This document shows positions 1 through 64,000 of a stretch of 64,000 nt of DNA, piece after piece. The number at the start of each line of letters is the position of its first letter. Within the stretch, counting starts at the first letter, position 1. Both the position numbers and the translations under genes were made by a program. The stretch comes from Chryseobacterium sp. (GTDB lineage Bacteria; Bacteroidota; Bacteroidia; Flavobacteriales; Weeksellaceae), in contig NZ_CP044507.1 of NCBI RefSeq assembly GCF_008831505.1, positions 1-64,000 on the forward strand. The letters run 5' to 3'. Below the pieces are notes generated by a model. That model was not told the DNA's origin. It saw nothing but the letters and a program-made list of their open reading frames with translations, and did no database searches.

Positions 1-24
1 CGCAAGGCAGATCCTAGAAGGAGT

Positions 25-732
25 TTAGTTGCGCCGCTGCTGTTTGCGCACCTTTTTTTCCATTTTTTTGGTCATCTCTTTCTGTATCCTCTTTTGCTCC
101 TCCGCACGAAGCCGGGCTTCTTCCATCTGCTTATCCAGGGCGCTGTAATGAGGGTTATTGGTGCATTCCTTACCATATAGTTCAAAATAGGGTCCTAAAT
201 CCTTTTCCGCGGACACGGCGCCGGTCATCTTATCCACATGCATGGTATAATGTGTTCTGGCCAGCGGGCATTCCGATGAAGTCTCTTTACCGGCATCTAC
301 AATAAAATAGCTGCCTTTATCCTGATAGTTGGCCGCATAATCCTTGAATTCAAAATCGATCTGATAACCGTGTGCAAGTGCGGAAAGTGCAGCTTCTTCA
401 CCGTTGTCAATACGGCCAATAAAAGCTTTTAAAGAGGCGTCATCGGTTATATATTTCATAACGCCGTCCTTAAGATAGGCGATATAATAATATCCCGTAC
501 CGTGAGGATTAAGTTTAAAACCTTTTCCCTGGCTCTCAAACGGCAATCTGTTTTCGGATTGCAGAGTCCTCTCCTTTCCTTCCAGATGATAAATCACTGT
601 CCACGAAGAGATCTTCCCTTCCGGAATTATTTTAAGGAGCAGATTTTCAGCGTTAGTAAGATGGACTTTCTTTTCCTGCGAATGGAAAGTTACTGCTGCA
701 AAAAGAGAAGCCAGGGTTATAATTTTTTTCAT
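25..732 (-). CDS. secreted protein of unknown function with charged C-terminal helix
   Basis: I do not recognise this 235-residue protein. Residues 1-19 form a Sec signal peptide (MKKIITLASLFAAVTFHSQ) ending in a flavobacterial-style cleavage region, so it is exported. The mature part has no motif I can name. Residues about 197-235 are a long run of Lys, Arg, Glu and Gln that should form a charged helix or coiled coil ending in Arg-Arg-Asn. It is the last gene of a minus-strand series (TolC-like, SprT-like, manC), 59 bases after the manC stop, and may be cotranscribed. Confidence 0.6.
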   Translation of the reverse strand: MKKIITLASLFAAVTFHSQEKKVHLTNAENLLLKIIPEGKISSWTVIYHLEGKERTLQSENRLPFESQGKGFKLNPHGTGYYYIAYLKDGVMKYITDDASLKAFIGRIDNGEEAALSALAHGYQIDFEFKDYAANYQDKGSYFIVDAGKETSSECPLARTHYTMHVDKMTGAVSAEKDLGPYFELYGKECTNNPHYSALDKQMEEARLRAEEQKRIQKEMTKKMEKKVRKQQRRN

Positions 733-791
733 AAGATGGACATGACGTCATTAAAAAAACGGATAAGGCTTCAACTTATTGTCTGGTGTGA

Positions 792-1874
792 CTATATAAA
801 CTTATCGCCTTTCTTCAGATTTTTAATATCCTGAACGTACTGCTTGATCTTTTGGTCGTTGGCCCGCGGGCAAATCAGCAGCGCTTTGTCGGTATCTACT
901 ATGATATAATCTTTCAGCCCGTCTATCACAACGGCTTTATTGCTGTTCTTAAGACGTACAATATTTCCGGTGGAATTATAACTCATTACATATTTAGAGT
1001 TCACTGCATTTTTATGGCTGTCTTTATGCGCATTTTCATATACAGAGGTCCAGGTCCCAAGGTCACTCCACCCCAAATCGGCAGGGATTACATACACATT
1101 ATCAGCACGCTCCAGAATTCCGTTGTCTATTGAGATCTTGGTCACTTTAGGATATATAAGTTCCACACAGGAATTCTCGCGGTCAGAGTTGTATTCGCAG
1201 GTACTGAACTGTTCGCACATTTCAGGAAGGTAATTCTCAAACGCTTTATATATACTTCTTACGTTCCAGATAAAGATGCCGGAATTCCACAGGAAATCAC
1301 CGCTTTCAAGGAATGTTTTTGCGATTTCCAGGCTGGGCTTTTCTGTGAAGGTCTTCACCTTGGAAACTTCGGCCCCTTCCGTATCGAAGAACTGGATATA
1401 ACCATAGCCCGTATCGGGGCGGGTTGGCGTGATTCCGAGAGTGATCAGATAGTCATTTTCCGATGCCAGTCCGAATGCAAAACTTACCTTCTCCAGAAAG
1501 GTCTTTTCCTTTAAGATCAGATGATCTGCGGGCAATACAATGATATTCGCCTCCGGTGATTTAGCTGCGATTTTGCTGGCCATATAGATATTGCAGGCCG
1601 CGGTGTTTTTCATCATTGGCTCACCAACAATATTCTCAGCCGGGATTTCCGGAAGCTGGGACTTTGAGAGTTCTGCATATTCCTTATTGGTGATCACATA
1701 AATGTTTTCGGGCGGCAGCAGTTGGCTTATCCTGTCAAAGGTTTGCTGGATCATTGTACGGCCGGTACCCAGAATATCCTGAAACTGCTTGGGAAACTTC
1801 TGCGTACTCATAGGCCAGAAACGGCTTCCAATGCCTCCGGCCATAATTACGCAGTAATTGTCTGATTTTAACAT
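792..1874 (-). CDS. manC: mannose-1-phosphate guanylyltransferase
   Basis: Makes GDP-mannose from mannose-1-phosphate and GTP, the precursor of mannose and fucose units in surface polysaccharides; cytoplasmic. The nucleotidyltransferase signature GGIGSRFWP lies at residues 13-21, PADH at 115-118, RPDTGYGYI at 152-160 and the FTEKP active-site segment at 176-180. At 360 residues it matches the single-domain type without the C-terminal isomerase domain of bifunctional ManC/AlgA. The start follows the stop of the SprT-like gene by two bases, so the two are translationally close and probably one transcript. Confidence 0.9.
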   Translation of the reverse strand: MLKSDNYCVIMAGGIGSRFWPMSTQKFPKQFQDILGTGRTMIQQTFDRISQLLPPENIYVITNKEYAELSKSQLPEIPAENIVGEPMMKNTAACNIYMASKIAAKSPEANIIVLPADHLILKEKTFLEKVSFAFGLASENDYLITLGITPTRPDTGYGYIQFFDTEGAEVSKVKTFTEKPSLEIAKTFLESGDFLWNSGIFIWNVRSIYKAFENYLPEMCEQFSTCEYNSDRENSCVELIYPKVTKISIDNGILERADNVYVIPADLGWSDLGTWTSVYENAHKDSHKNAVNSKYVMSYNSTGNIVRLKNSNKAVVIDGLKDYIIVDTDKALLICPRANDQKIKQYVQDIKNLKKGDKFI

Positions 1875-1876
1875 GC

Positions 1877-2467
1877 TTAGCTTATTTTTTCTACTCTGGC
1901 CAAGGGCTTGAAAATGTATTTTTTACCGCTTTCCAGTTGCACACAAATATAGTTTTTATTTCGCTTCTGCTCTATGATATATATCTTCTTACGGTAAGTG
2001 AACCGGTCATTCAGGGCCAGGTCATCAAGGTAGCAGGTTTCATCTTTTACATCTTCTATGTGGAAATATTTAACCAGTTCCGGACTGGCTGTAAAACTTG
2101 CCTTCGGTGAGCGCGAAAAGCGTAAGATAATTGGTTGCAAATCCTCAGGATATACGCTGATACTCGAAATAAGCATGTCGCTGAATATTTTTTTCCATTC
2201 GGGACCATGTGCAGTGATCCTGCCGGCATATCGGTGAAAGGCTACCAGATGAGCCAGCTCATGTGTAAGCACAAAGAAAAAAAGGTGTGGCTGCAGGTTT
2301 GAATTTACAGAAATCTGGTGACTGCCATCCGGCATTTTGCGGTAATCACCCAGTTTGCTGGTGCGACTCCGTGTAATTCTGATATGGATACGGTGGTTTC
2401 CGAACCATTCCTGCAAACTGGCCAGCGCATCAGGTGGCAGATAATTTTCCAAGACGGTAATAGACAT
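1877..2467 (-). CDS. SprT-like zinc metalloprotease-fold protein
   Basis: SprT/Spartan-like domain of about 196 residues. The zinc-binding HELAH motif is at residues 69-73, followed by the typical HGPEW at 87-91, where the histidine is the likely third ligand. SprT-family proteins are cytoplasmic putative proteases; the eukaryotic relative Spartan cleaves DNA-protein crosslinks, but the role of the bacterial members is unclear. The C-terminal half is strand-rich and basic and has no recognisable zinc-ribbon cysteines. It lies 25 bases after the TolC-like gene and 2 bases before manC. Confidence 0.8.
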   Translation of the reverse strand: MSITVLENYLPPDALASLQEWFGNHRIHIRITRSRTSKLGDYRKMPDGSHQISVNSNLQPHLFFFVLTHELAHLVAFHRYAGRITAHGPEWKKIFSDMLISSISVYPEDLQPIILRFSRSPKASFTASPELVKYFHIEDVKDETCYLDDLALNDRFTYRKKIYIIEQKRNKNYICVQLESGKKYIFKPLARVEKIS

Positions 2468-2492
2468 GGTATACGCCTTCCGGCCTCAGTTT

Positions 2493-3833
2493 TTAAAGGG
2501 TAATTGGGATGCCGGCATAGAAATTAAGCAGTTTCAGGCTGAAGATATAATTGTATTTGGCCTGTGCTACAGAGCCCTGGGCATTTGCATAATTGTTCCT
2601 CGCCACATTTACATCATAAATAGTAGCGCGGCCTGCGGCATAGCTTTTCTCCGTAAAATCCAGTGCCAGGGCTGTACTTTTTTCAGTTTCAAGAGCGGCA
2701 AGGTATGATTCATAGCTTGATTCGGCATCAAACTGGGACCTCTGAACATTCTGAAGAACTTCCTGTCGTTGGATCTCCAGCGAATTTTGAGCGATTTGTT
2801 CATTGATGCGGCTTTGTTCCACCTGCAGTCTTGTTATCCCTTTATTGAAGATAGGGATGTTCGCCGAAACGCCGATTTGCTGTCCGAAGGTATCCTGATA
2901 TTGCTGGAAAAAAGTTCTGTCTTTTACGATATTCCCAAACTGGTCATATCTTTTCACCAGGGAATTGAAATAAGAGGATCCAATGCCTGCACTTGCCGAA
3001 ACTGTGGGCCAGAAAGCTGTCTCCGTAATTTCGGTCTGCGCCTTTGCGGCTTTTATGCGGCTTTCTGCAGCTTTAATCTGCGGTTGGTTACCGAATGCGG
3101 TCTCTATAATATCTGCGGCCGAATAAAGCGGTGCCTCTGGTTTCTGTTCGACATCTACCTCGGCCACATCGAAGTTCTTATAATCGGTTAGGCGAAGCAG
3201 CTGGGCCAGTGCAAACAGACTTCTGTCTGTATTTATTTCCGCATTCTTTAAATTCTGATTTTCCCGGGATACTGCGGCTTCAGCTTCGGCGAGTACAGTT
3301 CTCGCGGTGGTGCCGACTTCAGTGGTAATTCTGGCGCGGTCCAGAAGTTTGGTGGCATTCTCCAGCGAACTCTGGGCAATTTTTTCAACTTCCTTATTCA
3401 GCATAATCTGAAGGTACTGCTGGGCTACCTGAAGTGAAATGTCATTTTTTATACGCTCCACATCATAACCTGCTGCTTCCAGTTCAAACTCTGTGCGACG
3501 AATGTTTTTTTCAATACGTCCGTTATTGAAGAGCAGCATATCTGCACCTATATTGGCACTGTTCGTAAAATTATCATTACGCTGGGTATTTCCGAAAAAA
3601 TCGCGACCCTGACCAAAAGAAAAATTATTGTTAATGTTGCCCGCAACAGAGGGCAGGTACTCCCGTTTGGCGATGCTCAGGGAATTTTGCTGTAACCTTT
3701 GGTTGTTTTGCGAACTGATGACCTGGAGGTTGTTCTGAACCGCGTATGCGACCGTTTCCTGCAAAGTCCACTTTTTTTGGGCGCTCAATCCTACGAAAGC
3801 ACAGCCCAAAGCCAAAAAAAGTATTTTTTTCAT
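2493..3833 (-). CDS. TolC family outer membrane efflux protein
   Basis: 446-residue outer membrane channel protein of the TolC/OEP family, which exports drugs or other substrates together with an inner-membrane pump and a periplasmic adaptor. A signal peptide (MKKILFLALGCAFVGLSAQ) is followed by two similar helical OEP repeats rich in Ala, Gln, Asn and Glu, typical of the periplasmic tunnel, and the C-terminus has the expected FSLKLLNFYAG-like end. No adaptor or RND pump gene is next to it; the genes downstream are sprT-like and manC. It is transcribed divergently from folC. Confidence 0.88.
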   Translation of the reverse strand: MKKILFLALGCAFVGLSAQKKWTLQETVAYAVQNNLQVISSQNNQRLQQNSLSIAKREYLPSVAGNINNNFSFGQGRDFFGNTQRNDNFTNSANIGADMLLFNNGRIEKNIRRTEFELEAAGYDVERIKNDISLQVAQQYLQIMLNKEVEKIAQSSLENATKLLDRARITTEVGTTARTVLAEAEAAVSRENQNLKNAEINTDRSLFALAQLLRLTDYKNFDVAEVDVEQKPEAPLYSAADIIETAFGNQPQIKAAESRIKAAKAQTEITETAFWPTVSASAGIGSSYFNSLVKRYDQFGNIVKDRTFFQQYQDTFGQQIGVSANIPIFNKGITRLQVEQSRINEQIAQNSLEIQRQEVLQNVQRSQFDAESSYESYLAALETEKSTALALDFTEKSYAAGRATIYDVNVARNNYANAQGSVAQAKYNYIFSLKLLNFYAGIPITL

Positions 3834-3931
3834 TCCCTAATTTAGTTCGATTAGACGGTATATGGGCAAAAATGTTACAATTTCGGTCTGAAGTTTGGCT
3901 TTTGAATGGAATCTTTTTTGAAATTTGCCAA

Positions 3932-5170
3932 ATGACAAATGAAGAATATCAGCAGGCTGTAGAATGGCTTTTTGTACAGGCACCGAATTATCAGATTGAA
4001 GGTAAGAAGGCCTATAAGCCGGGATTGGAAAATATAACAAAACTGTGTGAGTTTTTTGGCAATCCACAGGAAAAAATAAGAACGGTACATATCGGCGGGA
4101 CTAATGGGAAAGGTTCAACCAGCAATCTGCTGGCTTCCGTACTGCAGGAAGCCGGCTATAAAACAGGCCTTTACAACTCTCCCCATCTCATTGATTTTAC
4201 CGAAAGGATAAAAATAAACGGCAGAAACTGTTCGCATGAATTCGTATATGGGTTTATTCAGAAACTGAGATCGCTGCCACCGGATATACGTCCCTCATTT
4301 TTTGAGTTTACCACGGTGATGGCCTTCGAGTACTTTTATCAGAACAATGTGGATGTGGCAATCATCGAAGTAGGTTTGGGTGGCCGTTTAGATTCTACCA
4401 ATATTATACGGCCTGAAGTTAGTGCCATAACAAATGTGGCTTTGGATCACCAAAACATCCTGGGCGATACCGTGGAAGCCATCGCAATGGAAAAAGCCGG
4501 CATCATCAAGAATCAGACACCGGTTATTTGTGGAGATGAAAACCCGGCGGTAAAAGCGATCGTGGAGCAGAAAGCTATGCAAATGGATGCCCCGCTCATT
4601 GATGCGACACTGATATCTACCAACTTAACTTCCGACCTGGCCGGTAACTATCAGAAGAAAAATATCAAAGTAACCATTGCTTTGGTGGAAGAGCTCCGTA
4701 AGATTGGTTATCATATCCAGCCTGAGCATCTGGAAACAGGTATGATGAATGTTCAAAGAAATACTGGTTTTACAGGAAGGTGGTTTATTTTTTCTGACAA
4801 TCCGCTTACAGTTTGCGATACTGCGCATAACCAGGCGGGACTGACGGAGGTATTCAGCCAGCTAAACAGTATGAAAAGACATAAACATATCGTGTTGGGG
4901 TTTGTTAATGACAAGAAGATTGATGAGGTTTTAAGAATTTTGCCCCAAAACGCTACCTATTATTTTGTTAAACCAGACATCGAACGGGGACGAAATCCAC
5001 TGGAGTACCGGGACATGCTGGAAAGTGCAAAAATAAATTACAGAATATTTCAGAATGTCCAGGAAGGATATAATGCTGCGTTACAAAATGTTAGGCCGGA
5101 AGAAATGATTTTCATAGGCGGCAGCAACTTTGTAGTGGGAGATTTTCTGCAAAAAAATTTGCAGAAATAA
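3932..5170 (+). CDS. folC: bifunctional folylpolyglutamate synthase / dihydrofolate synthase
   Basis: Mur-ligase-family enzyme that adds glutamate to dihydropteroate and to folates using ATP. With the start at 3932 (MTNEEYQQAVEWL) it is 412 residues, the usual FolC length. A longer frame reaches 3746, but that extension overlaps the divergent tolC-like gene and has no family character. The P-loop GGTNGKGST lies at residues 55-63, followed by the ligase-type YNSPHL and the GLGGRLDSTN segments expected in FolC. It ends 33 bases before tRNA-Val; the tRNA promoter lies across its last codons. Confidence 0.92.
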   Translation: MTNEEYQQAVEWLFVQAPNYQIEGKKAYKPGLENITKLCEFFGNPQEKIRTVHIGGTNGKGSTSNLLASVLQEAGYKTGLYNSPHLIDFTERIKINGRNCSHEFVYGFIQKLRSLPPDIRPSFFEFTTVMAFEYFYQNNVDVAIIEVGLGGRLDSTNIIRPEVSAITNVALDHQNILGDTVEAIAMEKAGIIKNQTPVICGDENPAVKAIVEQKAMQMDAPLIDATLISTNLTSDLAGNYQKKNIKVTIALVEELRKIGYHIQPEHLETGMMNVQRNTGFTGRWFIFSDNPLTVCDTAHNQAGLTEVFSQLNSMKRHKHIVLGFVNDKKIDEVLRILPQNATYYFVKPDIERGRNPLEYRDMLESAKINYRIFQNVQEGYNAALQNVRPEEMIFIGGSNFVVGDFLQKNLQK

Positions 5171-5188
5171 AAAAAGCTTGTATATTTG
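5158..5188 (+). promoter_or_regulatory. promoter of tRNA-Val(TAC), Bacteroidota type
   Basis: TTTG at 5158-5161 and TATATTTG at 5181-5188 are separated by 19 bases, the canonical -33/-7 pair of Bacteroidota sigma factor, with the tRNA starting 16 bases downstream of the -7 box. Confidence 0.8.
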
Positions 5189-5203
5189 CAACACCAAAAA
5201 CAA

Positions 5204-5278
5204 GGGTTCTTAGCTCAGTTGGTTCAGAGCATCTGGTTTACACCCAGAGGGTCGGGGGTTCGAATCCCTCAGGACCCA
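5204..5278 (+). tRNA. tRNA-Val (anticodon TAC)
   Basis: Cloverleaf is clear: the acceptor stem GGGTTCT pairs with AGGACCC at 5271-5277 with discriminator A at 5278. The anticodon stem TCTGG/CCAGA encloses TTTACAC, giving anticodon TAC. The T-arm is GGGTTCGAATCCC. CCA is not encoded. The last 17 bases are part of the 47-base attachment repeat, so the gene was regenerated intact when the element inserted. Confidence 0.96.
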
Positions 5279-5308
5279 CAAAATCTCAGAGAAATCTGAG
5301 ATTTTTTT
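5262..5308 (+). repeat. attL: 47-base direct repeat, left copy
   Basis: Identical to 20773-20819. It consists of the tRNA-Val T-arm/acceptor 3' side (5262-5278) plus the hairpin terminator. The first mismatches outside the repeat are C at 5261 against T at 20772, and T at 5309 against A at 20820. Confidence 0.93.
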
Positions 5309-5309
5309 T
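5281..5309 (+). terminator. terminator of tRNA-Val(TAC)
   Basis: A 10-base perfect stem, AAATCTCAGA (5281-5290) with TCTGAGATTT (5295-5304), closed by a GAAA tetraloop and followed by Ts. It lies within the attachment repeat, so a second copy exists at the right end. Confidence 0.9.
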
Positions 5310-5398
5310 GTTTTATACTTTTGTGTAGAGTTAGCGGGGCTTCAGCAAATCTGCAATTTCTTCATACCTTCTCATTTCTCTCATTTTCGAACCTTTTT

Positions 5399-5440
5399 AG
5401 GTTACCCACCAGGTTACCCATCTTTTTCCCAGGTTACCCA
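5399..5440 (+). repeat. three direct copies of AGGTTACCCA, probable integrase arm sites
   Basis: Exact copies of AGGTTACCCA at 5399-5408, 5411-5420 and 5431-5440 (start-to-start 12 and 20 bases), between attL and the integrase start at 5461. The position and regular spacing are those expected of arm-type integrase binding sites or integrase autoregulation sites. The function is inferred. Confidence 0.65.
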
Positions 5441-5460
5441 TATAAATACCCATTGAATCT

Positions 5461-6654
5461 ATGAAACTATCAATCTTATTCCTCCTAAGGAAAAATAAAA
5501 CAAATGCAAAAGGCACATGTCCTATTGAATGTAGGCTTACACTTGATAAGCAAAGAAAGCCATTCTCTACAGGAATATTTATAAATCCTGATAATTGGAA
5601 TGCTCAAAGACAAAAAGCATTTCCACCAAATATGGACAATAACCAAATTAATAATCAATTGAGCCTGATTAAGCAAAATCTTAATCAGGCTTTTTTATTG
5701 CTGCAAGTTCAGGAAAAAGAGTTTGATGTAGATGACATCTACAGATATTATAAAGGTGAAAATATAAAACAGGACAAAACTATTCTTGATATGTTTAATC
5801 TTCACATTTCTAAGCAAGAGAAGCTGATTGGAATTACAACCACAGCAGTTTCAGTAGCCAAGTTCTACCAGACAAGAAATCATCTGAAATCTTTTATTAA
5901 GTATAAATATAACAGGGGAGATTTCATGCTAAAGGAAATGACAATGGCATTTATTACAGAATTTGAATACTATTTGAAAGCAGAAAAACAGTTTAAACAA
6001 AATACCATCCATAAAACCTTACAAAGGTTTAAGCAAATTGTAAAGCAGGCAGTGGGATTAGACTTCTTAGAGAAAGATCCATTCCTTCTGCACAAGAATA
6101 AGAAACCTACTAAGCAAGTGATATTCTTAAGTCCAGAGGAGCTAGCTAAATTAGAGCAGTATAAATTTGCTTCTGTACGACTACAGCAAGTAGCTGATAT
6201 GTTTATATTTTGTTGCTATACGGGGCTACCCTACCAGGAAATGAGAAGTCTTAAGAGTAGTGATATTCAAACAGGTTTCGATGGTAATAAGTGGATTGTT
6301 TTAACTAGACAAAAAACTGACAAGCCCTATTCAATACCGTTACTTTCCAAAGCACAAAAGATTTTGGATAGATATTCACCGGAGTATGAGGTGCTTCCGG
6401 TAATTTCAAATCAAAGATTAAATGCATATCTTAAGGAGATTGCTGAAATTTTGGGTATTGACAAGAACCTTACACATCATATGGCCAGAAAGACATTTGC
6501 TTCCACTATTCTACTATATAATGATATTCCTATGGAGATTGTTTCTGAACTCTTAGGTCATTCAGAAATAAGCACTACCCAAGGACACTATGCTAAGGTT
6601 GTACAGAAGAAGATAAGTCAGCAGATGAATCTGCTTGATAGAAAGCTTAAATGA
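5461..6654 (+). CDS. int: tyrosine recombinase/integrase of the element
   Basis: 397-residue Bacteroidota-type site-specific integrase. The N-terminal arm-binding domain (about 1-95) is followed by a SAM-like core-binding domain (about 105-205) and the catalytic domain (about 220-385). Visible catalytic positions are Lys near 285, His340 and Arg343 (HHMAR), His367 (LGH) and the nucleophile Tyr377 (GHYAK). The first catalytic Arg of the usual TGLR box is absent: the segment reads TGLPYQEM at 254-261, as in the IntDOT-like branch where this Arg is replaced. Its place next to attL and the AGGTTACCCA array indicates that it catalyses integration and excision at tRNA-Val. Confidence 0.93.
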   Translation: MKLSILFLLRKNKTNAKGTCPIECRLTLDKQRKPFSTGIFINPDNWNAQRQKAFPPNMDNNQINNQLSLIKQNLNQAFLLLQVQEKEFDVDDIYRYYKGENIKQDKTILDMFNLHISKQEKLIGITTTAVSVAKFYQTRNHLKSFIKYKYNRGDFMLKEMTMAFITEFEYYLKAEKQFKQNTIHKTLQRFKQIVKQAVGLDFLEKDPFLLHKNKKPTKQVIFLSPEELAKLEQYKFASVRLQQVADMFIFCCYTGLPYQEMRSLKSSDIQTGFDGNKWIVLTRQKTDKPYSIPLLSKAQKILDRYSPEYEVLPVISNQRLNAYLKEIAEILGIDKNLTHHMARKTFASTILLYNDIPMEIVSELLGHSEISTTQGHYAKVVQKKISQQMNLLDRKLK

Positions 6655-6705
6655 TTTTGGTTTTGTAGTTTGTTGTTCTATTTTTACGGTACAATTAGTA
6701 ATTAT

Positions 6706-9105
6706 ATGTATGAATTTAAGGCTAAACCTAATCCATCAGAGATTGATTATAAGACCATCAGACCTGAAGATTTCCCAGGCTATAACGTAAAAGATCAAAG
6801 TTATATAACTATTAAGCCAAATGAAAATGGTTATATTTCTGAGTTTCTTGCACAGGAGATAGATCTTGAACACAAGGATACCACAGTTATTAATGCAAGC
6901 GTGGGACAAGGTAAAACCACAGCATTAATCAGTATTGCGAATGAATATGCTGACAAGAGGGACTATGTTGTCTTTATTGTTGCACCTTTTAAATCATTAC
7001 TGGATCAGTATAAACAGCATTTATTGAATGTAGATGTTGATGAGGGTCATATTCTGGACTATAGAACCCTAGAATACATGACTATTGAAAAGGATAAAGT
7101 TAAGTTTGCTGAAAGAAAATTTCAATTGATGACCTTCAACTTTTTATTGGCCAACAGTGGAGATAGGTACCTTAAGCAGGCTGATCATAAGATTGAGTAT
7201 CTTGATTTCCTGCTAGAAGAGTATCGTTCAAAGGGCAAAAAGGTTGTTATCATTTTTGATGAGATTCATGATGCAATCCATAATTTTAAAGAAGAACTGG
7301 TTTTTAACATTTTTAGATGGAAAGACAGCATACATAAAATATTTGTTTCTAGTGCCACTTTCAATGAATCCTCAAAAGTGGTTATCAAGTATCTAGCAGA
7401 GCTGACTGATCAGAAAATAATAATTTTTGAGTCCCCACGGCTACAGGAAGAGGGTAGGGTTAATGACTTGAATATATTAGTTTATGATAAAGCAACCTAT
7501 GATCTTGAAGACCCCAATCTCATGCAGTTCTTCAATCTTGAGATAGGTGTTGCTAACAAGATCAATATTTTAACTTATACCAGATCACTAGCTCATAAAT
7601 TTATTAGATCTCAAATTGGAATCGGGATAAGGTCTAAATATGGACCTTTTAACGTATGTACAGGTGATACTGAAACAGTATTTAGTTCTGCGCATAATAA
7701 TATAGGCACCACTTTTAAAACAGGAATTAGTATTGATGAAGAAAATACTGCATTTTACATTTTCTTGCCCTCCAGGAAGGAGTATTTTAATCCTTCACCT
7801 AATCTTGGTATATTCTCTGATGGGATCAATTCCTTAATTCAAGCTCTTGCTAGGTTACGAAAGAAGGGAAGAATTTATGTGATTACTCCTGATATGAATA
7901 CTCAATTTGAAGAGCCTGACAGAAGATTTCCAAAATCTAATGCTTTACTGTCCCTTAGCGACCAAGACCGATTATTATCAGCTTTTTATAGTGATTTGAA
8001 GAATAAGCTTTATCCAGAAATAGAATATCTTCAGGGAGACAGAACTTTGATAAAAGCAAGTTTCCCTGACTATAATCAGTATAAACTAGCCAATGGTGAG
8101 CGATTCTTTAGAACATACTTCGACATTTATGGGCGTAATATTACCAATTATTTTAACTGGGCGTCATCTAATAATCAGTTTGTCAACTGTAGGTTGAATA
8201 TAGTATATAAGCTAGATCTCAGGATAGAGGAAAGTAAAATATTAGAAGGGCTGATGGATTATTTCCTTAAAACCTTTTCCAATGATCCTTCCTTTAGGTT
8301 TTCCACTTCCTTTGTGAAATACGATAAACTAAGGAGATCAATTTTTTCTAATCATGTGATTCTCGTGCACAAGCTGGGACGAACAACTGAACTCGAAGAA
8401 TATAAAAATGTAACATTTGAAAAACACATAATCAAATTTATTCAAAATCTAAGTGGATTACCCTATTTAGCTAATGATCTAGGGTCAGATCATGAAGAGC
8501 CTAGCTTGGTTATAAAAAATAAGGAGAGCTTAAAATATCTTGAGCCCTTCAAAATCAGGAAATTAAACAATTATGTCAGATTTTCTGATCCAAACTACCT
8601 CATTACAACAGAAGAGTATATTCGCAATGCCATTTACTATTCTATGAACATTGTTATTAAACAGGACGATTTAAATGTGAAGTTTGAAAAAATAATAACG
8701 TTGTACATGGAATTGGGAGAATATCGAGAGAAGTTGAAAGAATATTTCAAAGACGGAGGAAAATATTTGATAGTTCCAAACGACAAAGATTTCAGGTTTT
8801 CTGATAGTGATTTTAAAAAGTTGAGTTCTTTGTTCGGTACCCTCCTGGAAAATGATAAAATATTGTCAAAAGTGATTATCCCTTTTAAAAGTGGAATAAC
8901 TCACAAGAGCCTATTCACCCTGCTAAAAAAGGTGTATTTTGAAGTAGGAAGAACACACATTGATAAGGAAAAGGTAATTGTAATAAAGAGGGAAATGGAA
9001 TATACTGATATTGGTATTAACCTAATATATCCTGAAAAAGATATTGTTACCGTATTTCATGAATCACAAAAAAAATATCCATATGTTCATGAAGATGGAC
9101 CATAA
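6706..9105 (+). CDS. SF2-type helicase/ATPase of the element
   Basis: 799-residue protein with superfamily 2 helicase motifs: Walker A GQGKTT at 67-72, DEIHD box at 185-189, motif III SSAT at 215-218 and motif VI QALARLR at 379-385. The C-terminal 400 residues are not recognised. The start at 6706 (MYEFKAK) is preferred over a TTG 36 bases earlier because it is the first ATG and lies 51 bases after int. Its place between the integrase and a recombination ATPase suggests a role in element replication or unwinding. It is not a close match to RecG, PriA or UvrB as far as I can tell. Confidence 0.75.
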   Translation: MYEFKAKPNPSEIDYKTIRPEDFPGYNVKDQSYITIKPNENGYISEFLAQEIDLEHKDTTVINASVGQGKTTALISIANEYADKRDYVVFIVAPFKSLLDQYKQHLLNVDVDEGHILDYRTLEYMTIEKDKVKFAERKFQLMTFNFLLANSGDRYLKQADHKIEYLDFLLEEYRSKGKKVVIIFDEIHDAIHNFKEELVFNIFRWKDSIHKIFVSSATFNESSKVVIKYLAELTDQKIIIFESPRLQEEGRVNDLNILVYDKATYDLEDPNLMQFFNLEIGVANKINILTYTRSLAHKFIRSQIGIGIRSKYGPFNVCTGDTETVFSSAHNNIGTTFKTGISIDEENTAFYIFLPSRKEYFNPSPNLGIFSDGINSLIQALARLRKKGRIYVITPDMNTQFEEPDRRFPKSNALLSLSDQDRLLSAFYSDLKNKLYPEIEYLQGDRTLIKASFPDYNQYKLANGERFFRTYFDIYGRNITNYFNWASSNNQFVNCRLNIVYKLDLRIEESKILEGLMDYFLKTFSNDPSFRFSTSFVKYDKLRRSIFSNHVILVHKLGRTTELEEYKNVTFEKHIIKFIQNLSGLPYLANDLGSDHEEPSLVIKNKESLKYLEPFKIRKLNNYVRFSDPNYLITTEEYIRNAIYYSMNIVIKQDDLNVKFEKIITLYMELGEYREKLKEYFKDGGKYLIVPNDKDFRFSDSDFKKLSSLFGTLLENDKILSKVIIPFKSGITHKSLFTLLKKVYFEVGRTHIDKEKVIVIKREMEYTDIGINLIYPEKDIVTVFHESQKKYPYVHEDGP

Positions 9106-9159
9106 TCTGCCTTCAACCTTTATAGTATGGGATTAAATTTTGTCCCAATTTCTTAATAG

Positions 9160-9185
9160 CCAGCCTTTACAAAGGGCTGGTTTTT
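9160..9185 (+). terminator. terminator after the helicase gene
   Basis: CCAGCC (9160-9165) pairs with GGCTGG (9175-9180), with extra T-A pairs inside, followed by TTTTT. Confidence 0.75.
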
Positions 9186-9220
9186 CTATTTATTAACCGT
9201 AATTTTTAATGTTTATTATT

Positions 9221-10126
9221 ATGCAATTAAGACAATCAGAAAGAAGAAAAGCCAAGATTAAGATGGCTTTACAAGGACCAAGTGGTGGTGGGAAGAGTTA
9301 TTCAGCCCTACTTCTAGGTAAAGGATTAGCTAATGGTGACCTCTCAAAGGTGGCTGTTATTGATACTGAGAATGGCAGTGCAGATTTGTATGCTCATTTG
9401 GGAAACTACAATGTTATTACTTTGAAACCGCCATTCACACCCGAGAACTACATTAAAGCTATAGAGGTCTGTGAGAATGCAGGTATGGAAGTGATCGTTA
9501 TTGATTCAATATCACATGAATGGGATGAGCTGCTTGACTTTCATAGCAAGTTAGCCGGCAACTCGTTCACTAACTGGGCAAAAGTAACTCCTAGGCAGAA
9601 AGCGTTTATTGATAAGATTCTTCAGGCTAAGGCTCATGTTATTGCAACAATGAGAACCAAGCAGGATTATGTTCTTAACCAAAAGGATGGGAAGTTTGTT
9701 CCAGAGAAAGTGGGACTTAAAAGTGTTCAAAGGGATGGAGTAGACTATGAGTTCACATTAGTATTTGATATAGATATTAAACACTTTGCGGTTTCATCTA
9801 AGGACAGAACAGGTCTCTTTGCGGGTAAACCAGATTTCATAATTAAAGAATCTACCGGAACTGAAATTCTTGACTGGTGTAACTCAAGTGAAAAACCTAC
9901 TAAGGATAAAGATTTCTTATCTGCTAGTAGGTTGACAAGGGATGAAATTGGTCTTAGGGATGTGATGACTAGAATGCAGGAAAGTAATTCCATAGCTGAG
10001 CTTCTAACACTATTTAAGATGTATCCTAGCTTGCAACAGGATTTGAAACCTCACTATGAAGCGCGAAAGGCTTTCCTGCAAAAAATGTCTAACCCCCAAA
10101 ATTATTCAAATAATGGAAAACTATAA
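9221..10126 (+). CDS. RecA/Sak4-like AAA ATPase, phage-type recombination protein
   Basis: 301 residues from ATG 9221 (MQLRQSERRK); an ATG 12 bases earlier would add four residues. Walker A GPSGGGKS lies at 19-26, then VIDTENGSADLY near residue 50 and a Walker B-like strand VIVIDSISHEWD near residue 90. This is the layout of the small RecA-fold ATPases (Sak4-like) coded by phages and mobile elements, often beside single-strand-binding proteins, which promote annealing or strand exchange. The family assignment is from motifs and arrangement. It overlaps the DUF3871 gene by 14 bases, indicating one transcript. Confidence 0.78.
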   Translation: MQLRQSERRKAKIKMALQGPSGGGKSYSALLLGKGLANGDLSKVAVIDTENGSADLYAHLGNYNVITLKPPFTPENYIKAIEVCENAGMEVIVIDSISHEWDELLDFHSKLAGNSFTNWAKVTPRQKAFIDKILQAKAHVIATMRTKQDYVLNQKDGKFVPEKVGLKSVQRDGVDYEFTLVFDIDIKHFAVSSKDRTGLFAGKPDFIIKESTGTEILDWCNSSEKPTKDKDFLSASRLTRDEIGLRDVMTRMQESNSIAELLTLFKMYPSLQQDLKPHYEARKAFLQKMSNPQNYSNNGKL

Positions 10127-11207
10127 CTCAATACCGGAATTTGACCTGGCAAAACAGAATCAGGCAGGGAACATTTTGGGAAACATAATAGTAGAATCTG
10201 ATGATTATATATTAAATTCCATTTATAGTAGATCTAATATGATTTTGCAAAATTCTGGTGAAAAGCTTGATAATGATATTTTAAAATTTTCACAAAAGCC
10301 TTTTATAGAAGCCAATACTATTGAAGTGGATTTTAACCACTTAAGAGATGACTGTATTGTGCCAGTATTCAGTAAGGACAATGAGCTAACCATTAGTCAC
10401 AACAATTTTATTGAAGTTGTGGCTAATTCTGTTGCCCAGGCTTATCCTCAGAATACATTTACCACTCCTGAGATTCGGGTATCCCACCAAATTAAGGGGA
10501 GGACTCCAGATGCTATACATAAGAATGTGAAGGAACTGTATGATAATGAGAAAACTATTTATTACGAGAGGATGGCATTCATTATCCAGATTCCCGGCAT
10601 TAAGGATATAGTTAATGGAAATGAACTCTCCCTAACTGTAGGAGGTGTTAGGAGTTATAACTTGGAGAATCTGTATAACAGGAAGACAATGGAGAAGTTT
10701 AAGTTCTTCATTGGCTTTCAAAATAAAGTATGTTGTAACCTGTGTGTAAGCAGTGATGGTTTTGTAGGTGAAATGAGAGTAGCTAACCATCACGAGTTGC
10801 AGGAAAAGATATCAAAGGTTATTCATGATTATAATGCTGAACTACACCTAATGGAAATGAAGGAATTAACTCAAGACTATCTTTCAGAACACCAGTTTGC
10901 ACAGCTTATTGGCAGGAGTAGGTTATATCAGCACTTACCAAAGCAGGAGAAGCAGAACATTCCAACACTGAATTTTAATGATAGTCATATTAATACCATG
11001 GCTAGGGATTACTATGAGGATCAAGCATTCAGTAGAGCTGAAGAGGGAAGGATTAACCTCTGGAGTGTTTTTAATCTCTTCACACAGGCTAATAAGAGCT
11101 CCTATATAGACACTTTTCTGGATAGGAATCTGAATGCCTTTGAATTTTCAAAAGGTCTTCAGAAGGCACTCAATGGTGATTCTGATTATCATTGGTTTTT
11201 GAGTTAA
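10113..11207 (+). CDS. DUF3871-family protein
   Basis: 364 residues from ATG 10113 (MENYNSIPEF), overlapping the upstream ATPase by 14 bases. The HLRDDCIVPVF start, the central SHQIKGRTPDA segment and the NLWSVFNLFTQANKSSYID segment match my memory of DUF3871, a family found in Bacteroidota plasmids and integrative elements. Its function is not known; it resembles phage DUF932-like proteins in its position next to recombination genes. It has no signal peptide or membrane segment. It is followed by a terminator and then the convergent cargo operon. Confidence 0.72.
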   Translation: MENYNSIPEFDLAKQNQAGNILGNIIVESDDYILNSIYSRSNMILQNSGEKLDNDILKFSQKPFIEANTIEVDFNHLRDDCIVPVFSKDNELTISHNNFIEVVANSVAQAYPQNTFTTPEIRVSHQIKGRTPDAIHKNVKELYDNEKTIYYERMAFIIQIPGIKDIVNGNELSLTVGGVRSYNLENLYNRKTMEKFKFFIGFQNKVCCNLCVSSDGFVGEMRVANHHELQEKISKVIHDYNAELHLMEMKELTQDYLSEHQFAQLIGRSRLYQHLPKQEKQNIPTLNFNDSHINTMARDYYEDQAFSRAEEGRINLWSVFNLFTQANKSSYIDTFLDRNLNAFEFSKGLQKALNGDSDYHWFLS

Positions 11208-11210
11208 CAT

Positions 11211-11242
11211 GACTGCCTCACATAGGTGAGGTGGTCTTTTTT
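11211..11242 (+). terminator. terminator between the DUF3871 gene and the cargo operon
   Basis: GAC..CCTCAC/ATAG/GTGAGG..GTC hairpin followed by a T run on the plus strand. It closes the int-helicase-ATPase-DUF3871 transcript. Confidence 0.75.
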
Positions 11243-12212
11243 AAAATTCAACCGTATAAAGCCAAAATCTAGAAATTCCCTCAGAAGTTTCTTTTTCATA
11301 TCCACTGCAGAAAGGAAATATGATGCTAACGCTTCTATCTATACATTCAAAAATATAGTATAAAGCCATACCCAAAGTCTGCGATTTTGTTGACAGGGGG
11401 CATAGATATAAATTTGTTATAGGACTCACCTCATTTGCTTTCTTAACAAACTTACTTAAAAGAGATGCTGTGACAAATGGATCATTTGCAGGAGCCAGAA
11501 TAACATCCTTTGAATCCAATTCAATTTTGGGATAAATTTCCTCTTCTGCTTGATATGCCTTTAAAACATTTTGTTGAAACATATCTGCTTGCAGAGATGG
11601 AAATCCTAAAATTTGAACTTTTTTTGTTTTCTTTTTTTCTTTGGCTATATTTAGGACCATGTTATAATCGTATCCTGATCCTATAATTAAATAATCATTA
11701 CTAACATCCACGGAATGTGACCCTCCACATCCCATAATTTCTCTAACATATTGAAAATCTTTTGAAAACTTAGTGTTTTCCTTGTTTTTGTAGGCAATTG
11801 GCTCAGAGTAAAGAAAATCCACTTTATTTATTCCAATTTGTTTACATAATCTGATGAAATAAACAATATGGTGTCTTAAAAAACCCGTGATATCAAAGGC
11901 GATTTTCTTATCAATGTTAGGGATTATATAATCCTTAAAATATGGTAAAAAAATTTCTGACTCATCAAATGTTAAAAACTTAAATAGATTATATTTATTT
12001 TCAAGACCTGCCAATTCCGCACATCCAAAGTTATATTCAGGTAAAATAAATATATGTTTTTCATCAGCTTCAATATTATCCATAAGATAATTAACTCGAT
12101 AACTTGAATTATAAGCTGAGATAAAAATATCATATTTTATCAGTGAGCTCTTATTACATATAAGATTATCCTTGACATCTAGTCTTCTTTTATACAGATA
12201 TTCATATTCCAT
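11241..12212 (-). CDS. Rossmann-like protein of unknown function, last gene of the cargo operon
   Basis: I cannot name this 323-residue protein. It alternates predicted strands and helices without signal peptide or membrane spans. Notable segments are YSEPIAYK followed by a Phe-Ser-x-Asp stretch at about 135-153, IIGSGYDYNMVLNIA (about 176-190), a strand ending ILGFPS, VILAPANDPF (about 237) and, near the end, YLCPLSTKSQTLGMALYYI then SIIFPF and a final RFWLY. The CPL-[GS]-TK-x-Q-x-LG-x-AL pattern with a terminal Trp-Leu-Tyr resembles uncharacterised proteins I remember beside conflict-system NTPases. A Rossmannoid or CARF-like ligand sensor or effector is the best guess. Its ATG directly follows the ATPase stop (TAAATG, no gap), so the two are translationally coupled. 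Confidence 0.6.
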   Translation of the reverse strand: MEYEYLYKRRLDVKDNLICNKSSLIKYDIFISAYNSSYRVNYLMDNIEADEKHIFILPEYNFGCAELAGLENKYNLFKFLTFDESEIFLPYFKDYIIPNIDKKIAFDITGFLRHHIVYFIRLCKQIGINKVDFLYSEPIAYKNKENTKFSKDFQYVREIMGCGGSHSVDVSNDYLIIGSGYDYNMVLNIAKEKKKTKKVQILGFPSLQADMFQQNVLKAYQAEEEIYPKIELDSKDVILAPANDPFVTASLLSKFVKKANEVSPITNLYLCPLSTKSQTLGMALYYIFECIDRSVSIIFPFCSGYEKETSEGISRFWLYTVEF

Positions 12213-14138
12213 TTAATCAAATAATTCTAATACAGTATTTTCCTTTCTAAAAGGAACATTATATTTTAATAATTCCTTTGCCATCATTATTTTAAGTTCC
12301 TCAGCCCTGTTATAGTAAAAGATGTTTTCCAGTTTGTCACTAGAAAGTTTTACAATTCCTCTCCTACTAATTGACAACTCCCACCAACATGCCAATAGTC
12401 CATTAATTTGATACATATCATTTCTTACATTAGAGTTTTTATCTCTCCTTCCGTAATCTTCTTTTATAATATAGGAGTATTGTTCTAAAAATGTGATTAT
12501 CCTTTTTAACCCCGGATTAAAATCTACATTCCTAATTTCAAATGTACTTATGCTACATTCAGGTGGCAAATCAGAAAATCTCAACTCTCTTAAAAAATTA
12601 CATATACTTTCGATACTATATCTATAATTAGTATTTTCATCAGTTTTATTTGCATCCTCCATAAACCAGAGTACTGTGTCCTTTATTGCTAAGAGTTGAA
12701 TTTCAGTTGAAACTGTATTACTAGCGAAATCATTTTCGTAGAATGTGTTCCATCTAAAAATGTGTTTCATTATCATAAGAAAATGTCTTGGTATCCCATT
12801 GCTTATTTTAACTAAATTATCAAAACCACAATATGAAGTAAGTTTTAGACCATTTTCTCTGTATAGTGCATCAATTAAATCTTGTTTGAATTTATCTAAT
12901 ATTACGTCATACATCTTAACATTATGCCCACTGATGTACTGTTGACTACATTCTTTTAATAGACTTGATATTTCAATTAGATTTTCACCTTTTTTTATAC
13001 TTCTGTAAATAATATAAATATTTAATCTTTCTATTAAAACGTTTTCACAACCAACATTTTTTACAATTTCATTTACATTTTTTACCTTATATTTTTTTAA
13101 TTTGGTAATGAATTTGTCAATGTGTAGTCTTTTTCCTTTTATTATTTCAAAATCACTATCAAGGTTTGACTGATTAAAATATTTAGATATATCTGTTGAA
13201 ATCCTAATCTGGGAATTAGCTATTCTCTTAATGCTAATATTTCTTAAAAATTCTCTGTATTCAACATAGTTTTCTCTAAAAATATTATCCAAATCAAAAA
13301 GTTCATATTCAGAACCTGCTTTAATATGTTCGTCTGCACTTAAAGTTTCTGTCGTTTTTAAACCATATCTTCTAGCACCTATTTTAAAGCAAACAGGATT
13401 TCTTCTCTCCCTTATAAGTGTATTAAAATACTTTTGTTGGCCAGAAGAAAAGTTCTCATATTCATCAAGTAGAAAGAGAATTTTGATGTTAGTAAGTTCG
13501 GGAACTGTTGAAGTAATAATATTTGGAATTTCAAAAATTAAATCCCCTGGATTTGATAAAATTTCAACAGATTGACTCAAATTTTTACTGCTGAGTGATA
13601 TATTATTTATAGCATGATCAATATTTTTTTGTTGCAATTTCAAAAAATCTATTAATCCACGTATATCAATAATTTTTTCCTTGCTCGTGCTAAAAAGATT
13701 TAAAACTTTCTCGCATACAATGCCCTCCAATTTTTGTAAACCTTTATTAATAACAAAAATATTGTCTATTACATCAAGAAAAAGCTGAGATAGCCATAAA
13801 TCTAAGTAGTAAGCAAAAACTGAATTCCATGTTTCTTCAGTTTCATTTCTACCCAAAAATCTATATCCATTTAACCCAGAGCATCTTAAATAAACTCCAA
13901 TATAACCCTCTTTTAAAATATTATCAAATGTGTTATTGGATCTTATCTTTTGCATACTATAACTAAAATGCTTCATGATATGAGTCTTGCCACTTCCTTT
14001 ACTTCCAACAATTAGCATTGGCATCTCAAGAGTAGGTCTAATAAAATTTTGAAAACTATGTTTTGGAAAATCTACCCAGTTATAGAATAATTCTTGATCT
14101 GAGTAGTCCACTGCTTTTGTTACATCAAATGGATTCAT
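12213..14138 (-). CDS. ORC/CDC6-like P-loop ATPase of the cargo operon
   Basis: 641-residue AAA-type ATPase. Walker A GSKGSGKT lies at residues 45-52 and Walker B FLLDEYE at 222-228, followed by an Arg-rich RRNPVCFKIGARRYG segment that has the form of sensor 1/arginine positions. The last third (about 430-641) is helical and probably contains winged-helix domains. It agrees with my memory of an ORC-CDC6-like family defined from predicted bacterial conflict systems, where it acts as a nucleotide-dependent switch; this is family knowledge, not shown here. It starts one base after the PRTase stop and ends directly at the Rossmann-like gene start. Base composition is extremely AT-rich. Confidence 0.7.
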   Translation of the reverse strand: MNPFDVTKAVDYSDQELFYNWVDFPKHSFQNFIRPTLEMPMLIVGSKGSGKTHIMKHFSYSMQKIRSNNTFDNILKEGYIGVYLRCSGLNGYRFLGRNETEETWNSVFAYYLDLWLSQLFLDVIDNIFVINKGLQKLEGIVCEKVLNLFSTSKEKIIDIRGLIDFLKLQQKNIDHAINNISLSSKNLSQSVEILSNPGDLIFEIPNIITSTVPELTNIKILFLLDEYENFSSGQQKYFNTLIRERRNPVCFKIGARRYGLKTTETLSADEHIKAGSEYELFDLDNIFRENYVEYREFLRNISIKRIANSQIRISTDISKYFNQSNLDSDFEIIKGKRLHIDKFITKLKKYKVKNVNEIVKNVGCENVLIERLNIYIIYRSIKKGENLIEISSLLKECSQQYISGHNVKMYDVILDKFKQDLIDALYRENGLKLTSYCGFDNLVKISNGIPRHFLMIMKHIFRWNTFYENDFASNTVSTEIQLLAIKDTVLWFMEDANKTDENTNYRYSIESICNFLRELRFSDLPPECSISTFEIRNVDFNPGLKRIITFLEQYSYIIKEDYGRRDKNSNVRNDMYQINGLLACWWELSISRRGIVKLSSDKLENIFYYNRAEELKIMMAKELLKYNVPFRKENTVLELFD

Positions 14139-14139
14139 T

Positions 14140-15084
14140 TTAATAAACTTTATTTGCTCTAGGGAAAATTGGATTCCATGTTATCATATCTTCATTATAC
14201 CAAATTATTGGCAAAGTATTATCGGGAGTATTATGATGGAACCCTATTAATAATTGGCTGTCATTATACCCAAGTTTGTGGGGGGCTGCATAATACGGAT
14301 TTCCGCCTTGTCTAATTACAATTGATTCATATAATTGCAATCCATAGCTTTCACAAATTTGTTTTAAGTCATCCTGCTTAATATTATCTTCATTATTTTT
14401 AAAAATTCTTGATTCGCTACTAAAACATTTATATGTTTTATCTAATCTAAGGACACTCTCCAAAAAATCATATTGATTATTTCCATTAAGAAATTCTAAA
14501 CCTTCTTCAAGGCCCACCAAAGAATAATAATGTATTTTTGAATTAGGAAACTTGGTCCTAATATGAGAAATGTATGCTTGATTTTCGTGATATGCTTGAT
14601 GACCACTACCACATATGTCATCAATAAAAATAAAATGTTCAATATCGCCTAATGTAAAGTTTAACAATTCAGATCTCTCGATAAATAGATCTTTCCTGAT
14701 ATTATTAATTTTTCTAAATTCACCAAGTAAGCTAGAACTGCTTTCCGACGGGTTACCAATTGGAATAAATCTGCTTTTTCTTTCCGATTCTTTAAAGTGA
14801 TTTTTTATTGACACTATATCAGTAGTATTATTATTACTTAACCTATAATTTTCTACAATAACATATTTATAAAAGTCTCTATAAATAGAAATTAACATAT
14901 TGTCAATTTGCAATTTACTAAAGTAAATAAACTGTGTTAGGAGAAATAATAGATTTTCTCTTTCTTCTTCCTTAAAATTACTTAACCAAATATCAATTTT
15001 ATTCTTAGATATTTTATGCTCCCAAACTGTTTCACTGAAAATTTTCAGCTTATAATAATATTTGTCAATATTTTCTTCAGCCAT
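14140..15084 (-). CDS. phosphoribosyltransferase-fold protein of the cargo operon
   Basis: 314 residues. The PRPP-binding loop signature is visible as FIFIDDICGSG at 151-161, where the two Asp and the Gly-Ser-Gly correspond to the canonical DD-x(3)-TG loop. The first 75 residues are helical (WLSNFKEEERENLLFLLTQF region) and the C-terminus carries a distinctive NTPDNTLPIIWY segment. This combination matches what I recall of a PRTase-like family of conflict systems (PRTase-CE), distinct from nucleotide-salvage PRTases such as Apt at 62167. Substrate unknown: it may make or hydrolyse a nucleotide signal or modify a target. It overlaps the methylase gene by 8 bases (ATGGCTGA). Confidence 0.72.
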   Translation of the reverse strand: MAEENIDKYYYKLKIFSETVWEHKISKNKIDIWLSNFKEEERENLLFLLTQFIYFSKLQIDNMLISIYRDFYKYVIVENYRLSNNNTTDIVSIKNHFKESERKSRFIPIGNPSESSSSLLGEFRKINNIRKDLFIERSELLNFTLGDIEHFIFIDDICGSGHQAYHENQAYISHIRTKFPNSKIHYYSLVGLEEGLEFLNGNNQYDFLESVLRLDKTYKCFSSESRIFKNNEDNIKQDDLKQICESYGLQLYESIVIRQGGNPYYAAPHKLGYNDSQLLIGFHHNTPDNTLPIIWYNEDMITWNPIFPRANKVY

Positions 15085-16396
15085 TTTTTTTAAAAATCAA
15101 TATGTGTTCTGAGGATATTATGCTCGCAGTTTTATTCCTCTTTGTCATTAAGCCATAAGACTTTATATCATCTACCATTTCGCATTCTAAAGTAAATCCT
15201 AACTTAAGTATTATTTCTTTTAGATATTCTTGTGTTCTAAATTCATAGTTACATACTACATTATTGGAGGCAACCAATACTAAGTATTTATTTTTCTTTA
15301 AAACTCTTGCAGATTCTTTAAATGCCTCTGCCATTTCAAGTATGTAGTTTGCTGCTATGTAAGCTCTCAGAGGATTTTTGTCAAATATTTTTTGGAGTAA
15401 ATAATCAGCACTTTTAATGTCTGTTTTTTTTAAAGCTTTATATTCATCTTTTTTGTAGTTTTCTCTGCCAATATTTAATTTATCTAATTCTCCTAAACTA
15501 TTATATCCTAGCCAATATAAATTTAAACTCGATGCTCTTATATATTTTTGAGCACCTGCATATGGAGGGGAGGTTAGAATTAAATCTATAGAATTATCCC
15601 TTAGAGGTGTTAAATTTCTAGAATCTTCGGAAACTAGTTTTCCAACTTGCCTATAATTACTTATAAAGGATTTGTTTTCAACTCTTTTTATATTTTGATC
15701 TACAATTTCAAAGAATTTGTCAAAAACACTAATTGATTTTAATTCATCTAGCTTCTTTAGAGAACTAATCTTTAATTTAGACCCATCTGCATATCTATCA
15801 GGATTTAACTTTACTGGAACAGAAATTCTTGAATCAGCTTTACTAACTTTCCTCACACAATTTGAAAAACATAAAAGGTAGAATTCTTGATACTTTACTT
15901 CCTTAATATTAGACACAACTTCTTTTATAGAAGCTAATTGGACTTGAATGTGTTTTTCAAACCAGAAATCAAAGGACTTATTGCCAATAAAGTTATGGAC
16001 TGAAGTAACATTGCCTAAATCTTTTTTTAATCGATTTTTTATGTTTTCTAACTTTGATATATCATAATTATTACATTTTACTCTAGTGATAAGTCTCGCC
16101 AATGGATTCGCATCACTTCCAAAAGAATTTAAACCTGCTAATTTTGCTTCTAAGAGTACTGTCCCTGATCCGCAAAATGGATCTAAAACTTTTGCTCTAT
16201 CTGAAACAAAAAATGAGTTGTTAAAAAAATAATAAGGAATATTAGGAATTAACTTTGCTGTATAAGTATGTATAGAGTGAGTCGCTCTCTCTGTAAACTT
16301 AACGGAGTCCACTAATTTTTTGAAATCAACACTAACTGGTTTTTTTTCTAGGTTGTACTCGATCAATATCTCTTCAAAATTCTCTTTATAGTCCAA
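15077..16396 (-). CDS. DNA methyltransferase (N4/N6 type), first gene of the cargo operon
   Basis: 439 residues. The AdoMet-binding motif I DPFCGSGT is at 72-79, the GSDANPLA acidic strand at 93-100 and the catalytic TSPPY at 275-279, followed by GAQKYIRASS. Motif I precedes the SPPY motif, and no target-recognition or restriction domain is visible. It should methylate exocyclic amino groups of cytosine or adenine in DNA. No restriction endonuclease gene lies beside it; instead it opens an operon with a PRTase-like protein and a large ATPase. A TATATTTG box on the minus strand lies 22-30 bases upstream of its ATG. Confidence 0.82.
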   Translation of the reverse strand: MDYKENFEEILIEYNLEKKPVSVDFKKLVDSVKFTERATHSIHTYTAKLIPNIPYYFFNNSFFVSDRAKVLDPFCGSGTVLLEAKLAGLNSFGSDANPLARLITRVKCNNYDISKLENIKNRLKKDLGNVTSVHNFIGNKSFDFWFEKHIQVQLASIKEVVSNIKEVKYQEFYLLCFSNCVRKVSKADSRISVPVKLNPDRYADGSKLKISSLKKLDELKSISVFDKFFEIVDQNIKRVENKSFISNYRQVGKLVSEDSRNLTPLRDNSIDLILTSPPYAGAQKYIRASSLNLYWLGYNSLGELDKLNIGRENYKKDEYKALKKTDIKSADYLLQKIFDKNPLRAYIAANYILEMAEAFKESARVLKKNKYLVLVASNNVVCNYEFRTQEYLKEIILKLGFTLECEMVDDIKSYGLMTKRNKTASIISSEHILIFKKNG

Positions 16397-16418
16397 TATA
16401 AAAATTTCTGATAATTTA

Positions 16419-16426
16419 CAAATATA
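16419..16426 (-). promoter_or_regulatory. -7 box of the cargo operon promoter
   Basis: TATATTTG read on the minus strand, 23 bases upstream of the methylase ATG. No clear TTTG lies at the 19-base distance, so only half of the consensus is present. Confidence 0.5.
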
Positions 16427-16573
16427 TTAATCCAATCGCAATCTAAATTTTTTTTAAAATATTATTTTCAAAAACACAATTTGTACGTAATCTCCCCCTG
16501 AAGAACTCCCCCCTCTTATGTTTAAGGTTGCAATCCCCTCCCTATATTTTCTTACAGGAGGTTTTTTACCTGG

Positions 16574-16607
16574 CAGTGAATAAAATCTATTCACTGTTTT
16601 CTTTTTT
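16574..16607 (+). terminator. hairpin with T-rich tail inside the intergenic region
   Basis: CAGTGAATA (16574-16582) pairs perfectly with TATTCACTG (16588-16596) around a five-base loop, followed by TTTTCTTTTTT. No coding gene ends before it on the plus strand, so it may terminate a short untranslated RNA or act as a leader structure of the 16744 gene. Confidence 0.6.
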
Positions 16608-16743
16608 AGTTGGCAAGCCCCCAGAAGGACCCTCACTTTTTTTGAGAATTCTGATTTTTATCACAGACCAGTATCAAGGTGATAGCTGTACACTCTCTGT
16701 GTGTGGAAACGAATTCTGATGTCTAACTCAAAAAACAAAAGCA

Positions 16744-17091
16744 ATGGTAACTATCAGCAATTTTATGCCCAGAAAAAGGGAGGATGGAAGTGTGTTCTAT
16801 GTTCTCCAGATCACAAGTGGAATTGAACTTGTGAAAAGCAAAACTACAGGTCAGTATTATGCTACTACAAGACAATGTACAATTCCCACTACTCTAAATG
16901 AAAGTGCCTGTCTGTCAATCAGAGGAACTGAACTGGCAGGTAATATCATCAAAGTGAAGTGTGAACCTTATGATTTTATTGAGAAACAAACAGGAGAGGT
17001 CATGACCTTGGATTACAGGTATGAGTATGTACCCGAAGAAAATGAAGTTGAAACTGGTGTATCAGATCAGGCCACTCATGAAACCTACTAA
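16744..17091 (+). CDS. small element protein of unknown function, beta-rich
   Basis: 115 residues (MVTISNFMPRKRED). The composition and alternating polar/hydrophobic pattern suggest a beta-barrel such as an OB fold, with an acidic, disordered tail (EYVPEENEVETG onward) similar in kind to the acidic tails of single-strand-binding proteins. An element-coded ssDNA-binding protein is a reasonable guess given the helicase and Sak4-like ATPase in the same element, but I recognise no definite family. A perfect terminator follows it. Confidence 0.55.
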   Translation: MVTISNFMPRKREDGSVFYVLQITSGIELVKSKTTGQYYATTRQCTIPTTLNESACLSIRGTELAGNIIKVKCEPYDFIEKQTGEVMTLDYRYEYVPEENEVETGVSDQATHETY

Positions 17092-17112
17092 GGTTAAGAA
17101 GATAATATATTG

Positions 17113-17165
17113 GGACAAAATTTGCCTGCATACTCTTAAGGTACAGTACAAATTTTGTCCTTTTT
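17113..17165 (+). terminator. terminator with 12-base perfect stem
   Basis: GGACAAAATTTG (17113-17124) and CAAATTTTGTCC (17149-17160) are exact reverse complements separated by 24 bases and followed by TTTTT. The left arm with its 5' neighbours also repeats, inverted, at 9135-9149. Confidence 0.7.
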
Positions 17166-17319
17166 AATTATCTGGAATTGCCAATCTCTGGTAAATAACC
17201 AATAAAACTTCTTTACAGGAGGTTTCACCATTCACTTAAATAGCGTTTTCTTTACTTTTTATTTTTTAGGGATTGTTCTGAAGCCGTCCGGTTAATAACC
17301 TCCTAAGGAATAGTAGGTT

Positions 17320-17544
17320 TTAAGATATCACTGAAGTGACTTCAGATAGTTTGACTTCCAAAGCAGTAGAGATTTTGTAAAGTGTGTAACTACTGGGACA
17401 GGTCTTACCGGATTCAATTCGGTTCATGTTGGATTTTTCAAAATTACAGAGGGCTGCAAGTTCAGCCTGAGAGACATTTTTAGTCTCTCTCAGATCCTTA
17501 ATCCTTCTACCCAGAGCCTTTTGAAAATCAATTTTATCCACCAT
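17320..17544 (-). CDS. XRE-family helix-turn-helix regulator
   Basis: 74-residue single-domain lambda-repressor-like HTH protein. The helix-turn-helix is at about residues 11-45 (LGRRIKDLRE, then SQAELAALCNFEKSNMNRIE), with the typical PSSYTLYKIS following segment. It has no dimerisation or sensor domain. It is divergent from the membrane protein gene at 17632; a perfect GATAAC-N6-GTTATC palindrome lies between them over the expected -33 position of that gene, so it probably represses that promoter, itself or both. Confidence 0.85.
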   Translation of the reverse strand: MVDKIDFQKALGRRIKDLRETKNVSQAELAALCNFEKSNMNRIESGKTCPSSYTLYKISTALEVKLSEVTSVIS

Positions 17545-17574
17545 GGTCTACTAAGCCCAAAAGTGGTCATAAAT

Positions 17575-17592
17575 GATAACGGCATGGTTATC
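17575..17592. promoter_or_regulatory. palindromic operator GATAAC-N6-GTTATC
   Basis: Perfect six-base arms with a six-base spacer, 31 bases upstream of the XRE start and ending 17 bases before the TATATTTG box (17610-17617) of the next gene. A likely binding site for the XRE protein. Confidence 0.55.
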
Positions 17593-17609
17593 AAGAATTA
17601 TAACTTTAC

Positions 17610-17617
17610 TATATTTG
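17610..17617 (+). promoter_or_regulatory. -7 box of the 17632 gene
   Basis: TATATTTG, 14 bases before the ATG at 17632, giving a nearly leaderless transcript. Confidence 0.5.
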
Positions 17618-17631
17618 ATTAAAACTATTTT

Positions 17632-18366
17632 ATGAAAAAATTAACGAAAGAAGAAATTGAAAAGCAAGACTCTTACGCTGTTGCTTCTATTATCGATTAT
17701 TGGAAGGAGTACCAGCAGGATAGCGTGATAATAGCCTACATTACTTTGTTACAAAGAAATGAAGTAAGTCTTATTGAAGGTAGGAAATTAAAATTTGACA
17801 AATTTTCTACTCATTACGGTGGGGAAAGCATAAAAATACTTACGGAGTACCTAAATGAAAATCCAGATTTGAAGGACTCAAATATTATAACTACTGCAGA
17901 GTCTATATTCAATAAAAAGGTTTTTAGATATGAGTTCGAAACATTGGGAATTTTAACGAAATTTCTAGGTTATTTAATAGGATTAGTTCTGATCTTGACA
18001 TTGTTAACCATTGCTGGACCAGTAGGGGTAATTGTAGGTTTGATTATATATACCTTGGGCTGGAAATTTTCGAAAATAGGGTTTTTAATTTATGATAGTT
18101 ACAAAGAGCTAATCTCTGAACAAATAACATATATCCAATTTCAGAATAGATGGAGAAGAAGCTTAGCAGTTACCTTGGCACTGACAATCTTTTTCTCTTT
18201 ACTCCTAGTGTTTGTTAGCCACATTGATAAAGCATTTACGGATGGACTAACAGCAGTATATATATTAGTAATGGTTTTACTTGCTTTTATACCACAGTAC
18301 CTTCTTCTAAATAGACTTTACAAGAAATTCTTCCGGAATCCCATTGGTAATGATTTACAGTTGTAA
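17632..18366 (+). CDS. four-helix membrane protein of unknown function
   Basis: 244 residues. The first 105 are soluble and charged. Hydrophobic segments follow at about 105-125, 125-145, 178-198 and 206-226, so an inner-membrane protein with a cytoplasmic N-terminal domain is likely. No family recognised. It stands immediately downstream of a palindrome and opposite the XRE regulator. With the next gene, which has the same soluble-then-membrane plan, it may form a two-component membrane cassette; an abortive-infection or phage-exclusion role is only a possibility. Confidence 0.55.
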   Translation: MKKLTKEEIEKQDSYAVASIIDYWKEYQQDSVIIAYITLLQRNEVSLIEGRKLKFDKFSTHYGGESIKILTEYLNENPDLKDSNIITTAESIFNKKVFRYEFETLGILTKFLGYLIGLVLILTLLTIAGPVGVIVGLIIYTLGWKFSKIGFLIYDSYKELISEQITYIQFQNRWRRSLAVTLALTIFFSLLLVFVSHIDKAFTDGLTAVYILVMVLLAFIPQYLLLNRLYKKFFRNPIGNDLQL

Positions 18367-18466
18367 TGTTTCAACAATAGACCTCCAACTGCGATCATAA
18401 TGTTTAAGTTTTTAATTGACTAGTGAAAATGAGTTTATGTTCGTTACAGTATAAAGCAAAAAAACA

Positions 18467-19219
18467 ATGATGTCTAATCTGAATGTTTCCCCTGAGGCAT
18501 ATATTTCTTTAACACATAGACGATATGGAAATGACACCACATCTAGGAAAGTAAGTGAAAAGATATCAAAATTTGAAGAGTGGGGAGTTCCTTATTATGG
18601 TTTTCTCAGGAGAGTTAATGAATTTGAATCCCGCTTACTTTTCAAGTATTACGGTGGTCGGATTCAAAATGATGAGTTCTATGACTCATTATTTAAGGAC
18701 AAGATTTTTGCCTATGACAGTAATACTTTGGTAGAAGTGGATTCAAGATTTCAATCAAAGGAAGATGAAGAGCAGTTCTTGCTTACGCTAATAGATAATA
18801 TAAAACAGAATCATTTTGAAACCTCAATAGACAGAGTTCTTGATAGGATATTTGGAATGGCTAATGTCATTTTTGGTTTCGAAGAAAGATCTCCTTTCCC
18901 GGAAGAGAAACGTTACTTTTATACCGGACTTCTCTCGGTGATGTCTTATTTATTTTTTCAGGCCATTGATTTTATTTTTGAGAGTAAGTCAGAGTTGCTA
19001 TTTTTCCAGGGATTATTATTTCTTGCAGCCTTAGTCAGTTTACTTTTTAGAGCTATTGCATCATTTATAAAAAAAATTAGCTCTCGAAATTCTACTGTGA
19101 AGTCAAAAGTACTAGATGGGATTATGGTCATACTTACTCTGCCACTTTTCCTCCTGGTTCTGTCACCATTTGTTATCGTTTCTTACATAATTTTTTTTGT
19201 ATTCTCCAAGAGGAGGTAG
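18467..19219 (+). CDS. membrane protein of unknown function
   Basis: 250 residues (or 249 from the next ATG at 18470). Residues 1-150 are soluble and charged. Two or three hydrophobic segments lie at about 153-170, 176-196 and 217-246, and the protein ends in Lys-Arg-Arg. Not recognised. It lies 100 bases after the 17632 gene on the same strand, with the same general plan. Confidence 0.5.
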   Translation: MMSNLNVSPEAYISLTHRRYGNDTTSRKVSEKISKFEEWGVPYYGFLRRVNEFESRLLFKYYGGRIQNDEFYDSLFKDKIFAYDSNTLVEVDSRFQSKEDEEQFLLTLIDNIKQNHFETSIDRVLDRIFGMANVIFGFEERSPFPEEKRYFYTGLLSVMSYLFFQAIDFIFESKSELLFFQGLLFLAALVSLLFRAIASFIKKISSRNSTVKSKVLDGIMVILTLPLFLLVLSPFVIVSYIIFFVFSKRR

Positions 19220-19330
19220 TAATGCTTTAACCTAATATGATAGTGCCCAGCATGGTATCTGTAGCATTAATGATGACCGCAAAAGGTTAACCCTTGTCAA
19301 ATCTAAGTGAAAATCCGTAAAATTTATTTT

Positions 19331-19774
19331 ATGTCTTACCAATACAGAGAACACATTACCATAAATAGTCAGCTTTATGAAACACAGTCAGAGCCACTTA
19401 AGAACTTCGAAAAGGAAATAAGGCAAAAATATGTTGTAAGAAAGGGACTGTTAACCAGTCTGTGGAGGGATTACGTTGGAACTTGGGAGGTTGATTTTGG
19501 AAGATTGTTTTTGACGGGTATTAAAATACCTGTTGTAGATGGAGCCGGATCATTAAAGGAAGTTTCTCTGGAACCTCTTTTTGGAACTGATGACAGAATT
19601 TTTGCTTATTGGTTTTCAGGCAAAATTACGATAAAGAAAGGTAGGGTGCTCATGTCTTATTTCTATGAGAATATACATGAGAGAGACTGCTATTACATAT
19701 TTACAAAAGGTATTATGACTGATTACTATGAGGTGGATAACACCAAAAAGAAATGGGAACCAGAACCATTTTAA
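19331..19774 (+). CDS. small soluble protein of unknown function
   Basis: 147 residues from ATG 19331 (MSYQYREHIT). A GTG at 19307 would add eight residues but has no support. The sequence is rich in Tyr, Phe and Trp with predicted strands (GTWEVDFGRLFLTGI, IFAYWFSGKITI). No motif recognised. It ends directly before a good terminator. Confidence 0.5.
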   Translation: MSYQYREHITINSQLYETQSEPLKNFEKEIRQKYVVRKGLLTSLWRDYVGTWEVDFGRLFLTGIKIPVVDGAGSLKEVSLEPLFGTDDRIFAYWFSGKITIKKGRVLMSYFYENIHERDCYYIFTKGIMTDYYEVDNTKKKWEPEPF

Positions 19775-19777
19775 AAT

Positions 19778-19804
19778 AAACCACCTCAAAAGGGTGGTTT
19801 TTTA
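19778..19804 (+). terminator. terminator after the 19331 gene
   Basis: AAACCACC (19778-19785) pairs perfectly with GGTGGTTT (19793-19800), followed by T's. Confidence 0.8.
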
Positions 19805-19816
19805 ATTTAATTAACC

Positions 19817-20194
19817 ATGAAAGAGAAAATATTTGATTACTTAATATTTAAGCTAGGAAGTGACTATGAGGAGTATGAGTTTGATCTTATACCGATACCA
19901 CCTTATGAGTTTATTGAAAATGAGCTGTCTCTGGAGCCTTATGAATACTTTGGAGAAGTAAAGGAGGTTTTAGGGTGTAAGGTTCAGCAGATTATTCTGT
20001 ATTACAATGCTGACAATCTTATGAGGGTCATGATCAAATTCAGAGGAAATAAATTACTTCTTATTAAGAGAGTACTAGAAGAATCAAATATCAACTTTCC
20101 TGATACTATTATGTTTCTCAAAATGTACTTCTCACCAGAAATCAAGGAAACCATATTGCTTTACCAGCATAAAAAACTTAGTACAGAATTTTGA
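19817..20194 (+). CDS. small acidic protein of unknown function
   Basis: 125 residues (MKEKIFDYLIF). The N-terminal half is very acidic with many Glu, Asp, Tyr and Pro, which is reminiscent of DNA-mimic anti-restriction proteins in composition only. The rest is a mixed helix/strand domain. No family recognised. It lies between a terminator and the RadC-like gene. Confidence 0.5.
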   Translation: MKEKIFDYLIFKLGSDYEEYEFDLIPIPPYEFIENELSLEPYEYFGEVKEVLGCKVQQIILYYNADNLMRVMIKFRGNKLLLIKRVLEESNINFPDTIMFLKMYFSPEIKETILLYQHKKLSTEF

Positions 20195-20251
20195 TTACGT
20201 ATTCTATACGGACTGAGTAAAATATTAACATTAACCAAAAACAAAAATTAA

Positions 20252-20692
20252 ATGGAAAATACAATAGCAGAAATCCAGGTCTCTTATAAGCCCAGTAGGT
20301 TATTAGATTTCAAGATCCAGGACAGTCAGAAGTCATTTCAGGTAATTCTGGACAAGTGGGAAAAGGACACCATTGAAATGCAGGAAGAAGTCAAACTTTT
20401 GCTGCTAAACAGGAATAATAAGGTCTTGGGTATATACTCTCTGGCTAAAGGTGGTATAACCTCATGTGTTGTGGATGTAAGGATTATCTTAGCTGTAGCT
20501 TTGAAGGCATTGGCAACAGGAATAATTTTGGTCCACAATCACCCCAGTGGAAATTTGGCTCCCAGTGCAGATGACAAAAATATCACTGAACAGTTACAAT
20601 CATCCTGTAAGCTAGTAGGTATCACCTTGGTGGATCATCTTATCATTACCAGAGAAGATTATTTCAGTTTTGCTGATGAAGGATTATTGTAA
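20252..20692 (+). CDS. radC: RadC/JAB-domain protein (short, element type)
   Basis: 146-residue JAB/MPN-domain protein lacking the N-terminal helix-hairpin-helix of chromosomal RadC, as is common in mobile elements. The metal-binding motif HNHPSG with the downstream Asp (SADDKNIT) is complete, and the KGGITSCVVDVR and DHLIIT segments are typical. The family is widespread in phages, islands and plasmids; a DNA-related or anti-restriction role is proposed, but its biochemical function is unsettled. It is the last gene before attR. Confidence 0.85.
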   Translation: MENTIAEIQVSYKPSRLLDFKIQDSQKSFQVILDKWEKDTIEMQEEVKLLLLNRNNKVLGIYSLAKGGITSCVVDVRIILAVALKALATGIILVHNHPSGNLAPSADDKNITEQLQSSCKLVGITLVDHLIITREDYFSFADEGLL

Positions 20693-20695
20693 CAA

Positions 20696-20715
20696 AGGCA
20701 TACTTTTAGGCATAC
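20696..20715 (+). repeat. two direct copies of AGGCATAC near the right end of the element
   Basis: AGGCATAC at 20696-20703 and 20708-20715, start-to-start 12 bases as in the first two left arm sites. This could be a diverged arm or excisionase site on the right side. Weak evidence. Confidence 0.35.
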
Positions 20716-20772
20716 CCTGAAAAACTAAAGCTTTACAAGTCCCATAAACAGTAGCTTTTTGAGAAAGTGGAT

Positions 20773-20819
20773 GAATCCCTCAGGACCCACAAAATCTCAG
20801 AGAAATCTGAGATTTTTTT
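20773..20819 (+). repeat. attR: 47-base direct repeat, right copy
   Basis: Identical to 5262-5308. It carries the last 17 bases of a tRNA-Val(TAC) gene without the rest of the gene, plus an orphan copy of the hairpin terminator (stem 20792-20801/20806-20815), and lies 6 bases before tRNA-Val(GAC). Confidence 0.93.
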
Positions 20820-20825
20820 ATTTTA

Positions 20826-20900
20826 GGGCAGTTAGCTCAGTTGGTTCAGAGCACTACGTTGACATCGTAGAGGTCACTGGTTCGAGCCCAGTACTGCTCA
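20826..20900 (+). tRNA. tRNA-Val (anticodon GAC)
   Basis: The acceptor GGGCAGT pairs with ACTGCTC (one G-T), discriminator A at 20900. The anticodon stem CTACG/CGTAG encloses TTGACAT, giving GAC. CCA is not encoded. Before the element inserted, this gene stood directly behind tRNA-Val(TAC) and its hairpin as a tandem pair; the element now separates it from the promoter at 5158. Confidence 0.95.
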
Positions 20901-20903
20901 CAC

Positions 20904-20933
20904 ACCTTTTCAAGAAATTGAGAAGGTTTTTTT
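20904..20933 (+). terminator. terminator of tRNA-Val(GAC)
   Basis: ACCTTTTC (20904-20911) pairs with GAGAAGGT (20920-20927) with one G-T, followed by seven T's. Confidence 0.75.
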
Positions 20934-20961
20934 ATGTCTACCTTTCAAATATATCTTTTTT

Positions 20962-21003
20962 AGGTTACCCTCCTGGTTACCCAAAAATTTCTTAGGTTAC
21001 CCA
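20962..21003 (+). repeat. second three-copy AGGTTACCCA-type array, outside the element
   Basis: AGGTTACCCT at 20962-20971, TGGTTACCCA at 20974-20983 and AGGTTACCCA at 20994-21003: start-to-start 12 and 20 bases, exactly as in the array at 5399-5440. The surrounding bases (TTTTTAGG before, TTTC in the longer spacer, CAT after) also align over about 50 bases. Probably a relic of the integrase-proximal end of a related element beside tRNA-Val(GAC). Confidence 0.65.
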
Positions 21004-21215
21004 TTCTAATCACTATAAATTAACATTTCTAGGATCAGGTATAAAACGGATCAGGAACAAAACCTGGGGGATTAGGCAAAAAGTGTGATGAGTCTGTATA
21101 GGAAGAAAGACCTGTCTTTTACGCCGCGTAACTGGATTCTGAAGTTTTTTATTTTTTTTCAGCTGCTGCACTGCAGCCGCCATTCAATTATAACGATGGG
21201 GTAGGTCCTGAAAAC

Positions 21216-21244
21216 AAAAAAGCTGCTAATCAGAGATTAACAGC
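21216..21244 (-). terminator. terminator of the tRNA-Leu/Gly/Leu operon
   Basis: On the minus strand GCTGTTAATC pairs with GATTAGCAGC (one T-G), followed by TTTTTT. Confidence 0.75.
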
Positions 21245-21254
21245 AATTTTTAAG

Positions 21255-21338
21255 TACCCCGGACGGGACTTGAACCCGTACGTCCTTGCGGACACAGGAT
21301 TTTAAGTCCTGCGTGTCTACCAATTCCACCACCAGGGC
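21255..21338 (-). tRNA. tRNA-Leu (anticodon TAA)
   Basis: 84-base class II tRNA with long variable arm. The anticodon stem CAGGA/TCCTG encloses CTTAAAA, giving TAA. The T-arm is ACGGG-TTCAAGT-CCCGT. Acceptor GCCCTGG/CCGGGGT. Last gene of the minus-strand operon. Confidence 0.94.
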
Positions 21339-21351
21339 CTGGTAGATGTTG

Positions 21352-21424
<73 letters not shown>

Positions 21425-21460
21425 ATAAAAAAATTTCTAAAATTGCTTTTAGAAATTTGG

Positions 21461-21542
21461 TGCGGATGAAGGGACTCGAACCCCCACGCCTCACGGCACC
21501 AGATCCTAAGTCTGGCGTGGCTACCAATTACACCACATCCGC
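21461..21542 (-). tRNA. tRNA-Leu (anticodon TAG)
   Basis: 82-base class II tRNA. The anticodon stem CCAGA/TCTGG encloses CTTAGGA, giving TAG. Acceptor GCGGATG pairs with CATCCGC. First gene of the operon. Confidence 0.94.
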
Positions 21543-21575
21543 CGGTTAAAAGATCTTCTTTTCTTTTTGTGAGTG

Positions 21576-21607
21576 CAAATATAGAAGGTTTTGCCATATC
21601 ATGCAAA
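21576..21607 (-). promoter_or_regulatory. promoter of the tRNA-Leu/Gly/Leu operon
   Basis: On the minus strand TTTG (21607-21604) and TATATTTG (21583-21576) are 20 bases apart, 34 bases before the tRNA-Leu(TAG) start. Confidence 0.75.
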
Positions 21608-21700
21608 TTTATTTTTGAAAAATATTTTTATCCACATTTCAGACAGATCATTTCTTTATTACTTTCTATTGTCTATTTTTACACTATTAATATTTACGAT

Positions 21701-22078
21701 ATGGAATTACAGGGAACAATAAAAAAAATAACTGACGTTCAGACATTTGCGAGCGGTTTTCAAAAAAGAGAAATGGTGCTTCTTACCGAAGAGCAGTATC
21801 CGCAGCCAATTAATATTGAATTCGTACAGGATAAGGTAGACCTTCTGAACAGTTGTACTGAAGGTGAAAAAGTGAAAGTTAGCATTAATATTCGCGGCCG
21901 CGAGTGGACTTCTCCTCAAAATGAAGTGAAATATTTCAATTCGATCGTGGGTTGGAGGCTTGAAAAAATAGCTGACAGCACTTCTTTCGAGCCTACTCAG
22001 GCTTCAGGAGGAACTCAGGCAGCACCAGCGCCGGGCAAAAATGTTTTTGAAGAAGAGGATGACGATTTGCCATTCTAA
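21701..22078 (+). CDS. DUF3127 domain protein, OB-fold-like
   Basis: 125 residues from ATG 21701 (MELQGTIKKI). An upstream in-frame start at 21569 lies in the tRNA promoter region and gives no family-like sequence. The pattern EMVLLTEEQYPQPINIEF and the GREWTSPQNEVKYFNSIVGW stretch are DUF3127 hallmarks, and the C-terminus is acidic, ending DDDLPF like the tip of single-strand-binding proteins. This suggests binding of ssDNA or of SSB-tip partners. Cytoplasmic; found as a stand-alone gene in Bacteroidota. Confidence 0.82.
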   Translation: MELQGTIKKITDVQTFASGFQKREMVLLTEEQYPQPINIEFVQDKVDLLNSCTEGEKVKVSINIRGREWTSPQNEVKYFNSIVGWRLEKIADSTSFEPTQASGGTQAAPAPGKNVFEEEDDDLPF

Positions 22079-22133
22079 TCTACTATAGAAATTATATAAA
22101 TCCTGCTTTTTGAAGTGGGATTTATTTTTCCTC

Positions 22134-22784
22134 ATGTACAAGCTCGACAAAAATCTTATCGCTTTCCCCGATCCCGCGCATTATCATCCACCCGACGGAC
22201 TGTTGGCGTTTGGCGGTGACCTGTCCGCGGAAAGGATTAGACTTGCTTATGAAAACGGCATATTTCCCTGGTATAATCCCGGGGAGGAGATTCTGTGGTG
22301 GTGTCCGGACCCGCGTTTCGTGCTTTATCCTGATGAACTGAGAATTTCAAAGTCGATGAAGAAGGTACTGCGCGATGAGGGTTTTACCTTCACCGAAAAC
22401 CATTGTTTCCGTAAAGTTCTGGAACACTGTATGCTTATTGAACGTCCGGGACAGGAGGGTACCTGGCTTAATGAGGAACTGATTGAAACTTTCACGCAGC
22501 TGCATCACGATTGTTTGGCAAAAAGCGTAGAGGTTTGGCAGAAGGGCGAACTTGTGGGAGGCTTTTACGGAATCCAGATAGGCAATGTTTTTTGCGGTGA
22601 AAGTATGTTTTCCCACGTCAGCAATGCTTCAAAGGCAGGATTCATCCATTTTGTTAATAAATACCGCGACACTTTAGAACTTATAGACTGCCAGATTCAT
22701 TCTGAACATCTGGAAAGCCTGGGAGCCAGAATGATTCCCAAATCACAATACCTGAACATCCTGAAAAGAAACAATGAATTCTGA
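22134..22784 (+). CDS. aat: leucyl/phenylalanyl-tRNA--protein transferase
   Basis: Transfers Leu or Phe from tRNA to N-terminal Lys/Arg of proteins, marking them for ClpS/ClpAP in the N-end rule pathway. 216 residues from ATG 22134 (MYKLDKNLIAFPDP). Family signatures: FPDP, the YENGIFPWYNPG segment, WWCPDPRFVL, GGFYGIQIG and ESMFSHVSNASKAGF, and the terminal CQIHSEHLESLGA. It overlaps the next gene by 11 bases. Confidence 0.95.
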   Translation: MYKLDKNLIAFPDPAHYHPPDGLLAFGGDLSAERIRLAYENGIFPWYNPGEEILWWCPDPRFVLYPDELRISKSMKKVLRDEGFTFTENHCFRKVLEHCMLIERPGQEGTWLNEELIETFTQLHHDCLAKSVEVWQKGELVGGFYGIQIGNVFCGESMFSHVSNASKAGFIHFVNKYRDTLELIDCQIHSEHLESLGARMIPKSQYLNILKRNNEF

Positions 22785-23655
22785 AAAAGAAAAATGGGTC
22801 CTTCTGATCCTGCTCACCATTATCTGGGGCTCATCCTTCATCCTGATTAAAAAATCGCTTGAGCATTACGGACCTTTCCAGGTGGGTGCACTGCGTGTGC
22901 TGATTGCGGGAATTCTGCTGGCGCCTGTCGCTATGCTCAATATCCGGAAATTCCCGCGAAAGAGGCTGAAATGGCTTATTGTGGCGGCTGTCGCAGGTAA
23001 CTTTATACCTATGTTTCTTTTTCCGCTGGCCGAAACAGAGGTGAGCAGCAGCATAGCCGGAATTGTAAATTCTATGATGCCCATTTTCGTAATTCTGATC
23101 GGTGCACTGTTCTGGAAATTCAAGACTACCGGCAGGCAGATGATTGGTGTGGCGATCAGTTTCTCAGGCGCCTGCTTGCTGATGCTGAGCGGCACAGAGG
23201 GTGACAGTCTGAAAATCGTGCCGATTCTGTGGTTGTTGCTGGCCACGCTGCTTTATGCGGTCAGCGTCACGACGGTAAAATCTAAATTAAGTGATGTGCC
23301 CGCAAAGATTCTGTCGGCCTTTGTATTTTTCTTTATCCTGTTTCTGCCCTCACTTATTACCCTTGCATCTACGGGCTTCTTCAATAATTTTGAAGGTACA
23401 AAAGGGGAGTTTATAGGTCTTGGCTATGTAAGCCTGCTTTCCGTTTTCGGTACAGGTCTGGCGATGATGCTGAATTACCGTTTGCTCAGTATCTCCACAC
23501 CGCTGTTTGCATCCACAGTAACACTTCTGATGCCTATTGTGGCTGTACTCTGGGGTGTGTTGGATGGCGAAAGTCTTACAGGACTACAGTTTGCGGGTGG
23601 ATTTATTATAATAGGAGGACTGCTGTTTTTGAGGGCAAAGAGTTCGAAAGCTTAG
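22774..23655 (+). CDS. EamA/DMT superfamily transporter
   Basis: 293-residue inner-membrane protein with ten predicted helices in two EamA repeats: first half from LLILLTIIWGSSFILIKKSL, second from about residue 150. The WGSSF motif of helix 1 is typical of drug/metabolite exporters of the RhaT/YdcZ kind. Substrate cannot be told. Translationally coupled to aat by an 11-base overlap. Confidence 0.85.
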   Translation: MNSEKEKWVLLILLTIIWGSSFILIKKSLEHYGPFQVGALRVLIAGILLAPVAMLNIRKFPRKRLKWLIVAAVAGNFIPMFLFPLAETEVSSSIAGIVNSMMPIFVILIGALFWKFKTTGRQMIGVAISFSGACLLMLSGTEGDSLKIVPILWLLLATLLYAVSVTTVKSKLSDVPAKILSAFVFFFILFLPSLITLASTGFFNNFEGTKGEFIGLGYVSLLSVFGTGLAMMLNYRLLSISTPLFASTVTLLMPIVAVLWGVLDGESLTGLQFAGGFIIIGGLLFLRAKSSKA

Positions 23656-23830
23656 TCCACCTCATGATCGCCACTGCATGGCTTTTCCGATAGTCTGCTT
23701 TTTGCTATTACCTGAACCTTTTAAAGCTGCTGGAACGGATCTATTCCACAATATCCGACCCTTTTTTAGAATCATCATTTATTCGTCTGGGAATCCCTAT
23801 TTCTTAATCTAATCGGGATGCCTAAAAAAC

Positions 23831-23857
23831 AAAGAGCACTGAAAAACAGTGCTCTTT
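23831..23857 (-). terminator. bidirectional hairpin terminator downstream of gdhA
   Basis: AAAGAGCACTG and CAGTGCTCTTT form a perfect 11-base stem with a five-base loop. On the minus strand it is followed by GTTTTTT, closing gdhA; it may also stop transcripts from the DMT gene. Confidence 0.85.
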
Positions 23858-23911
23858 ATCCTTTCATTTTACTTTTTTCCCATTGTCCCGGGACAGGATT
23901 TATATTGATGC

Positions 23912-25270
23912 TTATACAACGCCCTGTGCCAGCATTGCCTCCGCAACTTTTACGAATCCGGCGATATTAGCTCCTTTTACATAGTTCACATAGCCGTCTT
24001 CTTCTTTACCGTAATCGCGGCAGGCTTTGTGGATTCCAATCATAATCTCCTTCAAACGGGTATCAACCTCCTCGGAACTCCAGTTCAGGCGGATGGAGTT
24101 TTGGGTCATTTCCAACCCGGATGTGGCTACACCTCCGGCATTGGAAGCCTTACCTGGTGAAAAAAGTACCTTGTGCTCCAGGAAATGATTTATAGCTTCA
24201 AGTGTGCTAGGCATGTTGGCGGCTTCCGTAACGCAAACTACACCGTTTTCAACCAATATTTTTGCGTCTTCCAGATCAAGTTCATTTTGCGTGGCGGCCG
24301 GAATGGCAACGTCACATTTTACTTCCCACGGACGTTTGCCGGCATGGAATTCGGCGCCCGGGAACTTCTTCACATAATCTTCAGCGCGGTTATTTCCTGA
24401 TGCGCGTAATTCAAGCAGATAGTCAATTTTATCGCCAGTAATTCCGTCCTTGTCATAGATATAACCGTCAGGGCCTGAAATGGTAACGCAGGTACCGCCC
24501 AATTCTTCCACTTTCTTAATAACACCCCAAGCCACATTACCAAAACCTGAAACAGTTACAGTCTTGCCATTAAAATCCTGGTCAATGGTCTTTAGCATCT
24601 GCTCGGCAAAGTAGACAACTCCATAACCCGTGGCTTCCGGACGGATCAGTGATCCGCCATAAGCAAGCCCTTTACCTGTAAGAACACCGGTAAATTCGTT
24701 CCTGATTTTCTTGTACTGACCGAAAAGGTAGCCGATCTCCCTCGCGCCTACGCCGATATCTCCGGCAGGTACATCAGTCTCCGGACCGATATGCTTGCAC
24801 ATTTCTGTCATAAAAGCCTGGCAGAAACGCATGATTTCCATGTCTGATTTTCCCTGTGGATCAAAATCGGAACCACCTTTACCGCCACCCATAGGCAAAG
24901 TGGTAAGTGAATTCTTAAAGGTCTGTTCGAACGCCAGGAACTTAAGTACGGAAAGGTTTACCGTAGGATGGAACCTGATGCCGCCCTTATACGGTCCGAT
25001 GGCTGAATTCATCTGAATTCTGAAACCACGGTTTACATGGATTTCGCCCTGATCATCAACCCAGGGAACACGGAAAATTATGGTACGCTCCGGCTCAGAC
25101 ATTCTTTCCAAAAGTTTCATTCCGTTATACTGAGGTCTGCTGGCAATAAACGGGATTACAGTTACTGCTACTTCTTTTACAGCCTGAAGGAATTCCGGCT
25201 CGTTAGGATTTTTCGCCTCGATTTTGGCAATAAAATCCTGAATTTTTTGATCTACATTATAGTGTTCCAT
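23912..25270 (-). CDS. gdhA: NADP-type glutamate dehydrogenase
   Basis: 452 residues, the length of the hexameric class. It interconverts 2-oxoglutarate plus ammonia and glutamate. Seen: substrate-binding PMGGGKGGSDFDP region (about 122-134) with the catalytic Lys, the TDVPAGDIGVG segment, the Rossmann motif GFGNVAWG (about 242-249) and the TSGLEM segment near the C-terminus. These fit the NADP-dependent assimilatory form, although cofactor choice cannot be proven by eye. A minus-strand TAAATTTG box (25300 to 25293) lies 22 bases before the ATG. Confidence 0.93.
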   Translation of the reverse strand: MEHYNVDQKIQDFIAKIEAKNPNEPEFLQAVKEVAVTVIPFIASRPQYNGMKLLERMSEPERTIIFRVPWVDDQGEIHVNRGFRIQMNSAIGPYKGGIRFHPTVNLSVLKFLAFEQTFKNSLTTLPMGGGKGGSDFDPQGKSDMEIMRFCQAFMTEMCKHIGPETDVPAGDIGVGAREIGYLFGQYKKIRNEFTGVLTGKGLAYGGSLIRPEATGYGVVYFAEQMLKTIDQDFNGKTVTVSGFGNVAWGVIKKVEELGGTCVTISGPDGYIYDKDGITGDKIDYLLELRASGNNRAEDYVKKFPGAEFHAGKRPWEVKCDVAIPAATQNELDLEDAKILVENGVVCVTEAANMPSTLEAINHFLEHKVLFSPGKASNAGGVATSGLEMTQNSIRLNWSSEEVDTRLKEIMIGIHKACRDYGKEEDGYVNYVKGANIAGFVKVAEAMLAQGVV

Positions 25271-25292
25271 AAATGAGGCTTGATGATTTCAA

Positions 25293-25300
25293 CAAATTTA
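25293..25300 (-). promoter_or_regulatory. -7 box of gdhA
   Basis: TAAATTTG read on the minus strand, 22 bases upstream of the gdhA ATG. No TTTG at the 19-base distance. Confidence 0.5.
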
Positions 25301-25453
25301 ATTTTTTTTCCAAAACTTTCAGTTATAAATTTAGGTTTTACAAAAAATTAAACATTAATCCAGCATTAATTTATTAAATTCATAATAATTTAATGTTTGT
25401 TGATGAAAATTAAAGAGGTGCGGGAAAAGGATATGGTTTTAAGAAATCCAATA

Positions 25454-26566
25454 TCAGGGATTTGCTGTATATTGCCTCCCTGAAAGTGCTTTAATTAAGC
25501 CGCTAAGTTCAAGTTCAAGGAGTTGACTTAAAATCTTATGCGATGCCGAGGAGGTTTTTCCTGCTATCTCATCCAGAGAGATATAAGGGTTTTCCACTAT
25601 GATATTATAGATGATCTTTTGATCTTCAGTCATTTGTCGTCTCAATTCAGATTTAGGAAAAAGTGGCTCCATAAGACCCGATTGGTCATCCAGACCCAAT
25701 TCTTCCACCAAATCTGTAACTGTACTAATTATACGGGCTTTGTTTTGTGCAATGACCATATTGCAACCCTGACTGTACTTATCGTTTATCTTTCCGGGAA
25801 GCGCATAGACCTCCCGGTTATAGGTGTTCGCAAAACCGACAGTACTTACCGAGCCGCCGCCAAAAGCCGTTTCCACAACAATGGTAGCTTCGGACAAGCC
25901 CGCAACGATGCGGTTTCTCTGAATGAAATTTTCCCGGTCGGGTTTTTGTGATGAGTTAAATTCTGAAAGCAATACTCCATTATGCTCCAAAATCCGCTCT
26001 GCCAGTTTCCGGTTTTTGGATGGATAGATGGTGTGGAAACCATGTGCCAGCACAGCAACGGTAGGAATCTGTTCCTTCAGCGACTGCTCATGCACCTCTG
26101 TATCCACACCTAAAGCCAGGCCGCTTACAGAGATAATTCCTGATTTCCGGATGTGCTGGAAGAAATCGTGAACAAACCCTTTGCCGTAAGACGTCATGTT
26201 TCTCGTTCCTACCATTGAAAAGGACTTGCGGTATGGTTGCAGATTTCCCTTCTGATATAGTATTGCCGGCGCATCTTCACACTCGTTAAGCAGAGCAGGT
26301 AATTCTGCCCGGTGCCTTAGTCTGATGTGTATGCTGTGACTTTCGCAGAATTTCAGCTCCTTTTCTGCAAACTGCAGCGCTTCGCCGGAACCTATTTCGT
26401 GCAGTGTCCTGTTACCGATACCTAAAATCTTAGCCAGTTCCCGCTTTGGGAAACTCCAGACTTCCCGGGCAGACCCAACTGCATTGACAAGTTTATAGAA
26501 GTTAATATCTCCTATATTACTGCATTTGCGCAAAGCAATAGAATACAGATGTTCGTCCGCAAACAT
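25454..26566 (-). CDS. dprA: DNA-processing protein DprA
   Basis: 370 residues. DprA (Smf) protects incoming single-stranded DNA and loads RecA during natural transformation. The Rossmann-like DprA domain is complete: SMVGTRNMTSYG (about 116-127), SGLALGVDTEVHE (about 148-160), GGGSVSTVGFAN and the YALPGKINDKYSQGCN segment. An N-terminal helical domain precedes it, and a winged-helix (about 305-368) follows. It lies 31 bases downstream of the rhomboid gene. Confidence 0.94.
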   Translation of the reverse strand: MFADEHLYSIALRKCSNIGDINFYKLVNAVGSAREVWSFPKRELAKILGIGNRTLHEIGSGEALQFAEKELKFCESHSIHIRLRHRAELPALLNECEDAPAILYQKGNLQPYRKSFSMVGTRNMTSYGKGFVHDFFQHIRKSGIISVSGLALGVDTEVHEQSLKEQIPTVAVLAHGFHTIYPSKNRKLAERILEHNGVLLSEFNSSQKPDRENFIQRNRIVAGLSEATIVVETAFGGGSVSTVGFANTYNREVYALPGKINDKYSQGCNMVIAQNKARIISTVTDLVEELGLDDQSGLMEPLFPKSELRRQMTEDQKIIYNIIVENPYISLDEIAGKTSSASHKILSQLLELELSGLIKALSGRQYTANP

Positions 26567-26597
26567 ATAAGACGTTATTTACCCAAAGATAAAAAAA

Positions 26598-27371
26598 TTA
26601 TTTCCTGCTGTTACGAAGCTCCTCCAGGCGTTCCCAGACTTCATCCCGCTTCTTTTGGGGCATGTCTTCAAAGTCTTCCGGATGACGCTCACGGTATTCC
26701 TGCCACAGCTTATCATCAACTTCGCTATAGAAGTTCGGGAATTCCCAAATGTATTTCTTTTTTTTCTCGCCAGCTTTTTTAAATGCAAACGCCATCACGG
26801 TTCCCACAGTAGCACCGGCCAGGTGGCTCTGCCAGGAAATATTGCTGGGCACCTCACTTCCCGAAAACAGTTCTTCGGGCAGTACGCCCCATACCAGGCT
26901 GCCGTAATACAGTGCAACAAGCATAGATACTGTAAGCAGTTTCATATTCCACCGGAATACACCGCTGAAAAACAGGAAAAACGCCAGCACATAAACCACA
27001 CCGCTGGCGCCGATGGTACAGGTATACATATAGTTTCCTGTAAAAATGTCTATTGGGGGCAGCAGCCATACCAGCAGCCCCGTGAAAAGCCAGCCGCCAA
27101 ACAGAATTTTTCGGCCAAGGGTGGGGTAAAAATGAAAAAGCAAACCCAGAAGGATAAATATCGGAATCGAATTGCTGAGCAGATGATCCATACTGCCGTG
27201 CAGCAGAGGAGAAAGGAATACTCCTTTTAGACCGGACGGAACGAGGGGAATGATGGCGCCCCAGCAGTTCCGGAACAAACCTAAATTCTGCAGCAGGAAA
27301 CCCAGCCACATAAGCGTAAGCATGCCGGTCGGATAAAGTAAGGTTGCGGCAGAAATATGGTTTTTGAACAT
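26598..27371 (-). CDS. rhomboid-family intramembrane serine protease
   Basis: About 257 residues from the ATG at 27371 (MFKNHISAA); an alternative ATG at 27398 adds nine. Six predicted membrane helices. The catalytic Ser is in GASGVVY (about residue 132), and the catalytic His in SHLAGATVG near residue 195; the HxxxN-type segment HGSMDHLLSNS on helix 2 is also present. The cytosolic C-terminal tail (about 60 residues, highly charged) is longer than usual. Substrate unknown. Upstream of dprA on the same strand. Confidence 0.88.
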   Translation of the reverse strand: MFKNHISAATLLYPTGMLTLMWLGFLLQNLGLFRNCWGAIIPLVPSGLKGVFLSPLLHGSMDHLLSNSIPIFILLGLLFHFYPTLGRKILFGGWLFTGLLVWLLPPIDIFTGNYMYTCTIGASGVVYVLAFFLFFSGVFRWNMKLLTVSMLVALYYGSLVWGVLPEELFSGSEVPSNISWQSHLAGATVGTVMAFAFKKAGEKKKKYIWEFPNFYSEVDDKLWQEYRERHPEDFEDMPQKKRDEVWERLEELRNSRK

Positions 27372-27532
27372 ACAGGAAGTTTTCAAAACAGACGCCAAAA
27401 AAGGATCATGGTAAATTTGGCTGTTAAGTTCACTCTAAGCGCTCATTTACAGGCCAAAATGTACGCATTATTATTAAATTGAACACATTTGATACATAAG
27501 GCTTATTTTTGCGCAGAATAATGAATGGAATT

Positions 27533-28648
27533 ATGAAAAGGATATTGTTATTACTGCCGCTGCTTGTGTACACCTCCGGATTTGGCCAGACAGAAAGAGA
27601 TTCCAGGAGTGTGGTCGATTCCATACAGTACGGAAGGTGGAAAAGTACACTGCCCAATCTGGACAGCCTGGCTAACCCCATAGTGATGGATCTTGAGCCC
27701 AAATTCCGCGATACCATCATCGTAAGGGACGAGATCATCATACCTCAGGTTCTGGAAGAGGTTCCAATTACACCTTTTGCACTTAATAACCTTTCTGCAG
27801 AAAGAAAATGGTACTTCTACGGGCAAAACAACCTGGTCTTTAACCAGGCGTCATTTTCCAACTGGAATTCGGGCGGAAATAACAGCATAGGCGCAATTGG
27901 TAAAATGAATTATAACCTGAGTTATAAGAACAAAAAGCATTACCTGGAAAACATCATGCAGCTTGGATTTGGCTGGAATGCAGCCGAAGGGCAGAGCAGC
28001 CGTAAAACCGAAGATTTCATCAACTTCATGAGCAATTACGGATATGATCTTGGAAAGCACTACTATTTATCTACCGGATTTCAACTGATTACACAATTTG
28101 CGCCAGGTTTCAATTACAGTGAAGTTCCGGATCCCAGTTTTGCCGACCGTATTTCCAGATTTATGGCTCCCGGTTATGTAAATGCCGGTATTGGTTTCTC
28201 CTACAACCCAAGCGAGAATTTTCAGGTAATCCTGAGACCTGCCAACGGAAAATTCACCTTCGTAACCGATCCGTTGTTGCAGAAGGCGGGCCGTTATGGT
28301 CTGGAAAGGGACGGACAGAGTGTTCGCAGTGAACTTGGTGCCATGATGAATATCCTGTACCGTCTGAAAATATTACAAGACGTAAATCTGGATAACCAGC
28401 TCAATTTTTTCAGCAATTATATAAGTCATCCTGAGAGGGTGGATGTTGCCTATAATGGTGTTCTGAACATTAAACTGAACCGTTTTATTTCCACGCTTGT
28501 AAGCCTGGAACTTGCCTATGATCACGATCAGATCCAAAAGCTTCAGCGTAAGCAAACCCTGGGAATCGGATTTTCCTATAACATTGGAGAACAGGCTACG
28601 GAAAAACTGCGTACAAAAAAAGCAATTAAGCCTTTTATTACAAAGTAA
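27533..28648 (+). CDS. DUF3078 outer-membrane-type protein
   Basis: 371 residues from ATG 27533 (MKRILLLLPLLVYTSGFGQ), which begins with a signal peptide; the in-frame ATG eight codons earlier would spoil it. The FNQASFSNWNSGGNNS core (about 105-120) is the DUF3078 signature, followed by aromatic-alternating strands that look like a beta-barrel ending near the C-terminus. Exported, probably outer membrane; function unknown. A TATTTTTG box at 27504-27511 lies 21 bases upstream. Confidence 0.8.
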   Translation: MKRILLLLPLLVYTSGFGQTERDSRSVVDSIQYGRWKSTLPNLDSLANPIVMDLEPKFRDTIIVRDEIIIPQVLEEVPITPFALNNLSAERKWYFYGQNNLVFNQASFSNWNSGGNNSIGAIGKMNYNLSYKNKKHYLENIMQLGFGWNAAEGQSSRKTEDFINFMSNYGYDLGKHYYLSTGFQLITQFAPGFNYSEVPDPSFADRISRFMAPGYVNAGIGFSYNPSENFQVILRPANGKFTFVTDPLLQKAGRYGLERDGQSVRSELGAMMNILYRLKILQDVNLDNQLNFFSNYISHPERVDVAYNGVLNIKLNRFISTLVSLELAYDHDQIQKLQRKQTLGIGFSYNIGEQATEKLRTKKAIKPFITK

Positions 28649-28667
28649 GTTTTGCCAAAGGTCACCA

Positions 28668-28701
28668 AAAAACCGCCAACTTATTAGTAGTGGCGGTTTT
28701 T
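28668..28701. terminator. bidirectional terminator between the DUF3078 gene and sufD
   Basis: AACCGCCA (28671-28678) pairs perfectly with TGGCGGTT (28691-28698), with A's before and T's after, so it works for both converging genes. Confidence 0.85.
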
Positions 28702-28721
28702 TTTGATTTCAGAGATATTTG

Positions 28722-30029
28722 TTAGAACTCCATCTCCACTTCCAGCTTTTCGGCCAGCAGTTTGGAGATCTTGATTTTAAGAGGTTCAATATCGATATTC
28801 TGCATGGCGTCGTTTGCAAAAGCGTAAAGAAGCAGCGCCCGCGCCTTGCTTTTGGAAATACCGCGTGCCTGCAGGTAGAACATAGCATCATTATTGAGCT
28901 GACCAACGGTACAGCCATGAGAGCATTTAACATCATCTGCAAAAATTTCCAGCTGAGGTTTGGTGTCAATGGAGGCACCTTCGCCCAAAAGGACATTATT
29001 GTTTTGCTGGTAGGCGTTGGTTTTCTGGGCGATTTTATCAACAAAAATCTTCCCGTTGAATACACCGTGCGCTTTATCTCCAAAAATTCCCTTATAATTC
29101 TGGTAACTCTCACAGTTGGGAGTTCTGTGATGTACCGCAGTATGATGATCTACCACCTGCTCGTCGCCAATAATGGTGATACCATTCATAAAAGAGTTAA
29201 TGTTTTCGCCATTATGGATGAAATCCAGGTTATTGCGCACCAGTTTTCCTCCAAAGGAGAATGTATTTACAGTAGTAAGGCTGTCACGCTCCTGCTTTGC
29301 ATAAGTATGGTCTATCAGGTAAGTGTTCGGACTGTCGTTCTGCACTTTATGCCAGTCGGCTTTTGCATTCTGGTAGGTGAAGATCTCGGTTACTGTATTG
29401 GTGAAGACAAAAGTGTCGTCGAAATTATGATGGCTTTCTATGACCTCAACCTTTGATCCTTCTTCCGCGATCAGCAGGTTACGGGTGTTGTAAAAGGTGT
29501 TCGTATCCTGATTCTGAGAAATGTAGAATACGTGAATAGGCTTCTCTATGACCACATTTTTTGGAACCTTCAGGAAAAATCCGTGTTTGCAGTAGGCCTG
29601 GTTAAGGTTTGTAAGTGCCAACTCCTGAGAAGCTATGGTATTGAAATATTTATCAAAAACCTCCCGGTATTCGGGGTCGTTCAGCGCATAGTTGAAAGAC
29701 AGGAATTCAGCATTTTCGATTGATATTTTGGAGTATTCCTTATGAAGCCGGCCGTTAATGAATACGATCCAGTCAAAATTTTCCTCGCCCAGATGCAGTT
29801 CATCAATCTGCTCACGGCTGATGGTGTGTTCCGGTTTCGGAAAGAAATTATACTCCTTTTCGGTTACCTCTTTCAGGTTTGTATATTTATATTCCTCGTC
29901 CTTTTTGGTAGGGAAACCCTCCATGGCAAAACGTGCCAGTGCCGCAGTCCGGCTGTCATCCAAAAACGAATGCTGCAGGCTTTGCAGGAACTGGGAATGT
30001 GTATCTATGATTTGCTCGTATAAAGCCAT
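28722..30029 (-). CDS. sufD: Fe-S cluster assembly protein SufD
   Basis: 435 residues. Partner of SufB in the SufBC2D scaffold that builds Fe-S clusters. The C-terminal beta-helix domain shows the family pattern around DVKCSHGCTVGQLNNDAMFYLQARG, with the conserved Cys and His, and the C-terminal helix EPLKIKISKLLAEKLEVE. It lies 18 bases after sufC in the minus-strand suf operon. Confidence 0.94.
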   Translation of the reverse strand: MALYEQIIDTHSQFLQSLQHSFLDDSRTAALARFAMEGFPTKKDEEYKYTNLKEVTEKEYNFFPKPEHTISREQIDELHLGEENFDWIVFINGRLHKEYSKISIENAEFLSFNYALNDPEYREVFDKYFNTIASQELALTNLNQAYCKHGFFLKVPKNVVIEKPIHVFYISQNQDTNTFYNTRNLLIAEEGSKVEVIESHHNFDDTFVFTNTVTEIFTYQNAKADWHKVQNDSPNTYLIDHTYAKQERDSLTTVNTFSFGGKLVRNNLDFIHNGENINSFMNGITIIGDEQVVDHHTAVHHRTPNCESYQNYKGIFGDKAHGVFNGKIFVDKIAQKTNAYQQNNNVLLGEGASIDTKPQLEIFADDVKCSHGCTVGQLNNDAMFYLQARGISKSKARALLLYAFANDAMQNIDIEPLKIKISKLLAEKLEVEMEF

Positions 30030-30047
30030 TATGATTTTTATTTCAAA

Positions 30048-30791
30048 TTAGTTCAAAAGCCAGTCATATCCTTTAGCTTCCAGCTCCAGCGCCAAATTTT
30101 TATCGCCCGTTTTGATGATTTGTCCATTGGCCAGGACGTGTACAAAATCAGGTTCGATATAGTTCAGAAGTCTCTGATAGTGAGTTATAATCAGAACGGC
30201 ATTGTCGGTATTTCTGAAAGCGTTCACGCCGTCTGCTACAACGCGCAGTGCGTCAATATCAAGACCGGAATCGGTCTCATCCAGAATTGCCAGTTTTGGG
30301 TTCAGCATCATCATCTGGAAAATTTCATTACGTTTCTTTTCACCACCGGAGAATCCTTCGTTCAGAGATCGGGACAGAAAATCCTTCTTAATTCCTAATT
30401 TTTCAGATTTTTCACGGATCAGGGCCAGCATTTCTTTGGCAGGCATATCTTCCAGTCCGTTGGCCTTGCGGGTTTCATTAAGTGCCGCCTTCATAAAGTT
30501 GGTCACTGTAACACCCGGTATCTCTACAGGATACTGGAATGAAAGGAAAATACCTTTGTGTGCTCTTTCTTCAGGAGCATCCTCTACGATATTTTCACCT
30601 TCAAAAACGATTTCGCCTGCAGTTACTTCGTAGTCTTCTTTTCCGGCAATTACTGATGAAAGTGTTGACTTTCCCGCGCCGTTAGGCCCCATAATTACAT
30701 GAACCTCGCCCGGATTAATTTGCAGATTCACACCCTTAAGTATTTGCGTCCCGTCTTCTATTTGGGCTTGTAAATTATTGATTCTTAGCAT
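30048..30791 (-). CDS. sufC: Fe-S cluster assembly ATPase SufC
   Basis: 247-residue ABC-type ATPase. Walker A GPNGAGKST at 35-43, signature SGGE at 148-151 (FSGGEKKRNE, the SufC form), Walker B and D-loop ILDETDSGLD at 169-178, and the switch His in ITHYQR. It powers structural change of SufB/SufD during cluster assembly. 65 bases separate it from sufB. Confidence 0.96.
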   Translation of the reverse strand: MLRINNLQAQIEDGTQILKGVNLQINPGEVHVIMGPNGAGKSTLSSVIAGKEDYEVTAGEIVFEGENIVEDAPEERAHKGIFLSFQYPVEIPGVTVTNFMKAALNETRKANGLEDMPAKEMLALIREKSEKLGIKKDFLSRSLNEGFSGGEKKRNEIFQMMMLNPKLAILDETDSGLDIDALRVVADGVNAFRNTDNAVLIITHYQRLLNYIEPDFVHVLANGQIIKTGDKNLALELEAKGYDWLLN

Positions 30792-30856
30792 AATAGTTAT
30801 ATTGAATGACAGGCGGTCCTTTGCAGGGTCCTGTTTTGCTGTTTCTTAAAATTAGA

Positions 30857-32305
30857 TTAACCTACGGATCCTTCCAGAGAGATTTCCAGAAGTTTCTGGG
30901 CTTCAATGGCAAATTCCATTGGGAGCTTATTCAGAACTTCCTTACTGAAACCGTTTACAATAAGAGCAATCGCGCGCTCGGTATCAATACCGCGCTGGTT
31001 ACAGTAAAATATCTGGTCTTCACCGATCTTTGAAGTTGTAGCCTCATGCTCCAGTTGTGCTGTGGGGTCCTTGATTTCAATATAAGGGAATGTATGCGCG
31101 CCGCACTCATTTCCCATAAGCAGGGAGTCGCATTGTGAAAAATTGCGCGCACCTTTTGCTGAAGGCATTACCTTCACCAAACCTCGGTAGGAGTTGTTTG
31201 ATTTTCCTGCAGAAATTCCCTTCGAGATAATCGTAGATCTGGAATTTTTCCCGATATGGATCATCTTGGTACCGGTATCCGCATACTGGTGGTTGTTGGT
31301 CACTGCGATGGAGTAGAATTCGCCCACAGAGTTGTCGCCCTTCAGGATACAGCTGGGATATTTCCATGTAACCGCCGAGCCTGTTTCAACCTGAGTCCAG
31401 GAAATTTTTGCATTCCGTTCGCAAAGCCCACGTTTGGTTACAAAGTTATATACTCCGCCTTTACCGCTTTCGTCACCCGGGAACCAGTTCTGTACGGTGG
31501 AATATTTTATTTCTGCACCATCCAGTGCCAGTAGTTCCACAACAGCCGCGTGAAGTTGGTTTTCGTCGCGTGCGGGAGCGGTACATCCTTCCAGATAGCT
31601 TACATAGCTTCCCTCGTCAGCAATTACCAGCGTTCTTTCAAACTGTCCGGTACCGGCCTGGTTAATACGGAAGTAAGTGGAAAGTTCCATCGGACATTTT
31701 ACGCCTTTTGGGATGTAGCAGAAACTGCCGTCCGAGAAAACCGCGGAATTGAGCGCGGCATAGAAGTTATCGCCTCTGGGAACCACTTTTCCAAGATACT
31801 GTCTCACCAGTTCACCGTGATTCTGAATGGCTTCTGAGATGGAACAGAAAATAATCCCTTTCTCCTTAAGTGTTTCCTGGAAAGTAGTCTTCACAGAAAC
31901 GGAGTCCATCACGATATCCACAGCTACACCGGAGAGCCTTTTCTGCTCTTCAATGTTGATGCCCAGTTTGGCAAAAGTTTTCAGCAGTTCCGGATCAACC
32001 TCGTCCAGGCTGGCCAGTTCAGGCTTTACTTTAGGTGCTGCGTAATATTTAATAGCCTGGAAATCGGGCTGTTCATATTTAATGTTTGCCCAGGTAGGCT
32101 CTGTCATTTTCTGCCAGATCCGGAAAGACTCAAGGCGCCATTCCGTCATCCATTCCGGCTCATTTTTTTTGGCCGAGATCATCCGCACAATTTCCTCGTT
32201 AAGTCCTGTCGGGAAATATTCGTACTCTATATCTGTATAAAAACCAGCTTCGTATTCCTTGGTTTTCAGGTCTTCTCTTAGATCGTCTTCTGTATATTTT
32301 GCCAT
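30857..32305 (-). CDS. sufB: Fe-S cluster assembly scaffold SufB
   Basis: 482 residues, full length. Typical segments: the Tyr-rich KYTEDDLRE start, the [21 protein letters not shown] region carrying the conserved Cys, [13 protein letters not shown], and the C-terminal [23 protein letters not shown]. It accepts sulfur from SufS (through a SufE-type carrier) and binds the nascent cluster with SufC and SufD. 48 bases downstream of the A-type carrier gene, 65 before sufC. Confidence 0.96.
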
Positions 32306-32353
32306 TTTTTCCTTATTCCCGCACCGCGCAGAATCGCTGCGTTGTGCGTAAAA

Positions 32354-32683
32354 TTATAAACTGAAAGATTCCCCGCAGCCGCAAGTTCGGTTTGCATTGG
32401 GATTATTAAACACAAATCCTTTCCCGTTCAGGCCCCCGGAATATTCCAGTGTGGTACCCGCCAGATAAAGGATTGATTTCTTATCTATAATGATTTTTAT
32501 CCCATTATCTTCAAAAACCTGGTCGGCTTCGGTTTTGGTGCTGTCAAACTTTAAAACATATTCCAGACCTGAGCAGCCGCCGCTTTTAACACCAACGCGG
32601 ATAAAGTCTTCAAAAGGCTTAAAGCCCTCCTCTGTCATGAGTTGTACAGCCTTTTCTTTTGCGTGATCGCTAACTTTTATCAT
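32354..32683 (-). CDS. sufA: A-type Fe-S carrier (SufA/IscA/HesB family)
   Basis: 109 residues. The three conserved cysteines are present: Cys37 in GGCSG and Cys101/Cys103 in CGCGES. It carries assembled clusters to apoproteins. It is the first gene of the minus-strand suf run and sits directly behind a full consensus promoter. SufA by context; the sequence alone does not separate SufA from IscA or ErpA. Confidence 0.9.
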   Translation of the reverse strand: MIKVSDHAKEKAVQLMTEEGFKPFEDFIRVGVKSGGCSGLEYVLKFDSTKTEADQVFEDNGIKIIIDKKSILYLAGTTLEYSGGLNGKGFVFNNPNANRTCGCGESFSL

Positions 32684-32711
32684 TGTTTTTATTTAGACTG
32701 ATTTTAGATTG

Positions 32712-32742
32712 CAAAATTACTAATAATATAATGAATATCAAA
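32712..32742 (-). promoter_or_regulatory. promoter of the sufABCD operon
   Basis: Read on the minus strand: TTTG (32742-32739), 19-base spacer, TAATTTTG (32719-32712), 28 bases before the sufA ATG. An exact match to the Bacteroidota consensus. Confidence 0.8.
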
Positions 32743-32833
32743 TTCGCCGCGGTATATTTGTCTATCAGCGAAATAGATGCAGGCGTCCTTAACCATTCCC
32801 ATTTTGTTTAATCCAACCGCTACAATTTTTATT

Positions 32834-33643
32834 ATGAAGAAAATTACGACACTGCTTGTCTGCCTATTATTTAGCGCAATTTCAAATGCACAGGAAACCC
32901 GATTCATATACGAAGTAATGATGAAGTCTAACGCTTCGGATTTATCAGGAACGCAGAAAGAACTTTCCTTTCTGGATGTAAGCGGCATAAGATCCGTCTT
33001 CTACGGTGAAAATAATTATAAACGCGATTCTCTGATGCAGCGAATGCGGGAAACCAGAAACTTCAGTTCAGCGGAAATGGGCGGCCTGCGCAGCGATATA
33101 GGTTACCGGATTGAAAAGGATCTGAGTGAGCAAAAAATCCTGTATACGGGAAGAATTGGCAGGGATCAGTATCAGTATGAGGAAGACAGGAAAATGAATT
33201 GGAAAATACTTCCTGAAACCGCGGTTATAGGCAGCTATAAAACTCAGAAAGCAGAGACTGAATTTGCAGGGAGAAAATGGAGTGCCTGGTTTACCCAGGA
33301 TATTCCCTTGCAGGAAGGACCCTATAAATTCTCAGGTCTTCCCGGCCTGATTGTAAAAGTTGAGGATGCTGACGGTCATTATGAATTCTACCTGAAAGAA
33401 GTGAAGAAAATCGCAGCACCTGCAATGTTTGTTAGCCGCGGAAACATCGTTCAACTTAAGCGTGCCGATTTCGAAAAGCAGATGCAGAAATTCAGGGCAG
33501 ACCCTACATCATTTATGATGCTTAGCGGCTCACGTGCCGGCGGCAACCGTGGTGCCGCTCAGGCAGACCCCAACCGCAGGAGAGAAATGGAGAACCGCTC
33601 AAAAGAAATGCTGGAGAGAATGAGCAACCCGCTGGAAAGATAA
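32834..33643 (+). CDS. GLPGLI family protein, exported
   Basis: 269 residues from ATG 32834 (MKKITTLLVCLLFSAISNAQ), which starts a clean signal peptide; the in-frame upstream ATG does not. The family-naming GLPGLI motif lies near residue 180 (FSGLPGLIVKVED). Members are Bacteroidota-specific, periplasmic or outer membrane, often near TonB-dependent receptors; function unknown. The C-terminal 45 residues are disordered and rich in Arg, Gly and Asn. A TATATTTG box lies at 32753-32760. Confidence 0.9.
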   Translation: MKKITTLLVCLLFSAISNAQETRFIYEVMMKSNASDLSGTQKELSFLDVSGIRSVFYGENNYKRDSLMQRMRETRNFSSAEMGGLRSDIGYRIEKDLSEQKILYTGRIGRDQYQYEEDRKMNWKILPETAVIGSYKTQKAETEFAGRKWSAWFTQDIPLQEGPYKFSGLPGLIVKVEDADGHYEFYLKEVKKIAAPAMFVSRGNIVQLKRADFEKQMQKFRADPTSFMMLSGSRAGGNRGAAQADPNRRREMENRSKEMLERMSNPLER

Positions 33644-33709
33644 CGCGGATTACCTTCAAACGCCCAAACAATAAATTTTCTTATCTTCCCATTTTAAATT
33701 CAGAAATAG

Positions 33710-35554
33710 ATGAGCAGAGTTCTTTTAGTAGCAGTACTTTTTATTGGAACATTAATTACCGGTCAGCAGGGTCCGTATTATCAGCAGTTTGCAAAATATG
33801 CAATGGATATCGATGTTGATGCAGCCAATTTCACCTACAATGGCAGACAAACCATCACTTACACGAATAATTCACCGGACGAACTGAAGGAGGTATATTT
33901 TCATCTTTACTGGAATGCCTTCAAACCCGGTTCAATGATGGACCAACGGACCCAGAGTTTAGGCAAGAACGGCGATTCCAGACTGCAGAAAGGTGGTGTT
34001 TCAACACTTGCTTCCATACCTAAAAATGAGGAAGGAGCTCAAAACATACACTGGATCCGTCAGAACGGTAAAAACCTGAAGTTCGAAGTTCAGGAAACAA
34101 TAATGAAAGTGACCCTGGATACGCCTGTTAAACCCAATTCAACGACAGTATTTACGATGGAGTGGGATGCAGTAATACCTATGCAAATCCGCCGTGCCGG
34201 CCGCAACAACCGCGAAGGAATTGATATGACTATGACGCAGTGGTATCCTAAACTTGCAGAGTATGATTACGACGGATGGGCCACATTTGATTATATCGGC
34301 AGGGAATTCCACGCTCCTTTCGCCGACTTTGACGTCAATATTAAAATAGACCGTGATTACGTTATTGGCACCGGAGGTACACTTCTGAACCCCACTGAAG
34401 TAAAGGGTTATTCGCCAAGCGCATCAGTGAAAGCCGGGGCAGATAATAAAGCAACGTGGCGCTGGAATGCTAAAAATATGCTTGATTTTGCCTGGGCCGC
34501 CGACAGGGATTATACTGTTGAAACCTTCACTGTGCTGGATGGTCCTAAAATATATTATGTATACCAGAAGTCTGAAAAAACAAAACTCTGGGAAGACTCC
34601 AAACCCTATGTGGAAAAATTCTTCCAGCTGATGAACAGCTCCGTGGGACGTTACACATACCCCAGCTATTCCTTTGTTCAGGGAGGCGACGGCGGTATGG
34701 AATACGGCATGGTAACTATGATGTTAGGCGAAGCCAGGACTTTGGAAGATCTGGTTGGTCTGATGGTGCATGAGGGCGGACACTCCTGGAACCAGCAGAT
34801 ACTGGCCTATAATGAAAGCGTGAGACCGTGGATGGATGAAGGCTTTACCAGCTATTATGACAGCAGGATTATGCATCAGCTTTTTCCACCCGAAAAACCC
34901 GAGCCTAATCCTTTCCTTGGCAGTCTTAACAATTACCGGAATTTTGTTAAAAGAGGTATAGAGGAGCCGGCCGTTTGGCTGGGCGACCATCATGAAAACG
35001 GTACCGCTTATTCGTTCGCCACATATGTAAAGGGTGAACTTTTCCTTGTGCAGCTGGGCTATATTATGGGAGAGGATAAACTGAACGCTGTGATGAAAGA
35101 GTTTTATAACCAATGGAAACTGAAACATCCGACAGACCGCGATTTTATGCATATTGCCCAAAAGGTTTCGGGAATGGATTTGAAATGGTTCCAGCATTAC
35201 TGGATCAATACAACCAAGACAATCGATTACGCGGTGAAAGAGGTGAAGCACGACGGAAACAGCACTACAGTTACTTTGGAGAATAAAGGTGGCGTTCCCA
35301 TGCCGATAGATTTTTCAGTATTGACCAAAGATAATAAGGTAGTCAATTATCAGATTCCGCTTAATATGACGCATACCTGGAAATCAAAAGATATCTACGG
35401 CAGCTTTACAACGCTCAGGTACTGGCCATGGACCCAGAAAGAATATACATTTACGGTTCCTTACTCCAAAGCTCAGATAGCAGCACTTGGAATTGACTTT
35501 TCACAGCGTCTGGCCGATATCAATCCCGAAGACAATTTCGTAGAGGTTAAATAA
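33710..35554 (+). CDS. exported M1-family metallopeptidase
   Basis: 614 residues with signal peptide (MSRVLLVAVLFIGTLITGQ). Zinc site HEGGH at about residue 354-358 with the third ligand Glu in WMDEGFTSYY about 20 residues later, and the exopeptidase-type substrate motif GGMEYGMVTMM upstream (normal form GAMEN, here GGMEY). The N-terminal beta-sandwich of M1 enzymes is present. Gluzincin aminopeptidase acting in the periplasm or outside the cell, probably in peptide utilisation. 18 bases before coaX. Confidence 0.9.
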   Translation: MSRVLLVAVLFIGTLITGQQGPYYQQFAKYAMDIDVDAANFTYNGRQTITYTNNSPDELKEVYFHLYWNAFKPGSMMDQRTQSLGKNGDSRLQKGGVSTLASIPKNEEGAQNIHWIRQNGKNLKFEVQETIMKVTLDTPVKPNSTTVFTMEWDAVIPMQIRRAGRNNREGIDMTMTQWYPKLAEYDYDGWATFDYIGREFHAPFADFDVNIKIDRDYVIGTGGTLLNPTEVKGYSPSASVKAGADNKATWRWNAKNMLDFAWAADRDYTVETFTVLDGPKIYYVYQKSEKTKLWEDSKPYVEKFFQLMNSSVGRYTYPSYSFVQGGDGGMEYGMVTMMLGEARTLEDLVGLMVHEGGHSWNQQILAYNESVRPWMDEGFTSYYDSRIMHQLFPPEKPEPNPFLGSLNNYRNFVKRGIEEPAVWLGDHHENGTAYSFATYVKGELFLVQLGYIMGEDKLNAVMKEFYNQWKLKHPTDRDFMHIAQKVSGMDLKWFQHYWINTTKTIDYAVKEVKHDGNSTTVTLENKGGVPMPIDFSVLTKDNKVVNYQIPLNMTHTWKSKDIYGSFTTLRYWPWTQKEYTFTVPYSKAQIAALGIDFSQRLADINPEDNFVEVK

Positions 35555-35572
35555 CTTACGCCAGCTCTTACG

Positions 35573-36331
35573 ATGAAATCTATTGTAATAAACATCGGCA
35601 ATACGAATATACGTTTCGGACTGTTTGATGACGACAACTGTGATATTTCGTGGATCATCAATACAAAGCCCTACAGAACAAGTGACGAGCTGCAGATGCA
35701 GTTCATGATGATGTACCAGGCACATAAAATTGAGGCAGCCGATATTGACAGAATCATCATTGGTTCCGTAGTGCCGCAACTCACTTATGATATCACAAGG
35801 GCCATCCAAAAAATGCATAACCGACAGCCTATCCTGGTGGACCGCAAAACAGCTTCGCCGGTGCAGCCCAAATCCGAGCAGATGGGGACGGACATCTATG
35901 CCAATCTGGTGGCTGCTCACTATATGTACCCCGGAAAAAAGAAAATTATTTTTGATTTCGGTACCGCACTCACGGCCAGCTGTCTTAACGAACACGGTGA
36001 AACCATTGGGGTCATCATTGCTCCCGGCATCATTACCTCCCTGAACTCACTGATCCACGATACCGCTCAGCTTCCCGAAATCGAACTGACAAAACCTAAA
36101 AGTGTTCTTGGACTGGACACGGTGACCTGCATGCAAAGTGGTATGGTGTATGGCTACCTGGGTATGGTAGAAGGCTTCATTGAACGCATTAACGCTGAGG
36201 TACAGGATGAGTGTTTTGTTATTGCTACCGGCGGCGTTTCCCATGTCTATAAGCCTTTAACAGATAAGATACATGTCGCCGACCGTCTGCATACGCTTAA
36301 AGGCCTGTATTATTTGGGTAAGGACCTATAA
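35573..36331 (+). CDS. coaX: type III pantothenate kinase
   Basis: 252 residues. First step of coenzyme A synthesis, phosphorylating pantothenate. The order of motifs is that of CoaX: NIGNTNIRFG at 7-16 (ATP phosphate loop), GTDIYANLVAA at 105-115, DFGTALTA at 128-135 and the APGIITS segment. Two usual residues differ: the first Asp of DxGNT is Asn7, and the Asp-Arg pair of GxDR is Asp-Ile here. I recall the same N-x-GNTN form in relatives, so the enzyme is probably active, but the divergence is worth noting. Confidence 0.85.
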   Translation: MKSIVINIGNTNIRFGLFDDDNCDISWIINTKPYRTSDELQMQFMMMYQAHKIEAADIDRIIIGSVVPQLTYDITRAIQKMHNRQPILVDRKTASPVQPKSEQMGTDIYANLVAAHYMYPGKKKIIFDFGTALTASCLNEHGETIGVIIAPGIITSLNSLIHDTAQLPEIELTKPKSVLGLDTVTCMQSGMVYGYLGMVEGFIERINAEVQDECFVIATGGVSHVYKPLTDKIHVADRLHTLKGLYYLGKDL

Positions 36332-36339
36332 GGCTTGGC

Positions 36340-36771
36340 TTACCGTCTGCTTTTAAAGAAATCCCGGACAATTGCAGCACATTCGGACTCCAGTACTCCG
36401 GTCACGACCTCTGTTTTGGGATGAAGACTGAGATTTTTGTTGATGAATCCCCGCTGTGGGTCGCGTGCGCCTATAACCACTTTGGAAATTTGCGACCAAG
36501 TGAGCGCACCGCTGCACATTACGCAGGGTTCCAGGGTAACGTAGAGCGTGCAGTTCAGGAGATATTTTCCGCCAAGGTAATTGGCTGCGGATGTGATGGC
36601 CTGCATTTCGGCATGTGCGGTCACATCATTTAAAATTTCAGTAAGGTTGTGTGCGCGGGCTATGATACGGCCATTGGATACAATGATGCAGCCTACCGGC
36701 ACCTCTTCCTTTTCAAGAGCAGCCTCAGCTTCCTGAAGTGCAACTCTCATAAAATATTCGTCTGTAAACAT
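36340..36771 (-). CDS. tadA: tRNA-specific adenosine deaminase (TadA-type nucleoside deaminase)
   Basis: 143 residues. Zinc deaminase motifs HAE at 53-55 and PCVMC at 82-86 with catalytic Glu54; the substrate-binding Asn is in ARAHN (residue 42). TadA converts A34 to inosine in tRNA-Arg(ACG). Other nucleoside deaminases share these motifs, but length and sequence fit TadA. Convergent with coaX, 8 bases apart. Confidence 0.85.
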   Translation of the reverse strand: MFTDEYFMRVALQEAEAALEKEEVPVGCIIVSNGRIIARAHNLTEILNDVTAHAEMQAITSAANYLGGKYLLNCTLYVTLEPCVMCSGALTWSQISKVVIGARDPQRGFINKNLSLHPKTEVVTGVLESECAAIVRDFFKSRR

Positions 36772-36824
36772 AAAAAAGCTTCAGTACAAAACTAAAGCTT
36801 TCATTTTAAAACATTTTTTCTTTT

Positions 36825-37376
36825 TTAGAAGCGGTATCCGATGCCTCCCATAACTTTGCCGGTTACACCGTCTCCGCCGTCCCAGGAATCGTCCAGGTTG
36901 CCGCCAAACCGACGTCCAATACCTCCGCTGGCTTCAATAACCAAACCGTTTCTGATGACCCACTTGCCGCCCACGCCAAAGCCCAGTCCAACGGTCGTTG
37001 TGTTTTTTTCATTACCTTCAGTGTAATAACCCCCGAATTCATCATTGAAATAGATCATGTCATACTCCTTTGTAGTGGTAATGGGCACAAAACCCTCAAG
37101 GAAAAAGCCCTGAGCGAATTTTCTACCAAAGTACATCCTGTAATAAGGAGAGATCTGGGAAAAACTGTCAGAATCATTTTGTAATGTAAACATCGCGTTT
37201 ACGCCCAAACCTGAATTTTCATTCAACAGTCTTTCATAGGATACATTCACCAACGGTACCGCAATAAGCAGGAAAGGGTCTGCCACGATATCATTCCTGC
37301 GTGGAGCCTCAATTTCCTGAGCGTTTAAGTTGATGATGGACAGGCAAAAAGCGATTGCCAGAATTGTTTTTTTCAT
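36825..37376 (-). CDS. exported outer-membrane beta-barrel protein
   Basis: 183 residues with signal peptide (MKKTILAIAFCLSIINLNAQ). Alternating aromatic/Gly-rich strands (YRMYFGRKFAQGFFLEGF, GLGFGVGGKWVI, GGIGRRFGG) end in Tyr-Arg-Phe, the usual C-terminal aromatic of an outer membrane barrel. Similar to small DUF3575-like barrels of Bacteroidota. Function unknown. A minus-strand TACTTTTG box lies at 37397-37390. Confidence 0.7.
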   Translation of the reverse strand: MKKTILAIAFCLSIINLNAQEIEAPRRNDIVADPFLLIAVPLVNVSYERLLNENSGLGVNAMFTLQNDSDSFSQISPYYRMYFGRKFAQGFFLEGFVPITTTKEYDMIYFNDEFGGYYTEGNEKNTTTVGLGFGVGGKWVIRNGLVIEASGGIGRRFGGNLDDSWDGGDGVTGKVMGGIGYRF

Positions 37377-37449
37377 GGTTTATTTTTTACAAAAGTAACC
37401 AATTTTTCCTCAGCTGAAACTTTTATTTTTTAATAACCTTACTCGCATT

Positions 37450-38676
37450 CTATGACAGCATTCGCTGCGCCTTTTGTACGCCTTCAACCAAGGCATCCAC
37501 TTCTTCAGTTGTGTTATAAACAGCAAAACTCGCACGAACCGTGCCCGCTATATTAAAGAAGTCCATAATGGGCTGGGTGCAGTGATGCCCGGTTCTAACG
37601 GCAATACCCAACTTGTCCAGGATCATTCCTACGTCGGAACTAATCCCTGCATTTTGGAGGTTGAAGGACACCACGCCGGTACGGTGCGCTTTTTTACCAT
37701 AAACAGTGAGGTTTTCTATTTCCAGCAATCTGCTTTGGGCATAGTTTAGCAGATAATTTTCATGTTGCTGTAATGTCTCATGTCCTATGACTTCAATAAA
37801 ATCCACCGCTGCTCCCAGGGCTATATTACCCGCAATATTGGGTGTCCCGGCTTCAAATTTAAACGGTAATGCGGCATATGTGGTCTTTTCAAATGAGCAG
37901 GTGGCAATCATTTCGCCGCCGCCGTGAAAGGGTTCCAGTGATTCCAGAACTGCCTCTTTACCGTATAGCACGCCGGTTCCGGTAGGTGCATACATCTTAT
38001 GTCCGGAAAAAGCGAAGAAATCACAATCCAGGGCCTGAACGTCCACTTTGAAATGTGGGACGGCCTGGGCACCATCCACAACGATCCAGGCACCGGAATT
38101 CTGACGTATAAGTGAAATCATTTCCTGCACAGGATTAACAATACCAAGCGCATTGGAAACGTAGTTAAAGGATACGATCTTTGTTCTCTCGCTTAGGTTG
38201 GCCCTTAAAAAATCCAGGTTTAATATACCCTCTTCATTAATTGGAATCACCTTCAGTTTGGCACCGGTTCGCTGGCACAGCATCTGCCAGGGTACGATAT
38301 TGGAGTGGTGTTCCAGATGAGTGATAATGATCTCGTCATCTTTAGATAATTTGCCCGAATTGGACAGGGCATAGGTAATAAGATTAATACTTTCGGTCGT
38401 TCCTTTCGTGAAAATTACCTCGTAATCATGCTTGGCATTGATGAACTTCTGAACCTTCTTCCTGGAGTTTTCCATCTCGTCAGTAGCCAGTTGGCTCAGA
38501 GTGTGAATGCCACGGTGTACATTGGCATTCAGTTCTCTGTAATAATTACTTTCCACCTCAATCACCGATAACGGTTTTTGAGAAGTGGCTGCGTTATCCA
38601 AATATATGAGAGGTTTTCCGTGTATTTCCCGGTTCAGTATCGGAAACTGAGCACGTATTTGTGATAGGTTAATCAT
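37450..38676 (-). CDS. sufS: cysteine desulfurase SufS
   Basis: 408 residues, group II NifS-like (SufS/CsdA) enzyme that takes sulfur from cysteine for Fe-S assembly. PLP lysine K227 in SGHKMYAP; the GTTES, EHHSN and DGAQ cofactor contacts; catalytic Cys366 in TGHHCTQP, in the short-loop position of SufS. It is separated from sufABCD by five unrelated genes, so the suf set is split into two transcripts here. Confidence 0.94.
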   Translation of the reverse strand: MINLSQIRAQFPILNREIHGKPLIYLDNAATSQKPLSVIEVESNYYRELNANVHRGIHTLSQLATDEMENSRKKVQKFINAKHDYEVIFTKGTTESINLITYALSNSGKLSKDDEIIITHLEHHSNIVPWQMLCQRTGAKLKVIPINEEGILNLDFLRANLSERTKIVSFNYVSNALGIVNPVQEMISLIRQNSGAWIVVDGAQAVPHFKVDVQALDCDFFAFSGHKMYAPTGTGVLYGKEAVLESLEPFHGGGEMIATCSFEKTTYAALPFKFEAGTPNIAGNIALGAAVDFIEVIGHETLQQHENYLLNYAQSRLLEIENLTVYGKKAHRTGVVSFNLQNAGISSDVGMILDKLGIAVRTGHHCTQPIMDFFNIAGTVRASFAVYNTTEEVDALVEGVQKAQRMLS

Positions 38677-38764
38677 AAGTGAGCTTTAAAGCCTTCAAAT
38701 TTACTTAAAATAAGAACAACCTGCCTTACGCAGGTAAGTTTGGGTCTGGCAGTTGGTGTAAAGA

Positions 38765-38793
38765 CAAAAAAACCTGCCGGAAACGACAGGTTT
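38765..38793 (-). terminator. terminator of rplY
   Basis: AAACCTGCCG (38770-38779) pairs with CGACAGGTTT (38784-38793), with the one non-standard pair becoming G-T on the minus strand; followed there by TTTTTTT. Confidence 0.8.
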
Positions 38794-38815
38794 AATATTT
38801 ATTAAATAGATCTGC

Positions 38816-39451
38816 TTACTCAGCGTTTTCCTGCTCAGTTGCCGGAACATCACCTTCTGAAGTTTCTTCTTCATCATCATCGTCTGCAGCAGCACCACCT
38901 TTCATAGCAGTTCTGGACATCTTCACAGCAGCTACAACCGCATTATCCGGGTGCATAAAGGTGAAAGATTCAGATTTGATATCACCTACATATACTTTAC
39001 CACCGATTTTCAATGGAGTAATGTCTACTTCAATTTCATCCGGAAGATTAGCCGGCAATGCTTTCACTCTCAGTTTTCTGAAAGACTGACGAAGCACACC
39101 ACCTGCCATAACTCCTTTAGAACGTCCTGTAATTTTCACAGGAACTTCCATAACTACAGGCTTGTCCTCGGACAGCTGGTAGAAATCTACGTGAAGGATT
39201 TTGTCGGTAATTGGGTGAAACTGAATGTCCTGAAGTACTGCCGGGATAGTTTCGCCGTCAATAACCAGTTCTACCGTGTGTGCTTCCGGAGTATATACCA
39301 ACTTCTTGAAAGACTTCTCATCTGTAGAGAAGTTCAAAGGTTCGGCACCTCCATAAACAACACAAGGAACTAATTCAGCATCACGTAAAGCTTTTGTAGA
39401 CTTCTTGCCCACGCTTTCTCTTTTTGCGCCTTGAATTGTAATTGATTTCAT
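38816..39451 (-). CDS. rplY: 50S ribosomal protein L25 (CTC form)
   Basis: 211 residues. The N-terminal L25 domain (about 1-90; [17 protein letters not shown]) binds 5S rRNA; the C-terminal TL5/CTC beta domain follows (about 95-185); and an acidic low-complexity tail rich in Asp and Glu closes the protein. This is the long CTC form. A minus-strand TATCTTTG box lies 27-34 bases upstream of its ATG. Confidence 0.94.
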
Positions 39452-39477
39452 TGTAAAATGTTAAAAAATTTAGGGTG

Positions 39478-39485
39478 CAAAGATA
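39478..39485 (-). promoter_or_regulatory. -7 box of rplY
   Basis: TATCTTTG read on the minus strand, with a TTTG at 39503-39500 at a shorter (14-base) distance than usual. Confidence 0.45.
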
Positions 39486-39506
39486 GACATTTTATTCTAC
39501 AAAAAA

Positions 39507-39529
39507 AATCCCCCAAAACCTGGAGGATT
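39507..39529 (-). terminator. terminator of prs
   Basis: On the minus strand AATCCTCC pairs with GGGGGATT, followed by eight T's. Confidence 0.78.
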
Positions 39530-39554
39530 CAAATGAGTTAATGAGTGTGTAGTT

Positions 39555-40493
39555 TTAGATAATAAACTTGTCACTGATGGATTTGTGTTCGTGTACCATC
39601 TTCATCACATCTGCAAATAAGGAAGCGCAGGACAGCACCTTTATTTTGGATGAAAGTTCGGTTTTGATCGGAATTGAGTCCGTCACAATAACCTCAGACA
39701 TCTTTGAGTTCTCAATGTTTTCATAAGCCTTACCGGATAATACCGCATGAGTGGCCATCGCACGTACCGATTTGGCACCGTTGGCCATCAAAATATCCGC
39801 GGCTTTGCAAAGGGTTCCGGCAGTATCAATCATATCGTCAATAAGGATGACGTTACGGTCGGTTACATCACCAATCAGGAACATCTCTTCTATTACGTTT
39901 GCTTTTTTCCTTTCTTTATAGGCAATTACGACTTCTGCACCCAGATGGCCCGCATAATTTTTAGCTCTTTTGGCACCTCCCATGTCCGGTGAAGCGATGG
40001 TCAGATTATCCAGGTTAAGTGACTGAATATAATCAATAAATATTGTGGAAGCGTACAGGTGGTCCACCGGAATTTCAAAGAAACCCTGAATTTGGTCTGC
40101 ATGGAGATCCATGGTCATGATTCTGGTAGCTCCGGCTGCCGTTAGTAGGTTAGCCACAAGTTTGGCACCGATTGGTGCTCTCGGTTTGTCTTTTCGGTCC
40201 TGTCTGGCCAAGCCGTAATAAGGAATTACAACGGTGATATTCTTTGCTGAAGCTCTTTTGGCAGCATCGATCATTAGCAGCAGCTCCAGTAAATTATCCG
40301 CTGGAGGGAAGGTAGAGCCAATCAGGAATACCCTGCCGCCACGTACAGACTGATCCAGGACAGGTTCAAATTCACCGTCGCTAAAGTCCTGGAAATTGAT
40401 CTTACCCATTTCCTGTCCATAATGTTTGGCGATGTTTGCCGCTAAATCCTTGCTGGTTCTGGTAGAAAACAGGTAGCTTAATTGTTGAGCCAT
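39555..40493 (-). CDS. prs: ribose-phosphate pyrophosphokinase
   Basis: 312 residues. Makes PRPP from ribose-5-phosphate and ATP for nucleotide, histidine and NAD synthesis. Seen: FSDGEFEPVLDQSVRG (flexible catalytic region near the start), the YYGLARQDRKDKPRAPI loop, DLHADQIQGFF and the PRPP-binding VILIDDMIDTAGT (about 216-228). A TAAATTTG box lies on the minus strand at 40521-40514. Its own terminator separates it from rplY. Confidence 0.96.
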   Translation of the reverse strand: MAQQLSYLFSTRTSKDLAANIAKHYGQEMGKINFQDFSDGEFEPVLDQSVRGGRVFLIGSTFPPADNLLELLLMIDAAKRASAKNITVVIPYYGLARQDRKDKPRAPIGAKLVANLLTAAGATRIMTMDLHADQIQGFFEIPVDHLYASTIFIDYIQSLNLDNLTIASPDMGGAKRAKNYAGHLGAEVVIAYKERKKANVIEEMFLIGDVTDRNVILIDDMIDTAGTLCKAADILMANGAKSVRAMATHAVLSGKAYENIENSKMSEVIVTDSIPIKTELSSKIKVLSCASLFADVMKMVHEHKSISDKFII

Positions 40494-40513
40494 TTTTACT
40501 TTTTTTTAGGGTA

Positions 40514-40521
40514 CAAATTTA
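40514..40521 (-). promoter_or_regulatory. -7 box of prs
   Basis: TAAATTTG on the minus strand, 20 bases before the prs ATG. Confidence 0.5.
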
Positions 40522-40526
40522 AAAAA

Positions 40527-40560
40527 AATAAACCACCCGATTCAGTTCGGGTGGTTTATT
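40527..40560 (-). terminator. terminator of the SGNH hydrolase gene
   Basis: A perfect 14-base stem, AATAAACCACCCGA with TCGGGTGGTTTATT, followed on the minus strand by a run of T's. Confidence 0.88.
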
Positions 40561-40578
40561 AATTTCTGCATGCTTCTC

Positions 40579-42051
40579 TTAAGGGAAGGTGACCCCGGAA
40601 AAAGCATTTACGTTTGCCAGTGGAAGGTTAGATCCAAATTTATTGTTAATGGACTTAATGAATTCATTACCAATAAGTGCTGCACCTCTACCTGTAAGGT
40701 GAACCCCGTCCAGGGAGAAGGTTCCGCCGGTTACAAATGTGGCCGTATACTTAACATTGTTAAAGGTGATGCCTGACTGCTGTGCCAGTTGCGCCATTTT
40801 AGCATTGGCATCCACGAAGGCAAGTCCCTTGGAGTCTGCAATACTTTTCAGCGCTGCATTATAGGCAGTTGTTGCAACTATTGCCTTGGCCGTTTCTTTT
40901 TTGGTAAGAACGTATCTGTCTTCCAGTGGGACAGACGTTCCACCTCCAACGGTAGGATTCAGTACAGCAGAAGCTGTAAGTAAAATCAGGTCCTCTGAAG
41001 TAGTTTGCCTGTAGGACGGAATTCCAAATCCAGACAGATTGGTAAGGTCTTTATCCACGATTACCGCACCATTTGATCCGGTTGTAGTAAAGTTTATCAA
41101 TCTGCTCTGATATTCTGAATCGTTAATAGCTCCCAGGTTTTTTGCCTGTAAAAGCCCTGCATTATACTGTGCATATCCCCCATTGAGTTGTGCCACCTGA
41201 GTTGCGCTAAGGCCTACAAGCGGTTTGGCGGGAACTCTGGTAAAATACGGAATGGTAGTTACGTTAGGGATATTGGCAATAACACCTTTGGCACCGCTAC
41301 CTGTAAGAGCGGTTACATAGGAATTAATTACCGTAGCAAAAACTCCCGGATCGGTAATGTCATTAGATCCATATGTGGAAGGGTTGGTATTGCCCGTTTG
41401 ATCTGTACCCATACCTCCACTTGTAGCGTAAGACAACACGTCATTGTTTCCTATCCACAGGGAAAAGAAGGTTGGGGCCTGTGCCACAGCATCCTGCAGT
41501 ACAGAGGTCGTTGCGGAGGAGGCAAACCTTACGAAGTAAGGATTAGACAGACCTGCGCTTAATCCCGCTGCATTTCCATAACCGGGAACTGCAAGATGAA
41601 AGGATTTCGCTCCGGGAACGCCCATATTTTGGTACGGACCGCCCGCTGTAATAATATCCAGGGCTGCGCCGGGCGCAGTTGAAGTAGGGCTGAGGGAACC
41701 GTTAGCTGCCACAAGTACATATTTGCCCCCGAAGGCTCCGGTAGTTGAATTAAAAAGATTGGTGAAGCCGCCCGTATTGTTCGGCATTAAAGGTTGGCGA
41801 AACTCGCCGCCGCCGGCAAGTTTCATCTGGGCGGCGATGATGGACGGGTAGGATTCATTCTGACCGTCCAGATACAGTGCATTGTCGCGGTACCCTGCAG
41901 TCAGGGAGTTACCCAAAGCCACGTATTTGCTGAAATCTGCACTTCCGCTTGTTATAACCACGTCATTTACATCATTTTCGAAATCGGTATCGCAGCTGTA
42001 GGTGAACAGCAGGAGAGCGGCCGCCAGTGATGGTATTATTATTTTTTTCAT
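40579..42051 (-). CDS. SGNH/GDSL hydrolase-type lipoprotein
   Basis: 490 residues. Lipobox with Cys20 (FTYSC-D) after a hydrophobic signal, so it is lipid-anchored. Catalytic Ser49 is in GNSLTAGY (GDSL-type block I), Asn is in IGNNDVL (block III), and the Asp/His pair is in LDGVHLTGRG near residue 455 (block V). The insertion-rich middle is typical of Bacteroidota members. Probably an esterase or lipase on the cell surface; substrate unknown. It lies 9 bases after the FadL-like gene, suggesting a lipid-related pair. Confidence 0.88.
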   Translation of the reverse strand: MKKIIIPSLAAALLLFTYSCDTDFENDVNDVVITSGSADFSKYVALGNSLTAGYRDNALYLDGQNESYPSIIAAQMKLAGGGEFRQPLMPNNTGGFTNLFNSTTGAFGGKYVLVAANGSLSPTSTAPGAALDIITAGGPYQNMGVPGAKSFHLAVPGYGNAAGLSAGLSNPYFVRFASSATTSVLQDAVAQAPTFFSLWIGNNDVLSYATSGGMGTDQTGNTNPSTYGSNDITDPGVFATVINSYVTALTGSGAKGVIANIPNVTTIPYFTRVPAKPLVGLSATQVAQLNGGYAQYNAGLLQAKNLGAINDSEYQSRLINFTTTGSNGAVIVDKDLTNLSGFGIPSYRQTTSEDLILLTASAVLNPTVGGGTSVPLEDRYVLTKKETAKAIVATTAYNAALKSIADSKGLAFVDANAKMAQLAQQSGITFNNVKYTATFVTGGTFSLDGVHLTGRGAALIGNEFIKSINNKFGSNLPLANVNAFSGVTFP

Positions 42052-42060
42052 AACCTGTTC

Positions 42061-43293
42061 TTAATTAATGTTATAATTTACTCCAAGGCCGAAATAGAAT
42101 GAGTTTGCCTTGGCCTGACCTGCGAAATTGATATTCTGGTTATTGAAGACCCTGCTTTTGGGGAAAGTCTTGGCCGCAGCCAGGTCTACACCCAGGCTGC
42201 CGAACTTCAGACCCACACCGCCGGTGATTGCATGAGCATCAAATGATGGTGTCTCAGGAATGAAATTACCATCTTCGTAAGGCGATTCGTCATAGTACCA
42301 TCCCAGTCTGCCGGCAATCTTGGAGGTGAACAAGTATTCTGTACCTACGCGGAAATTCCTGGTATTATGGAAATCCTTGATGTTGGTAAGTACTGTTGGG
42401 TCTGCCTGGTTACCGATAGGTGCGTTTGCGAAATCGAGTGTTAGCCTGTCGTATTTCTCCCAACCTACATAATTCATGTCGGCAGAAAGTTTCCATTTTG
42501 GTGTAACCTTAAAGGTAGCACCAATTGTATATTCCTCCACAAGAGGTAAAGTAGCTGTGAAATTATCCTGACCTGCAGCGTTGATTCCAATAAGTGGGTA
42601 GAGTGCCGGACTTACATTAAAAGTAGCTACACCATTGTCCGCCTTCATGTTTACAGGGGAACGGTATGCCACGGAAACGTCCCATTTCTCATCGGGCTGG
42701 AAATAAAAGCCCAGTCCAAATCCGTGACCTTTGGCTTTCTCGTCCTTAATATTAAGTGACCCGTTGTACAGAGTCAGCCCTTTGTCCCAATCCACAGATC
42801 CGGTAGCGTAAATATAACTCGCTCCTACAGATGCCCAGGGGGCCAGTTTTACAGAAACCATTGGCTGGAAATACATGGCCTTCAATGCCAGTTTCTGCAC
42901 GATTTCATTTCCCTCCCAGTCATTAGGCCACTGAATAGTACTTCCATAGGGTGTAGTAAAACTGAAACCCAAAGAAACATTGTCCAGTACCTTATAGGCC
43001 ACAGCTGCGTAAAGAGGCGTCCCGATTGGGTTGTCTGTTTCAAAGGACTGCAGAGTAGTCGGATTCTGATAAGTTACGTTGGTTATTGCACCGAAACCTC
43101 CTGCCGCGACGCTAAGTTTGGCCGGAATAAACGACATACCTGCAGGATTGAAGAATGCAACACTTGCATCTCCTGCATGCGCGCTGGTGTGCGCCATGGC
43201 GAGCTGCTTAACGCCCTGCAGTGAAACCCTGAAAGCTCCTGCATACGTTAAAACTCCTGCCAGTAAAGCTGTAGAGATTAAAACTTTTTTCAT
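42061..43293 (-). CDS. FadL/OmpP1/TodX family outer membrane transporter
   Basis: 410 residues from the ATG at 43293 (MKKVLISTALLAGVLTYAGAF), which gives a clean signal peptide. The N-terminal hatch pattern (AHTSAHAGDASVAFFNPAGMSF) is characteristic of FadL-type channels for long-chain fatty acids and other hydrophobic compounds, and the C-terminus ends in a barrel strand (FGLGVNYNIN). Cotranscribed with the SGNH hydrolase downstream, which may release the lipids that this porin takes up. Confidence 0.88.
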   Translation of the reverse strand: MKKVLISTALLAGVLTYAGAFRVSLQGVKQLAMAHTSAHAGDASVAFFNPAGMSFIPAKLSVAAGGFGAITNVTYQNPTTLQSFETDNPIGTPLYAAVAYKVLDNVSLGFSFTTPYGSTIQWPNDWEGNEIVQKLALKAMYFQPMVSVKLAPWASVGASYIYATGSVDWDKGLTLYNGSLNIKDEKAKGHGFGLGFYFQPDEKWDVSVAYRSPVNMKADNGVATFNVSPALYPLIGINAAGQDNFTATLPLVEEYTIGATFKVTPKWKLSADMNYVGWEKYDRLTLDFANAPIGNQADPTVLTNIKDFHNTRNFRVGTEYLFTSKIAGRLGWYYDESPYEDGNFIPETPSFDAHAITGGVGLKFGSLGVDLAAAKTFPKSRVFNNQNINFAGQAKANSFYFGLGVNYNIN

Positions 43294-43486
43294 AATCAAT
43301 GATTCGTATATGTTGTTCAAATATATAATTAATTTTATTTCTGTGTTAATATTTCTTAATATTTATAGGGACTCGCTAAAATTTACGCTATGCTTCGAAC
43401 AGGTGTTTGTGGATGCGGTTCGAAGGATTCGGAGGCAGGTCTGTCAAATTAAACCGGCCTGATAAGCCACGATATAAAAATTATTC

Positions 43487-43494
43487 TAAATTTG
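43487..43494 (+). promoter_or_regulatory. -7 box of the ricT-gldH-pbp1a run
   Basis: TAAATTTG, 30 bases before the ricT ATG. No TTTG at the usual distance. Confidence 0.5.
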
Positions 43495-43524
43495 CAGATT
43501 GAACAAATTTTAAAACAGATAAAT

Positions 43525-44850
43525 ATGAGTTGTGGATGTAAGACATCCGGAGATTCTGCTCATAACTGCGGAACAAAATCCGCGAACGGCTGTGAAAGTG
43601 TTGATACCTGTGGTAATAGCTATAAATTAAGTGTTTTTGACTGGCTTTCAAATATTAACAATCCCACTTCCAGTAAGTGCGATATGGTTGAAGTCAGATT
43701 TAAAAATGACAGAAAATGTTTTTATAAGAACATAAACAGTTTGCCGCTTCACATTGGAAGCATCGTTACAGTAGAATCGAGTCCCGGACATGATGTGGGA
43801 GTAGTAAGCCTTACCGGAGAGCTGGTTAAGGTGCAGATGAAGAAGAAAAATGCTTCTGAAGAAGGTGCCCTGAAGATTTACAGGCTTGCCAATCAGAAGG
43901 ACGTGGAAACCTGGCAGGAAGCCAGGGCACGGGAAGAACAGACCAAAGTTCAGGCGCGTAAGATCGCTCAGCATCTGCGGCTGGATATGAAGATTACCGA
44001 TGTCGAATTTCAGGGAGATAACGGTAAGGTCACTTTTTATTATACGGCAGAAAACCGTGTGGATTTTCGCCAGTTAATAAAGGAATTTGCTGGAGCCTTC
44101 CGTACCAAAATCGATATGAAGCAGATTGGTTTCCGCCAGGAAGCTGCAAAAATAGGAGGAATCGGGTCCTGCGGCAGGGAGCTGTGCTGCTCCACATGGC
44201 TTACCGACTTCCGTTCGGTGAATACAAATGCCGCACGCTATCAGCAGCTGAGCATAAATCCGCAGAAACTGGCAGGACAGTGCGGAAAGCTAAAATGCTG
44301 TCTCAACTATGAGCTGGACAGTTATCTGGACGCGCTCCATCATTTCCCTTCTACAAGCACCACTCTGGATACGGAGAAAGGTAAAGCGTTCTGTATCAAG
44401 ATCGACGTGTTCAAGAAGAAGATGTGGTTTGCCTACATGGACCATTCAGCTGCATGGTATGATCTTGACATTGCAGATGTAAAGGCAATGATAGCTCTAA
44501 ATAAAAAAGGGGAAAAAGCCAGGCCTTTGGAAGATCTGAAAGCTGTGGCACCCGAGGTCTTTGCAAAGAATACCGATCTTATTCAGGAGAACAGTGTGGA
44601 CCGTTTTGAAGGCAAAAACCGGAATAAAAACCGGGGACGTAAGCCGGATAACAGAAAACCGGACAACCGGACAAACGCAGAAAGCCGTTCCGGATCAGAA
44701 AATAAACCCCGGAAACCGAAAGGTGAGCAGAAGCCAAAGCAGCAGAATGCTCGTCCGGAAGGCAAGCCGGCAAGAGAGCCCGGTACACCCAATCCAAACA
44801 AGAAGAAATTTCACAAAAAAGGTCCACCAAAACGTGATACGAATGCCTAA
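43525..44850 (+). CDS. ricT: PSP1 domain protein, RicT/YaaT homologue
   Basis: 441 residues from ATG 43525 (MSCGCKTSGD); an upstream in-frame start lies inside the promoter. The PSP1 domain contains the Cys-rich GSCGRELCC and GQCGKLKCCLNYE segments that in Bacillus RicT help bind Fe-S clusters within the RicAFT complex. The C-terminal 80 residues are a low-complexity, Lys/Asn/Arg/Pro-rich tail of the type that binds RNA. In other bacteria the family affects RNA processing. It overlaps gldH by 8 bases. Confidence 0.88.
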   Translation: MSCGCKTSGDSAHNCGTKSANGCESVDTCGNSYKLSVFDWLSNINNPTSSKCDMVEVRFKNDRKCFYKNINSLPLHIGSIVTVESSPGHDVGVVSLTGELVKVQMKKKNASEEGALKIYRLANQKDVETWQEARAREEQTKVQARKIAQHLRLDMKITDVEFQGDNGKVTFYYTAENRVDFRQLIKEFAGAFRTKIDMKQIGFRQEAAKIGGIGSCGRELCCSTWLTDFRSVNTNAARYQQLSINPQKLAGQCGKLKCCLNYELDSYLDALHHFPSTSTTLDTEKGKAFCIKIDVFKKKMWFAYMDHSAAWYDLDIADVKAMIALNKKGEKARPLEDLKAVAPEVFAKNTDLIQENSVDRFEGKNRNKNRGRKPDNRKPDNRTNAESRSGSENKPRKPKGEQKPKQQNARPEGKPAREPGTPNPNKKKFHKKGPPKRDTNA

Positions 44851-45304
44851 AGTATTTATGCTGCTTGCCTCCTTGTTGCTGCTGAGCTGCACTTCTGACG
44901 GATCCGATATCAAGACCAACAGCCTGAACAGCAGTTGGATCAAGGATGCGGAACAGCGCTTTGACTTTGATATCGACCAGGCTCAGAATCCCAAAAACAT
45001 TATCTTTGTAGTAAGGAACAATAACACTTATCCTTACAGCAATATCCGTTTTATTGTAAAAGTTTCCAATCTTAAAACTAAGAAGGCAGAAACTGATACG
45101 GTAGAATATACGATGGCTAAGCCGGACGGAGAATGGTTGGGCAAAGGTTTTGGTGAGATCAAGGAAATTCATTTTCCCTACCGCACAAATTACCGTTTTC
45201 CGCAGGACGGAACCTACAGCATTGGCATCATTCAGGCGATGAGAAATGATACCCTGAAAGGGATTGAAGACATAGGTGTAAAGATAGAGAACACAAAACC
45301 ATAA
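44843..45304 (+). CDS. gldH: gliding motility lipoprotein GldH
   Basis: 153 residues from ATG 44843 (MPKVFMLLASLLLLSC), a lipoprotein signal with lipobox Cys16. The longer frame upstream lies wholly inside ricT and is not used. The NRWIKDAEQRFDFDI-like start and the FPYRTNYRFPQDGTYSIGI segment are those of GldH, an accessory lipoprotein for gliding and the type IX secretion machinery in Flavobacteriia. Here it lies between ricT and a penicillin-binding protein, a layout I recall in relatives. Confidence 0.85.
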   Translation: MPKVFMLLASLLLLSCTSDGSDIKTNSLNSSWIKDAEQRFDFDIDQAQNPKNIIFVVRNNNTYPYSNIRFIVKVSNLKTKKAETDTVEYTMAKPDGEWLGKGFGEIKEIHFPYRTNYRFPQDGTYSIGIIQAMRNDTLKGIEDIGVKIENTKP

Positions 45305-45313
45305 TTATTAGCT

Positions 45314-47698
45314 ATGGACGTTAAAAAAAATACGGATGGCACTACCCGCAAGACTTTTCCTTTACCTCCAAAAAAAGGAAGGAACAGAGGATGGAAAAAG
45401 TGGGTAAAGTTTATCTGGACGGGCCTGGTGGCAGTAGTATTGGGTATTGCCGCACTCTTTTTTGCTGTATCGCAGGGATTCCTGGGTGAAATGCCGGAAG
45501 TGCAGGAGCTTGATAATCCTGATATCTACGTAGCGTCTGAAATTTATTCGGCAGACGATGTGCTGCTGGGTAAATTCGAAAAAGAAAAAACACAGCCGGT
45601 TACATTCGCAGACCTGCCCCCTTTCCTGGTGTATGCCTTGCAGGCCAAAGAGGATGAGCGTTTCAAGGAGCACTCAGGTATTGACCTGCAGGCTGTGGCG
45701 CGGGCCGTGATTTATGGAGGCGAGCGCGGTGGTGGTTCTACCATAACCCAGCAGCTGGCTAAACTTCTTTTTACGCCGGATCCGGCATCCAACAAAATCA
45801 AAAGAGGTTTTCAGAAACTTAAGGAATGGGTTGTGGCGGTAAGTCTTGAAAAGAGATATACCAAGGAAGAAATCATACAGCTTTATCTGAATAAATTCGA
45901 TTTCCTCTACAATGCCAACGGAATTGAGATGGCTTCACGGATATACTTTAATAAGAGTACGAAGCAACTTACACTACCTGAAGCCGCAATGTTTGTAGCC
46001 ATGCTGGAAAATCCGGTGAAGAATAATCCAAAGAGAAATCCGGAACGTGCCAAGGAGCGCCGGGATGTAGTTTTAAGCCAAATGCTTAAGACAGGATATC
46101 TGGATCAGGATACTTATGATAAGGCGGTTAGTCAGCCTGTGGTCCTTGATTACCAACCGGTAAAATCTATTGACGAAGGATACTCTGCCTATTACAAATT
46201 TCACCTCAGAAAGGAAATTGAAACCTACCTGAAGGATTACGAAAAGAAAACGGGAAAAACACTTAACCTGTTTAAGGACGGTCTTAAAATATACATCACG
46301 CTGGATTCGAAAATGCAGAAATATGCCGAGGAGTCCATTAAAGAGCATATGACGGAACTTCAGGCAAGTTTCGACAGGGAACAGCGCGGACGCAAGGATG
46401 CACCGTTTTATTATATTGATAAAAAGCAGATTAACGACATTATGATGTCTGCGGTGAAAAGGACAGGACGTTATAAACAGCTAAAGGCTGCTAATGTTTC
46501 GGAAGATTCCATTCTGATTGATTTCAATACGCCTACCCGCATGTCCAGATTTACATGGAATGGTGAAGAGGAGGTTGAAATGTCTCCGTGGGACTCCATC
46601 AGGTATCACAAACAGATTGCACAGGCCGGACTGATGTCCATGGTGCCGGGTACCGGCGAGATCAAAGCCTGGGTAGGAGGTATCAACTGGCAGCACTTCC
46701 AGTATGACCATATAAAGCAGGGTAAAAGACAGGTAGGCTCTACATTTAAACCGTTTGTTTATGCCACTGCAATTATGAATCTGGGAATGACACCATGTTC
46801 ACAGGTTTCCAACGCCACCTACCGCAAGGGTACCTGGACCGTAGAAGGTTCCGGAGGTATGCTGGCACTTAAGGACGCTCTGGCACATTCCAAAAACCCG
46901 GTGGCGGTACGGCTGATTGAAATGACCAGTCCTAAAAAGGTGATCCAGACCGCCAGAGATCTGGGGGTTACAGAAGATATTCCCAATGAATACGCCATAG
47001 CCCTGGGATCATCGGATATTACCATCTATGAAATGTTAGGCGCCTACAGTACGTTTGCTAACTATGGTAACTATATGAAACCGGAGATGATCTGGCGGAT
47101 TGAAGATGCCAATGGCCGCGTAATTAAGGAGGTTGAACCTGTGGAACGTGAAGTAATGAACGAGAAATATGCCTATACGATGATTGAACTGATGAAAGGT
47201 GTGGCACAGTACGGTACCGCTGCGGGTGAGCTTGGCCGCAGAGGCATCAGTAAAGCCGTTGAAATCGCAGGTAAAACGGGAACAACAAACAATAACTCCG
47301 ATGGTTGGTTTATGGGGATTACCCCAAACCTGGCAACAGGTGTTTGGGTAGGCTGGGAAGACCGAGCCACGCACTTCCGCAGTACAGGTGAGGGTCAGGG
47401 TGCAAAGATGGCACTTCCGATTTGGGCAATCTTTATGAAGAAAGTCTGGGCCGATAAATCTTTAGGGGTGACGCCGGAGGATAAATTCGTGAAACCTTCG
47501 GACTGGACCGATGGTTGCCAAAACCTGCAGGGTCTGGGTGGTGGTTATGGCGATGAGGGACCTTTACCAACTTTAGAAGACCTTAAGAATCCTACGATTG
47601 AGGAACCTGTAAGAAACAACAGCAAATCTCCGGGACGTAAAGAAGATAATGTAAATGAAACCCTTAATTCCGGCGATGAAATAGATTTTAACAAATAA
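45314..47698 (+). CDS. bifunctional penicillin-binding protein 1A type (glycosyltransferase/transpeptidase)
   Basis: 794 residues. Cytoplasmic N-terminus, membrane anchor at about 32-53, then the GT51 glycosyltransferase domain with catalytic Glu in KEDERF (residue 113-115) and GGSTITQQLAK. The transpeptidase domain carries SxxK in GSTFKPF (near residue 476), SxN (SKN near 530) and KTGTT (near 654). Polymerises and cross-links peptidoglycan in the periplasm. 9 bases after gldH; closed by a terminator. C-terminal 50 residues are disordered. Confidence 0.94.
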   Translation: MDVKKNTDGTTRKTFPLPPKKGRNRGWKKWVKFIWTGLVAVVLGIAALFFAVSQGFLGEMPEVQELDNPDIYVASEIYSADDVLLGKFEKEKTQPVTFADLPPFLVYALQAKEDERFKEHSGIDLQAVARAVIYGGERGGGSTITQQLAKLLFTPDPASNKIKRGFQKLKEWVVAVSLEKRYTKEEIIQLYLNKFDFLYNANGIEMASRIYFNKSTKQLTLPEAAMFVAMLENPVKNNPKRNPERAKERRDVVLSQMLKTGYLDQDTYDKAVSQPVVLDYQPVKSIDEGYSAYYKFHLRKEIETYLKDYEKKTGKTLNLFKDGLKIYITLDSKMQKYAEESIKEHMTELQASFDREQRGRKDAPFYYIDKKQINDIMMSAVKRTGRYKQLKAANVSEDSILIDFNTPTRMSRFTWNGEEEVEMSPWDSIRYHKQIAQAGLMSMVPGTGEIKAWVGGINWQHFQYDHIKQGKRQVGSTFKPFVYATAIMNLGMTPCSQVSNATYRKGTWTVEGSGGMLALKDALAHSKNPVAVRLIEMTSPKKVIQTARDLGVTEDIPNEYAIALGSSDITIYEMLGAYSTFANYGNYMKPEMIWRIEDANGRVIKEVEPVEREVMNEKYAYTMIELMKGVAQYGTAAGELGRRGISKAVEIAGKTGTTNNNSDGWFMGITPNLATGVWVGWEDRATHFRSTGEGQGAKMALPIWAIFMKKVWADKSLGVTPEDKFVKPSDWTDGCQNLQGLGGGYGDEGPLPTLEDLKNPTIEEPVRNNSKSPGRKEDNVNETLNSGDEIDFNK

Positions 47699-47710
47699 AC
47701 TCATCATAGA

Positions 47711-47741
47711 ACTCTCCCTTCACTACAAGGGGGAGTTTTTT
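47711..47741 (+). terminator. terminator after the penicillin-binding protein gene
   Basis: ACTCTCCCTT pairs with AAGGGGGAGT (one T-G), followed by eight T's. Confidence 0.82.
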
Positions 47742-47772
47742 TTACTCCCTGCGCTTTCTTTAACTTTACCTG

Positions 47773-49314
47773 ATGAATATTCAAAAAATTACCCAGAAGT
47801 ACCTTGATATTTTTCCCGGCGATCTTACCGGAAACCTTCAGCAGCGGCAAACGCCAAATGTCCTTTTCTCCACCGTGAAGCCAGTAGGTTTTGAACGCCC
47901 CAAACTGCTTCTTTTTAATACTGAACTTTCCGAACAGATAGGTCTCGGCCCTTTTGATGATAAGGATCTTTCCTTTTTAGCGGCCACTGATTTGCCGGAA
48001 AATGTGCGGACTTTCGCTACGGCTTATGCCGGGCATCAGTTCGGCAACTGGGCAGGACAGCTGGGTGACGGTCGGGCTATATATGCAGGCGAAATTAAAA
48101 ATCCCCAGGGAAAAACTACGGAACTGCAGTGGAAGGGAGCAGGTGCTACGCCTTATTCAAGATCGGCGGACGGGCGTGCGGTGCTGAGGTCTTCTCTGCG
48201 GGAATATCTGATGAGCGAAGCCATGTGGCATCTTGGTGTGCCCACTACGAGGTCTCTGAGTTTGGTGCTTACAGGAGAGCAAGTGGTGCGCGATATGATG
48301 TATGACGGAAATCCGGCACCTGAACCCGGCGCGGTGGTGATACGAACTGCCGAAAGCTTCCTTCGCTTTGGCCATTTTGAACTGCTGTCCGCGCAGAAAG
48401 ACATTACATTGCTGAGAAAGCTGGCTGACTTTACGGTAGCAAGTTACTTCCCCGAAATTAAATCGGAAGGAAGTCAGAAATACCGCGATTTCTTTACATC
48501 CGTATGTTCCAAGACAGCGCTGCTGATGTCGGAGTGGTTTCGGGTCGGTTTTGTTCATGGTGTAATGAATACGGATAATATGTCGGTGCTCGGTCTTACC
48601 ATAGACTACGGACCCTTTTCAATGCTGGACAGTTATGACCTTAATTTCACCCCAAATACCACCGATCTTCCCGGCCGCAGGTATGCTTTCGGTAAACAGG
48701 CACAAATCTCACAGTGGAACCTCTGGCAACTGGCCAATGCGCTTTTCCCGCTGGTAGAGGATGCCGGATTTCTGGAGAAAACTCTAAATGATTACAGTGA
48801 CAGATTTTGGCAGGAACATGACCGCATGATGGCTTCAAAATTTGGTTTCGACCAGCTTGTTGAGGATGATGAAGAATTTTTTACGGAATGGCAAACCTTG
48901 ATGACAGAACTTCAAATGGATTATACCCTGTTTTTTACGGAGCTGGAAAAGTGGGAAGAGTCGGTGTCTGTAAATGATTTCTTCACAAAAGTGTCCTATT
49001 CCCCCGCGTCCGAAGAGTTATTGTCTTCACTTGACCGATTTTTTAAGTCTTACAGTTCAAGAAGGAGCCGGAATAAGATTTCCATTGCCGAATCCAGAAT
49101 GCTGATGGCTAAAACCAATCCTAAATTTATCCTTCGAAATTACCTTCTATATGAATGTATCCAGGAGGTAAACGCGGGTAAATCCGGTATGCTGGACAAA
49201 CTGCTTGATGCGCTTCAAAATCCCTATCAGGAAATTTATCCCGAATTTTCAGTAAAGAGGCCATTAGGGTACGATGATGTATCCGGCTGCTCAATGTTGT
49301 CCTGCAGCTCGTGA
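47773..49314 (+). CDS. selO: protein adenylyltransferase SelO (YdiU family)
   Basis: 513 residues. Pseudokinase-fold enzyme that transfers AMP to Ser, Thr or Tyr of proteins. Family segments: YAGHQFGNWAGQLGDGRA (about 83-100), LQWKGAGATPYSRSADGRAVLRSS and VHGVMNTDNMSVLGLTIDYGP. The C-terminal Cys pair (CSMLSCSS) resembles the conserved Cys-x-x-x-Cys-type end of SelO, where many homologues carry selenocysteine; here it is Cys. Confidence 0.92.
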   Translation: MNIQKITQKYLDIFPGDLTGNLQQRQTPNVLFSTVKPVGFERPKLLLFNTELSEQIGLGPFDDKDLSFLAATDLPENVRTFATAYAGHQFGNWAGQLGDGRAIYAGEIKNPQGKTTELQWKGAGATPYSRSADGRAVLRSSLREYLMSEAMWHLGVPTTRSLSLVLTGEQVVRDMMYDGNPAPEPGAVVIRTAESFLRFGHFELLSAQKDITLLRKLADFTVASYFPEIKSEGSQKYRDFFTSVCSKTALLMSEWFRVGFVHGVMNTDNMSVLGLTIDYGPFSMLDSYDLNFTPNTTDLPGRRYAFGKQAQISQWNLWQLANALFPLVEDAGFLEKTLNDYSDRFWQEHDRMMASKFGFDQLVEDDEEFFTEWQTLMTELQMDYTLFFTELEKWEESVSVNDFFTKVSYSPASEELLSSLDRFFKSYSSRRSRNKISIAESRMLMAKTNPKFILRNYLLYECIQEVNAGKSGMLDKLLDALQNPYQEIYPEFSVKRPLGYDDVSGCSMLSCSS

Positions 49315-49347
49315 TTTTGATGTATTTTCGCAAAAAAATTAACATCT

Positions 49348-50622
49348 GTGAAATTCAGAAATAAGCTTGTAGCTTTTCTTAAACTCGTTTTCCCCAGCAC
49401 TACTCCGGAAGTGGTGCTTTTTTTTGTTTTCCTTACCGCCTATGGCGTATTGGGGTTCATAATAGCGGTTAATTACCGTATTATCTTTGACAACCGAATT
49501 CCATGGGATGCTTACTTTAGTTTTGACAACCGTGCTATTGTGATGACAGGTGGGGGTTTTGAGCGCCATCCGCTGGCCAATTATTTTTTTGATGTAATCC
49601 GGATGGCGGGCCGCGAATTTTCAGGCGGGCAGTACAACGCTGATTTCAGGTTATTTCTAGCCTGGTGCAGTGCCCTGACGGTGAGTTTAAGTATGATTCA
49701 GATTTACAAGTATTTAAGAATAATAGTCGGCTTGCCGGTTTACCTGTGTCTGTTTTTGGTGGTTTTCTTTTCGCTCTTCAGCACAAGTCTTTTACTGTCA
49801 TTCACGCCGGAAACCTACACCTATACCCTGTTTTTGCTGATTCTCTTTAATTACTATGCCGCTTTGAAAATCCGGGAAGATAAGAAGATCCCGACTGCTG
49901 CTCTGGCGCTGGCGACCGTTTCCATAGGAGGACTTACGATTACAAACGCTGCCAAGGTTTTTGTACCCGTGCTCCTTGAAAAAGGACTGTTCCGGAGCTG
50001 GCGCAAAATTCTTAATGCCTTTGTGAGAAGCCTGACAGCAGTAGGCGTATTTGTGATTCTGTATTTAAGCCGCCTCAATTTCGATATCGAACGGATCTTT
50101 ACCAAAACAGCCGCACAGTATGACAAATTTTCTAATCCCAAAGTAACACCTTTTTGGGATATGGCTGTTTCGTGGTTTTGGGGTGGAAATATCCTTTTTC
50201 CGGGTTTTGTGATCCGGGATTATCACAATGCCAAAGGGTTTGAATATAAAGCCCTGTTTATGGATGTCTATAACGGTTCACTTCCATACGTATTCTGCGG
50301 GCTTCTTTTTATTCTGTTTGTTTTGGGCTGCGTGCGTAACTTCCGCAACAGTCTGGTTCAGATTCTTATGCTTAGTTTTTTGGTAGATGTGGTCATCCAC
50401 ATTGTTCTTAAATTCGGTTTGCATACGTCCTACATCTACGGAGGGCATTTTATCTTCGCCGTGCCGCTGATCCTGGGCTGGCTGCTCTGCGGTTTCCGCG
50501 AAAACAGGACTGGATTGATGAGTGTTTTATCTGTCCTGATTTTACTGTTTGTCTTTCTCGCAATCAATAATGGGGTGAGAATGCAGGAATTCTTCTACTT
50601 CCTGGAGGCTTATTATAAATAA
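49348..50622 (+). CDS. multi-pass membrane protein of unknown function
   Basis: 424 residues starting at a GTG (49348), with no in-frame ATG before the first hydrophobic segment. About ten predicted helices. An N-terminal loop between helix 1 and 2 with Asp-rich AYFSFDNRA resembles the first periplasmic loop of GT-C glycosyltransferases, so a lipid-linked sugar transferase is possible. I vaguely associate the sequence with the DUF6080 family but cannot confirm. Convergent with the SPOR protein gene. Confidence 0.65.
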   Translation: MKFRNKLVAFLKLVFPSTTPEVVLFFVFLTAYGVLGFIIAVNYRIIFDNRIPWDAYFSFDNRAIVMTGGGFERHPLANYFFDVIRMAGREFSGGQYNADFRLFLAWCSALTVSLSMIQIYKYLRIIVGLPVYLCLFLVVFFSLFSTSLLLSFTPETYTYTLFLLILFNYYAALKIREDKKIPTAALALATVSIGGLTITNAAKVFVPVLLEKGLFRSWRKILNAFVRSLTAVGVFVILYLSRLNFDIERIFTKTAAQYDKFSNPKVTPFWDMAVSWFWGGNILFPGFVIRDYHNAKGFEYKALFMDVYNGSLPYVFCGLLFILFVLGCVRNFRNSLVQILMLSFLVDVVIHIVLKFGLHTSYIYGGHFIFAVPLILGWLLCGFRENRTGLMSVLSVLILLFVFLAINNGVRMQEFFYFLEAYYK

Positions 50623-50643
50623 AAAAACCGGCCGGAGGCCGGT
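50621..50643 (-). terminator. terminator of the SPOR-domain gene
   Basis: ACCGGCC and GGCCGGT form a perfect 7-base GC-rich stem with a three-base loop; followed by TTTTTTT on the minus strand. Confidence 0.85.
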
Positions 50644-50659
50644 ACGTCTATCAAGAATA

Positions 50660-51181
50660 TTATTTGGCTTCTACACAGAAAACCCTGTATTGTACAGCTA
50701 CTGCCGTGTTGAAGCTTTGCCTGATTCTGGCAAGGTCAGCGGAAGCACTTTGCTTGGTGAAATAACTTCCCGCCAGAATCTTATAGTTAGGTCTTAGGGA
50801 AGCATCTGTTTCCACCTTCATATTCGGAAACCTTCTCCGGAAGGCAGCTTTTACCTCGTTTGCTTCCGCATTGCTTTTCACCACAGCAATCTGGATTTTG
50901 TATCCCAGGATCCGCGGATTTCTGCGGCAGATTTCGGCATTGGTGAGTTCGCGGTTCGGTACCAGTACTCGGGCGGGCTTTGGACTGCTGGTGGCAGATG
51001 ATGACCTGGTATTGCGGTCGCAGTTGTCTTCCATATCCGCCAGGGCGTTCTGGACTTTCGTGTCCATAGAGACCTGCAGCCTGGTGCCGTTTATTGTGTC
51101 TACTTTCACAACCTCTTGCGCACCAGCATTATATCCTGTCAGGCACAGCAAAAGGCTGCAAATCTTAAGAAGGTTCTTCAT
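50660..51181 (-). CDS. exported SPOR-domain protein
   Basis: 173 residues with signal peptide (MKNLLKICSLLLCLTGYNAGAQ). The C-terminal SPOR domain (about 95-170; YKIQIAVVKSNAEANEVKAAF and the YKILAGSYFTKQSASADLARIR pair of repeats) binds denuded peptidoglycan glycans, often at the division site. The middle part is Ser/Arg-rich and disordered. Convergent with the membrane protein gene and divergent from the alternative complex III operon. Confidence 0.85.
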   Translation of the reverse strand: MKNLLKICSLLLCLTGYNAGAQEVVKVDTINGTRLQVSMDTKVQNALADMEDNCDRNTRSSSATSSPKPARVLVPNRELTNAEICRRNPRILGYKIQIAVVKSNAEANEVKAAFRRRFPNMKVETDASLRPNYKILAGSYFTKQSASADLARIRQSFNTAVAVQYRVFCVEAK

Positions 51182-51310
51182 TCAGTATTATTTTAAGCAA
51201 ATTTATAACAAATAAAAATTATTCCAAACTTCCTTATTTAGAACAGTTACAAATTAGTTGAAAACCAAAATAGGGTCTGCGTTCACCTGTTAAATTCCTG
51301 TTAATTGTCT

Positions 51311-51318
51311 TATTTTTG
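51311..51318 (+). promoter_or_regulatory. -7 box of the alternative complex III operon
   Basis: TATTTTTG, 58 bases upstream of actA. No clear TTTG at the 19-base distance. Confidence 0.45.
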
Positions 51319-51376
51319 CGCCACTGATTATGTTCTCTGAAATCTAGAAATTAGTACTAACACAAGTTTATTATCA

Positions 51377-52750
51377 ATGATTAGTTGGAAAAAGCATTAC
51401 AAAAAAGGGTTGATAGCAATAATGCTGTTGCTTTCGACCGGTGCTTCTGTTTATGCGCAGGGCGATGCCAAAAAGGGTGAAGAGCTCTTCAAGGCAAACT
51501 GTACCGCCTGTCACGCTTTGGATAAGCAAATGGTAGGCCCCGCACTGGGCGGAGTGGTGGACAGGTTAAAGACCGAGCAGAATCTGGATACAGACTGGCT
51601 TCATAAATGGATAAAGGATAATGCTTCACTGCGTGCTTCCGGCGACAAATATGCAAATGAGGTCTACGAGAAATTTAACAAGACCGAAATGCTTCCTTTT
51701 CCTAATCTTAGCGATCAGGATATAGATGACATTCTGGAATATACCACCAATCCACCTGCGCCGGCTCCTGCAACAACAGCGGCTGGTGATGGTGCTGCTT
51801 CCGACCAGAATTCCGCTGCAATGCTTGAGGCGGCTCAGGCGCAAAAAACCAATTCTACAATTATTCTTGTTTCACTGATAGCCATCTGTGGTCTGCTGGT
51901 TTGGCTTCTCCTTAAGCTCAGACAGTTGGTTAAGCTTCAGCAAACTGAAGAACTTGCCGGTCTTAATACCTCCAGAAGTATGTCTTTCGGCGCGCTTTAC
52001 GAGAAATACAGCTATGTAGGTAAGGCGCTTTTGGGTCTTCTGGCTCTCTTTGCTTTCTACGGTATCTGGAACTGGTTAATGTGGATTGGTGTTTACAAGG
52101 GATACAAACCGGAACAGCCTATCTACTTCTCTCACAAGATTCACGCGGGCGAGAACAAAATTGACTGTCAGCTTTGTCACTCTTCAGCAAAATACGGTAA
52201 GGTTTCAGAAATTCCTTCAATGAACGTATGTATGAACTGCCACCGTAATATCTCTGAATACAACGGGTCTTACATGGAGCCGGGTAAAGATAAGGCATTC
52301 TATGACGCGGAAATCCAGAAAATATATGCCGCTACCGGTTGGGATCCTGCGACACAGCAGTATACCGGGAAGACGCAGCCTGTAGAATGGGTAAGAATTC
52401 ACAACATGCCGGATTTCGTGTACTTTAACCATGCACAGCACGTTGTTGCCGGCGAGCAGGCAATCATAAGCTCACACAACAAGAAAAATCCGGACAATAA
52501 GATCGATGTTGTCTGTAAAGCATGTCACGGTGCGGTTGATACGATGAACGTAGTTCAGATGGCCAATGACTTTACAATGGGTTGGTGTATAGACTGTCAC
52601 AGGACGACTGAAGTAGATATGGGCAATTCTTACAATAAGGAGTATTTCCAGAGTCTGCATGATAAGCTGAAGAAGCAGTATCCTAAGAAAGAAGGAAAGA
52701 TTACTGTGGACGCGATCGGCGGTCTGGAGTGCGGTAAATGTCATTATTAA
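51377..52750 (+). CDS. actA: alternative complex III subunit ActA with extra N-terminal cytochrome c domain
   Basis: 457 residues. Signal peptide/anchor (1-28), then a class I cytochrome c domain with CTACH at 42-46, a low-complexity Pro/Ala linker, a membrane segment at about 158-178, a second near 210-230, and a multiheme domain with five CxxCH motifs (CQLCH, CMNCH, CKACH, CIDCH, CGKCH). ActA is the pentaheme cytochrome of the quinol:cytochrome c oxidoreductase that replaces the bc1 complex in Bacteroidota. The additional N-terminal monoheme domain gives six haem sites in all. First of six tightly spaced genes. Confidence 0.9.
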   Translation: MISWKKHYKKGLIAIMLLLSTGASVYAQGDAKKGEELFKANCTACHALDKQMVGPALGGVVDRLKTEQNLDTDWLHKWIKDNASLRASGDKYANEVYEKFNKTEMLPFPNLSDQDIDDILEYTTNPPAPAPATTAAGDGAASDQNSAAMLEAAQAQKTNSTIILVSLIAICGLLVWLLLKLRQLVKLQQTEELAGLNTSRSMSFGALYEKYSYVGKALLGLLALFAFYGIWNWLMWIGVYKGYKPEQPIYFSHKIHAGENKIDCQLCHSSAKYGKVSEIPSMNVCMNCHRNISEYNGSYMEPGKDKAFYDAEIQKIYAATGWDPATQQYTGKTQPVEWVRIHNMPDFVYFNHAQHVVAGEQAIISSHNKKNPDNKIDVVCKACHGAVDTMNVVQMANDFTMGWCIDCHRTTEVDMGNSYNKEYFQSLHDKLKKQYPKKEGKITVDAIGGLECGKCHY

Positions 52751-52772
52751 TAACTAAAAATTAGAAGTATCA

Positions 52773-55700
52773 ATGGCTTCAAATAAAATACAATTCAGAA
52801 GTATTCACGAACTTAAAGACCCGGCTTTAAACGGTAAGCTGGCTCAGAAAGAGTTTCAGAATGAAATTCCTGTTGATGAAATTCTTGGGGATGACCAGTT
52901 GCTGAAAAGTGACAGCGGTACCTCCAGAAGGGACTTCCTGAAGCTTTTAGGCTTCTCCACCGCGGCGGTTACTTTGGCTGCCTGTGAAGCACCGGTTATA
53001 AAGTCAATTCCTTATGTAGTAAAGCCGCACAGTATTGTACCCGGTGTACCTAACTACTATGCGTCCACTTATTTTGACGGTTTCGATGTTGCAAGTGTTC
53101 TTGTAAAGACCAGAGAAGGGCGCCCTATCAAGATTGAACCTAATCCTGCGGCAGGAGCAATGGGTATTACCAGTGCCAGAACTCAGGCAAGTATCCTTTC
53201 TCTTTATGACAATGATAAAGTGAAGCAGCCTAAACTGAACGGTAAGGATGAAACTTTTGACAAAGTGGATGATTTCGTTCTGAACGCACTTACTCAAGCA
53301 CAGGGTGCTGGCAAGAGAATTGTAGTTTTATCACATTCTTTCCCTTCGCCAACATTCAAGAAGCTTTTCTCTGAATTTAAGACAAAATATCCAACGGCCG
53401 AGCTCGTAACTTATGATGCTTATCCGTACGGTGCATCTCTTGATGCAGCTCAGGAGGTTTTCGGACAGAGAGCACTTCCTGTTTATGACCTTTCAGCCAC
53501 TCAGTTGGTGGTATCTTTCCAGGCAGACTTCCTTGGAGATTACAACGGCGGAGGTCTGGAAACTACCTATGCAGCGGCCAGAAAGCCGGGCGCGAATATG
53601 CTGAAACATATTCAGGTAGAATCCAATATGTCGCTTTCCGGAGCAAATTCCGATGAAAGGATTCCAATGAAGCCAAGTGAAGTTAACCAGACTTTGCTGG
53701 CGGTTTATAACGGACTGAACGGTGGAGGGGTGAATAATCCTGCCGCAGCGAAAATCGTTAAGGAACTGCAGGCTAAAGGTAGCAGCGCTGTTGTATTTGC
53801 TGACGGCTCAAAAGCCGCCCAGGTACTGGCACACCTTATTAACCAAAAACTTGGCTCTACCGCTTTCACAGGAAAAGCAAACCTGATGAAGGAGTTCGAC
53901 GGCGCAAGATACCAGGAGTTCCTGAACTGGATGAATGCCGGTCAGGTAGGAGTTCTTATCACCAACAACGTAAACCCGATATATTCTTCCAACAAAGGAC
54001 AGGCTTTCAAGGCCGGTCTGGGTAAAGTAAATGCTGTAATTGCGGTCGCTGACAAGAAGAATGAAATGTATAAAGCTGCACACGCAGTAATTCCTGTAGC
54101 CAACTGGCTGGAAAGCTGGGGTGACCTAACGCCGCAATCCGGAGTTTATGCACTTATACAGCCTACAATCCAGAAAATCTATAAATCCAGACAGATTGAA
54201 GAATCTCTGCTGGTTTGGATTAACGGGAAAAACAATACGAACAATAACTATTACGAGTACCTGAAGGCAAACGCCGCCACAATGCTGGGCGGGACAAGCT
54301 TTAACAAGGCTCTGTATAATGGCTTTGCCGCTACTGGCAATGCAGGCGCATCCCTGTCCTACGCAGGTGGGAACGCTGCTCAGGCAGCAACAGAGCTGGC
54401 TAACTTGAAGCCTTCGGACTATGAACTTGTTCTTTACACGAAGACATCAATGGGCGACGGTACCCAGGCCAACAATCCATGGCTGCAGGAACTTCCGGAC
54501 CCTATTACCAGACTTGCCTGGGATAATTACCTGACCGTTTCTCCGGACGATGCCAAGAAACTTGGACTGGAAAACGACCTGAATGCCAGAATGCAGCTGG
54601 ATGGTTCCAGAGTAAACCTTACGGTAAACGGTGTAACTCTGAAAGATGTGCCCGTATTCATTCAGCCGGGACAGGCTGACGGTTCTTTCGGACTTGCTTT
54701 GGGTTACGGCAAAAGTAATTCAGGTAAGATCGCCGAGACAGGTGTGAACGCTTACCCTCTTTTCGATGGTTCCAACCTCACGCTTTCAAACGCTAAGATT
54801 GAAAAAGTCAGCGGTATGCACGAGTTTGCAGGTATGCAGCTTCAGAATACATTAATGGGCCGTTATGAAATCGCAAGAGAAGTATCTCTGGAAGATTTTA
54901 TAAATGTACCTTTTGACGATAAGCTTAAAGGATGGAATAAGCCTTTGGAGTATCACACACTTACAGAATCTGCTCCTGCCGGTAAGATTACTTTGTGGGA
55001 TGAACATGATGATACAGACGGTCCTCACTTTAACCTTTCTGTAGACCTGAACGCTTGTACGGGCTGTGGTGCATGTATCATTGCCTGCCAGGCAGAGAAC
55101 AATGTTCCTGTAGTTGGTAAGGAGGAGATCAGAATGTCGCGTGATATGTACTGGTTAAGAATTGACCGTTATTATTCAGCAAAAGAAAAGATCCATACCA
55201 AGGAGCAGGTTGAAAGAGGCCTTAATGTTCCGCAAGTATATGATATCCTGATAGAGCCGGCTAAGAATCCGGACGTTATCTTCCAGCCGGTGATGTGTCA
55301 GCACTGTAATCATGCACCGTGCGAAACTGTTTGTCCGGTGGCTGCAACTTCTCACGGGAAGCAGGGTCAGAACCAAATGGCCTATAACAGATGTATCGGT
55401 ACAAGATACTGCGCGAACAACTGTCCGTATAAAGTAAGAAGATTCAACTGGTTTACCTATAACCTGAACGATAAATTCGACTTTAATCAGAACAACGATT
55501 TAGGAAGAATGGTTCTGAACCCAGATGTCGTTGTAAGGACCAGAGGGGTAATGGAAAAATGCTCTATGTGTATCCAGATGACTCAGAACACTATTCTTGA
55601 AGCCAAGAAAGAAGGCAGAAGAGTGGCAGACGGGGAATTCCAGACAGCTTGCTCGCAGGCGTGCGGAACCGGTGCTATGAAGTTTGGTGACATGAATGAT

Positions 55701-55829
55701 AAAAAATCAGAAGTTAGGAAACTGTACAGCAGTAACAGAAGATATACGCTTCTGGAGGAAATCGGTACGAAGCCTAATGTGTTTTATCATACCAAAGTTA
55801 GAAACAGAAGAGAAGATAATAAAGTATAA
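52773..55829 (+). CDS. actB: alternative complex III subunit ActB (molybdopterin-like / Fe-S protein)
   Basis: 1018 residues. A twin-arginine-type motif SRRDFLKLLG near residue 50 precedes a hydrophobic stretch with a lipobox-like AAC. The first 700 residues are a molybdopterin-oxidoreductase fold without a pterin-binding signature that I can see, as is known for ActB. The C-terminal third has four ferredoxin-type Cys groups: CTGCGACIIAC near 760, CQHCNHAPCETVC, CIGTRYCANNC and CSMCIQM. Electron wiring unit of complex III. Confidence 0.92.
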   Translation: MASNKIQFRSIHELKDPALNGKLAQKEFQNEIPVDEILGDDQLLKSDSGTSRRDFLKLLGFSTAAVTLAACEAPVIKSIPYVVKPHSIVPGVPNYYASTYFDGFDVASVLVKTREGRPIKIEPNPAAGAMGITSARTQASILSLYDNDKVKQPKLNGKDETFDKVDDFVLNALTQAQGAGKRIVVLSHSFPSPTFKKLFSEFKTKYPTAELVTYDAYPYGASLDAAQEVFGQRALPVYDLSATQLVVSFQADFLGDYNGGGLETTYAAARKPGANMLKHIQVESNMSLSGANSDERIPMKPSEVNQTLLAVYNGLNGGGVNNPAAAKIVKELQAKGSSAVVFADGSKAAQVLAHLINQKLGSTAFTGKANLMKEFDGARYQEFLNWMNAGQVGVLITNNVNPIYSSNKGQAFKAGLGKVNAVIAVADKKNEMYKAAHAVIPVANWLESWGDLTPQSGVYALIQPTIQKIYKSRQIEESLLVWINGKNNTNNNYYEYLKANAATMLGGTSFNKALYNGFAATGNAGASLSYAGGNAAQAATELANLKPSDYELVLYTKTSMGDGTQANNPWLQELPDPITRLAWDNYLTVSPDDAKKLGLENDLNARMQLDGSRVNLTVNGVTLKDVPVFIQPGQADGSFGLALGYGKSNSGKIAETGVNAYPLFDGSNLTLSNAKIEKVSGMHEFAGMQLQNTLMGRYEIAREVSLEDFINVPFDDKLKGWNKPLEYHTLTESAPAGKITLWDEHDDTDGPHFNLSVDLNACTGCGACIIACQAENNVPVVGKEEIRMSRDMYWLRIDRYYSAKEKIHTKEQVERGLNVPQVYDILIEPAKNPDVIFQPVMCQHCNHAPCETVCPVAATSHGKQGQNQMAYNRCIGTRYCANNCPYKVRRFNWFTYNLNDKFDFNQNNDLGRMVLNPDVVVRTRGVMEKCSMCIQMTQNTILEAKKEGRRVADGEFQTACSQACGTGAMKFGDMNDKKSEVRKLYSSNRRYTLLEEIGTKPNVFYHTKVRNRREDNKV

Positions 55830-55847
55830 ATAATAATAAGGTAACAA

Positions 55848-57242
55848 ATGTCACATTACGAAGCCCCGATCCGGGAACCTTTAATTATTGGTCACAAAAC
55901 CTATCACGATATCACCGAAGATATCGCCAGACCCATCGAGGAAAGAGCCGGTAAACTGTGGTGGATTTCTTTCTACGCAGCTCTTGCACTTTTCATTTAC
56001 GGCTTCGGCTGTATTGCCTATACCATCGGTACTGGTATCGGTGCCTGGGGCCTTAACAGAACCATCAACTGGGGTTGGGATATTACCAACTTCGTATGGT
56101 GGGTAGGTATTGGTCACGCAGGAACACTTATCTCCGCTGTACTTTTACTGTTCAGACAGAGATGGAGAATGTCCGTTAACCGTTCTGCCGAGGCCATGAC
56201 CATCTTCGCGGTTGTTCAGGCGGCTATTTTCCCTGTAATCCACATGGGTAGAGTTTGGGTAGGTTACTGGGTATTCCCGATTCCTAACCAATACGGATCG
56301 CTTTGGACCAACTTTAACTCTCCTCTGTTCTGGGACGTATTTGCAATCTCCACTTATTTCTCTGTATCTACCGTATTTTGGTTCATGGGTCTTATCCCGG
56401 ATTTTGCAATGATCAGAGACCGTGCAAAAACGCCGTGGACGAAGAAGATATACACCTTCCTGGCCTTCGGCTGGGGTGGTAAAGCCAAACACTGGCAAAG
56501 ATTTGAAGAACTTTCACTTGTTCTTGCTGGTCTGGCAACGCCACTTGTATTCTCGGTACACACCACAGTATCCTTTGACTTTGCTACGTCGGTAATCAAA
56601 GGATGGCACTCCACCATTTATCCGCCTTACTTCGTAGCAGGTGCAATCTTCTCCGGATTTGCAATGGTACAGACTCTTCTGTTAGTTGCCAGAAAAGTAT
56701 GTGACCTGGAGGATTATATCACGATGTACCATATTGAGATCATGAACATCGTAATCATTGTAACGGGTGGTATGGTAACCGTAGCTTATGCATGTGAATA
56801 TTTCATCGCATGGTACTCCGGAAGCCGTTATGAGGATTTTGCATACCTGACTCCGGGTGCCGCTACAGGTCCGTACTGGTGGGCATTCTGGTCACTGATT
56901 ATCTGTAACCTCGTTGTACCTGCACTGTTCTGGTTTAAGAAAGTAAGAACGAATATCATCGCAACATTCATCATTGCCCTTATCATTAACATCGGTATGT
57001 GGTTTGAACGTTTCGACATTATCGTTATCAACCTGTCACGCGATTATCTACCAAGCAGCTGGACCATGTTTAAGCCGTCCATCATAGACGTTGGTGTATT
57101 CCTTGGAACCATCGGATTCTTTTCCGTACTCTTCCTGCTGTATGCACGTACATTCCCTGTAATCGCACAGGCTGAATTGAAATCTATTCTGAAAATTTCA
57201 GGTGAAACCTATAAAGCAAAAGAAGGAGATGAGCACCACTAA
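55848..57242 (+). CDS. actC: alternative complex III subunit ActC (NrfD/PsrC-like quinol-binding membrane protein)
   Basis: 464 residues with about ten membrane helices. The helices carry the NrfD-like pattern, for example FVWWVGIGHAGTLISAVLLL (conserved His in the second helix) and VSFDFATSVIKGWHSTIYPPYFVAGA. It binds quinol in the inner membrane. It lies 18 bases after actB, and its stop overlaps the actD start by 14 bases. Confidence 0.93.
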   Translation: MSHYEAPIREPLIIGHKTYHDITEDIARPIEERAGKLWWISFYAALALFIYGFGCIAYTIGTGIGAWGLNRTINWGWDITNFVWWVGIGHAGTLISAVLLLFRQRWRMSVNRSAEAMTIFAVVQAAIFPVIHMGRVWVGYWVFPIPNQYGSLWTNFNSPLFWDVFAISTYFSVSTVFWFMGLIPDFAMIRDRAKTPWTKKIYTFLAFGWGGKAKHWQRFEELSLVLAGLATPLVFSVHTTVSFDFATSVIKGWHSTIYPPYFVAGAIFSGFAMVQTLLLVARKVCDLEDYITMYHIEIMNIVIIVTGGMVTVAYACEYFIAWYSGSRYEDFAYLTPGAATGPYWWAFWSLIICNLVVPALFWFKKVRTNIIATFIIALIINIGMWFERFDIIVINLSRDYLPSSWTMFKPSIIDVGVFLGTIGFFSVLFLLYARTFPVIAQAELKSILKISGETYKAKEGDEHH

Positions 57243-57750
57243 AATAATTTACGGCCTGTATGCCGACGATGATGAACTGATGGATGGCGTTAGGACTTTC
57301 AGAGACAAAGGAATTGCCATCAACGAAGTTTACACCCCATTTCCTGTACACGGACTGGACAAAGCACTTGGTTTAAAGAAAACCCGTATTTCCGATGCTG
57401 CATTTATGTATGCTGTTTACGGTGTTACTGTTGCCATTCTTATTTCATGGTACGCTATGAATCATGACTGGCCTATGAATATCGGCGGAAAGCCTTCCTT
57501 CACCTGGTGGGAAAATATGCCGGCGTTTGTTGTACCGATGTTTGAACTTACAGTATTCTGTGCTGCACACATGATGTCGCTTACTTTCCTGATCAGGAAT
57601 AAGATGTATCCCCTGGCACCGCCGCAGAATCCGGATCCGCGTACCACGGATGATAAGTTCATGATGGAGTTCCTTACAGATGATGTAGAGACTGTGAAAC
57701 AGATCCTGATTGACACAGGAGCTGAGGAAATAACTGTAAAAGATGCGTAA
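57229..57750 (+). CDS. actD: alternative complex III subunit ActD (DUF3341)
   Basis: 173 residues from ATG 57229 (MSTTKIIYGLYADDD); the in-frame start 27 bases upstream lies deeper in actC and is less likely. DUF3341 pattern: the N-terminal soluble domain with VYTPFPVHGLDKALG, then two membrane helices (about 64-82 and 100-122). Small membrane subunit of the complex. Overlaps actE by 8 bases. Confidence 0.92.
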   Translation: MSTTKIIYGLYADDDELMDGVRTFRDKGIAINEVYTPFPVHGLDKALGLKKTRISDAAFMYAVYGVTVAILISWYAMNHDWPMNIGGKPSFTWWENMPAFVVPMFELTVFCAAHMMSLTFLIRNKMYPLAPPQNPDPRTTDDKFMMEFLTDDVETVKQILIDTGAEEITVKDA

Positions 57751-58435
57751 AATGAAACAGAATATATTCAAAATAACTGCAGCTTTGGCAATTACTACGG
57801 TGATGCTTAATTCCTGTGGTCCCAAGGATAATCCGCCATTGGTTTATTTTCCGGATATGTATTTCCCGGTAGCCTACGACCCGCTTATGAAAGCGGAGGA
57901 TGCTTATTCTGACCATGAAAATGAAATTCCTGCTTTCGTTAAGAACGGCGGTGCTACAGGAATGATTCCGGTAGACGGCACAGTAATGCAGAATAAAGAC
58001 GGAATTGCAGAATCTAATTCTGCCGCAGCAATGACGCCGGACCAGTACAATGCCGGTTATGCAGAGTCAAAAGGTATTACAGCTTCCCCACTTAAAGCTG
58101 CAGGTCAGAAGAAAGACCTTGAACGAGGTAAAGTACTTTATGACCGTACCTGTGCGGCATGTCATGGTACTGCCGGTGACGGACAGGGACCCATCGTACA
58201 GAGCGGTGCCTACAGTGGCGTACCTAAATATGCAGACCGCGAGATTTCCGTCGGTTCGGTTCATTATGTAATTATGCACGGAAGAAACGCTATGGGATCC
58301 TACGCAGGCCAGCTTAACGCAGGCGACCGCTGGAGAGTGGCCATGTACGTTATGAATGCTTTTAAAGGTGGTATGTCTTCGCCTACTACAGCCTCCGCTG
58401 CCGCAGCAACAACAGATTCTACCGCAACACAATAA
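57743..58435 (+). CDS. actE: alternative complex III subunit ActE (monohaem cytochrome c lipoprotein)
   Basis: 230 residues (or 227 from the ATG at 57752). Lipobox LNSC near residue 25, Pro/Met-rich region (FPDMYFPVAYDPL), a single haem motif CAACH near residue 136 and the axial Met in the C-terminal part (MGSYAGQL area). Low-complexity Ala/Thr tail. Anchored on the outer face of the inner membrane, it accepts electrons within the complex. Overlaps actD by 8 bases (ATGCGTAA). Confidence 0.9.
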   Translation: MRKMKQNIFKITAALAITTVMLNSCGPKDNPPLVYFPDMYFPVAYDPLMKAEDAYSDHENEIPAFVKNGGATGMIPVDGTVMQNKDGIAESNSAAAMTPDQYNAGYAESKGITASPLKAAGQKKDLERGKVLYDRTCAACHGTAGDGQGPIVQSGAYSGVPKYADREISVGSVHYVIMHGRNAMGSYAGQLNAGDRWRVAMYVMNAFKGGMSSPTTASAAAATTDSTATQ

Positions 58436-58449
58436 TAAAAAGAATTAAA

Positions 58450-59784
58450 ATGTATAGTTTTTCGCCTAAATTAAAATTAGTTTCTATTATACTCCTCGTT
58501 GCCGGTTTGGTTCTTTTTACCGCGGGATATTTTATGAACCATGGTATGGATGATACCAGGATAGAACATATGATGGAGGCTGCTATGAGCTCCGGAGAGA
58601 AAGCTCCGTCGCACTCCAGCGAAGTAATGACACCCGCCAAAGATCATGATGGTCATCTTAAGCATGCAAAACATCAGATCCACAACCAGCCGCTTGCTTC
58701 AATACACTTTATTGCGGTGTTCTTTTTCGGAGTTAGCTGTGCGGTAATGTTCTTCTACAGTATTCAGCATGTGGCTCACGCCGGATGGCCAATAATCATT
58801 ACACGTGTTATGGAGGCTATAGGTGGTTACATCCCTTACGGTGGTGCCATTCTGATCATCATCATGCTTCTTAATATCACACACAACGGTCATCTGTTTC
58901 ATTGGATGGATCCTGAACTTACAGATCCTAACTCTGATCAGTTTGACGTAATCCTGTTCGAAAAGAAAAAGTTCCTCAACATTCCCTGGTATGCGTTCCG
59001 TACGATACTGTATGTGGTAGGTGCTTCATTCCTTGCCTGGAAACTCAGACAGATGTCCAGAAAAGTGGATGAAACCAAGTCTCTGAGAGACTATCAGTAC
59101 CTTTACAGATGGGCTGTCGGTTATATCGTATTTTTCGGTTTCGCATCCGCAGCGTGGGCGTGGGACTGGTTAATGTCTATTGACCCGCACTGGTACTCCA
59201 CCATGTATATCTGGTACTCTATGGTATCCTGTCTGTCCAGTGGAATCGCAGTGATCATTATCCTGAGTGTTTATCTGAAGAAAACCGGTTTCCTTCCGCA
59301 GTTCAATGATAACCACCTGCATGACTTGGGAGTATTCCTGTTCGCATCAAGTATGCTTTGGACATATACCTGGTTTGCGCAGTTCATGCTTTACTGGTAT
59401 GCTAACGTACCGGAGGAGGTTAACTACTTCTTTGGCAGGTTCGAGCACTATAAGGAAATTTTCTTGCCGATGCTGATCCCGAACTTCCTGATTCCTCTGT
59501 TGGTAATGGTGAGTTCAAGTATTAAGAGAAACTATAAAGTAGTGACTACAATGGCATTCATTGTACTGTTTGGTCATGCCTGGGACTACTTCAACATGGT
59601 AATGCCCGGTACGATTGGACCATACTGGAGAACTCCGGAACTTTGGATCCTTACCATTGGCGCGGTACTGTTTGTAGTTGGACTGTTTATGTTTGTGGTT
59701 CTCCACACCCTGTCTAAACTCAAACTTATTCCTGAAGGTAACCCTTATCTGCACGAATCCAAGATTTACGAATATCCTTTCTAA
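58450..59784 (+). CDS. actF: alternative complex III subunit ActF (membrane subunit, NrfD-like)
   Basis: 444 residues with about ten membrane helices. Typical segments: FHWMDPELTDPNSDQFD, SAAWAWDWLMSIDPHWYSTMYIWY and WFAQFMLYWYANVPEEVNYF. An N-terminal helix is followed by a soluble His-rich loop (about 40-75). Second NrfD-like subunit of the complex, probably involved in proton movement. Last gene of the operon, 14 bases after actE, closed by a terminator; no cytochrome oxidase genes follow, unlike in many relatives. Confidence 0.92.
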   Translation: MYSFSPKLKLVSIILLVAGLVLFTAGYFMNHGMDDTRIEHMMEAAMSSGEKAPSHSSEVMTPAKDHDGHLKHAKHQIHNQPLASIHFIAVFFFGVSCAVMFFYSIQHVAHAGWPIIITRVMEAIGGYIPYGGAILIIIMLLNITHNGHLFHWMDPELTDPNSDQFDVILFEKKKFLNIPWYAFRTILYVVGASFLAWKLRQMSRKVDETKSLRDYQYLYRWAVGYIVFFGFASAAWAWDWLMSIDPHWYSTMYIWYSMVSCLSSGIAVIIILSVYLKKTGFLPQFNDNHLHDLGVFLFASSMLWTYTWFAQFMLYWYANVPEEVNYFFGRFEHYKEIFLPMLIPNFLIPLLVMVSSSIKRNYKVVTTMAFIVLFGHAWDYFNMVMPGTIGPYWRTPELWILTIGAVLFVVGLFMFVVLHTLSKLKLIPEGNPYLHESKIYEYPF

Positions 59785-59802
59785 AGGAAACTTCAACATA
59801 TC

Positions 59803-59836
59803 AATCCCCGTTAACTTATGTTTTCGGGGATTTTTA
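59803..59836 (+). terminator. terminator of the alternative complex III operon
   Basis: AATCCCCG (59803-59810) pairs perfectly with CGGGGATT (59825-59832) across a 14-base loop, followed by T's. Confidence 0.8.
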
Positions 59837-59934
59837 TTATCTTTTACAGCTTTAAACCCAAATCCTGACCGTTTAAGTATTCAGCATTTGAAGTTGCTTT
59901 TTAAACAGTCTGTTAGATGAAAATAAATTAGACT

Positions 59935-60957
59935 ATGAAAACAAAATTTGTCTCGCTGATACTTTCTTTCGCCGCATCCTTTTTAGTTTCTGCACAAACA
60001 CTGAAACTGGTTTCCGCTACTTCAGGCGAGCCACTAGCTAATGTCAGTTTTTTTTCAGCAAAAGGTGAACTCTTTACAACATCTGATATTGAAGGGATAG
60101 TACAGCGCGAAGCATTATTGCCTGCGCAGGAAACCTATATCCTGATACATGACTCTTATAAAATCGCGACCGTATCTGCAAAGGATCTGGATAGTGGAAC
60201 GCTGAAGTTGAAGGACAGGATAACTGAAATTGCGCCCGTCATTGTAAGTAACAGGAAGGCGAAATACATGACGGTTCGCGGACCCTTCAATGTTTACCTG
60301 ACAGTGAACAAAGAATTTAATGTTTATGCGGATGGAATAGCAACGTATGTTTACGACAGCAATACCAAAAAGGTTAAGGACCTGTATATTGAGCAATACC
60401 GTTCATTCACCAGGAAAAATGAAAAAGAAGACCGGAAGAAAGTCGCTTCTTTGGTATATACCGGTTTTCTGAAGCTTCCGGAACTGGAGCGTGTTGGCAA
60501 AATGCAGGAACAGAAAACCAACCCTAAAAGTAAATATAAAGAGATAAGTAATAACGGGTATACAATGATGCAGTTTAATTCAGCAGGGCTTCAGGATAAG
60601 CCGTTCACCATATTTGGATACAGCTTCTATGATTTTATTTATAACAGCACCGTAAGTTTTACAGAGGGTTCCCTAAATCTGCGCGACTTTACTTCGTACA
60701 CCGAGCAGCTTGATTTTAAACTTAAGCATAAGTCCGAACCGGATTTCCATCAGATGGTTAAGTATGCCACCTTCATCCCGCAGGAAATTGGCTTTACAGA
60801 CAAACCGCAGCCCACCAAAGTGCGTTTGGATCCTACCAAAAGTTACTATAATGAACGTTATTGGGAGGAAACCGGTTTTCCAAATATGCAGCCGGTCTTC
60901 AGCAGCTTCAGTGGCCAGGGACTTAACGAGGGGCCTAACAGCGGCCAGCTAAATTAA
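59935..60957 (+). CDS. exported protein with N-terminal carboxypeptidase-regulatory-like domain
   Basis: 340 residues with signal peptide (MKTKFVSLILSFAASFLVSAQ). Residues about 22-100 look like a CarboxypepD_reg-like beta sandwich (SGEPLANVSFF, FTTSDIEGIVQRE, LKLKDRITEIAPVIVS), as found at the start of TonB-dependent receptors, but no receptor barrel follows. The remaining 240 residues are unrecognised. Probably periplasmic or outer membrane. Confidence 0.7.
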   Translation: MKTKFVSLILSFAASFLVSAQTLKLVSATSGEPLANVSFFSAKGELFTTSDIEGIVQREALLPAQETYILIHDSYKIATVSAKDLDSGTLKLKDRITEIAPVIVSNRKAKYMTVRGPFNVYLTVNKEFNVYADGIATYVYDSNTKKVKDLYIEQYRSFTRKNEKEDRKKVASLVYTGFLKLPELERVGKMQEQKTNPKSKYKEISNNGYTMMQFNSAGLQDKPFTIFGYSFYDFIYNSTVSFTEGSLNLRDFTSYTEQLDFKLKHKSEPDFHQMVKYATFIPQEIGFTDKPQPTKVRLDPTKSYYNERYWEETGFPNMQPVFSSFSGQGLNEGPNSGQLN

Positions 60958-60982
60958 GAGGTGAAGTATGGGCAAAAAAAGG

Positions 60983-60990
60983 TAAATTTG
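60983..60990 (+). promoter_or_regulatory. -7 box of the 61008 lipoprotein gene
   Basis: TAAATTTG, 17 bases before the ATG at 61008. Confidence 0.5.
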
Positions 60991-61007
60991 TATGAAATGA
61001 CCTTTCT

Positions 61008-62165
61008 ATGAGAAAATTAACCCTGCTGCTGTGTGCGGTTTTCCTGTTATTAATTAGCTGCAAGAAGGATGCTGTAGATTCCACCAATCTTAAAACCTTC
61101 CAGTCCAGCATCAACGATATGGCTTCCAGCCTCAATACCCTTCAGCAATATAAATTTAATGAAGCCTTGTATATTCTGAAGACTTTTGCCGTCGATGCGG
61201 AAGGCGAAACACACGAACTTGTGCAGCTTTCAAAACTCCTGGAAGGCAAGAAGGTTCCGGACATTTTCCGTATGGCCGACGAGGTGGCCAGGGAAAATGG
61301 TATTGACTGGACCAGTACCGGTCCGCCATCGTTAGGTGAAATGAATATTTTTGAAGATGTAACGGCTAAGGAATCGGATGCCAACGATATCAGTGCCAAC
61401 GCCCTGCGGATAACCACCCGACCCACCCAGTCCGACAGTATACTTGGACCCAAAGCCCTTGTGGTAGTGCCAAGGCTGGTAGATGGAAATGGAAAGAACA
61501 TCGAATTCAGCGGTGCCGCACTCGAAACGGTAATGGAAGTATTCAGTGGCGGGAATAAGGTTTATACCTCGAAAAATTTAATGCAGGACAATAAATTCTA
61601 TGGATTTACACTCCGGTTTGATAAACTACCGGCCGAGAAACTTCAGAATAATACCATCGATATTACAGTAAGTGTGAAAACCAGCTCCAAAACGCTGAAG
61701 ATGACAAATGTAGGCATAAAGGTGAATCCAAATGCCTTGCTACAGCCTCAGGTTGCGGTGCCTGCGGATCCTGGCGACACCGAATTAACTGATCCTTCAC
61801 TTACCGATCCGCTGGCCGAACCTGCTCCGGGAAATACGCCTGTGGCGTCCGGAGATCCCAAGACCACAGTACAGCGGTTCCTCAACGGCATCAGTACTCA
61901 AAACCTACGGTCGGCTTATGAAACATCAAACAATCCTGCCTGGGGTACCTATGAGAAATTTTCAAATCCAACTACCGGTTTTGGCAGCGTGAAGAGTGTG
62001 AATGTGAAAGATATCACCACCTCCGCTTCCAATCCCAATTCAGCCTCGGTTTCAGCAAGCTACGATGTAACTGATAAAAATGGGAGTACCTCTTCATTAA
62101 ATGTGACATTCGGTTTGAAGAATGTAAATGGTGAATGGAAAATTTCCAGCTATAAAATCAATTGA
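61008..62165 (+). CDS. lipoprotein of unknown function
   Basis: 385 residues. Lipobox LLISC with Cys20 (MRKLTLLLCAVFLLLISC). Helical N-terminal domain about 20-110, a beta-rich middle domain (about 135-245), a Pro/Asp/Thr linker (about 250-285) and a C-terminal NTF2/DUF4878-like fold from KTTVQRFLNGIS to the final WKISSYKIN. The DUF4878-like call is from pattern only. It ends one base before apt and may be cotranscribed with it. Confidence 0.65.
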   Translation: MRKLTLLLCAVFLLLISCKKDAVDSTNLKTFQSSINDMASSLNTLQQYKFNEALYILKTFAVDAEGETHELVQLSKLLEGKKVPDIFRMADEVARENGIDWTSTGPPSLGEMNIFEDVTAKESDANDISANALRITTRPTQSDSILGPKALVVVPRLVDGNGKNIEFSGAALETVMEVFSGGNKVYTSKNLMQDNKFYGFTLRFDKLPAEKLQNNTIDITVSVKTSSKTLKMTNVGIKVNPNALLQPQVAVPADPGDTELTDPSLTDPLAEPAPGNTPVASGDPKTTVQRFLNGISTQNLRSAYETSNNPAWGTYEKFSNPTTGFGSVKSVNVKDITTSASNPNSASVSASYDVTDKNGSTSSLNVTFGLKNVNGEWKISSYKIN

Positions 62166-62166
62166 T

Positions 62167-62697
62167 ATGTCAGATTTAGTTCCCAGACTATTAAATACCA
62201 TTGAAACGGTGCCCGATTTTCCGCAGCAGGGCATTTTATTTCGGGATATCACTCCCATTTTTCTGGATCACCGGCTCTATACTGATGTTATTGCGAATCT
62301 CGCGGAATTCAGCTGTGGAAAAGTAGATGCTGTGTGTGGTATTGAAAGCAGGGGATACCTGTTTGGAATAGCGATAGCTGTCGCTATTGGCGTACCGTTT
62401 ATACTCATCCGCAAAAAAGGTAAACTTCCGCCACCATTTGTGGCCGAAAAATATGATCTGGAATATGGTTCTGCCGAGATTGAAATGCGCGAGGGACAGT
62501 TGCAATCCGGGATGCGGGTCCTTATTCATGATGATCTCCTGGCCACAGGAGGCACAACTGAAGCAGCTGCCCGCCTGGTACAGAAGCAGGGCGGCAAAGT
62601 GGTTCAGTTCAGTTTTCTCATAGGCCTTAAAGGGTTGCAGGGCGAAGAAAGACTTGCCCGGTTTGAGGCAGAAATTCATAAAATTCTTGAGTATTAA
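62167..62697 (+). CDS. apt: adenine phosphoribosyltransferase
   Basis: 176 residues from ATG 62167 (MSDLVPRLLNTI). Salvages adenine with PRPP to AMP. Typical: PDFPQQGILFRDITPIF at 16-32, the GIESRGYLFG motif, the RKKGKLPPP loop and the PRPP-binding VLIHDDLLATGGT (about 117-129). Upstream in-frame starts lie inside the lipoprotein gene. Confidence 0.95.
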   Translation: MSDLVPRLLNTIETVPDFPQQGILFRDITPIFLDHRLYTDVIANLAEFSCGKVDAVCGIESRGYLFGIAIAVAIGVPFILIRKKGKLPPPFVAEKYDLEYGSAEIEMREGQLQSGMRVLIHDDLLATGGTTEAAARLVQKQGGKVVQFSFLIGLKGLQGEERLARFEAEIHKILEY

Positions 62698-62724
62698 AAG
62701 TTTCGGAAGCATTGTCACAAAAAT

Positions 62725-62755
62725 TTTGTTAATCATTCTGAAACCACTAAATTTG
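62725..62755 (+). promoter_or_regulatory. promoter of the 62777-ribH pair
   Basis: TTTG (62725-62728), 19-base spacer, TAAATTTG (62748-62755), 21 bases before the ATG. Exact Bacteroidota consensus. Confidence 0.8.
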
Positions 62756-62776
62756 CACTTCAATTTTACAGAAATT

Positions 62777-63481
62777 ATGGCAAAACATAAACAAAACGAA
62801 AAAACTCCGGAAGGAAAGGAAACAGTTGAATTCTTCAAGGATCTGGATAAGGAAGCTTTACAGACCGAACGTTTCCTGGAGAAGAACTCCAAACTGCTGG
62901 TTATTTTGTTTGTTTCAATGGTGGCTGCCGTACTTGCCTTCTTTGCGTACCAACAGTTTGTGGTGGCGCCCAAGAACGAAGAAGCTACTAAAAGTTATCT
63001 GGCAGCACAGAAAAATCTGGCCGCAGGTAATAATGCCGATGCCCTTGGCGGGAAATCCGCTGCAAACCCAGGATTCCTCGGTACAGCTAAAGAATTTTCC
63101 AATACATCTGTGGGAAAGCTTGCTGCCTACAATGCGGGACTTCTTAAATTTAAGGAAGGCAAATACCAGGAGGCATATGACCTGCTTGATAAGTTCTCAT
63201 CGGATAATGAAGTACTGATGGCACTGAAATACGGAGCTATGGCAGATGCCAAATCCAACCTGAACAGAAATGACGAAACTCTTTCACTGCTGGAAAAAGC
63301 CATGAATGCTTCAGATGATCCTTATACCCAATATTATTTTACCAGGAAAGCCGGTACAGTGGCGCTGGCTCTTAACAAGAAAGATTTGGCGAAAAAATAC
63401 TTCACTTCTGTTGATGAGAAGTTTAAGGATTATGACAACGGTATGTCCGATGCATACATTGAAATGGTAAAATACTTTTAA
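62777..63481 (+). CDS. single-pass membrane protein with TPR-like periplasmic domain (YfgM-like)
   Basis: 234 residues from ATG 62777 (MAKHKQNEKTP), directly behind a consensus promoter. Cytoplasmic charged N-terminus, one membrane helix at about 42-64 (LLVILFVSMVAAVLAFFAYQ), then a helical domain with TPR-like pairs (AAYNAGLLKFKEGKYQEAYDLL, KSNLNRNDETLSLLEKAMN). It resembles E. coli YfgM, an ancillary SecYEG-associated protein, in topology. One base before ribH. Confidence 0.78.
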   Translation: MAKHKQNEKTPEGKETVEFFKDLDKEALQTERFLEKNSKLLVILFVSMVAAVLAFFAYQQFVVAPKNEEATKSYLAAQKNLAAGNNADALGGKSAANPGFLGTAKEFSNTSVGKLAAYNAGLLKFKEGKYQEAYDLLDKFSSDNEVLMALKYGAMADAKSNLNRNDETLSLLEKAMNASDDPYTQYYFTRKAGTVALALNKKDLAKKYFTSVDEKFKDYDNGMSDAYIEMVKYF

Positions 63482-63482
63482 A

Positions 63483-63971
63483 ATGGCAACAGTTAATCTT
63501 TCGGATTACAAACCATTACAAATACAAAATGCTGATTCTTTCCGAATTGGCATTGTTGTTTCAGAATGGAATGATTTTGTAACTCACAACCTTCGCGATG
63601 GTGCTCTGGAAGTCCTTATTGCGGAAGGTGTAAAGCGCGAAAACATCCTTACTTTCAGCGTTCCCGGTGCATTCGAGTTAAGCTATGCATCCATGCAGCT
63701 TTGCAAAGAAAAGCAGTTTGATGCGGTTATTGCCATCGGTTGTGTAATCCGTGGCGAAACCTCCCATTTCGACTATGTGTGCCAGGCCGTTGCGCACGGA
63801 ATAAAAGACTGTAATATTCTTACAGACACACCCACAATTTTCTGTGTTTTAACTGATGATACCAGGGAGCAATCCATCGCCAGAAGTGGCGGCACATTAG
63901 GTAATAAGGGTGTTGAAGCGGCCGTAACCGCATTGCAGATGATTGGGTTCCGCAATAAGTACGGAAAATAA
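63483..63971 (+). CDS. ribH: 6,7-dimethyl-8-ribityllumazine synthase
   Basis: 162 residues. Penultimate step of riboflavin synthesis. Seen: VSEWNDFVT near residue 26, VPGAFELSYA, the GCVIRGETSHFDYV substrate loop (about 82-95, with the catalytic His) and the GVEAAVTALQMI helix. One base after the TPR-like gene, sharing its promoter; other rib genes are not in the window. Confidence 0.96.
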   Translation: MATVNLSDYKPLQIQNADSFRIGIVVSEWNDFVTHNLRDGALEVLIAEGVKRENILTFSVPGAFELSYASMQLCKEKQFDAVIAIGCVIRGETSHFDYVCQAVAHGIKDCNILTDTPTIFCVLTDDTREQSIARSGGTLGNKGVEAAVTALQMIGFRNKYGK

Positions 63972-64000
63972 TATCCACGGTACCTTAGGGTTGCATAGGT

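Follow-up and report, generated by a model that had tools for sequence, protein, structure and literature searches.

The operon and the element that carries it

A compact four-gene operon was found on the minus strand of the window, by which we mean the whole 64,000-nucleotide stretch of Chryseobacterium sp. DNA analysed here. Its genes code, in order, for a DNA methyltransferase (MTase), a PRTase-CE protein, an ORC/CDC6-like ATPase and a tandem-CARF protein, with the PRTase (14140-15084) as gene two. The features of the locus are:

5262-20824, no strand: integrative element of ~15.5 kb, AT-rich, carrying the operon (att-like repeats, tRNA-Val, GC content)
5461-6654, plus strand: tyrosine integrase of the element (PF00589 E=3.8e-15, PF17293, PF13102)
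11241-12212, minus strand: tandem-CARF (CARF6, SAVED-like) protein, 323 aa, presumed nucleotide sensor (PADLOC CARF6 E=2.1e-98; structure model)
12213-14138, minus strand: ORC-CDC6-like AAA+ ATPase, presumed DNA-sensing switch (PF24389 E=5.2e-121)
14140-15084, minus strand: PRTase-CE protein, 314 aa, presumed nucleotide-targeting effector (PF24390, PADLOC, structure model)
14200-14232, minus strand: C-terminal family signature NTPDNTLPIIW, residues 285-295, presumed hood (N285, P287, N289 and W295 in 70/70 aligned sequences)
14602-14625, minus strand: PRPP-loop motif IDDICGSG, residues 154-161 (position and conservation in the alignment)
14737-14757, minus strand: presumed PPi loop GNPSESS, residues 110-116 (between strand 104-108 and helix 115-127)
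15077-16396, minus strand: DNA methyltransferase with TTG start, presumed self-marking (PF01555 E=3.3e-9; PADLOC MTase_II E=1.6e-46)
20252-20692: RadC gene of the element

The four genes are tightly packed. The MTase overlaps the PRTase start by 8 nt, the gap between PRTase and ATPase is 1 nt, and the CARF gene follows directly after the ATPase. Known motifs were recognised in the MTase (DPFCGSGT at residue 72, TSPPY at residue 275) and in the ATPase (Walker A GSKGSGKT at residue 45, Walker B-like LFLLDEYE at residue 221). Type II restriction-modification was considered and rejected, because none of the four operon genes matched an endonuclease family.

The operon is carried by a mobile element, bounded by two att-like repeats of 52 nt (5262-5313 and 20773-20824, 96% alike). 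The left repeat overlaps the 3' end of a tRNA-Val gene (5204-5279). The GC content was 32.5% for the element and 28.3% for the operon, compared with 44.4% for the rest of the window. The element also carries helicase-like protein, AAA_24 and DUF3871 genes, and three of its ORFs, at 16744-19219, had no Pfam family.

Family, fold and pocket motifs of the PRTase

The 314-aa protein had been read, from sequence alone, as a PRTase-fold protein outside nucleotide salvage, and a profile search against PRTase families had been proposed as a check. The ORF was recovered with exactly these boundaries, and the search matched Pfam family PRTase-CE (PF24390) over its full length (E=8.1e-62, 209.8 bits against a cut-off of 27, profile positions 1-253 of 253). 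The family is predicted to act on nucleotides. Five PADLOC models of the retron PRTase_III-A matched as well (E 1.5e-38 to 4.9e-12). The NCBIfam model DS32_1, an anti-phage PRTase, gave a weak match (22 bits against a cut-off of 250), and the protein was therefore not filed under it. A PRTase is named in a legend of PMC13092281. No tblastn match to the window PRTase was found in the phage collection at E 1e-3. Profile searches gave no sequence relative of either the PRTase or the CARF6 protein among solved structures (three matches, E 0.41-0.75).

An AlphaFold2 model of the PRTase, built on 70 sequences, had a pLDDT of 95.3 and a pTM of 0.91. It starts with helices at residues 2-19, 27-34, 39-49, 57-83 and 90-102, so the helical N-terminal domain of the earlier reading is indeed mainly helical, but it makes up a third of the protein and not half of it. 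Further on, a strand (150-158) ends in the region of the acidic pair and is followed by a helix (162-178), with the PRPP loop between them. This is where PRPP loops sit, a placement that had been set as a check, and the modelled protein has a type I PRTase fold. The best solved structures in Foldseek were XGPRT 6kp5 (3.8e-4), PRPP-Mg-bound UPRT 3g6w (4.8e-4) and UMP-bound UPRT 1i5e (6.1e-4). The 50 VIA-align matches listed had Z-scores of 10.7-9.2, rmsd values of 2.6-4.9 A, 113-167 aligned residues and 7-15% identity (for example 5e38_C, Z 10.7, rmsd 3.8, 140 aligned), and they included UPRT, OPRT, purine PRTases, PyrR and PRPP synthetases. The fold ranks do not choose between a pyrimidine and a purine base, because the VIA-align matches were tied and the first Foldseek rank was held by XGPRT.

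The PRPP loop IDDICGSG was located as first read. Its acidic pair, D155 and D156, on whose retention in homologues the sequence-only reading had staked its claim, is invariant in the 70 aligned relatives. This alignment holds part of the available PRTases, and all its members except the window protein (69/70) came from scans with two peptide patterns; since these patterns contain the DD or the PDN..LPI motif, 70/70 conservation of the motifs is partly circular. Among 29 distinct relatives collected without patterns, by tblastn and profiles, the loop DD was present in 26, with the other three (L040, L128 and L131) left unjudged by the alignment and the strict pattern. Neither the loop placement nor the acidic pair thus speaks against the earlier reading of a PRTase-fold protein outside salvage.

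Residue 160 is Ser in 67/70 and Thr in 3/70 relatives, and residue 161 is Gly in 68/70. The Ser-Gly in place of Thr-Gly, seen earlier as a departure from salvage enzymes, is real in the window protein but amounts to a mild, conservative variant, because canonical loops occur in other PRTase-CE lineages. Their loops read DD..G[ST]G or ASG, with TGGT in L041 and L134 and TGKT in L138. The string HDDLLATGG, with which the loop had been compared, lies in a plus-strand frame at 62527-62553, which that reading called Apt. The C-terminal NTPDNTLPIIW segment was also where it had been reported, as a family signature and not as something special to this protein: N285, P287, N289, W295 and R309 are invariant in the 70 aligned relatives, and a segment of the type NxPxNxxPIxW was found in the distant PRTase-CE member L013. 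In the presumed PPi loop, G110 (69/70), E114 (68/70) and S115 (69/70) are conserved.

The full loop consensus of type I phosphoribosyltransferases is [DE][DE]xxxTGxT. The window protein has SG and Q instead and was for this reason not filed as a classical PRPP transferase. The last Thr position is Gln in 58/70 relatives (Thr in 10/70), and basic residues are missing from the presumed PPi loop. The chemistry may therefore be other than PRPP transfer. Compared with PRTase-CE at large, with which it shares the full-length match, the acidic pair and the G[ST]G loop, the window protein belongs to an ORC/CARF6-associated clade with Ser-Gly and usually Gln as the last loop residue.

Could this be a salvage or other housekeeping phosphoribosyltransferase whose sequence is simply unusual? 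Its fold is close to those of uracil, xanthine-guanine and orotate PRTases, as is the hhhDD loop, but it differs from them in the N-terminal helical part, the C-terminal signature and the loop ends. It is also rare: PRTase-CE was above the Pfam cut-off in 21/395 Bacteroidota genomes, and CARF6 of the kind encoded here was found in 2/395, the window's genome included. With an operon of fixed partner set on an AT-rich element inserted at a tRNA gene, a salvage role is extremely unlikely.

Conservation of the operon and the presumed effector slot

The operon was compared across 92 loci, namely 10 plasmid loci (of 14 matches; H5, H8, H10 and H14 were left out), 78 genome loci, 3 viral-contig loci and 1 PRTase-CE locus found through Pfam. 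The genome and viral loci were found by the two PRTase peptide patterns, which favours the clade and biases the conservation of those motifs. The set retains 80 of 85 confirmed genome places. Identical PRTases were present in L003 and L047 and in L094 and L122. Four of the PRTase-CE loci used for comparison, L126-L129, were matched by the Pfam PF24390 model and missed by the PRT profile built in this analysis.

The order MTase, PRTase, ORC, CARF6 on one strand was found at 74/92 loci, six of them with a weak MTase match (E 2e-4 to 2e-6), and at four further loci with split ORFs, giving a total of 78/92. Weak MTase matches were those of L106-L108 and L110-L113. CARF6 was missing at 5/92 loci, all at a contig or locus end. 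Another 5/92 had PRTase, ORC and CARF6 and no MTase of this family; at L037 and L039, which lack it, an annotated N-6 DNA methylase adjoins. The PRTase stood in other contexts, with no ORC or CARF6, at 4/92 loci (L040, L041, L118 and L119). Two Rhizobium plasmid operons (L034:4697-9958 and L038:7945-11736) had a split ORC, the former with split MTase and ThyX as well, and are probably decayed or interrupted because of these split ORFs.

Carriers of the operon were Bacteroidota, Pseudomonadota, Actinomycetota, Nitrospirota, Acidobacteriota, Bacillota, a Thermoplasmatales archaeon and others. No megablast match to a rhizobial operon was found in E. coli genomes, a search that would miss diverged copies. 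Pairwise identities correlated at 0.76-0.82 among PRTase, ORC and CARF6, and at 0.60-0.64 when the MTase was one of the pair (64 loci). Judged by these identities, PRTase, ORC and CARF6 diverge together and the MTase is less in step. The strict Walker A pattern was matched by 75/78 full-length ATPases, the three misses being near-variants such as GGRSTGKT, and the loose Walker B pattern by 55/78. Among full-length strong MTase matches, [TS]SPPY was present in 73/73 and motif I in 63/73. Matches to defence genes were scattered among the 94 immediate neighbours surveyed, and we therefore do not claim that the operon lies in defence islands.

The fourth protein (323 aa) had no Pfam match at E 0.1. 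Its model, built on 59 sequences, had a pLDDT of 92.4 and is of the CARF-type Rossmann fold. The second half aligned best with a Csm6 CARF (8jbb_B, Z 13.5, rmsd 2.4, 119 aligned), followed by Can2 and Card1; the Csm6, Card1 and Can2 CARF matches ranged between Z 10.6 and 13.5. Both halves also resembled the CBASS SAVED receptors Cap4 and Cap5, at a modest Z of about 9, and the lone Foldseek match below 1e-3 was a SAVED protein bound to cGAMP. Nine residues were invariant in 59/59 sequences (D107, Y135, P138, Y141, G180, P205, P245, K276 and G281). The likeness to CBASS SAVED receptors and to the CARF proteins of type III CRISPR systems lies in these CARF-like Rossmann folds. Unlike in those systems, the operon genes include no cyclase (CD-NTase) and no Cas10, as searched with Pfam and PADLOC, and receptor and presumed effector are separate proteins.

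In the host genome, no match to the Cas10 family PF22335 was found. Its one SMODS-family CD-NTase lies ~1.5 Mb away, where it forms a two-gene CBASS of its own together with a 2TM effector, and the operon was accordingly rejected as a CBASS. This host CBASS (L159:7428-8759, at about 1.52 Mb of the host genome) consists of the 2TM effector and the cyclase and stands ~4 kb from the host thyA.

A search based on CARF6 covered Bacteroidota genomes (2/395), Pseudomonadota genomes (5/398; the phylum of L048), plasmids (8) and viral contigs (4), and gave 19 places. These include the window and the L048 genome, and the 8 plasmids and 3/4 viral contigs were also found through the PRTase. PRTase-CE was present at 17 of the 19 places. 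At the other two, its slot is taken by HD-CE (PF24391; L151:3309-4421 and L152:4745-5890, E 2e-23 and 5e-24), a family whose Pfam name links it to the HD phosphohydrolases; both loci have a C5-cytosine MTase and retain ORC and CARF6. In other contexts, PRTase-CE is the C-terminal domain of AAA/STAND proteins (L118:7238-10468 and L125:5000-8182) and of HD proteins (L119:7841-10561 and L131:7125-9890), and it stands beside a retron RT at the Priestia retron locus L041. The swap and the fusions fit the behaviour of an effector domain, and PRTase-CE is presumed to fill the effector slot of the operon. The CARF6 search also gave a divergent PRTase-CE/ORC/CARF6 operon (L153:4667-10751; CARF6 match weak, 4e-4); the protein encoded after it has 640 aa and matches HAD hydrolases weakly.

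The sequence-only reading had suggested that PRPP may be used to modify a base, a protein or a nucleotide signal; the analysis gave no support for modification of a base or protein or for the making of a signal. In a signal-making scheme, the PRTase would produce a nucleotide signal, such as a ribosylated or pyrophosphorylated nucleotide, sensed by the CARF protein of the operon, and another component would be the effector. A CARF/SAVED-type receptor two genes downstream, in an operon without a cyclase, would suit such a scheme, as would a host with no PF22335 Cas10 match and with its one SMODS CD-NTase in a separate CBASS. Against it, HD-CE replaces the PRTase at two loci where ORC and CARF6 are kept, PRTase-CE is also found fused to AAA/STAND proteins and next to a retron RT, and no other effector is evident in the operon. 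We regard the signal-making role as rather unlikely; the operon, the HD-CE swap and the AAA/STAND fusions point instead to a nucleotide-targeting defence effector.

Thymidylate genes and the proposed role of the operon

Genes of the dTMP pathway are enriched beside the operon. A Pfam scan of the 94 immediate neighbours gave ThyX as the commonest family (11 members), followed by ThyA, dUTPase, DUF4365 and DCD with 3 each; the DCD matches seem to be the dUTPases counted a second time. When five query proteins were compared with all ORFs of at least 70 aa at the 92 loci, a dTMP-pathway gene was found within 700 nt of the operon at 24/92: ThyX at 17, ThyA at 3, trimeric dUTPase at 4 and all-alpha dUTPase_2 at 1, with two such genes at L056. 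At L037, the enzyme is PF08761. In about 875 kb lying beyond 1.3 kb from the operon edges, a dTMP gene was found at one locus (L084). Several of the adjoining genes overlap the MTase start by 4-14 nt, as measured with mechanical start codons. The loci with a dTMP gene belong to Hyphomicrobiales, a Moraxella plasmid, Bacteroidota, Nitrospirota, Acidobacteriota, Actinomycetota, Bacillota and the Thermoplasmatales archaeon.

The ThyX signature is RHR..S..E.S.RY. It was present, exactly or as a close variant, in 13/18 ThyX ORFs; in L048, L066 and L104 another RHR was matched, and the ThyX of L034 is split over two ORFs without the signature. The ThyA PCH motif was visible in 2/4. At L150, a distant locus found via CARF6, a dUTPase adjoins on the opposite strand. 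No dTMP gene adjoins the window operon, and the host genome has a ThyA elsewhere and no ThyX.

The distribution of these genes was followed on a quick PRTase tree of 89 rows, which leaves out L040, L041, L118, L119, L116 and L117 and includes the window, L150 and L154. The dTMP label required at least 14 changes, 5 of them forced by starred branches, a number that is indicative because long branches of the quick tree meet. The label was nevertheless clustered, with a mean of 22.1 changes after shuffling and 0/500 shuffles as low. With at least 14 changes and yet a clustered label, the genes appear to have been acquired or lost on several occasions and passed on by descent after that.

One way to tie the MTase to these genes would be a DNA hypermodification pathway, in which MTase and PRTase together carry out base exchange and ThyX, ThyA or dUTPase supply the precursor. 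It would make use of the MTase in the operon and of the dTMP-pathway genes at 24/92 loci. The MTase family is swapped, though (C5-cytosine in L151 and L152, N-6 DNA methylase next to L037 and L039), and it diverges less in step with the core genes; HD-CE replaces the PRTase at 2 loci, and within 700 nt of the operon a dTMP gene is absent at 68/92. Hypermodification is thus highly unlikely.

The reading that we prefer, with a probability of about 0.6, is that PRTase-CE is the nucleotide-targeting effector of a mobile four-gene anti-phage or anti-invader system. The MTase would mark host DNA. The ORC/CDC6-like ATPase and the tandem-CARF protein would sense foreign or replicating DNA, a nucleotide cue, or both, and switch the PRTase on. 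The PRPP/nucleotide pocket of the PRTase would then break or exchange the glycosidic bond of nucleotides, and this attack would starve phage replication and arrest the cell, as in abortive infection. The attacked or monitored pool is most likely that of uracil/thymine, because enzymes of the dUTP-dUMP-dTMP route repeatedly join the operon. This pyrimidine assignment is a probable one drawn from gene neighbours, and the window operon itself is among those with no dTMP neighbour.

The dTMP genes could also be tied to the sensor. CARF, or ORC, would read dUTP, dUMP or dTTP, the accessory enzymes would keep this ligand low in healthy cells, and the PRTase would attack another nucleotide. No dTMP gene was found at 15 other Bacteroidota PRTase-CE loci (L125-L139) in 11-16 kb each, a small control, and the dTMP link may therefore be a property of this system and not of PRTase-CE in general. 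Likewise, none was present at the four loci without ORC and CARF6 (L040, L041, L118 and L119). That thymidine nucleotides can serve as phage cues has a precedent for dTTP in Clover, according to passages of PMC12265719. These controls are small, and the PRTase-CE lineages that they cover are distant ones, which weakens the case for the sensor. The known ligands of CARF and SAVED domains are, moreover, cyclic oligonucleotides and not mononucleotides. On balance, we consider a sensor-side link with a different target nucleotide unlikely.

A combination of the two roles would be a thymidylate-gated immunity, in which CARF and ORC read a cue of the dUTP/dUMP/dTTP type, PRTase-CE or HD-CE makes the pool of pyrimidine deoxynucleotides collapse, and ThyX, ThyA or dUTPase set the threshold or protect the host. 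We see it as a tentative and unlikely proposal. If true, it would give a CARF receptor a new use and account for the presence of four unrelated dTMP enzyme families at one operon.

Among known systems, Clover shares with the preferred reading a nucleotide-pool effector tied to a thymidine-nucleotide cue, a link made here by gene neighbourhood alone; its enzymes differ, CloA dGTPase and CloB being described in passages of PMC12265719 as a dNTPase and a nucleotidyltransferase. Retron type III-A is similar by the five PADLOC PRTase_III-A matches and by the related PRTase at the Priestia retron locus. It was rejected as an assignment: the operon has no RT and other partners, and no RVT_1 (PF00078) match was found in the host genome. 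Type III retrons typically carry PRTase effectors, as stated in a passage of PMC12548924. In passages of PMC9122126, PRTases are probable retron effectors whose mode of action in retrons is called unknown, and a DprA+PRTase pair from P2-like phage hotspots gave protection against T7 and lambda. By this description, the pair resembles the window operon in having a PRTase beside a suspected DNA-sensing protein, which there is DprA.

The names PRTase-CE, HD-CE and Calcineurin-CE were reportedly coined by Nicastro et al. 2023 (doi 10.1093/nar/gkad879), a paper cited in PMC10853773. ORC-CDC6-like, PRTase-CE and HD-CE have consecutive Pfam numbers (PF24389-PF24391), an indication that precisely these genes had been described together by the time the families were made. 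Full-text literature searches, judged mostly from titles and with Nicastro et al. 2023 outside their scope, gave no title on the operon or the thymidylate link, and the consulted portions of PMC12839542 and PMC10853773 contain no mention of PRTase or phosphoribosyltransferase. The enzyme family is thus known. The repeated presence of dTMP genes and the likeness of the modelled fourth protein to SAVED may be additions, unless they are contained in Nicastro et al. 2023.

PRTase-type effectors would be common to retrons, the DprA-PRTase pair and the ORC/CARF operon, and the consulted passages give no reaction for any of them. For the ORC/CARF operon, the recurring dTMP genes offer a concrete first guess at the nucleotide pool involved, and a CARF receptor whose operon encodes no partner cyclase raises the question of what else CARF domains may sense.

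Follow-up and report, generated by a model that had tools for sequence, protein, structure and literature searches.

A probable relic of a second integrative element behind the resident tRNA-Val element of a Chryseobacterium genome

Introduction

The integrases of the Bacteroidota elements NBU1 and CTnDOT are placed among the arm-binding tyrosine recombinases, in the IntCTnDOT subgroup (PMC8138268). For NBU1, the 3' end of a leucine tRNA is reported as the target (PMC10865867). In the flavobacterium Riemerella anatipestifer, integration and excision of a 10K genomic island have been demonstrated experimentally (PMC6764341), and in Actinobacteria there are phages that bring along a tRNA next to the tRNA gene at which they attach (PMC10865867). 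Arm-binding integrases, targeting of tRNA 3' ends, stacked islands and decay mediated by insertion sequences (IS) are all established (PMC8138268, PMC6764341, PMC2297512).

Here, a tRNA-Val locus of Chryseobacterium sp. is described, which lies in a window of 64,000 nucleotides (the whole stretch analysed; contig NZ_CP044507.1 of assembly GCF_008831505.1, positions 1 to 64,000). An initial annotation, made from the letters of this window, had pointed out that a short repeat array at one end of a resident element recurs beyond its other end, and had explained the second copy as the integrase-proximal end of a lost relative. The locus was compared with related elements in the family Weeksellaceae, whose genomes are referred to by handles (G001 and so on) where they have to be told apart.

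Results

A resident 15.5-kb integrative element is found between tRNA-Val(TAC) and a 47-nt copy of the 3' end and terminator of that tRNA (Table 1). Its att repeats, which begin at 5262 and 20773 and are in direct orientation, cover the tRNA 3' end. The arm, core-binding and catalytic domains of its integrase were all found with Pfam, and the integrase ATG follows the end of the left array after 20 nt. Near the right end, the motif pair AGGCATACTTTTAGGCATACCC stands 78 and 66 bp ahead of the core, in the window and at the right ends of 14 other elements (nearly all), irrespective of arm type; another factor may bind there, or the pair may reflect a second binding mode of the integrase. The cargo includes CARF-like, ORC-CDC6-like (PF24389), PRTase-CE (PF24390) and methyltransferase genes in a row on the minus strand (11241-16396), which probably form a defence cluster.

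Table 1. Features of the tRNA-Val locus (positions in the window).
Feature	Position	Strand	Basis or remark
tRNA-Val(TAC), attachment gene, attL side	5204..5279	+	ARAGORN; direct repeat
attL repeat: tRNA-Val(TAC) 3' end and terminator	5262..5308	+	52-nt direct repeat, 96%
Left arm-site array (putative)	5399..5440	+	three AGGTTACCCA, 12/20
Resident integrase	5461..6654	+	Pfam: PF17293 (Arm-DNA-bind_5), PF13102 (SAM-like), PF00589 (Phage_integrase)
Motif pair of the right end (GGCATACTT and GGCATACCC, 12 bp apart), 66-78 bp ahead of core	20697..20717	+	kept across elements with different arm types
attR repeat of resident element: tRNA-Val(TAC) 3' end and terminator	20773..20819	+	direct repeat comparison
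tRNA-Val(GAC), single copy found in this genome	20826..20901	+	ARAGORN; probably inside left end of older element
int leader of the probable lost element	20957..21031	+	homologous to K. haifensis leader up to A of int ATG
Right (relic) arm-site array, putative	20962..21003	+	GGTTACCC x3, 12/20
Two abutting 16-bp ISAon1-like terminal repeats GGATCAGGWAYAAAAC	21032..21063	+	at truncation point
3' end of ISAon1-family insertion sequence	21048..21157	-	NF049917 positions 301-327 of 327, E 3.5e-8
Junction region with inversion breakpoint	21158..21253	.	homology to tRNA-Leu flank of relatives from near 21199
tRNA-Leu, tRNA-Gly, tRNA-Leu cluster	21254..21542	-	adjoins mutL in three congeneric genomes

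The word GGTTACCC, three times with start-to-start distances of 12 and 20, is present twice in the genome of 2.76 Mb, at 5400 and at 20963. In the left array all units are exact copies of the 10-mer AGGTTACCCA (5399, 5411 and 5431); the right array consists of AGGTTACCCT (20962), TGGTTACCCA (20974) and AGGTTACCCA (20994), the exact 10-mer being present in the third unit only and the other two differing by one flanking base each. The 8-mer is exact in six of the six units, and the arrays align over 48 bp without a gap at 83% identity, in agreement with the roughly 50 aligned bases noted at first. The second array had been called mirrored, which is true of its 12/20 spacing but not in the literal sense, since both arrays have the same orientation. 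Its place past attR and 61 bases after tRNA-Val(GAC) is as first described, and so is the asymmetry between the copies: the left one is followed by the resident integrase, and no integrase frame was found after the right one when it was looked for.

When up to three mismatches were allowed, the spaced triple matched these two sites alone in the own genome and was present in 6 of the 320 family genomes, in which a reversed-pattern control gave 0 matches. A scan for the exact triple in 84,980 named species genomes gave two other matches, Kaistella haifensis and Amniculibacterium aquaticum, and none of the viral contigs searched contained the array. A looser pattern with two mismatches added G188, where an element with the same arm type sits at tRNA-Met, and one match in G171; its reversed control gave 5 matches, so such matches are not trusted alone. 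The recurrence of the triple is not chance. Because 12/20 spacing is general among these integrases, it does not connect the two copies by itself; they are linked by spacing, sequence and leader together.

In G001, G083, G254 and G260 (K. haifensis), the same triple follows tRNA-Val and immediately precedes an intact integrase that shares 71-74% identity with the resident one, the arrangement that the initial annotation had proposed to search for; in G286 it precedes a decayed integrase start. In the intact relatives the array stands ahead of int, and its start is 57-85 nt away from the ATG. A wider search detected related integrases in 54 of the 320 family genomes. Among 30 leaders, 26 carry a triple spaced 12 and then 19-21 before int, scoring above 99 or all of 100 leader shuffles; the exceptions are G290, G053, G051 and G089. 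The repeated word varies among elements (GGTTACCC, GGTTACCA, GGTGTCCC, GGTGTGCA, GGAACACC, GGTTGCAA, GGTACACC, GGAACCCC and others); the 8-mer of each element was chosen by eye and its presence in the leaders was then checked. In 18 tRNA-Val elements, the distance between words correlated with the distance between the first 40 integrase residues (Mantel r 0.81) but not with that between catalytic domains (r 0.06), with a partial permutation p of 2e-4 in a test that controls relatedness in part only; for all 30 elements the values were 0.65 and 0.37. That the repeat tracks the N-terminal arm domain supports the label arm site, used in the initial annotation and kept here as putative, and the triple is best regarded, on this comparison of sequences, as a candidate arm-type site for the N-terminal domain of the integrase encoded directly downstream. 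The tRNA-Met element of G188 (L135, L206) has an integrase of the resident arm type and GGTTACCA repeats; arm type and target gene are therefore not tied.

Beyond the right array, the remnant leader (20957-21034) matches that of K. haifensis at 88.6% over 79 bp (E 5e-22) and that of G286 at 95% over 44 bp, and it is nearer to both than to the left copy of the window; about 30 leader nucleotides past the array are common to the remnant and G260. The match ends in AACATTTCTA, where the K. haifensis relative goes on with ATGAAAATC, and the last matched A is the A of the integrase ATG. After that A, the window reads GGATCAGGTATAAAAC and then GGATCAGGAACAAAAC, two 16-bp terminal repeats. The C-terminus of an ISAon1 transposase adjoins the terminal repeat at 21048; it is a fragment alone, far under the full-length cut-off of the model, and the stretch up to about 21157 has two further degraded copies elsewhere in the genome. 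As leader homology stops at the start codon and the ISAon1 end begins there, the older element appears to have been cut at this point by the end of an IS.

The gene order next to the truncation is also changed. A heptosyltransferase gene (hepT, named by eye from its translation) lies directly behind tRNA-Val in G288 and G289, and mutL is beside the tRNA-Leu cluster in G288, G289 and G290; in the genome of the window, hepT is beside mutL and tRNA-Val beside tRNA-Leu. These swapped neighbours are what one inversion of the block from tRNA-Val to mutL would produce. In G288 this block spans about 77 kb, and the DNA flanking it is collinear between the two genomes. On contig 1 of the own genome, mutL is 73.5 kb away from the contig end and tRNA-Val 5.2 kb away from the contig start; if the contig is circular, these distances agree with the block size. 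G288 is the nearest relative by mutL identity, so the inversion probably took place on the lineage of the window. Neither the lost integrase nor any other part of an element was seen at the other breakpoint (hepT to mutL), and the first 30 kb of the window hold no further copy of the TAC 3' end as attR of the older element; a missing attR is to be expected of a relic whose flank is interrupted by the end of an IS and by the breakpoint of an inversion. In another genus, tRNA-Val adjoins the tRNA-Leu cluster as in the window (G001 contig 15, L179). A match of 21034-21069 to this Amniculibacterium genome, considered as a sign that the adjacency is ancestral, proved to be ISAon1 terminal sequence of unrelated copies and has no weight for the ancestral order.

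With regard to the attachment core, attR was recovered for 15 elements, and all 15 begin within the T-arm of tRNA-Val(TAC), either at GAATCCCTCAGG or a few bases ahead of it; no member with a tRNA-Val(GAC) core was found among them. In G254 and G290, tRNA-Val(GAC) precedes the leader, yet attR is the TAC 3' end, after which the spacer and the whole tRNA-Val(GAC) are repeated. The simplest reading is that both have a TAC core and hold tRNA-Val(GAC) within their left end. The suggestion that this family targets both tRNA-Val genes is thus supported only in part: the recovered cores are TAC in every case, also in these two, which sit behind tRNA-Val(GAC). In 18 elements, TAC core and array are 137-281 nt apart; for the remnant, the distance is 189 when taken from the TAC core and 79 when taken from the GAC 3' end. 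The terminator behind the tRNA-Val(GAC) of the window has a similarity of 0.78-0.81 to those of G254 (left copy) and G265 and of 0.52 to that of the congener G289. The spacer before this tRNA is about equally similar (0.86 each) to those of G289 and of G267, of the genus Kaistella, and so does not discriminate between a native tRNA-Val(GAC) and one that came with an element.

Other arrangements of these tRNA genes were observed as well. The single-contig genome G288 gave no match to tRNA-Val(GAC), and its position behind tRNA-Val(TAC) is empty. G265 (L086, 7193-8330) contains three tandem units of 471 bp, each made up of the tRNA-Val(TAC) 3' end, tRNA-Val(GAC) and a GIY-YIG-like frame, and a similar frame with a tRNA-Val fragment lies to the right of attR in G001 (L179); both frames were named by eye.

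Discussion

The right array is, with high confidence, the relic of a second element, whichever site that element occupied, and intact relatives with their integrase directly behind the same array bear out this part of the initial annotation. The following history would account for the locus. An older integrative element, of which the right array would be the left, integrase-side end, would have carried the triple as a set of arm-type sites, presumably bound by its own integrase through the N-terminal domain. It would most likely have been inserted at the 3' end of tRNA-Val(TAC), with tRNA-Val(GAC) lying between its core and its array, an arrangement that G254 and G290 also appear to have. The resident 15.5-kb element would later have entered the same TAC core in front of the older one, giving the order tRNA-Val(TAC), resident element, TAC core, tRNA-Val(GAC) and second array. 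An ISAon1-type insertion sequence would have truncated the older element at the A of the int ATG, the remainder, including integrase and attR, would have been deleted, and an inversion of roughly 78 kb, from tRNA-Val to mutL, would have had its breakpoint just past the truncation.

Since the attR of the older element is gone, its core can no longer be read. Insertion at the 3' end of tRNA-Val(GAC) as a second attachment site, followed by loss of all but the leader, was the initial proposal. It would agree with the array lying directly behind tRNA-Val(GAC), as in G254 and likewise for the leader of G290, and with the native order TAC-GAC in G289, G264 and G267; the terminators behind the left tRNA-Val(GAC) of G254 and G290 also resemble native ones, which leaves room for recombination behind this gene. 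However, both these elements have an attR that begins with the 3' end of TAC, the GAC 3' end is unlike the TAC core, and the 79 nt from the GAC end to the array are fewer than any core-to-array distance, and fewer than the 112 and 157 nt of G254 and G290 measured from GAC. Insertion at tRNA-Val(GAC) is therefore not well supported and is considered less likely than insertion at tRNA-Val(TAC). Uniform TAC cores, the fitting distance and the terminator likeness together lead us to prefer two elements stacked at the tRNA-Val(TAC) site, the older relic behind and the resident one in front, as the probable arrangement.

Readings without an older element fare far worse. Equal spacing and 83% identity over 48 bp could suggest that the right array arose from the left end of the resident element by local duplication or gene conversion, but the remnant is nearer to the leaders of G260 and G286 and shares with G260 the stretch past the array, which makes such an origin highly improbable. 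Its intergenic position with no integrase might likewise fit a native regulatory or structural feature behind tRNA-Val with no tie to integration; this is the least credible of all the readings, as the array is missing beside tRNA-Val in the uninhabited sites inspected, those of G264, G265, G267, G288 and G289, where its presence would have counted against the initial annotation by that annotation's own criterion, and as the triple elsewhere stands at an integrase start, decayed in G286. Compatible with an older element at either tRNA is the idea that the relic has been kept for a function, forming with the resident attR an attP-like junction for the resident integrase. The right-end motif pair, TAC core and GGTTACCC array do follow one another as in an attP, and the 189 bp between core and array fall inside the range of the family; for tandem arrays of Salmonella genomic island 1 (SGI1), internal attP sites have been proposed to serve as partners in excision (PMC2297512). 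A mismatch to the 10-mer is, however, present in two of the three units on the right, and the relic can be explained without intact function, so that retention for this purpose seems rather improbable.

The relic is, in itself, ordinary element turnover at a tRNA hot spot. Of wider interest is the natural series of integrases found among its relatives, with one target and layout and with arm domain and arm repeat differing together, for which no description was found in the open-access papers searched; it makes arm-site recognition in Bacteroidota integrases directly testable. It is tentatively proposed that the arm domain, about 40 N-terminal residues, and the repeat word are a swappable pair on a constant frame (12/19-21 spacing, tRNA-Val core, right-end motif pair), that elements stacked at one attachment site may thereby keep separate identities and not cross-react, and that some members may carry tRNA-Val(GAC) between core and array. 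A tRNA gene also seems to travel inside the attachment region of an element. Short arrays alone also offer a way to locate element remnants and att sites.

Compared with known systems, the present elements resemble NBU1 and CTnDOT in that their integrase is a tyrosine recombinase of Bacteroidota whose arm-binding domain, at the N-terminus, is joined to a core-binding and a catalytic domain and, for NBU1, in the tRNA 3' end as target; they differ in the tRNA-Val target and the 12/19-21 triple just before int. The comparison covers domains and target. The 10K island of R. anatipestifer is also a flavobacterial tRNA-targeting island with a tyrosine integrase, but its target is tRNA-Arg, its att repeat is 53 bp, and arm sites are not mentioned in its description (PMC6764341). 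The phages of tRNA-dependent lysogeny (PMC10865867) likewise integrate into a tRNA gene and bring one along; in their case the host tRNA is disrupted and the tRNA of the phage takes its place, whereas here tRNA-Val(TAC) is intact at attL and the tRNA that appears to be carried has another anticodon. In tandem integration of SGI1 (PMC2297512), stacking at one attachment site leaves internal attP junctions, as may be the case at this locus; the SGI1 arrays consist of copies of one island, while here two different elements would be stacked, the older one reduced to its leader.
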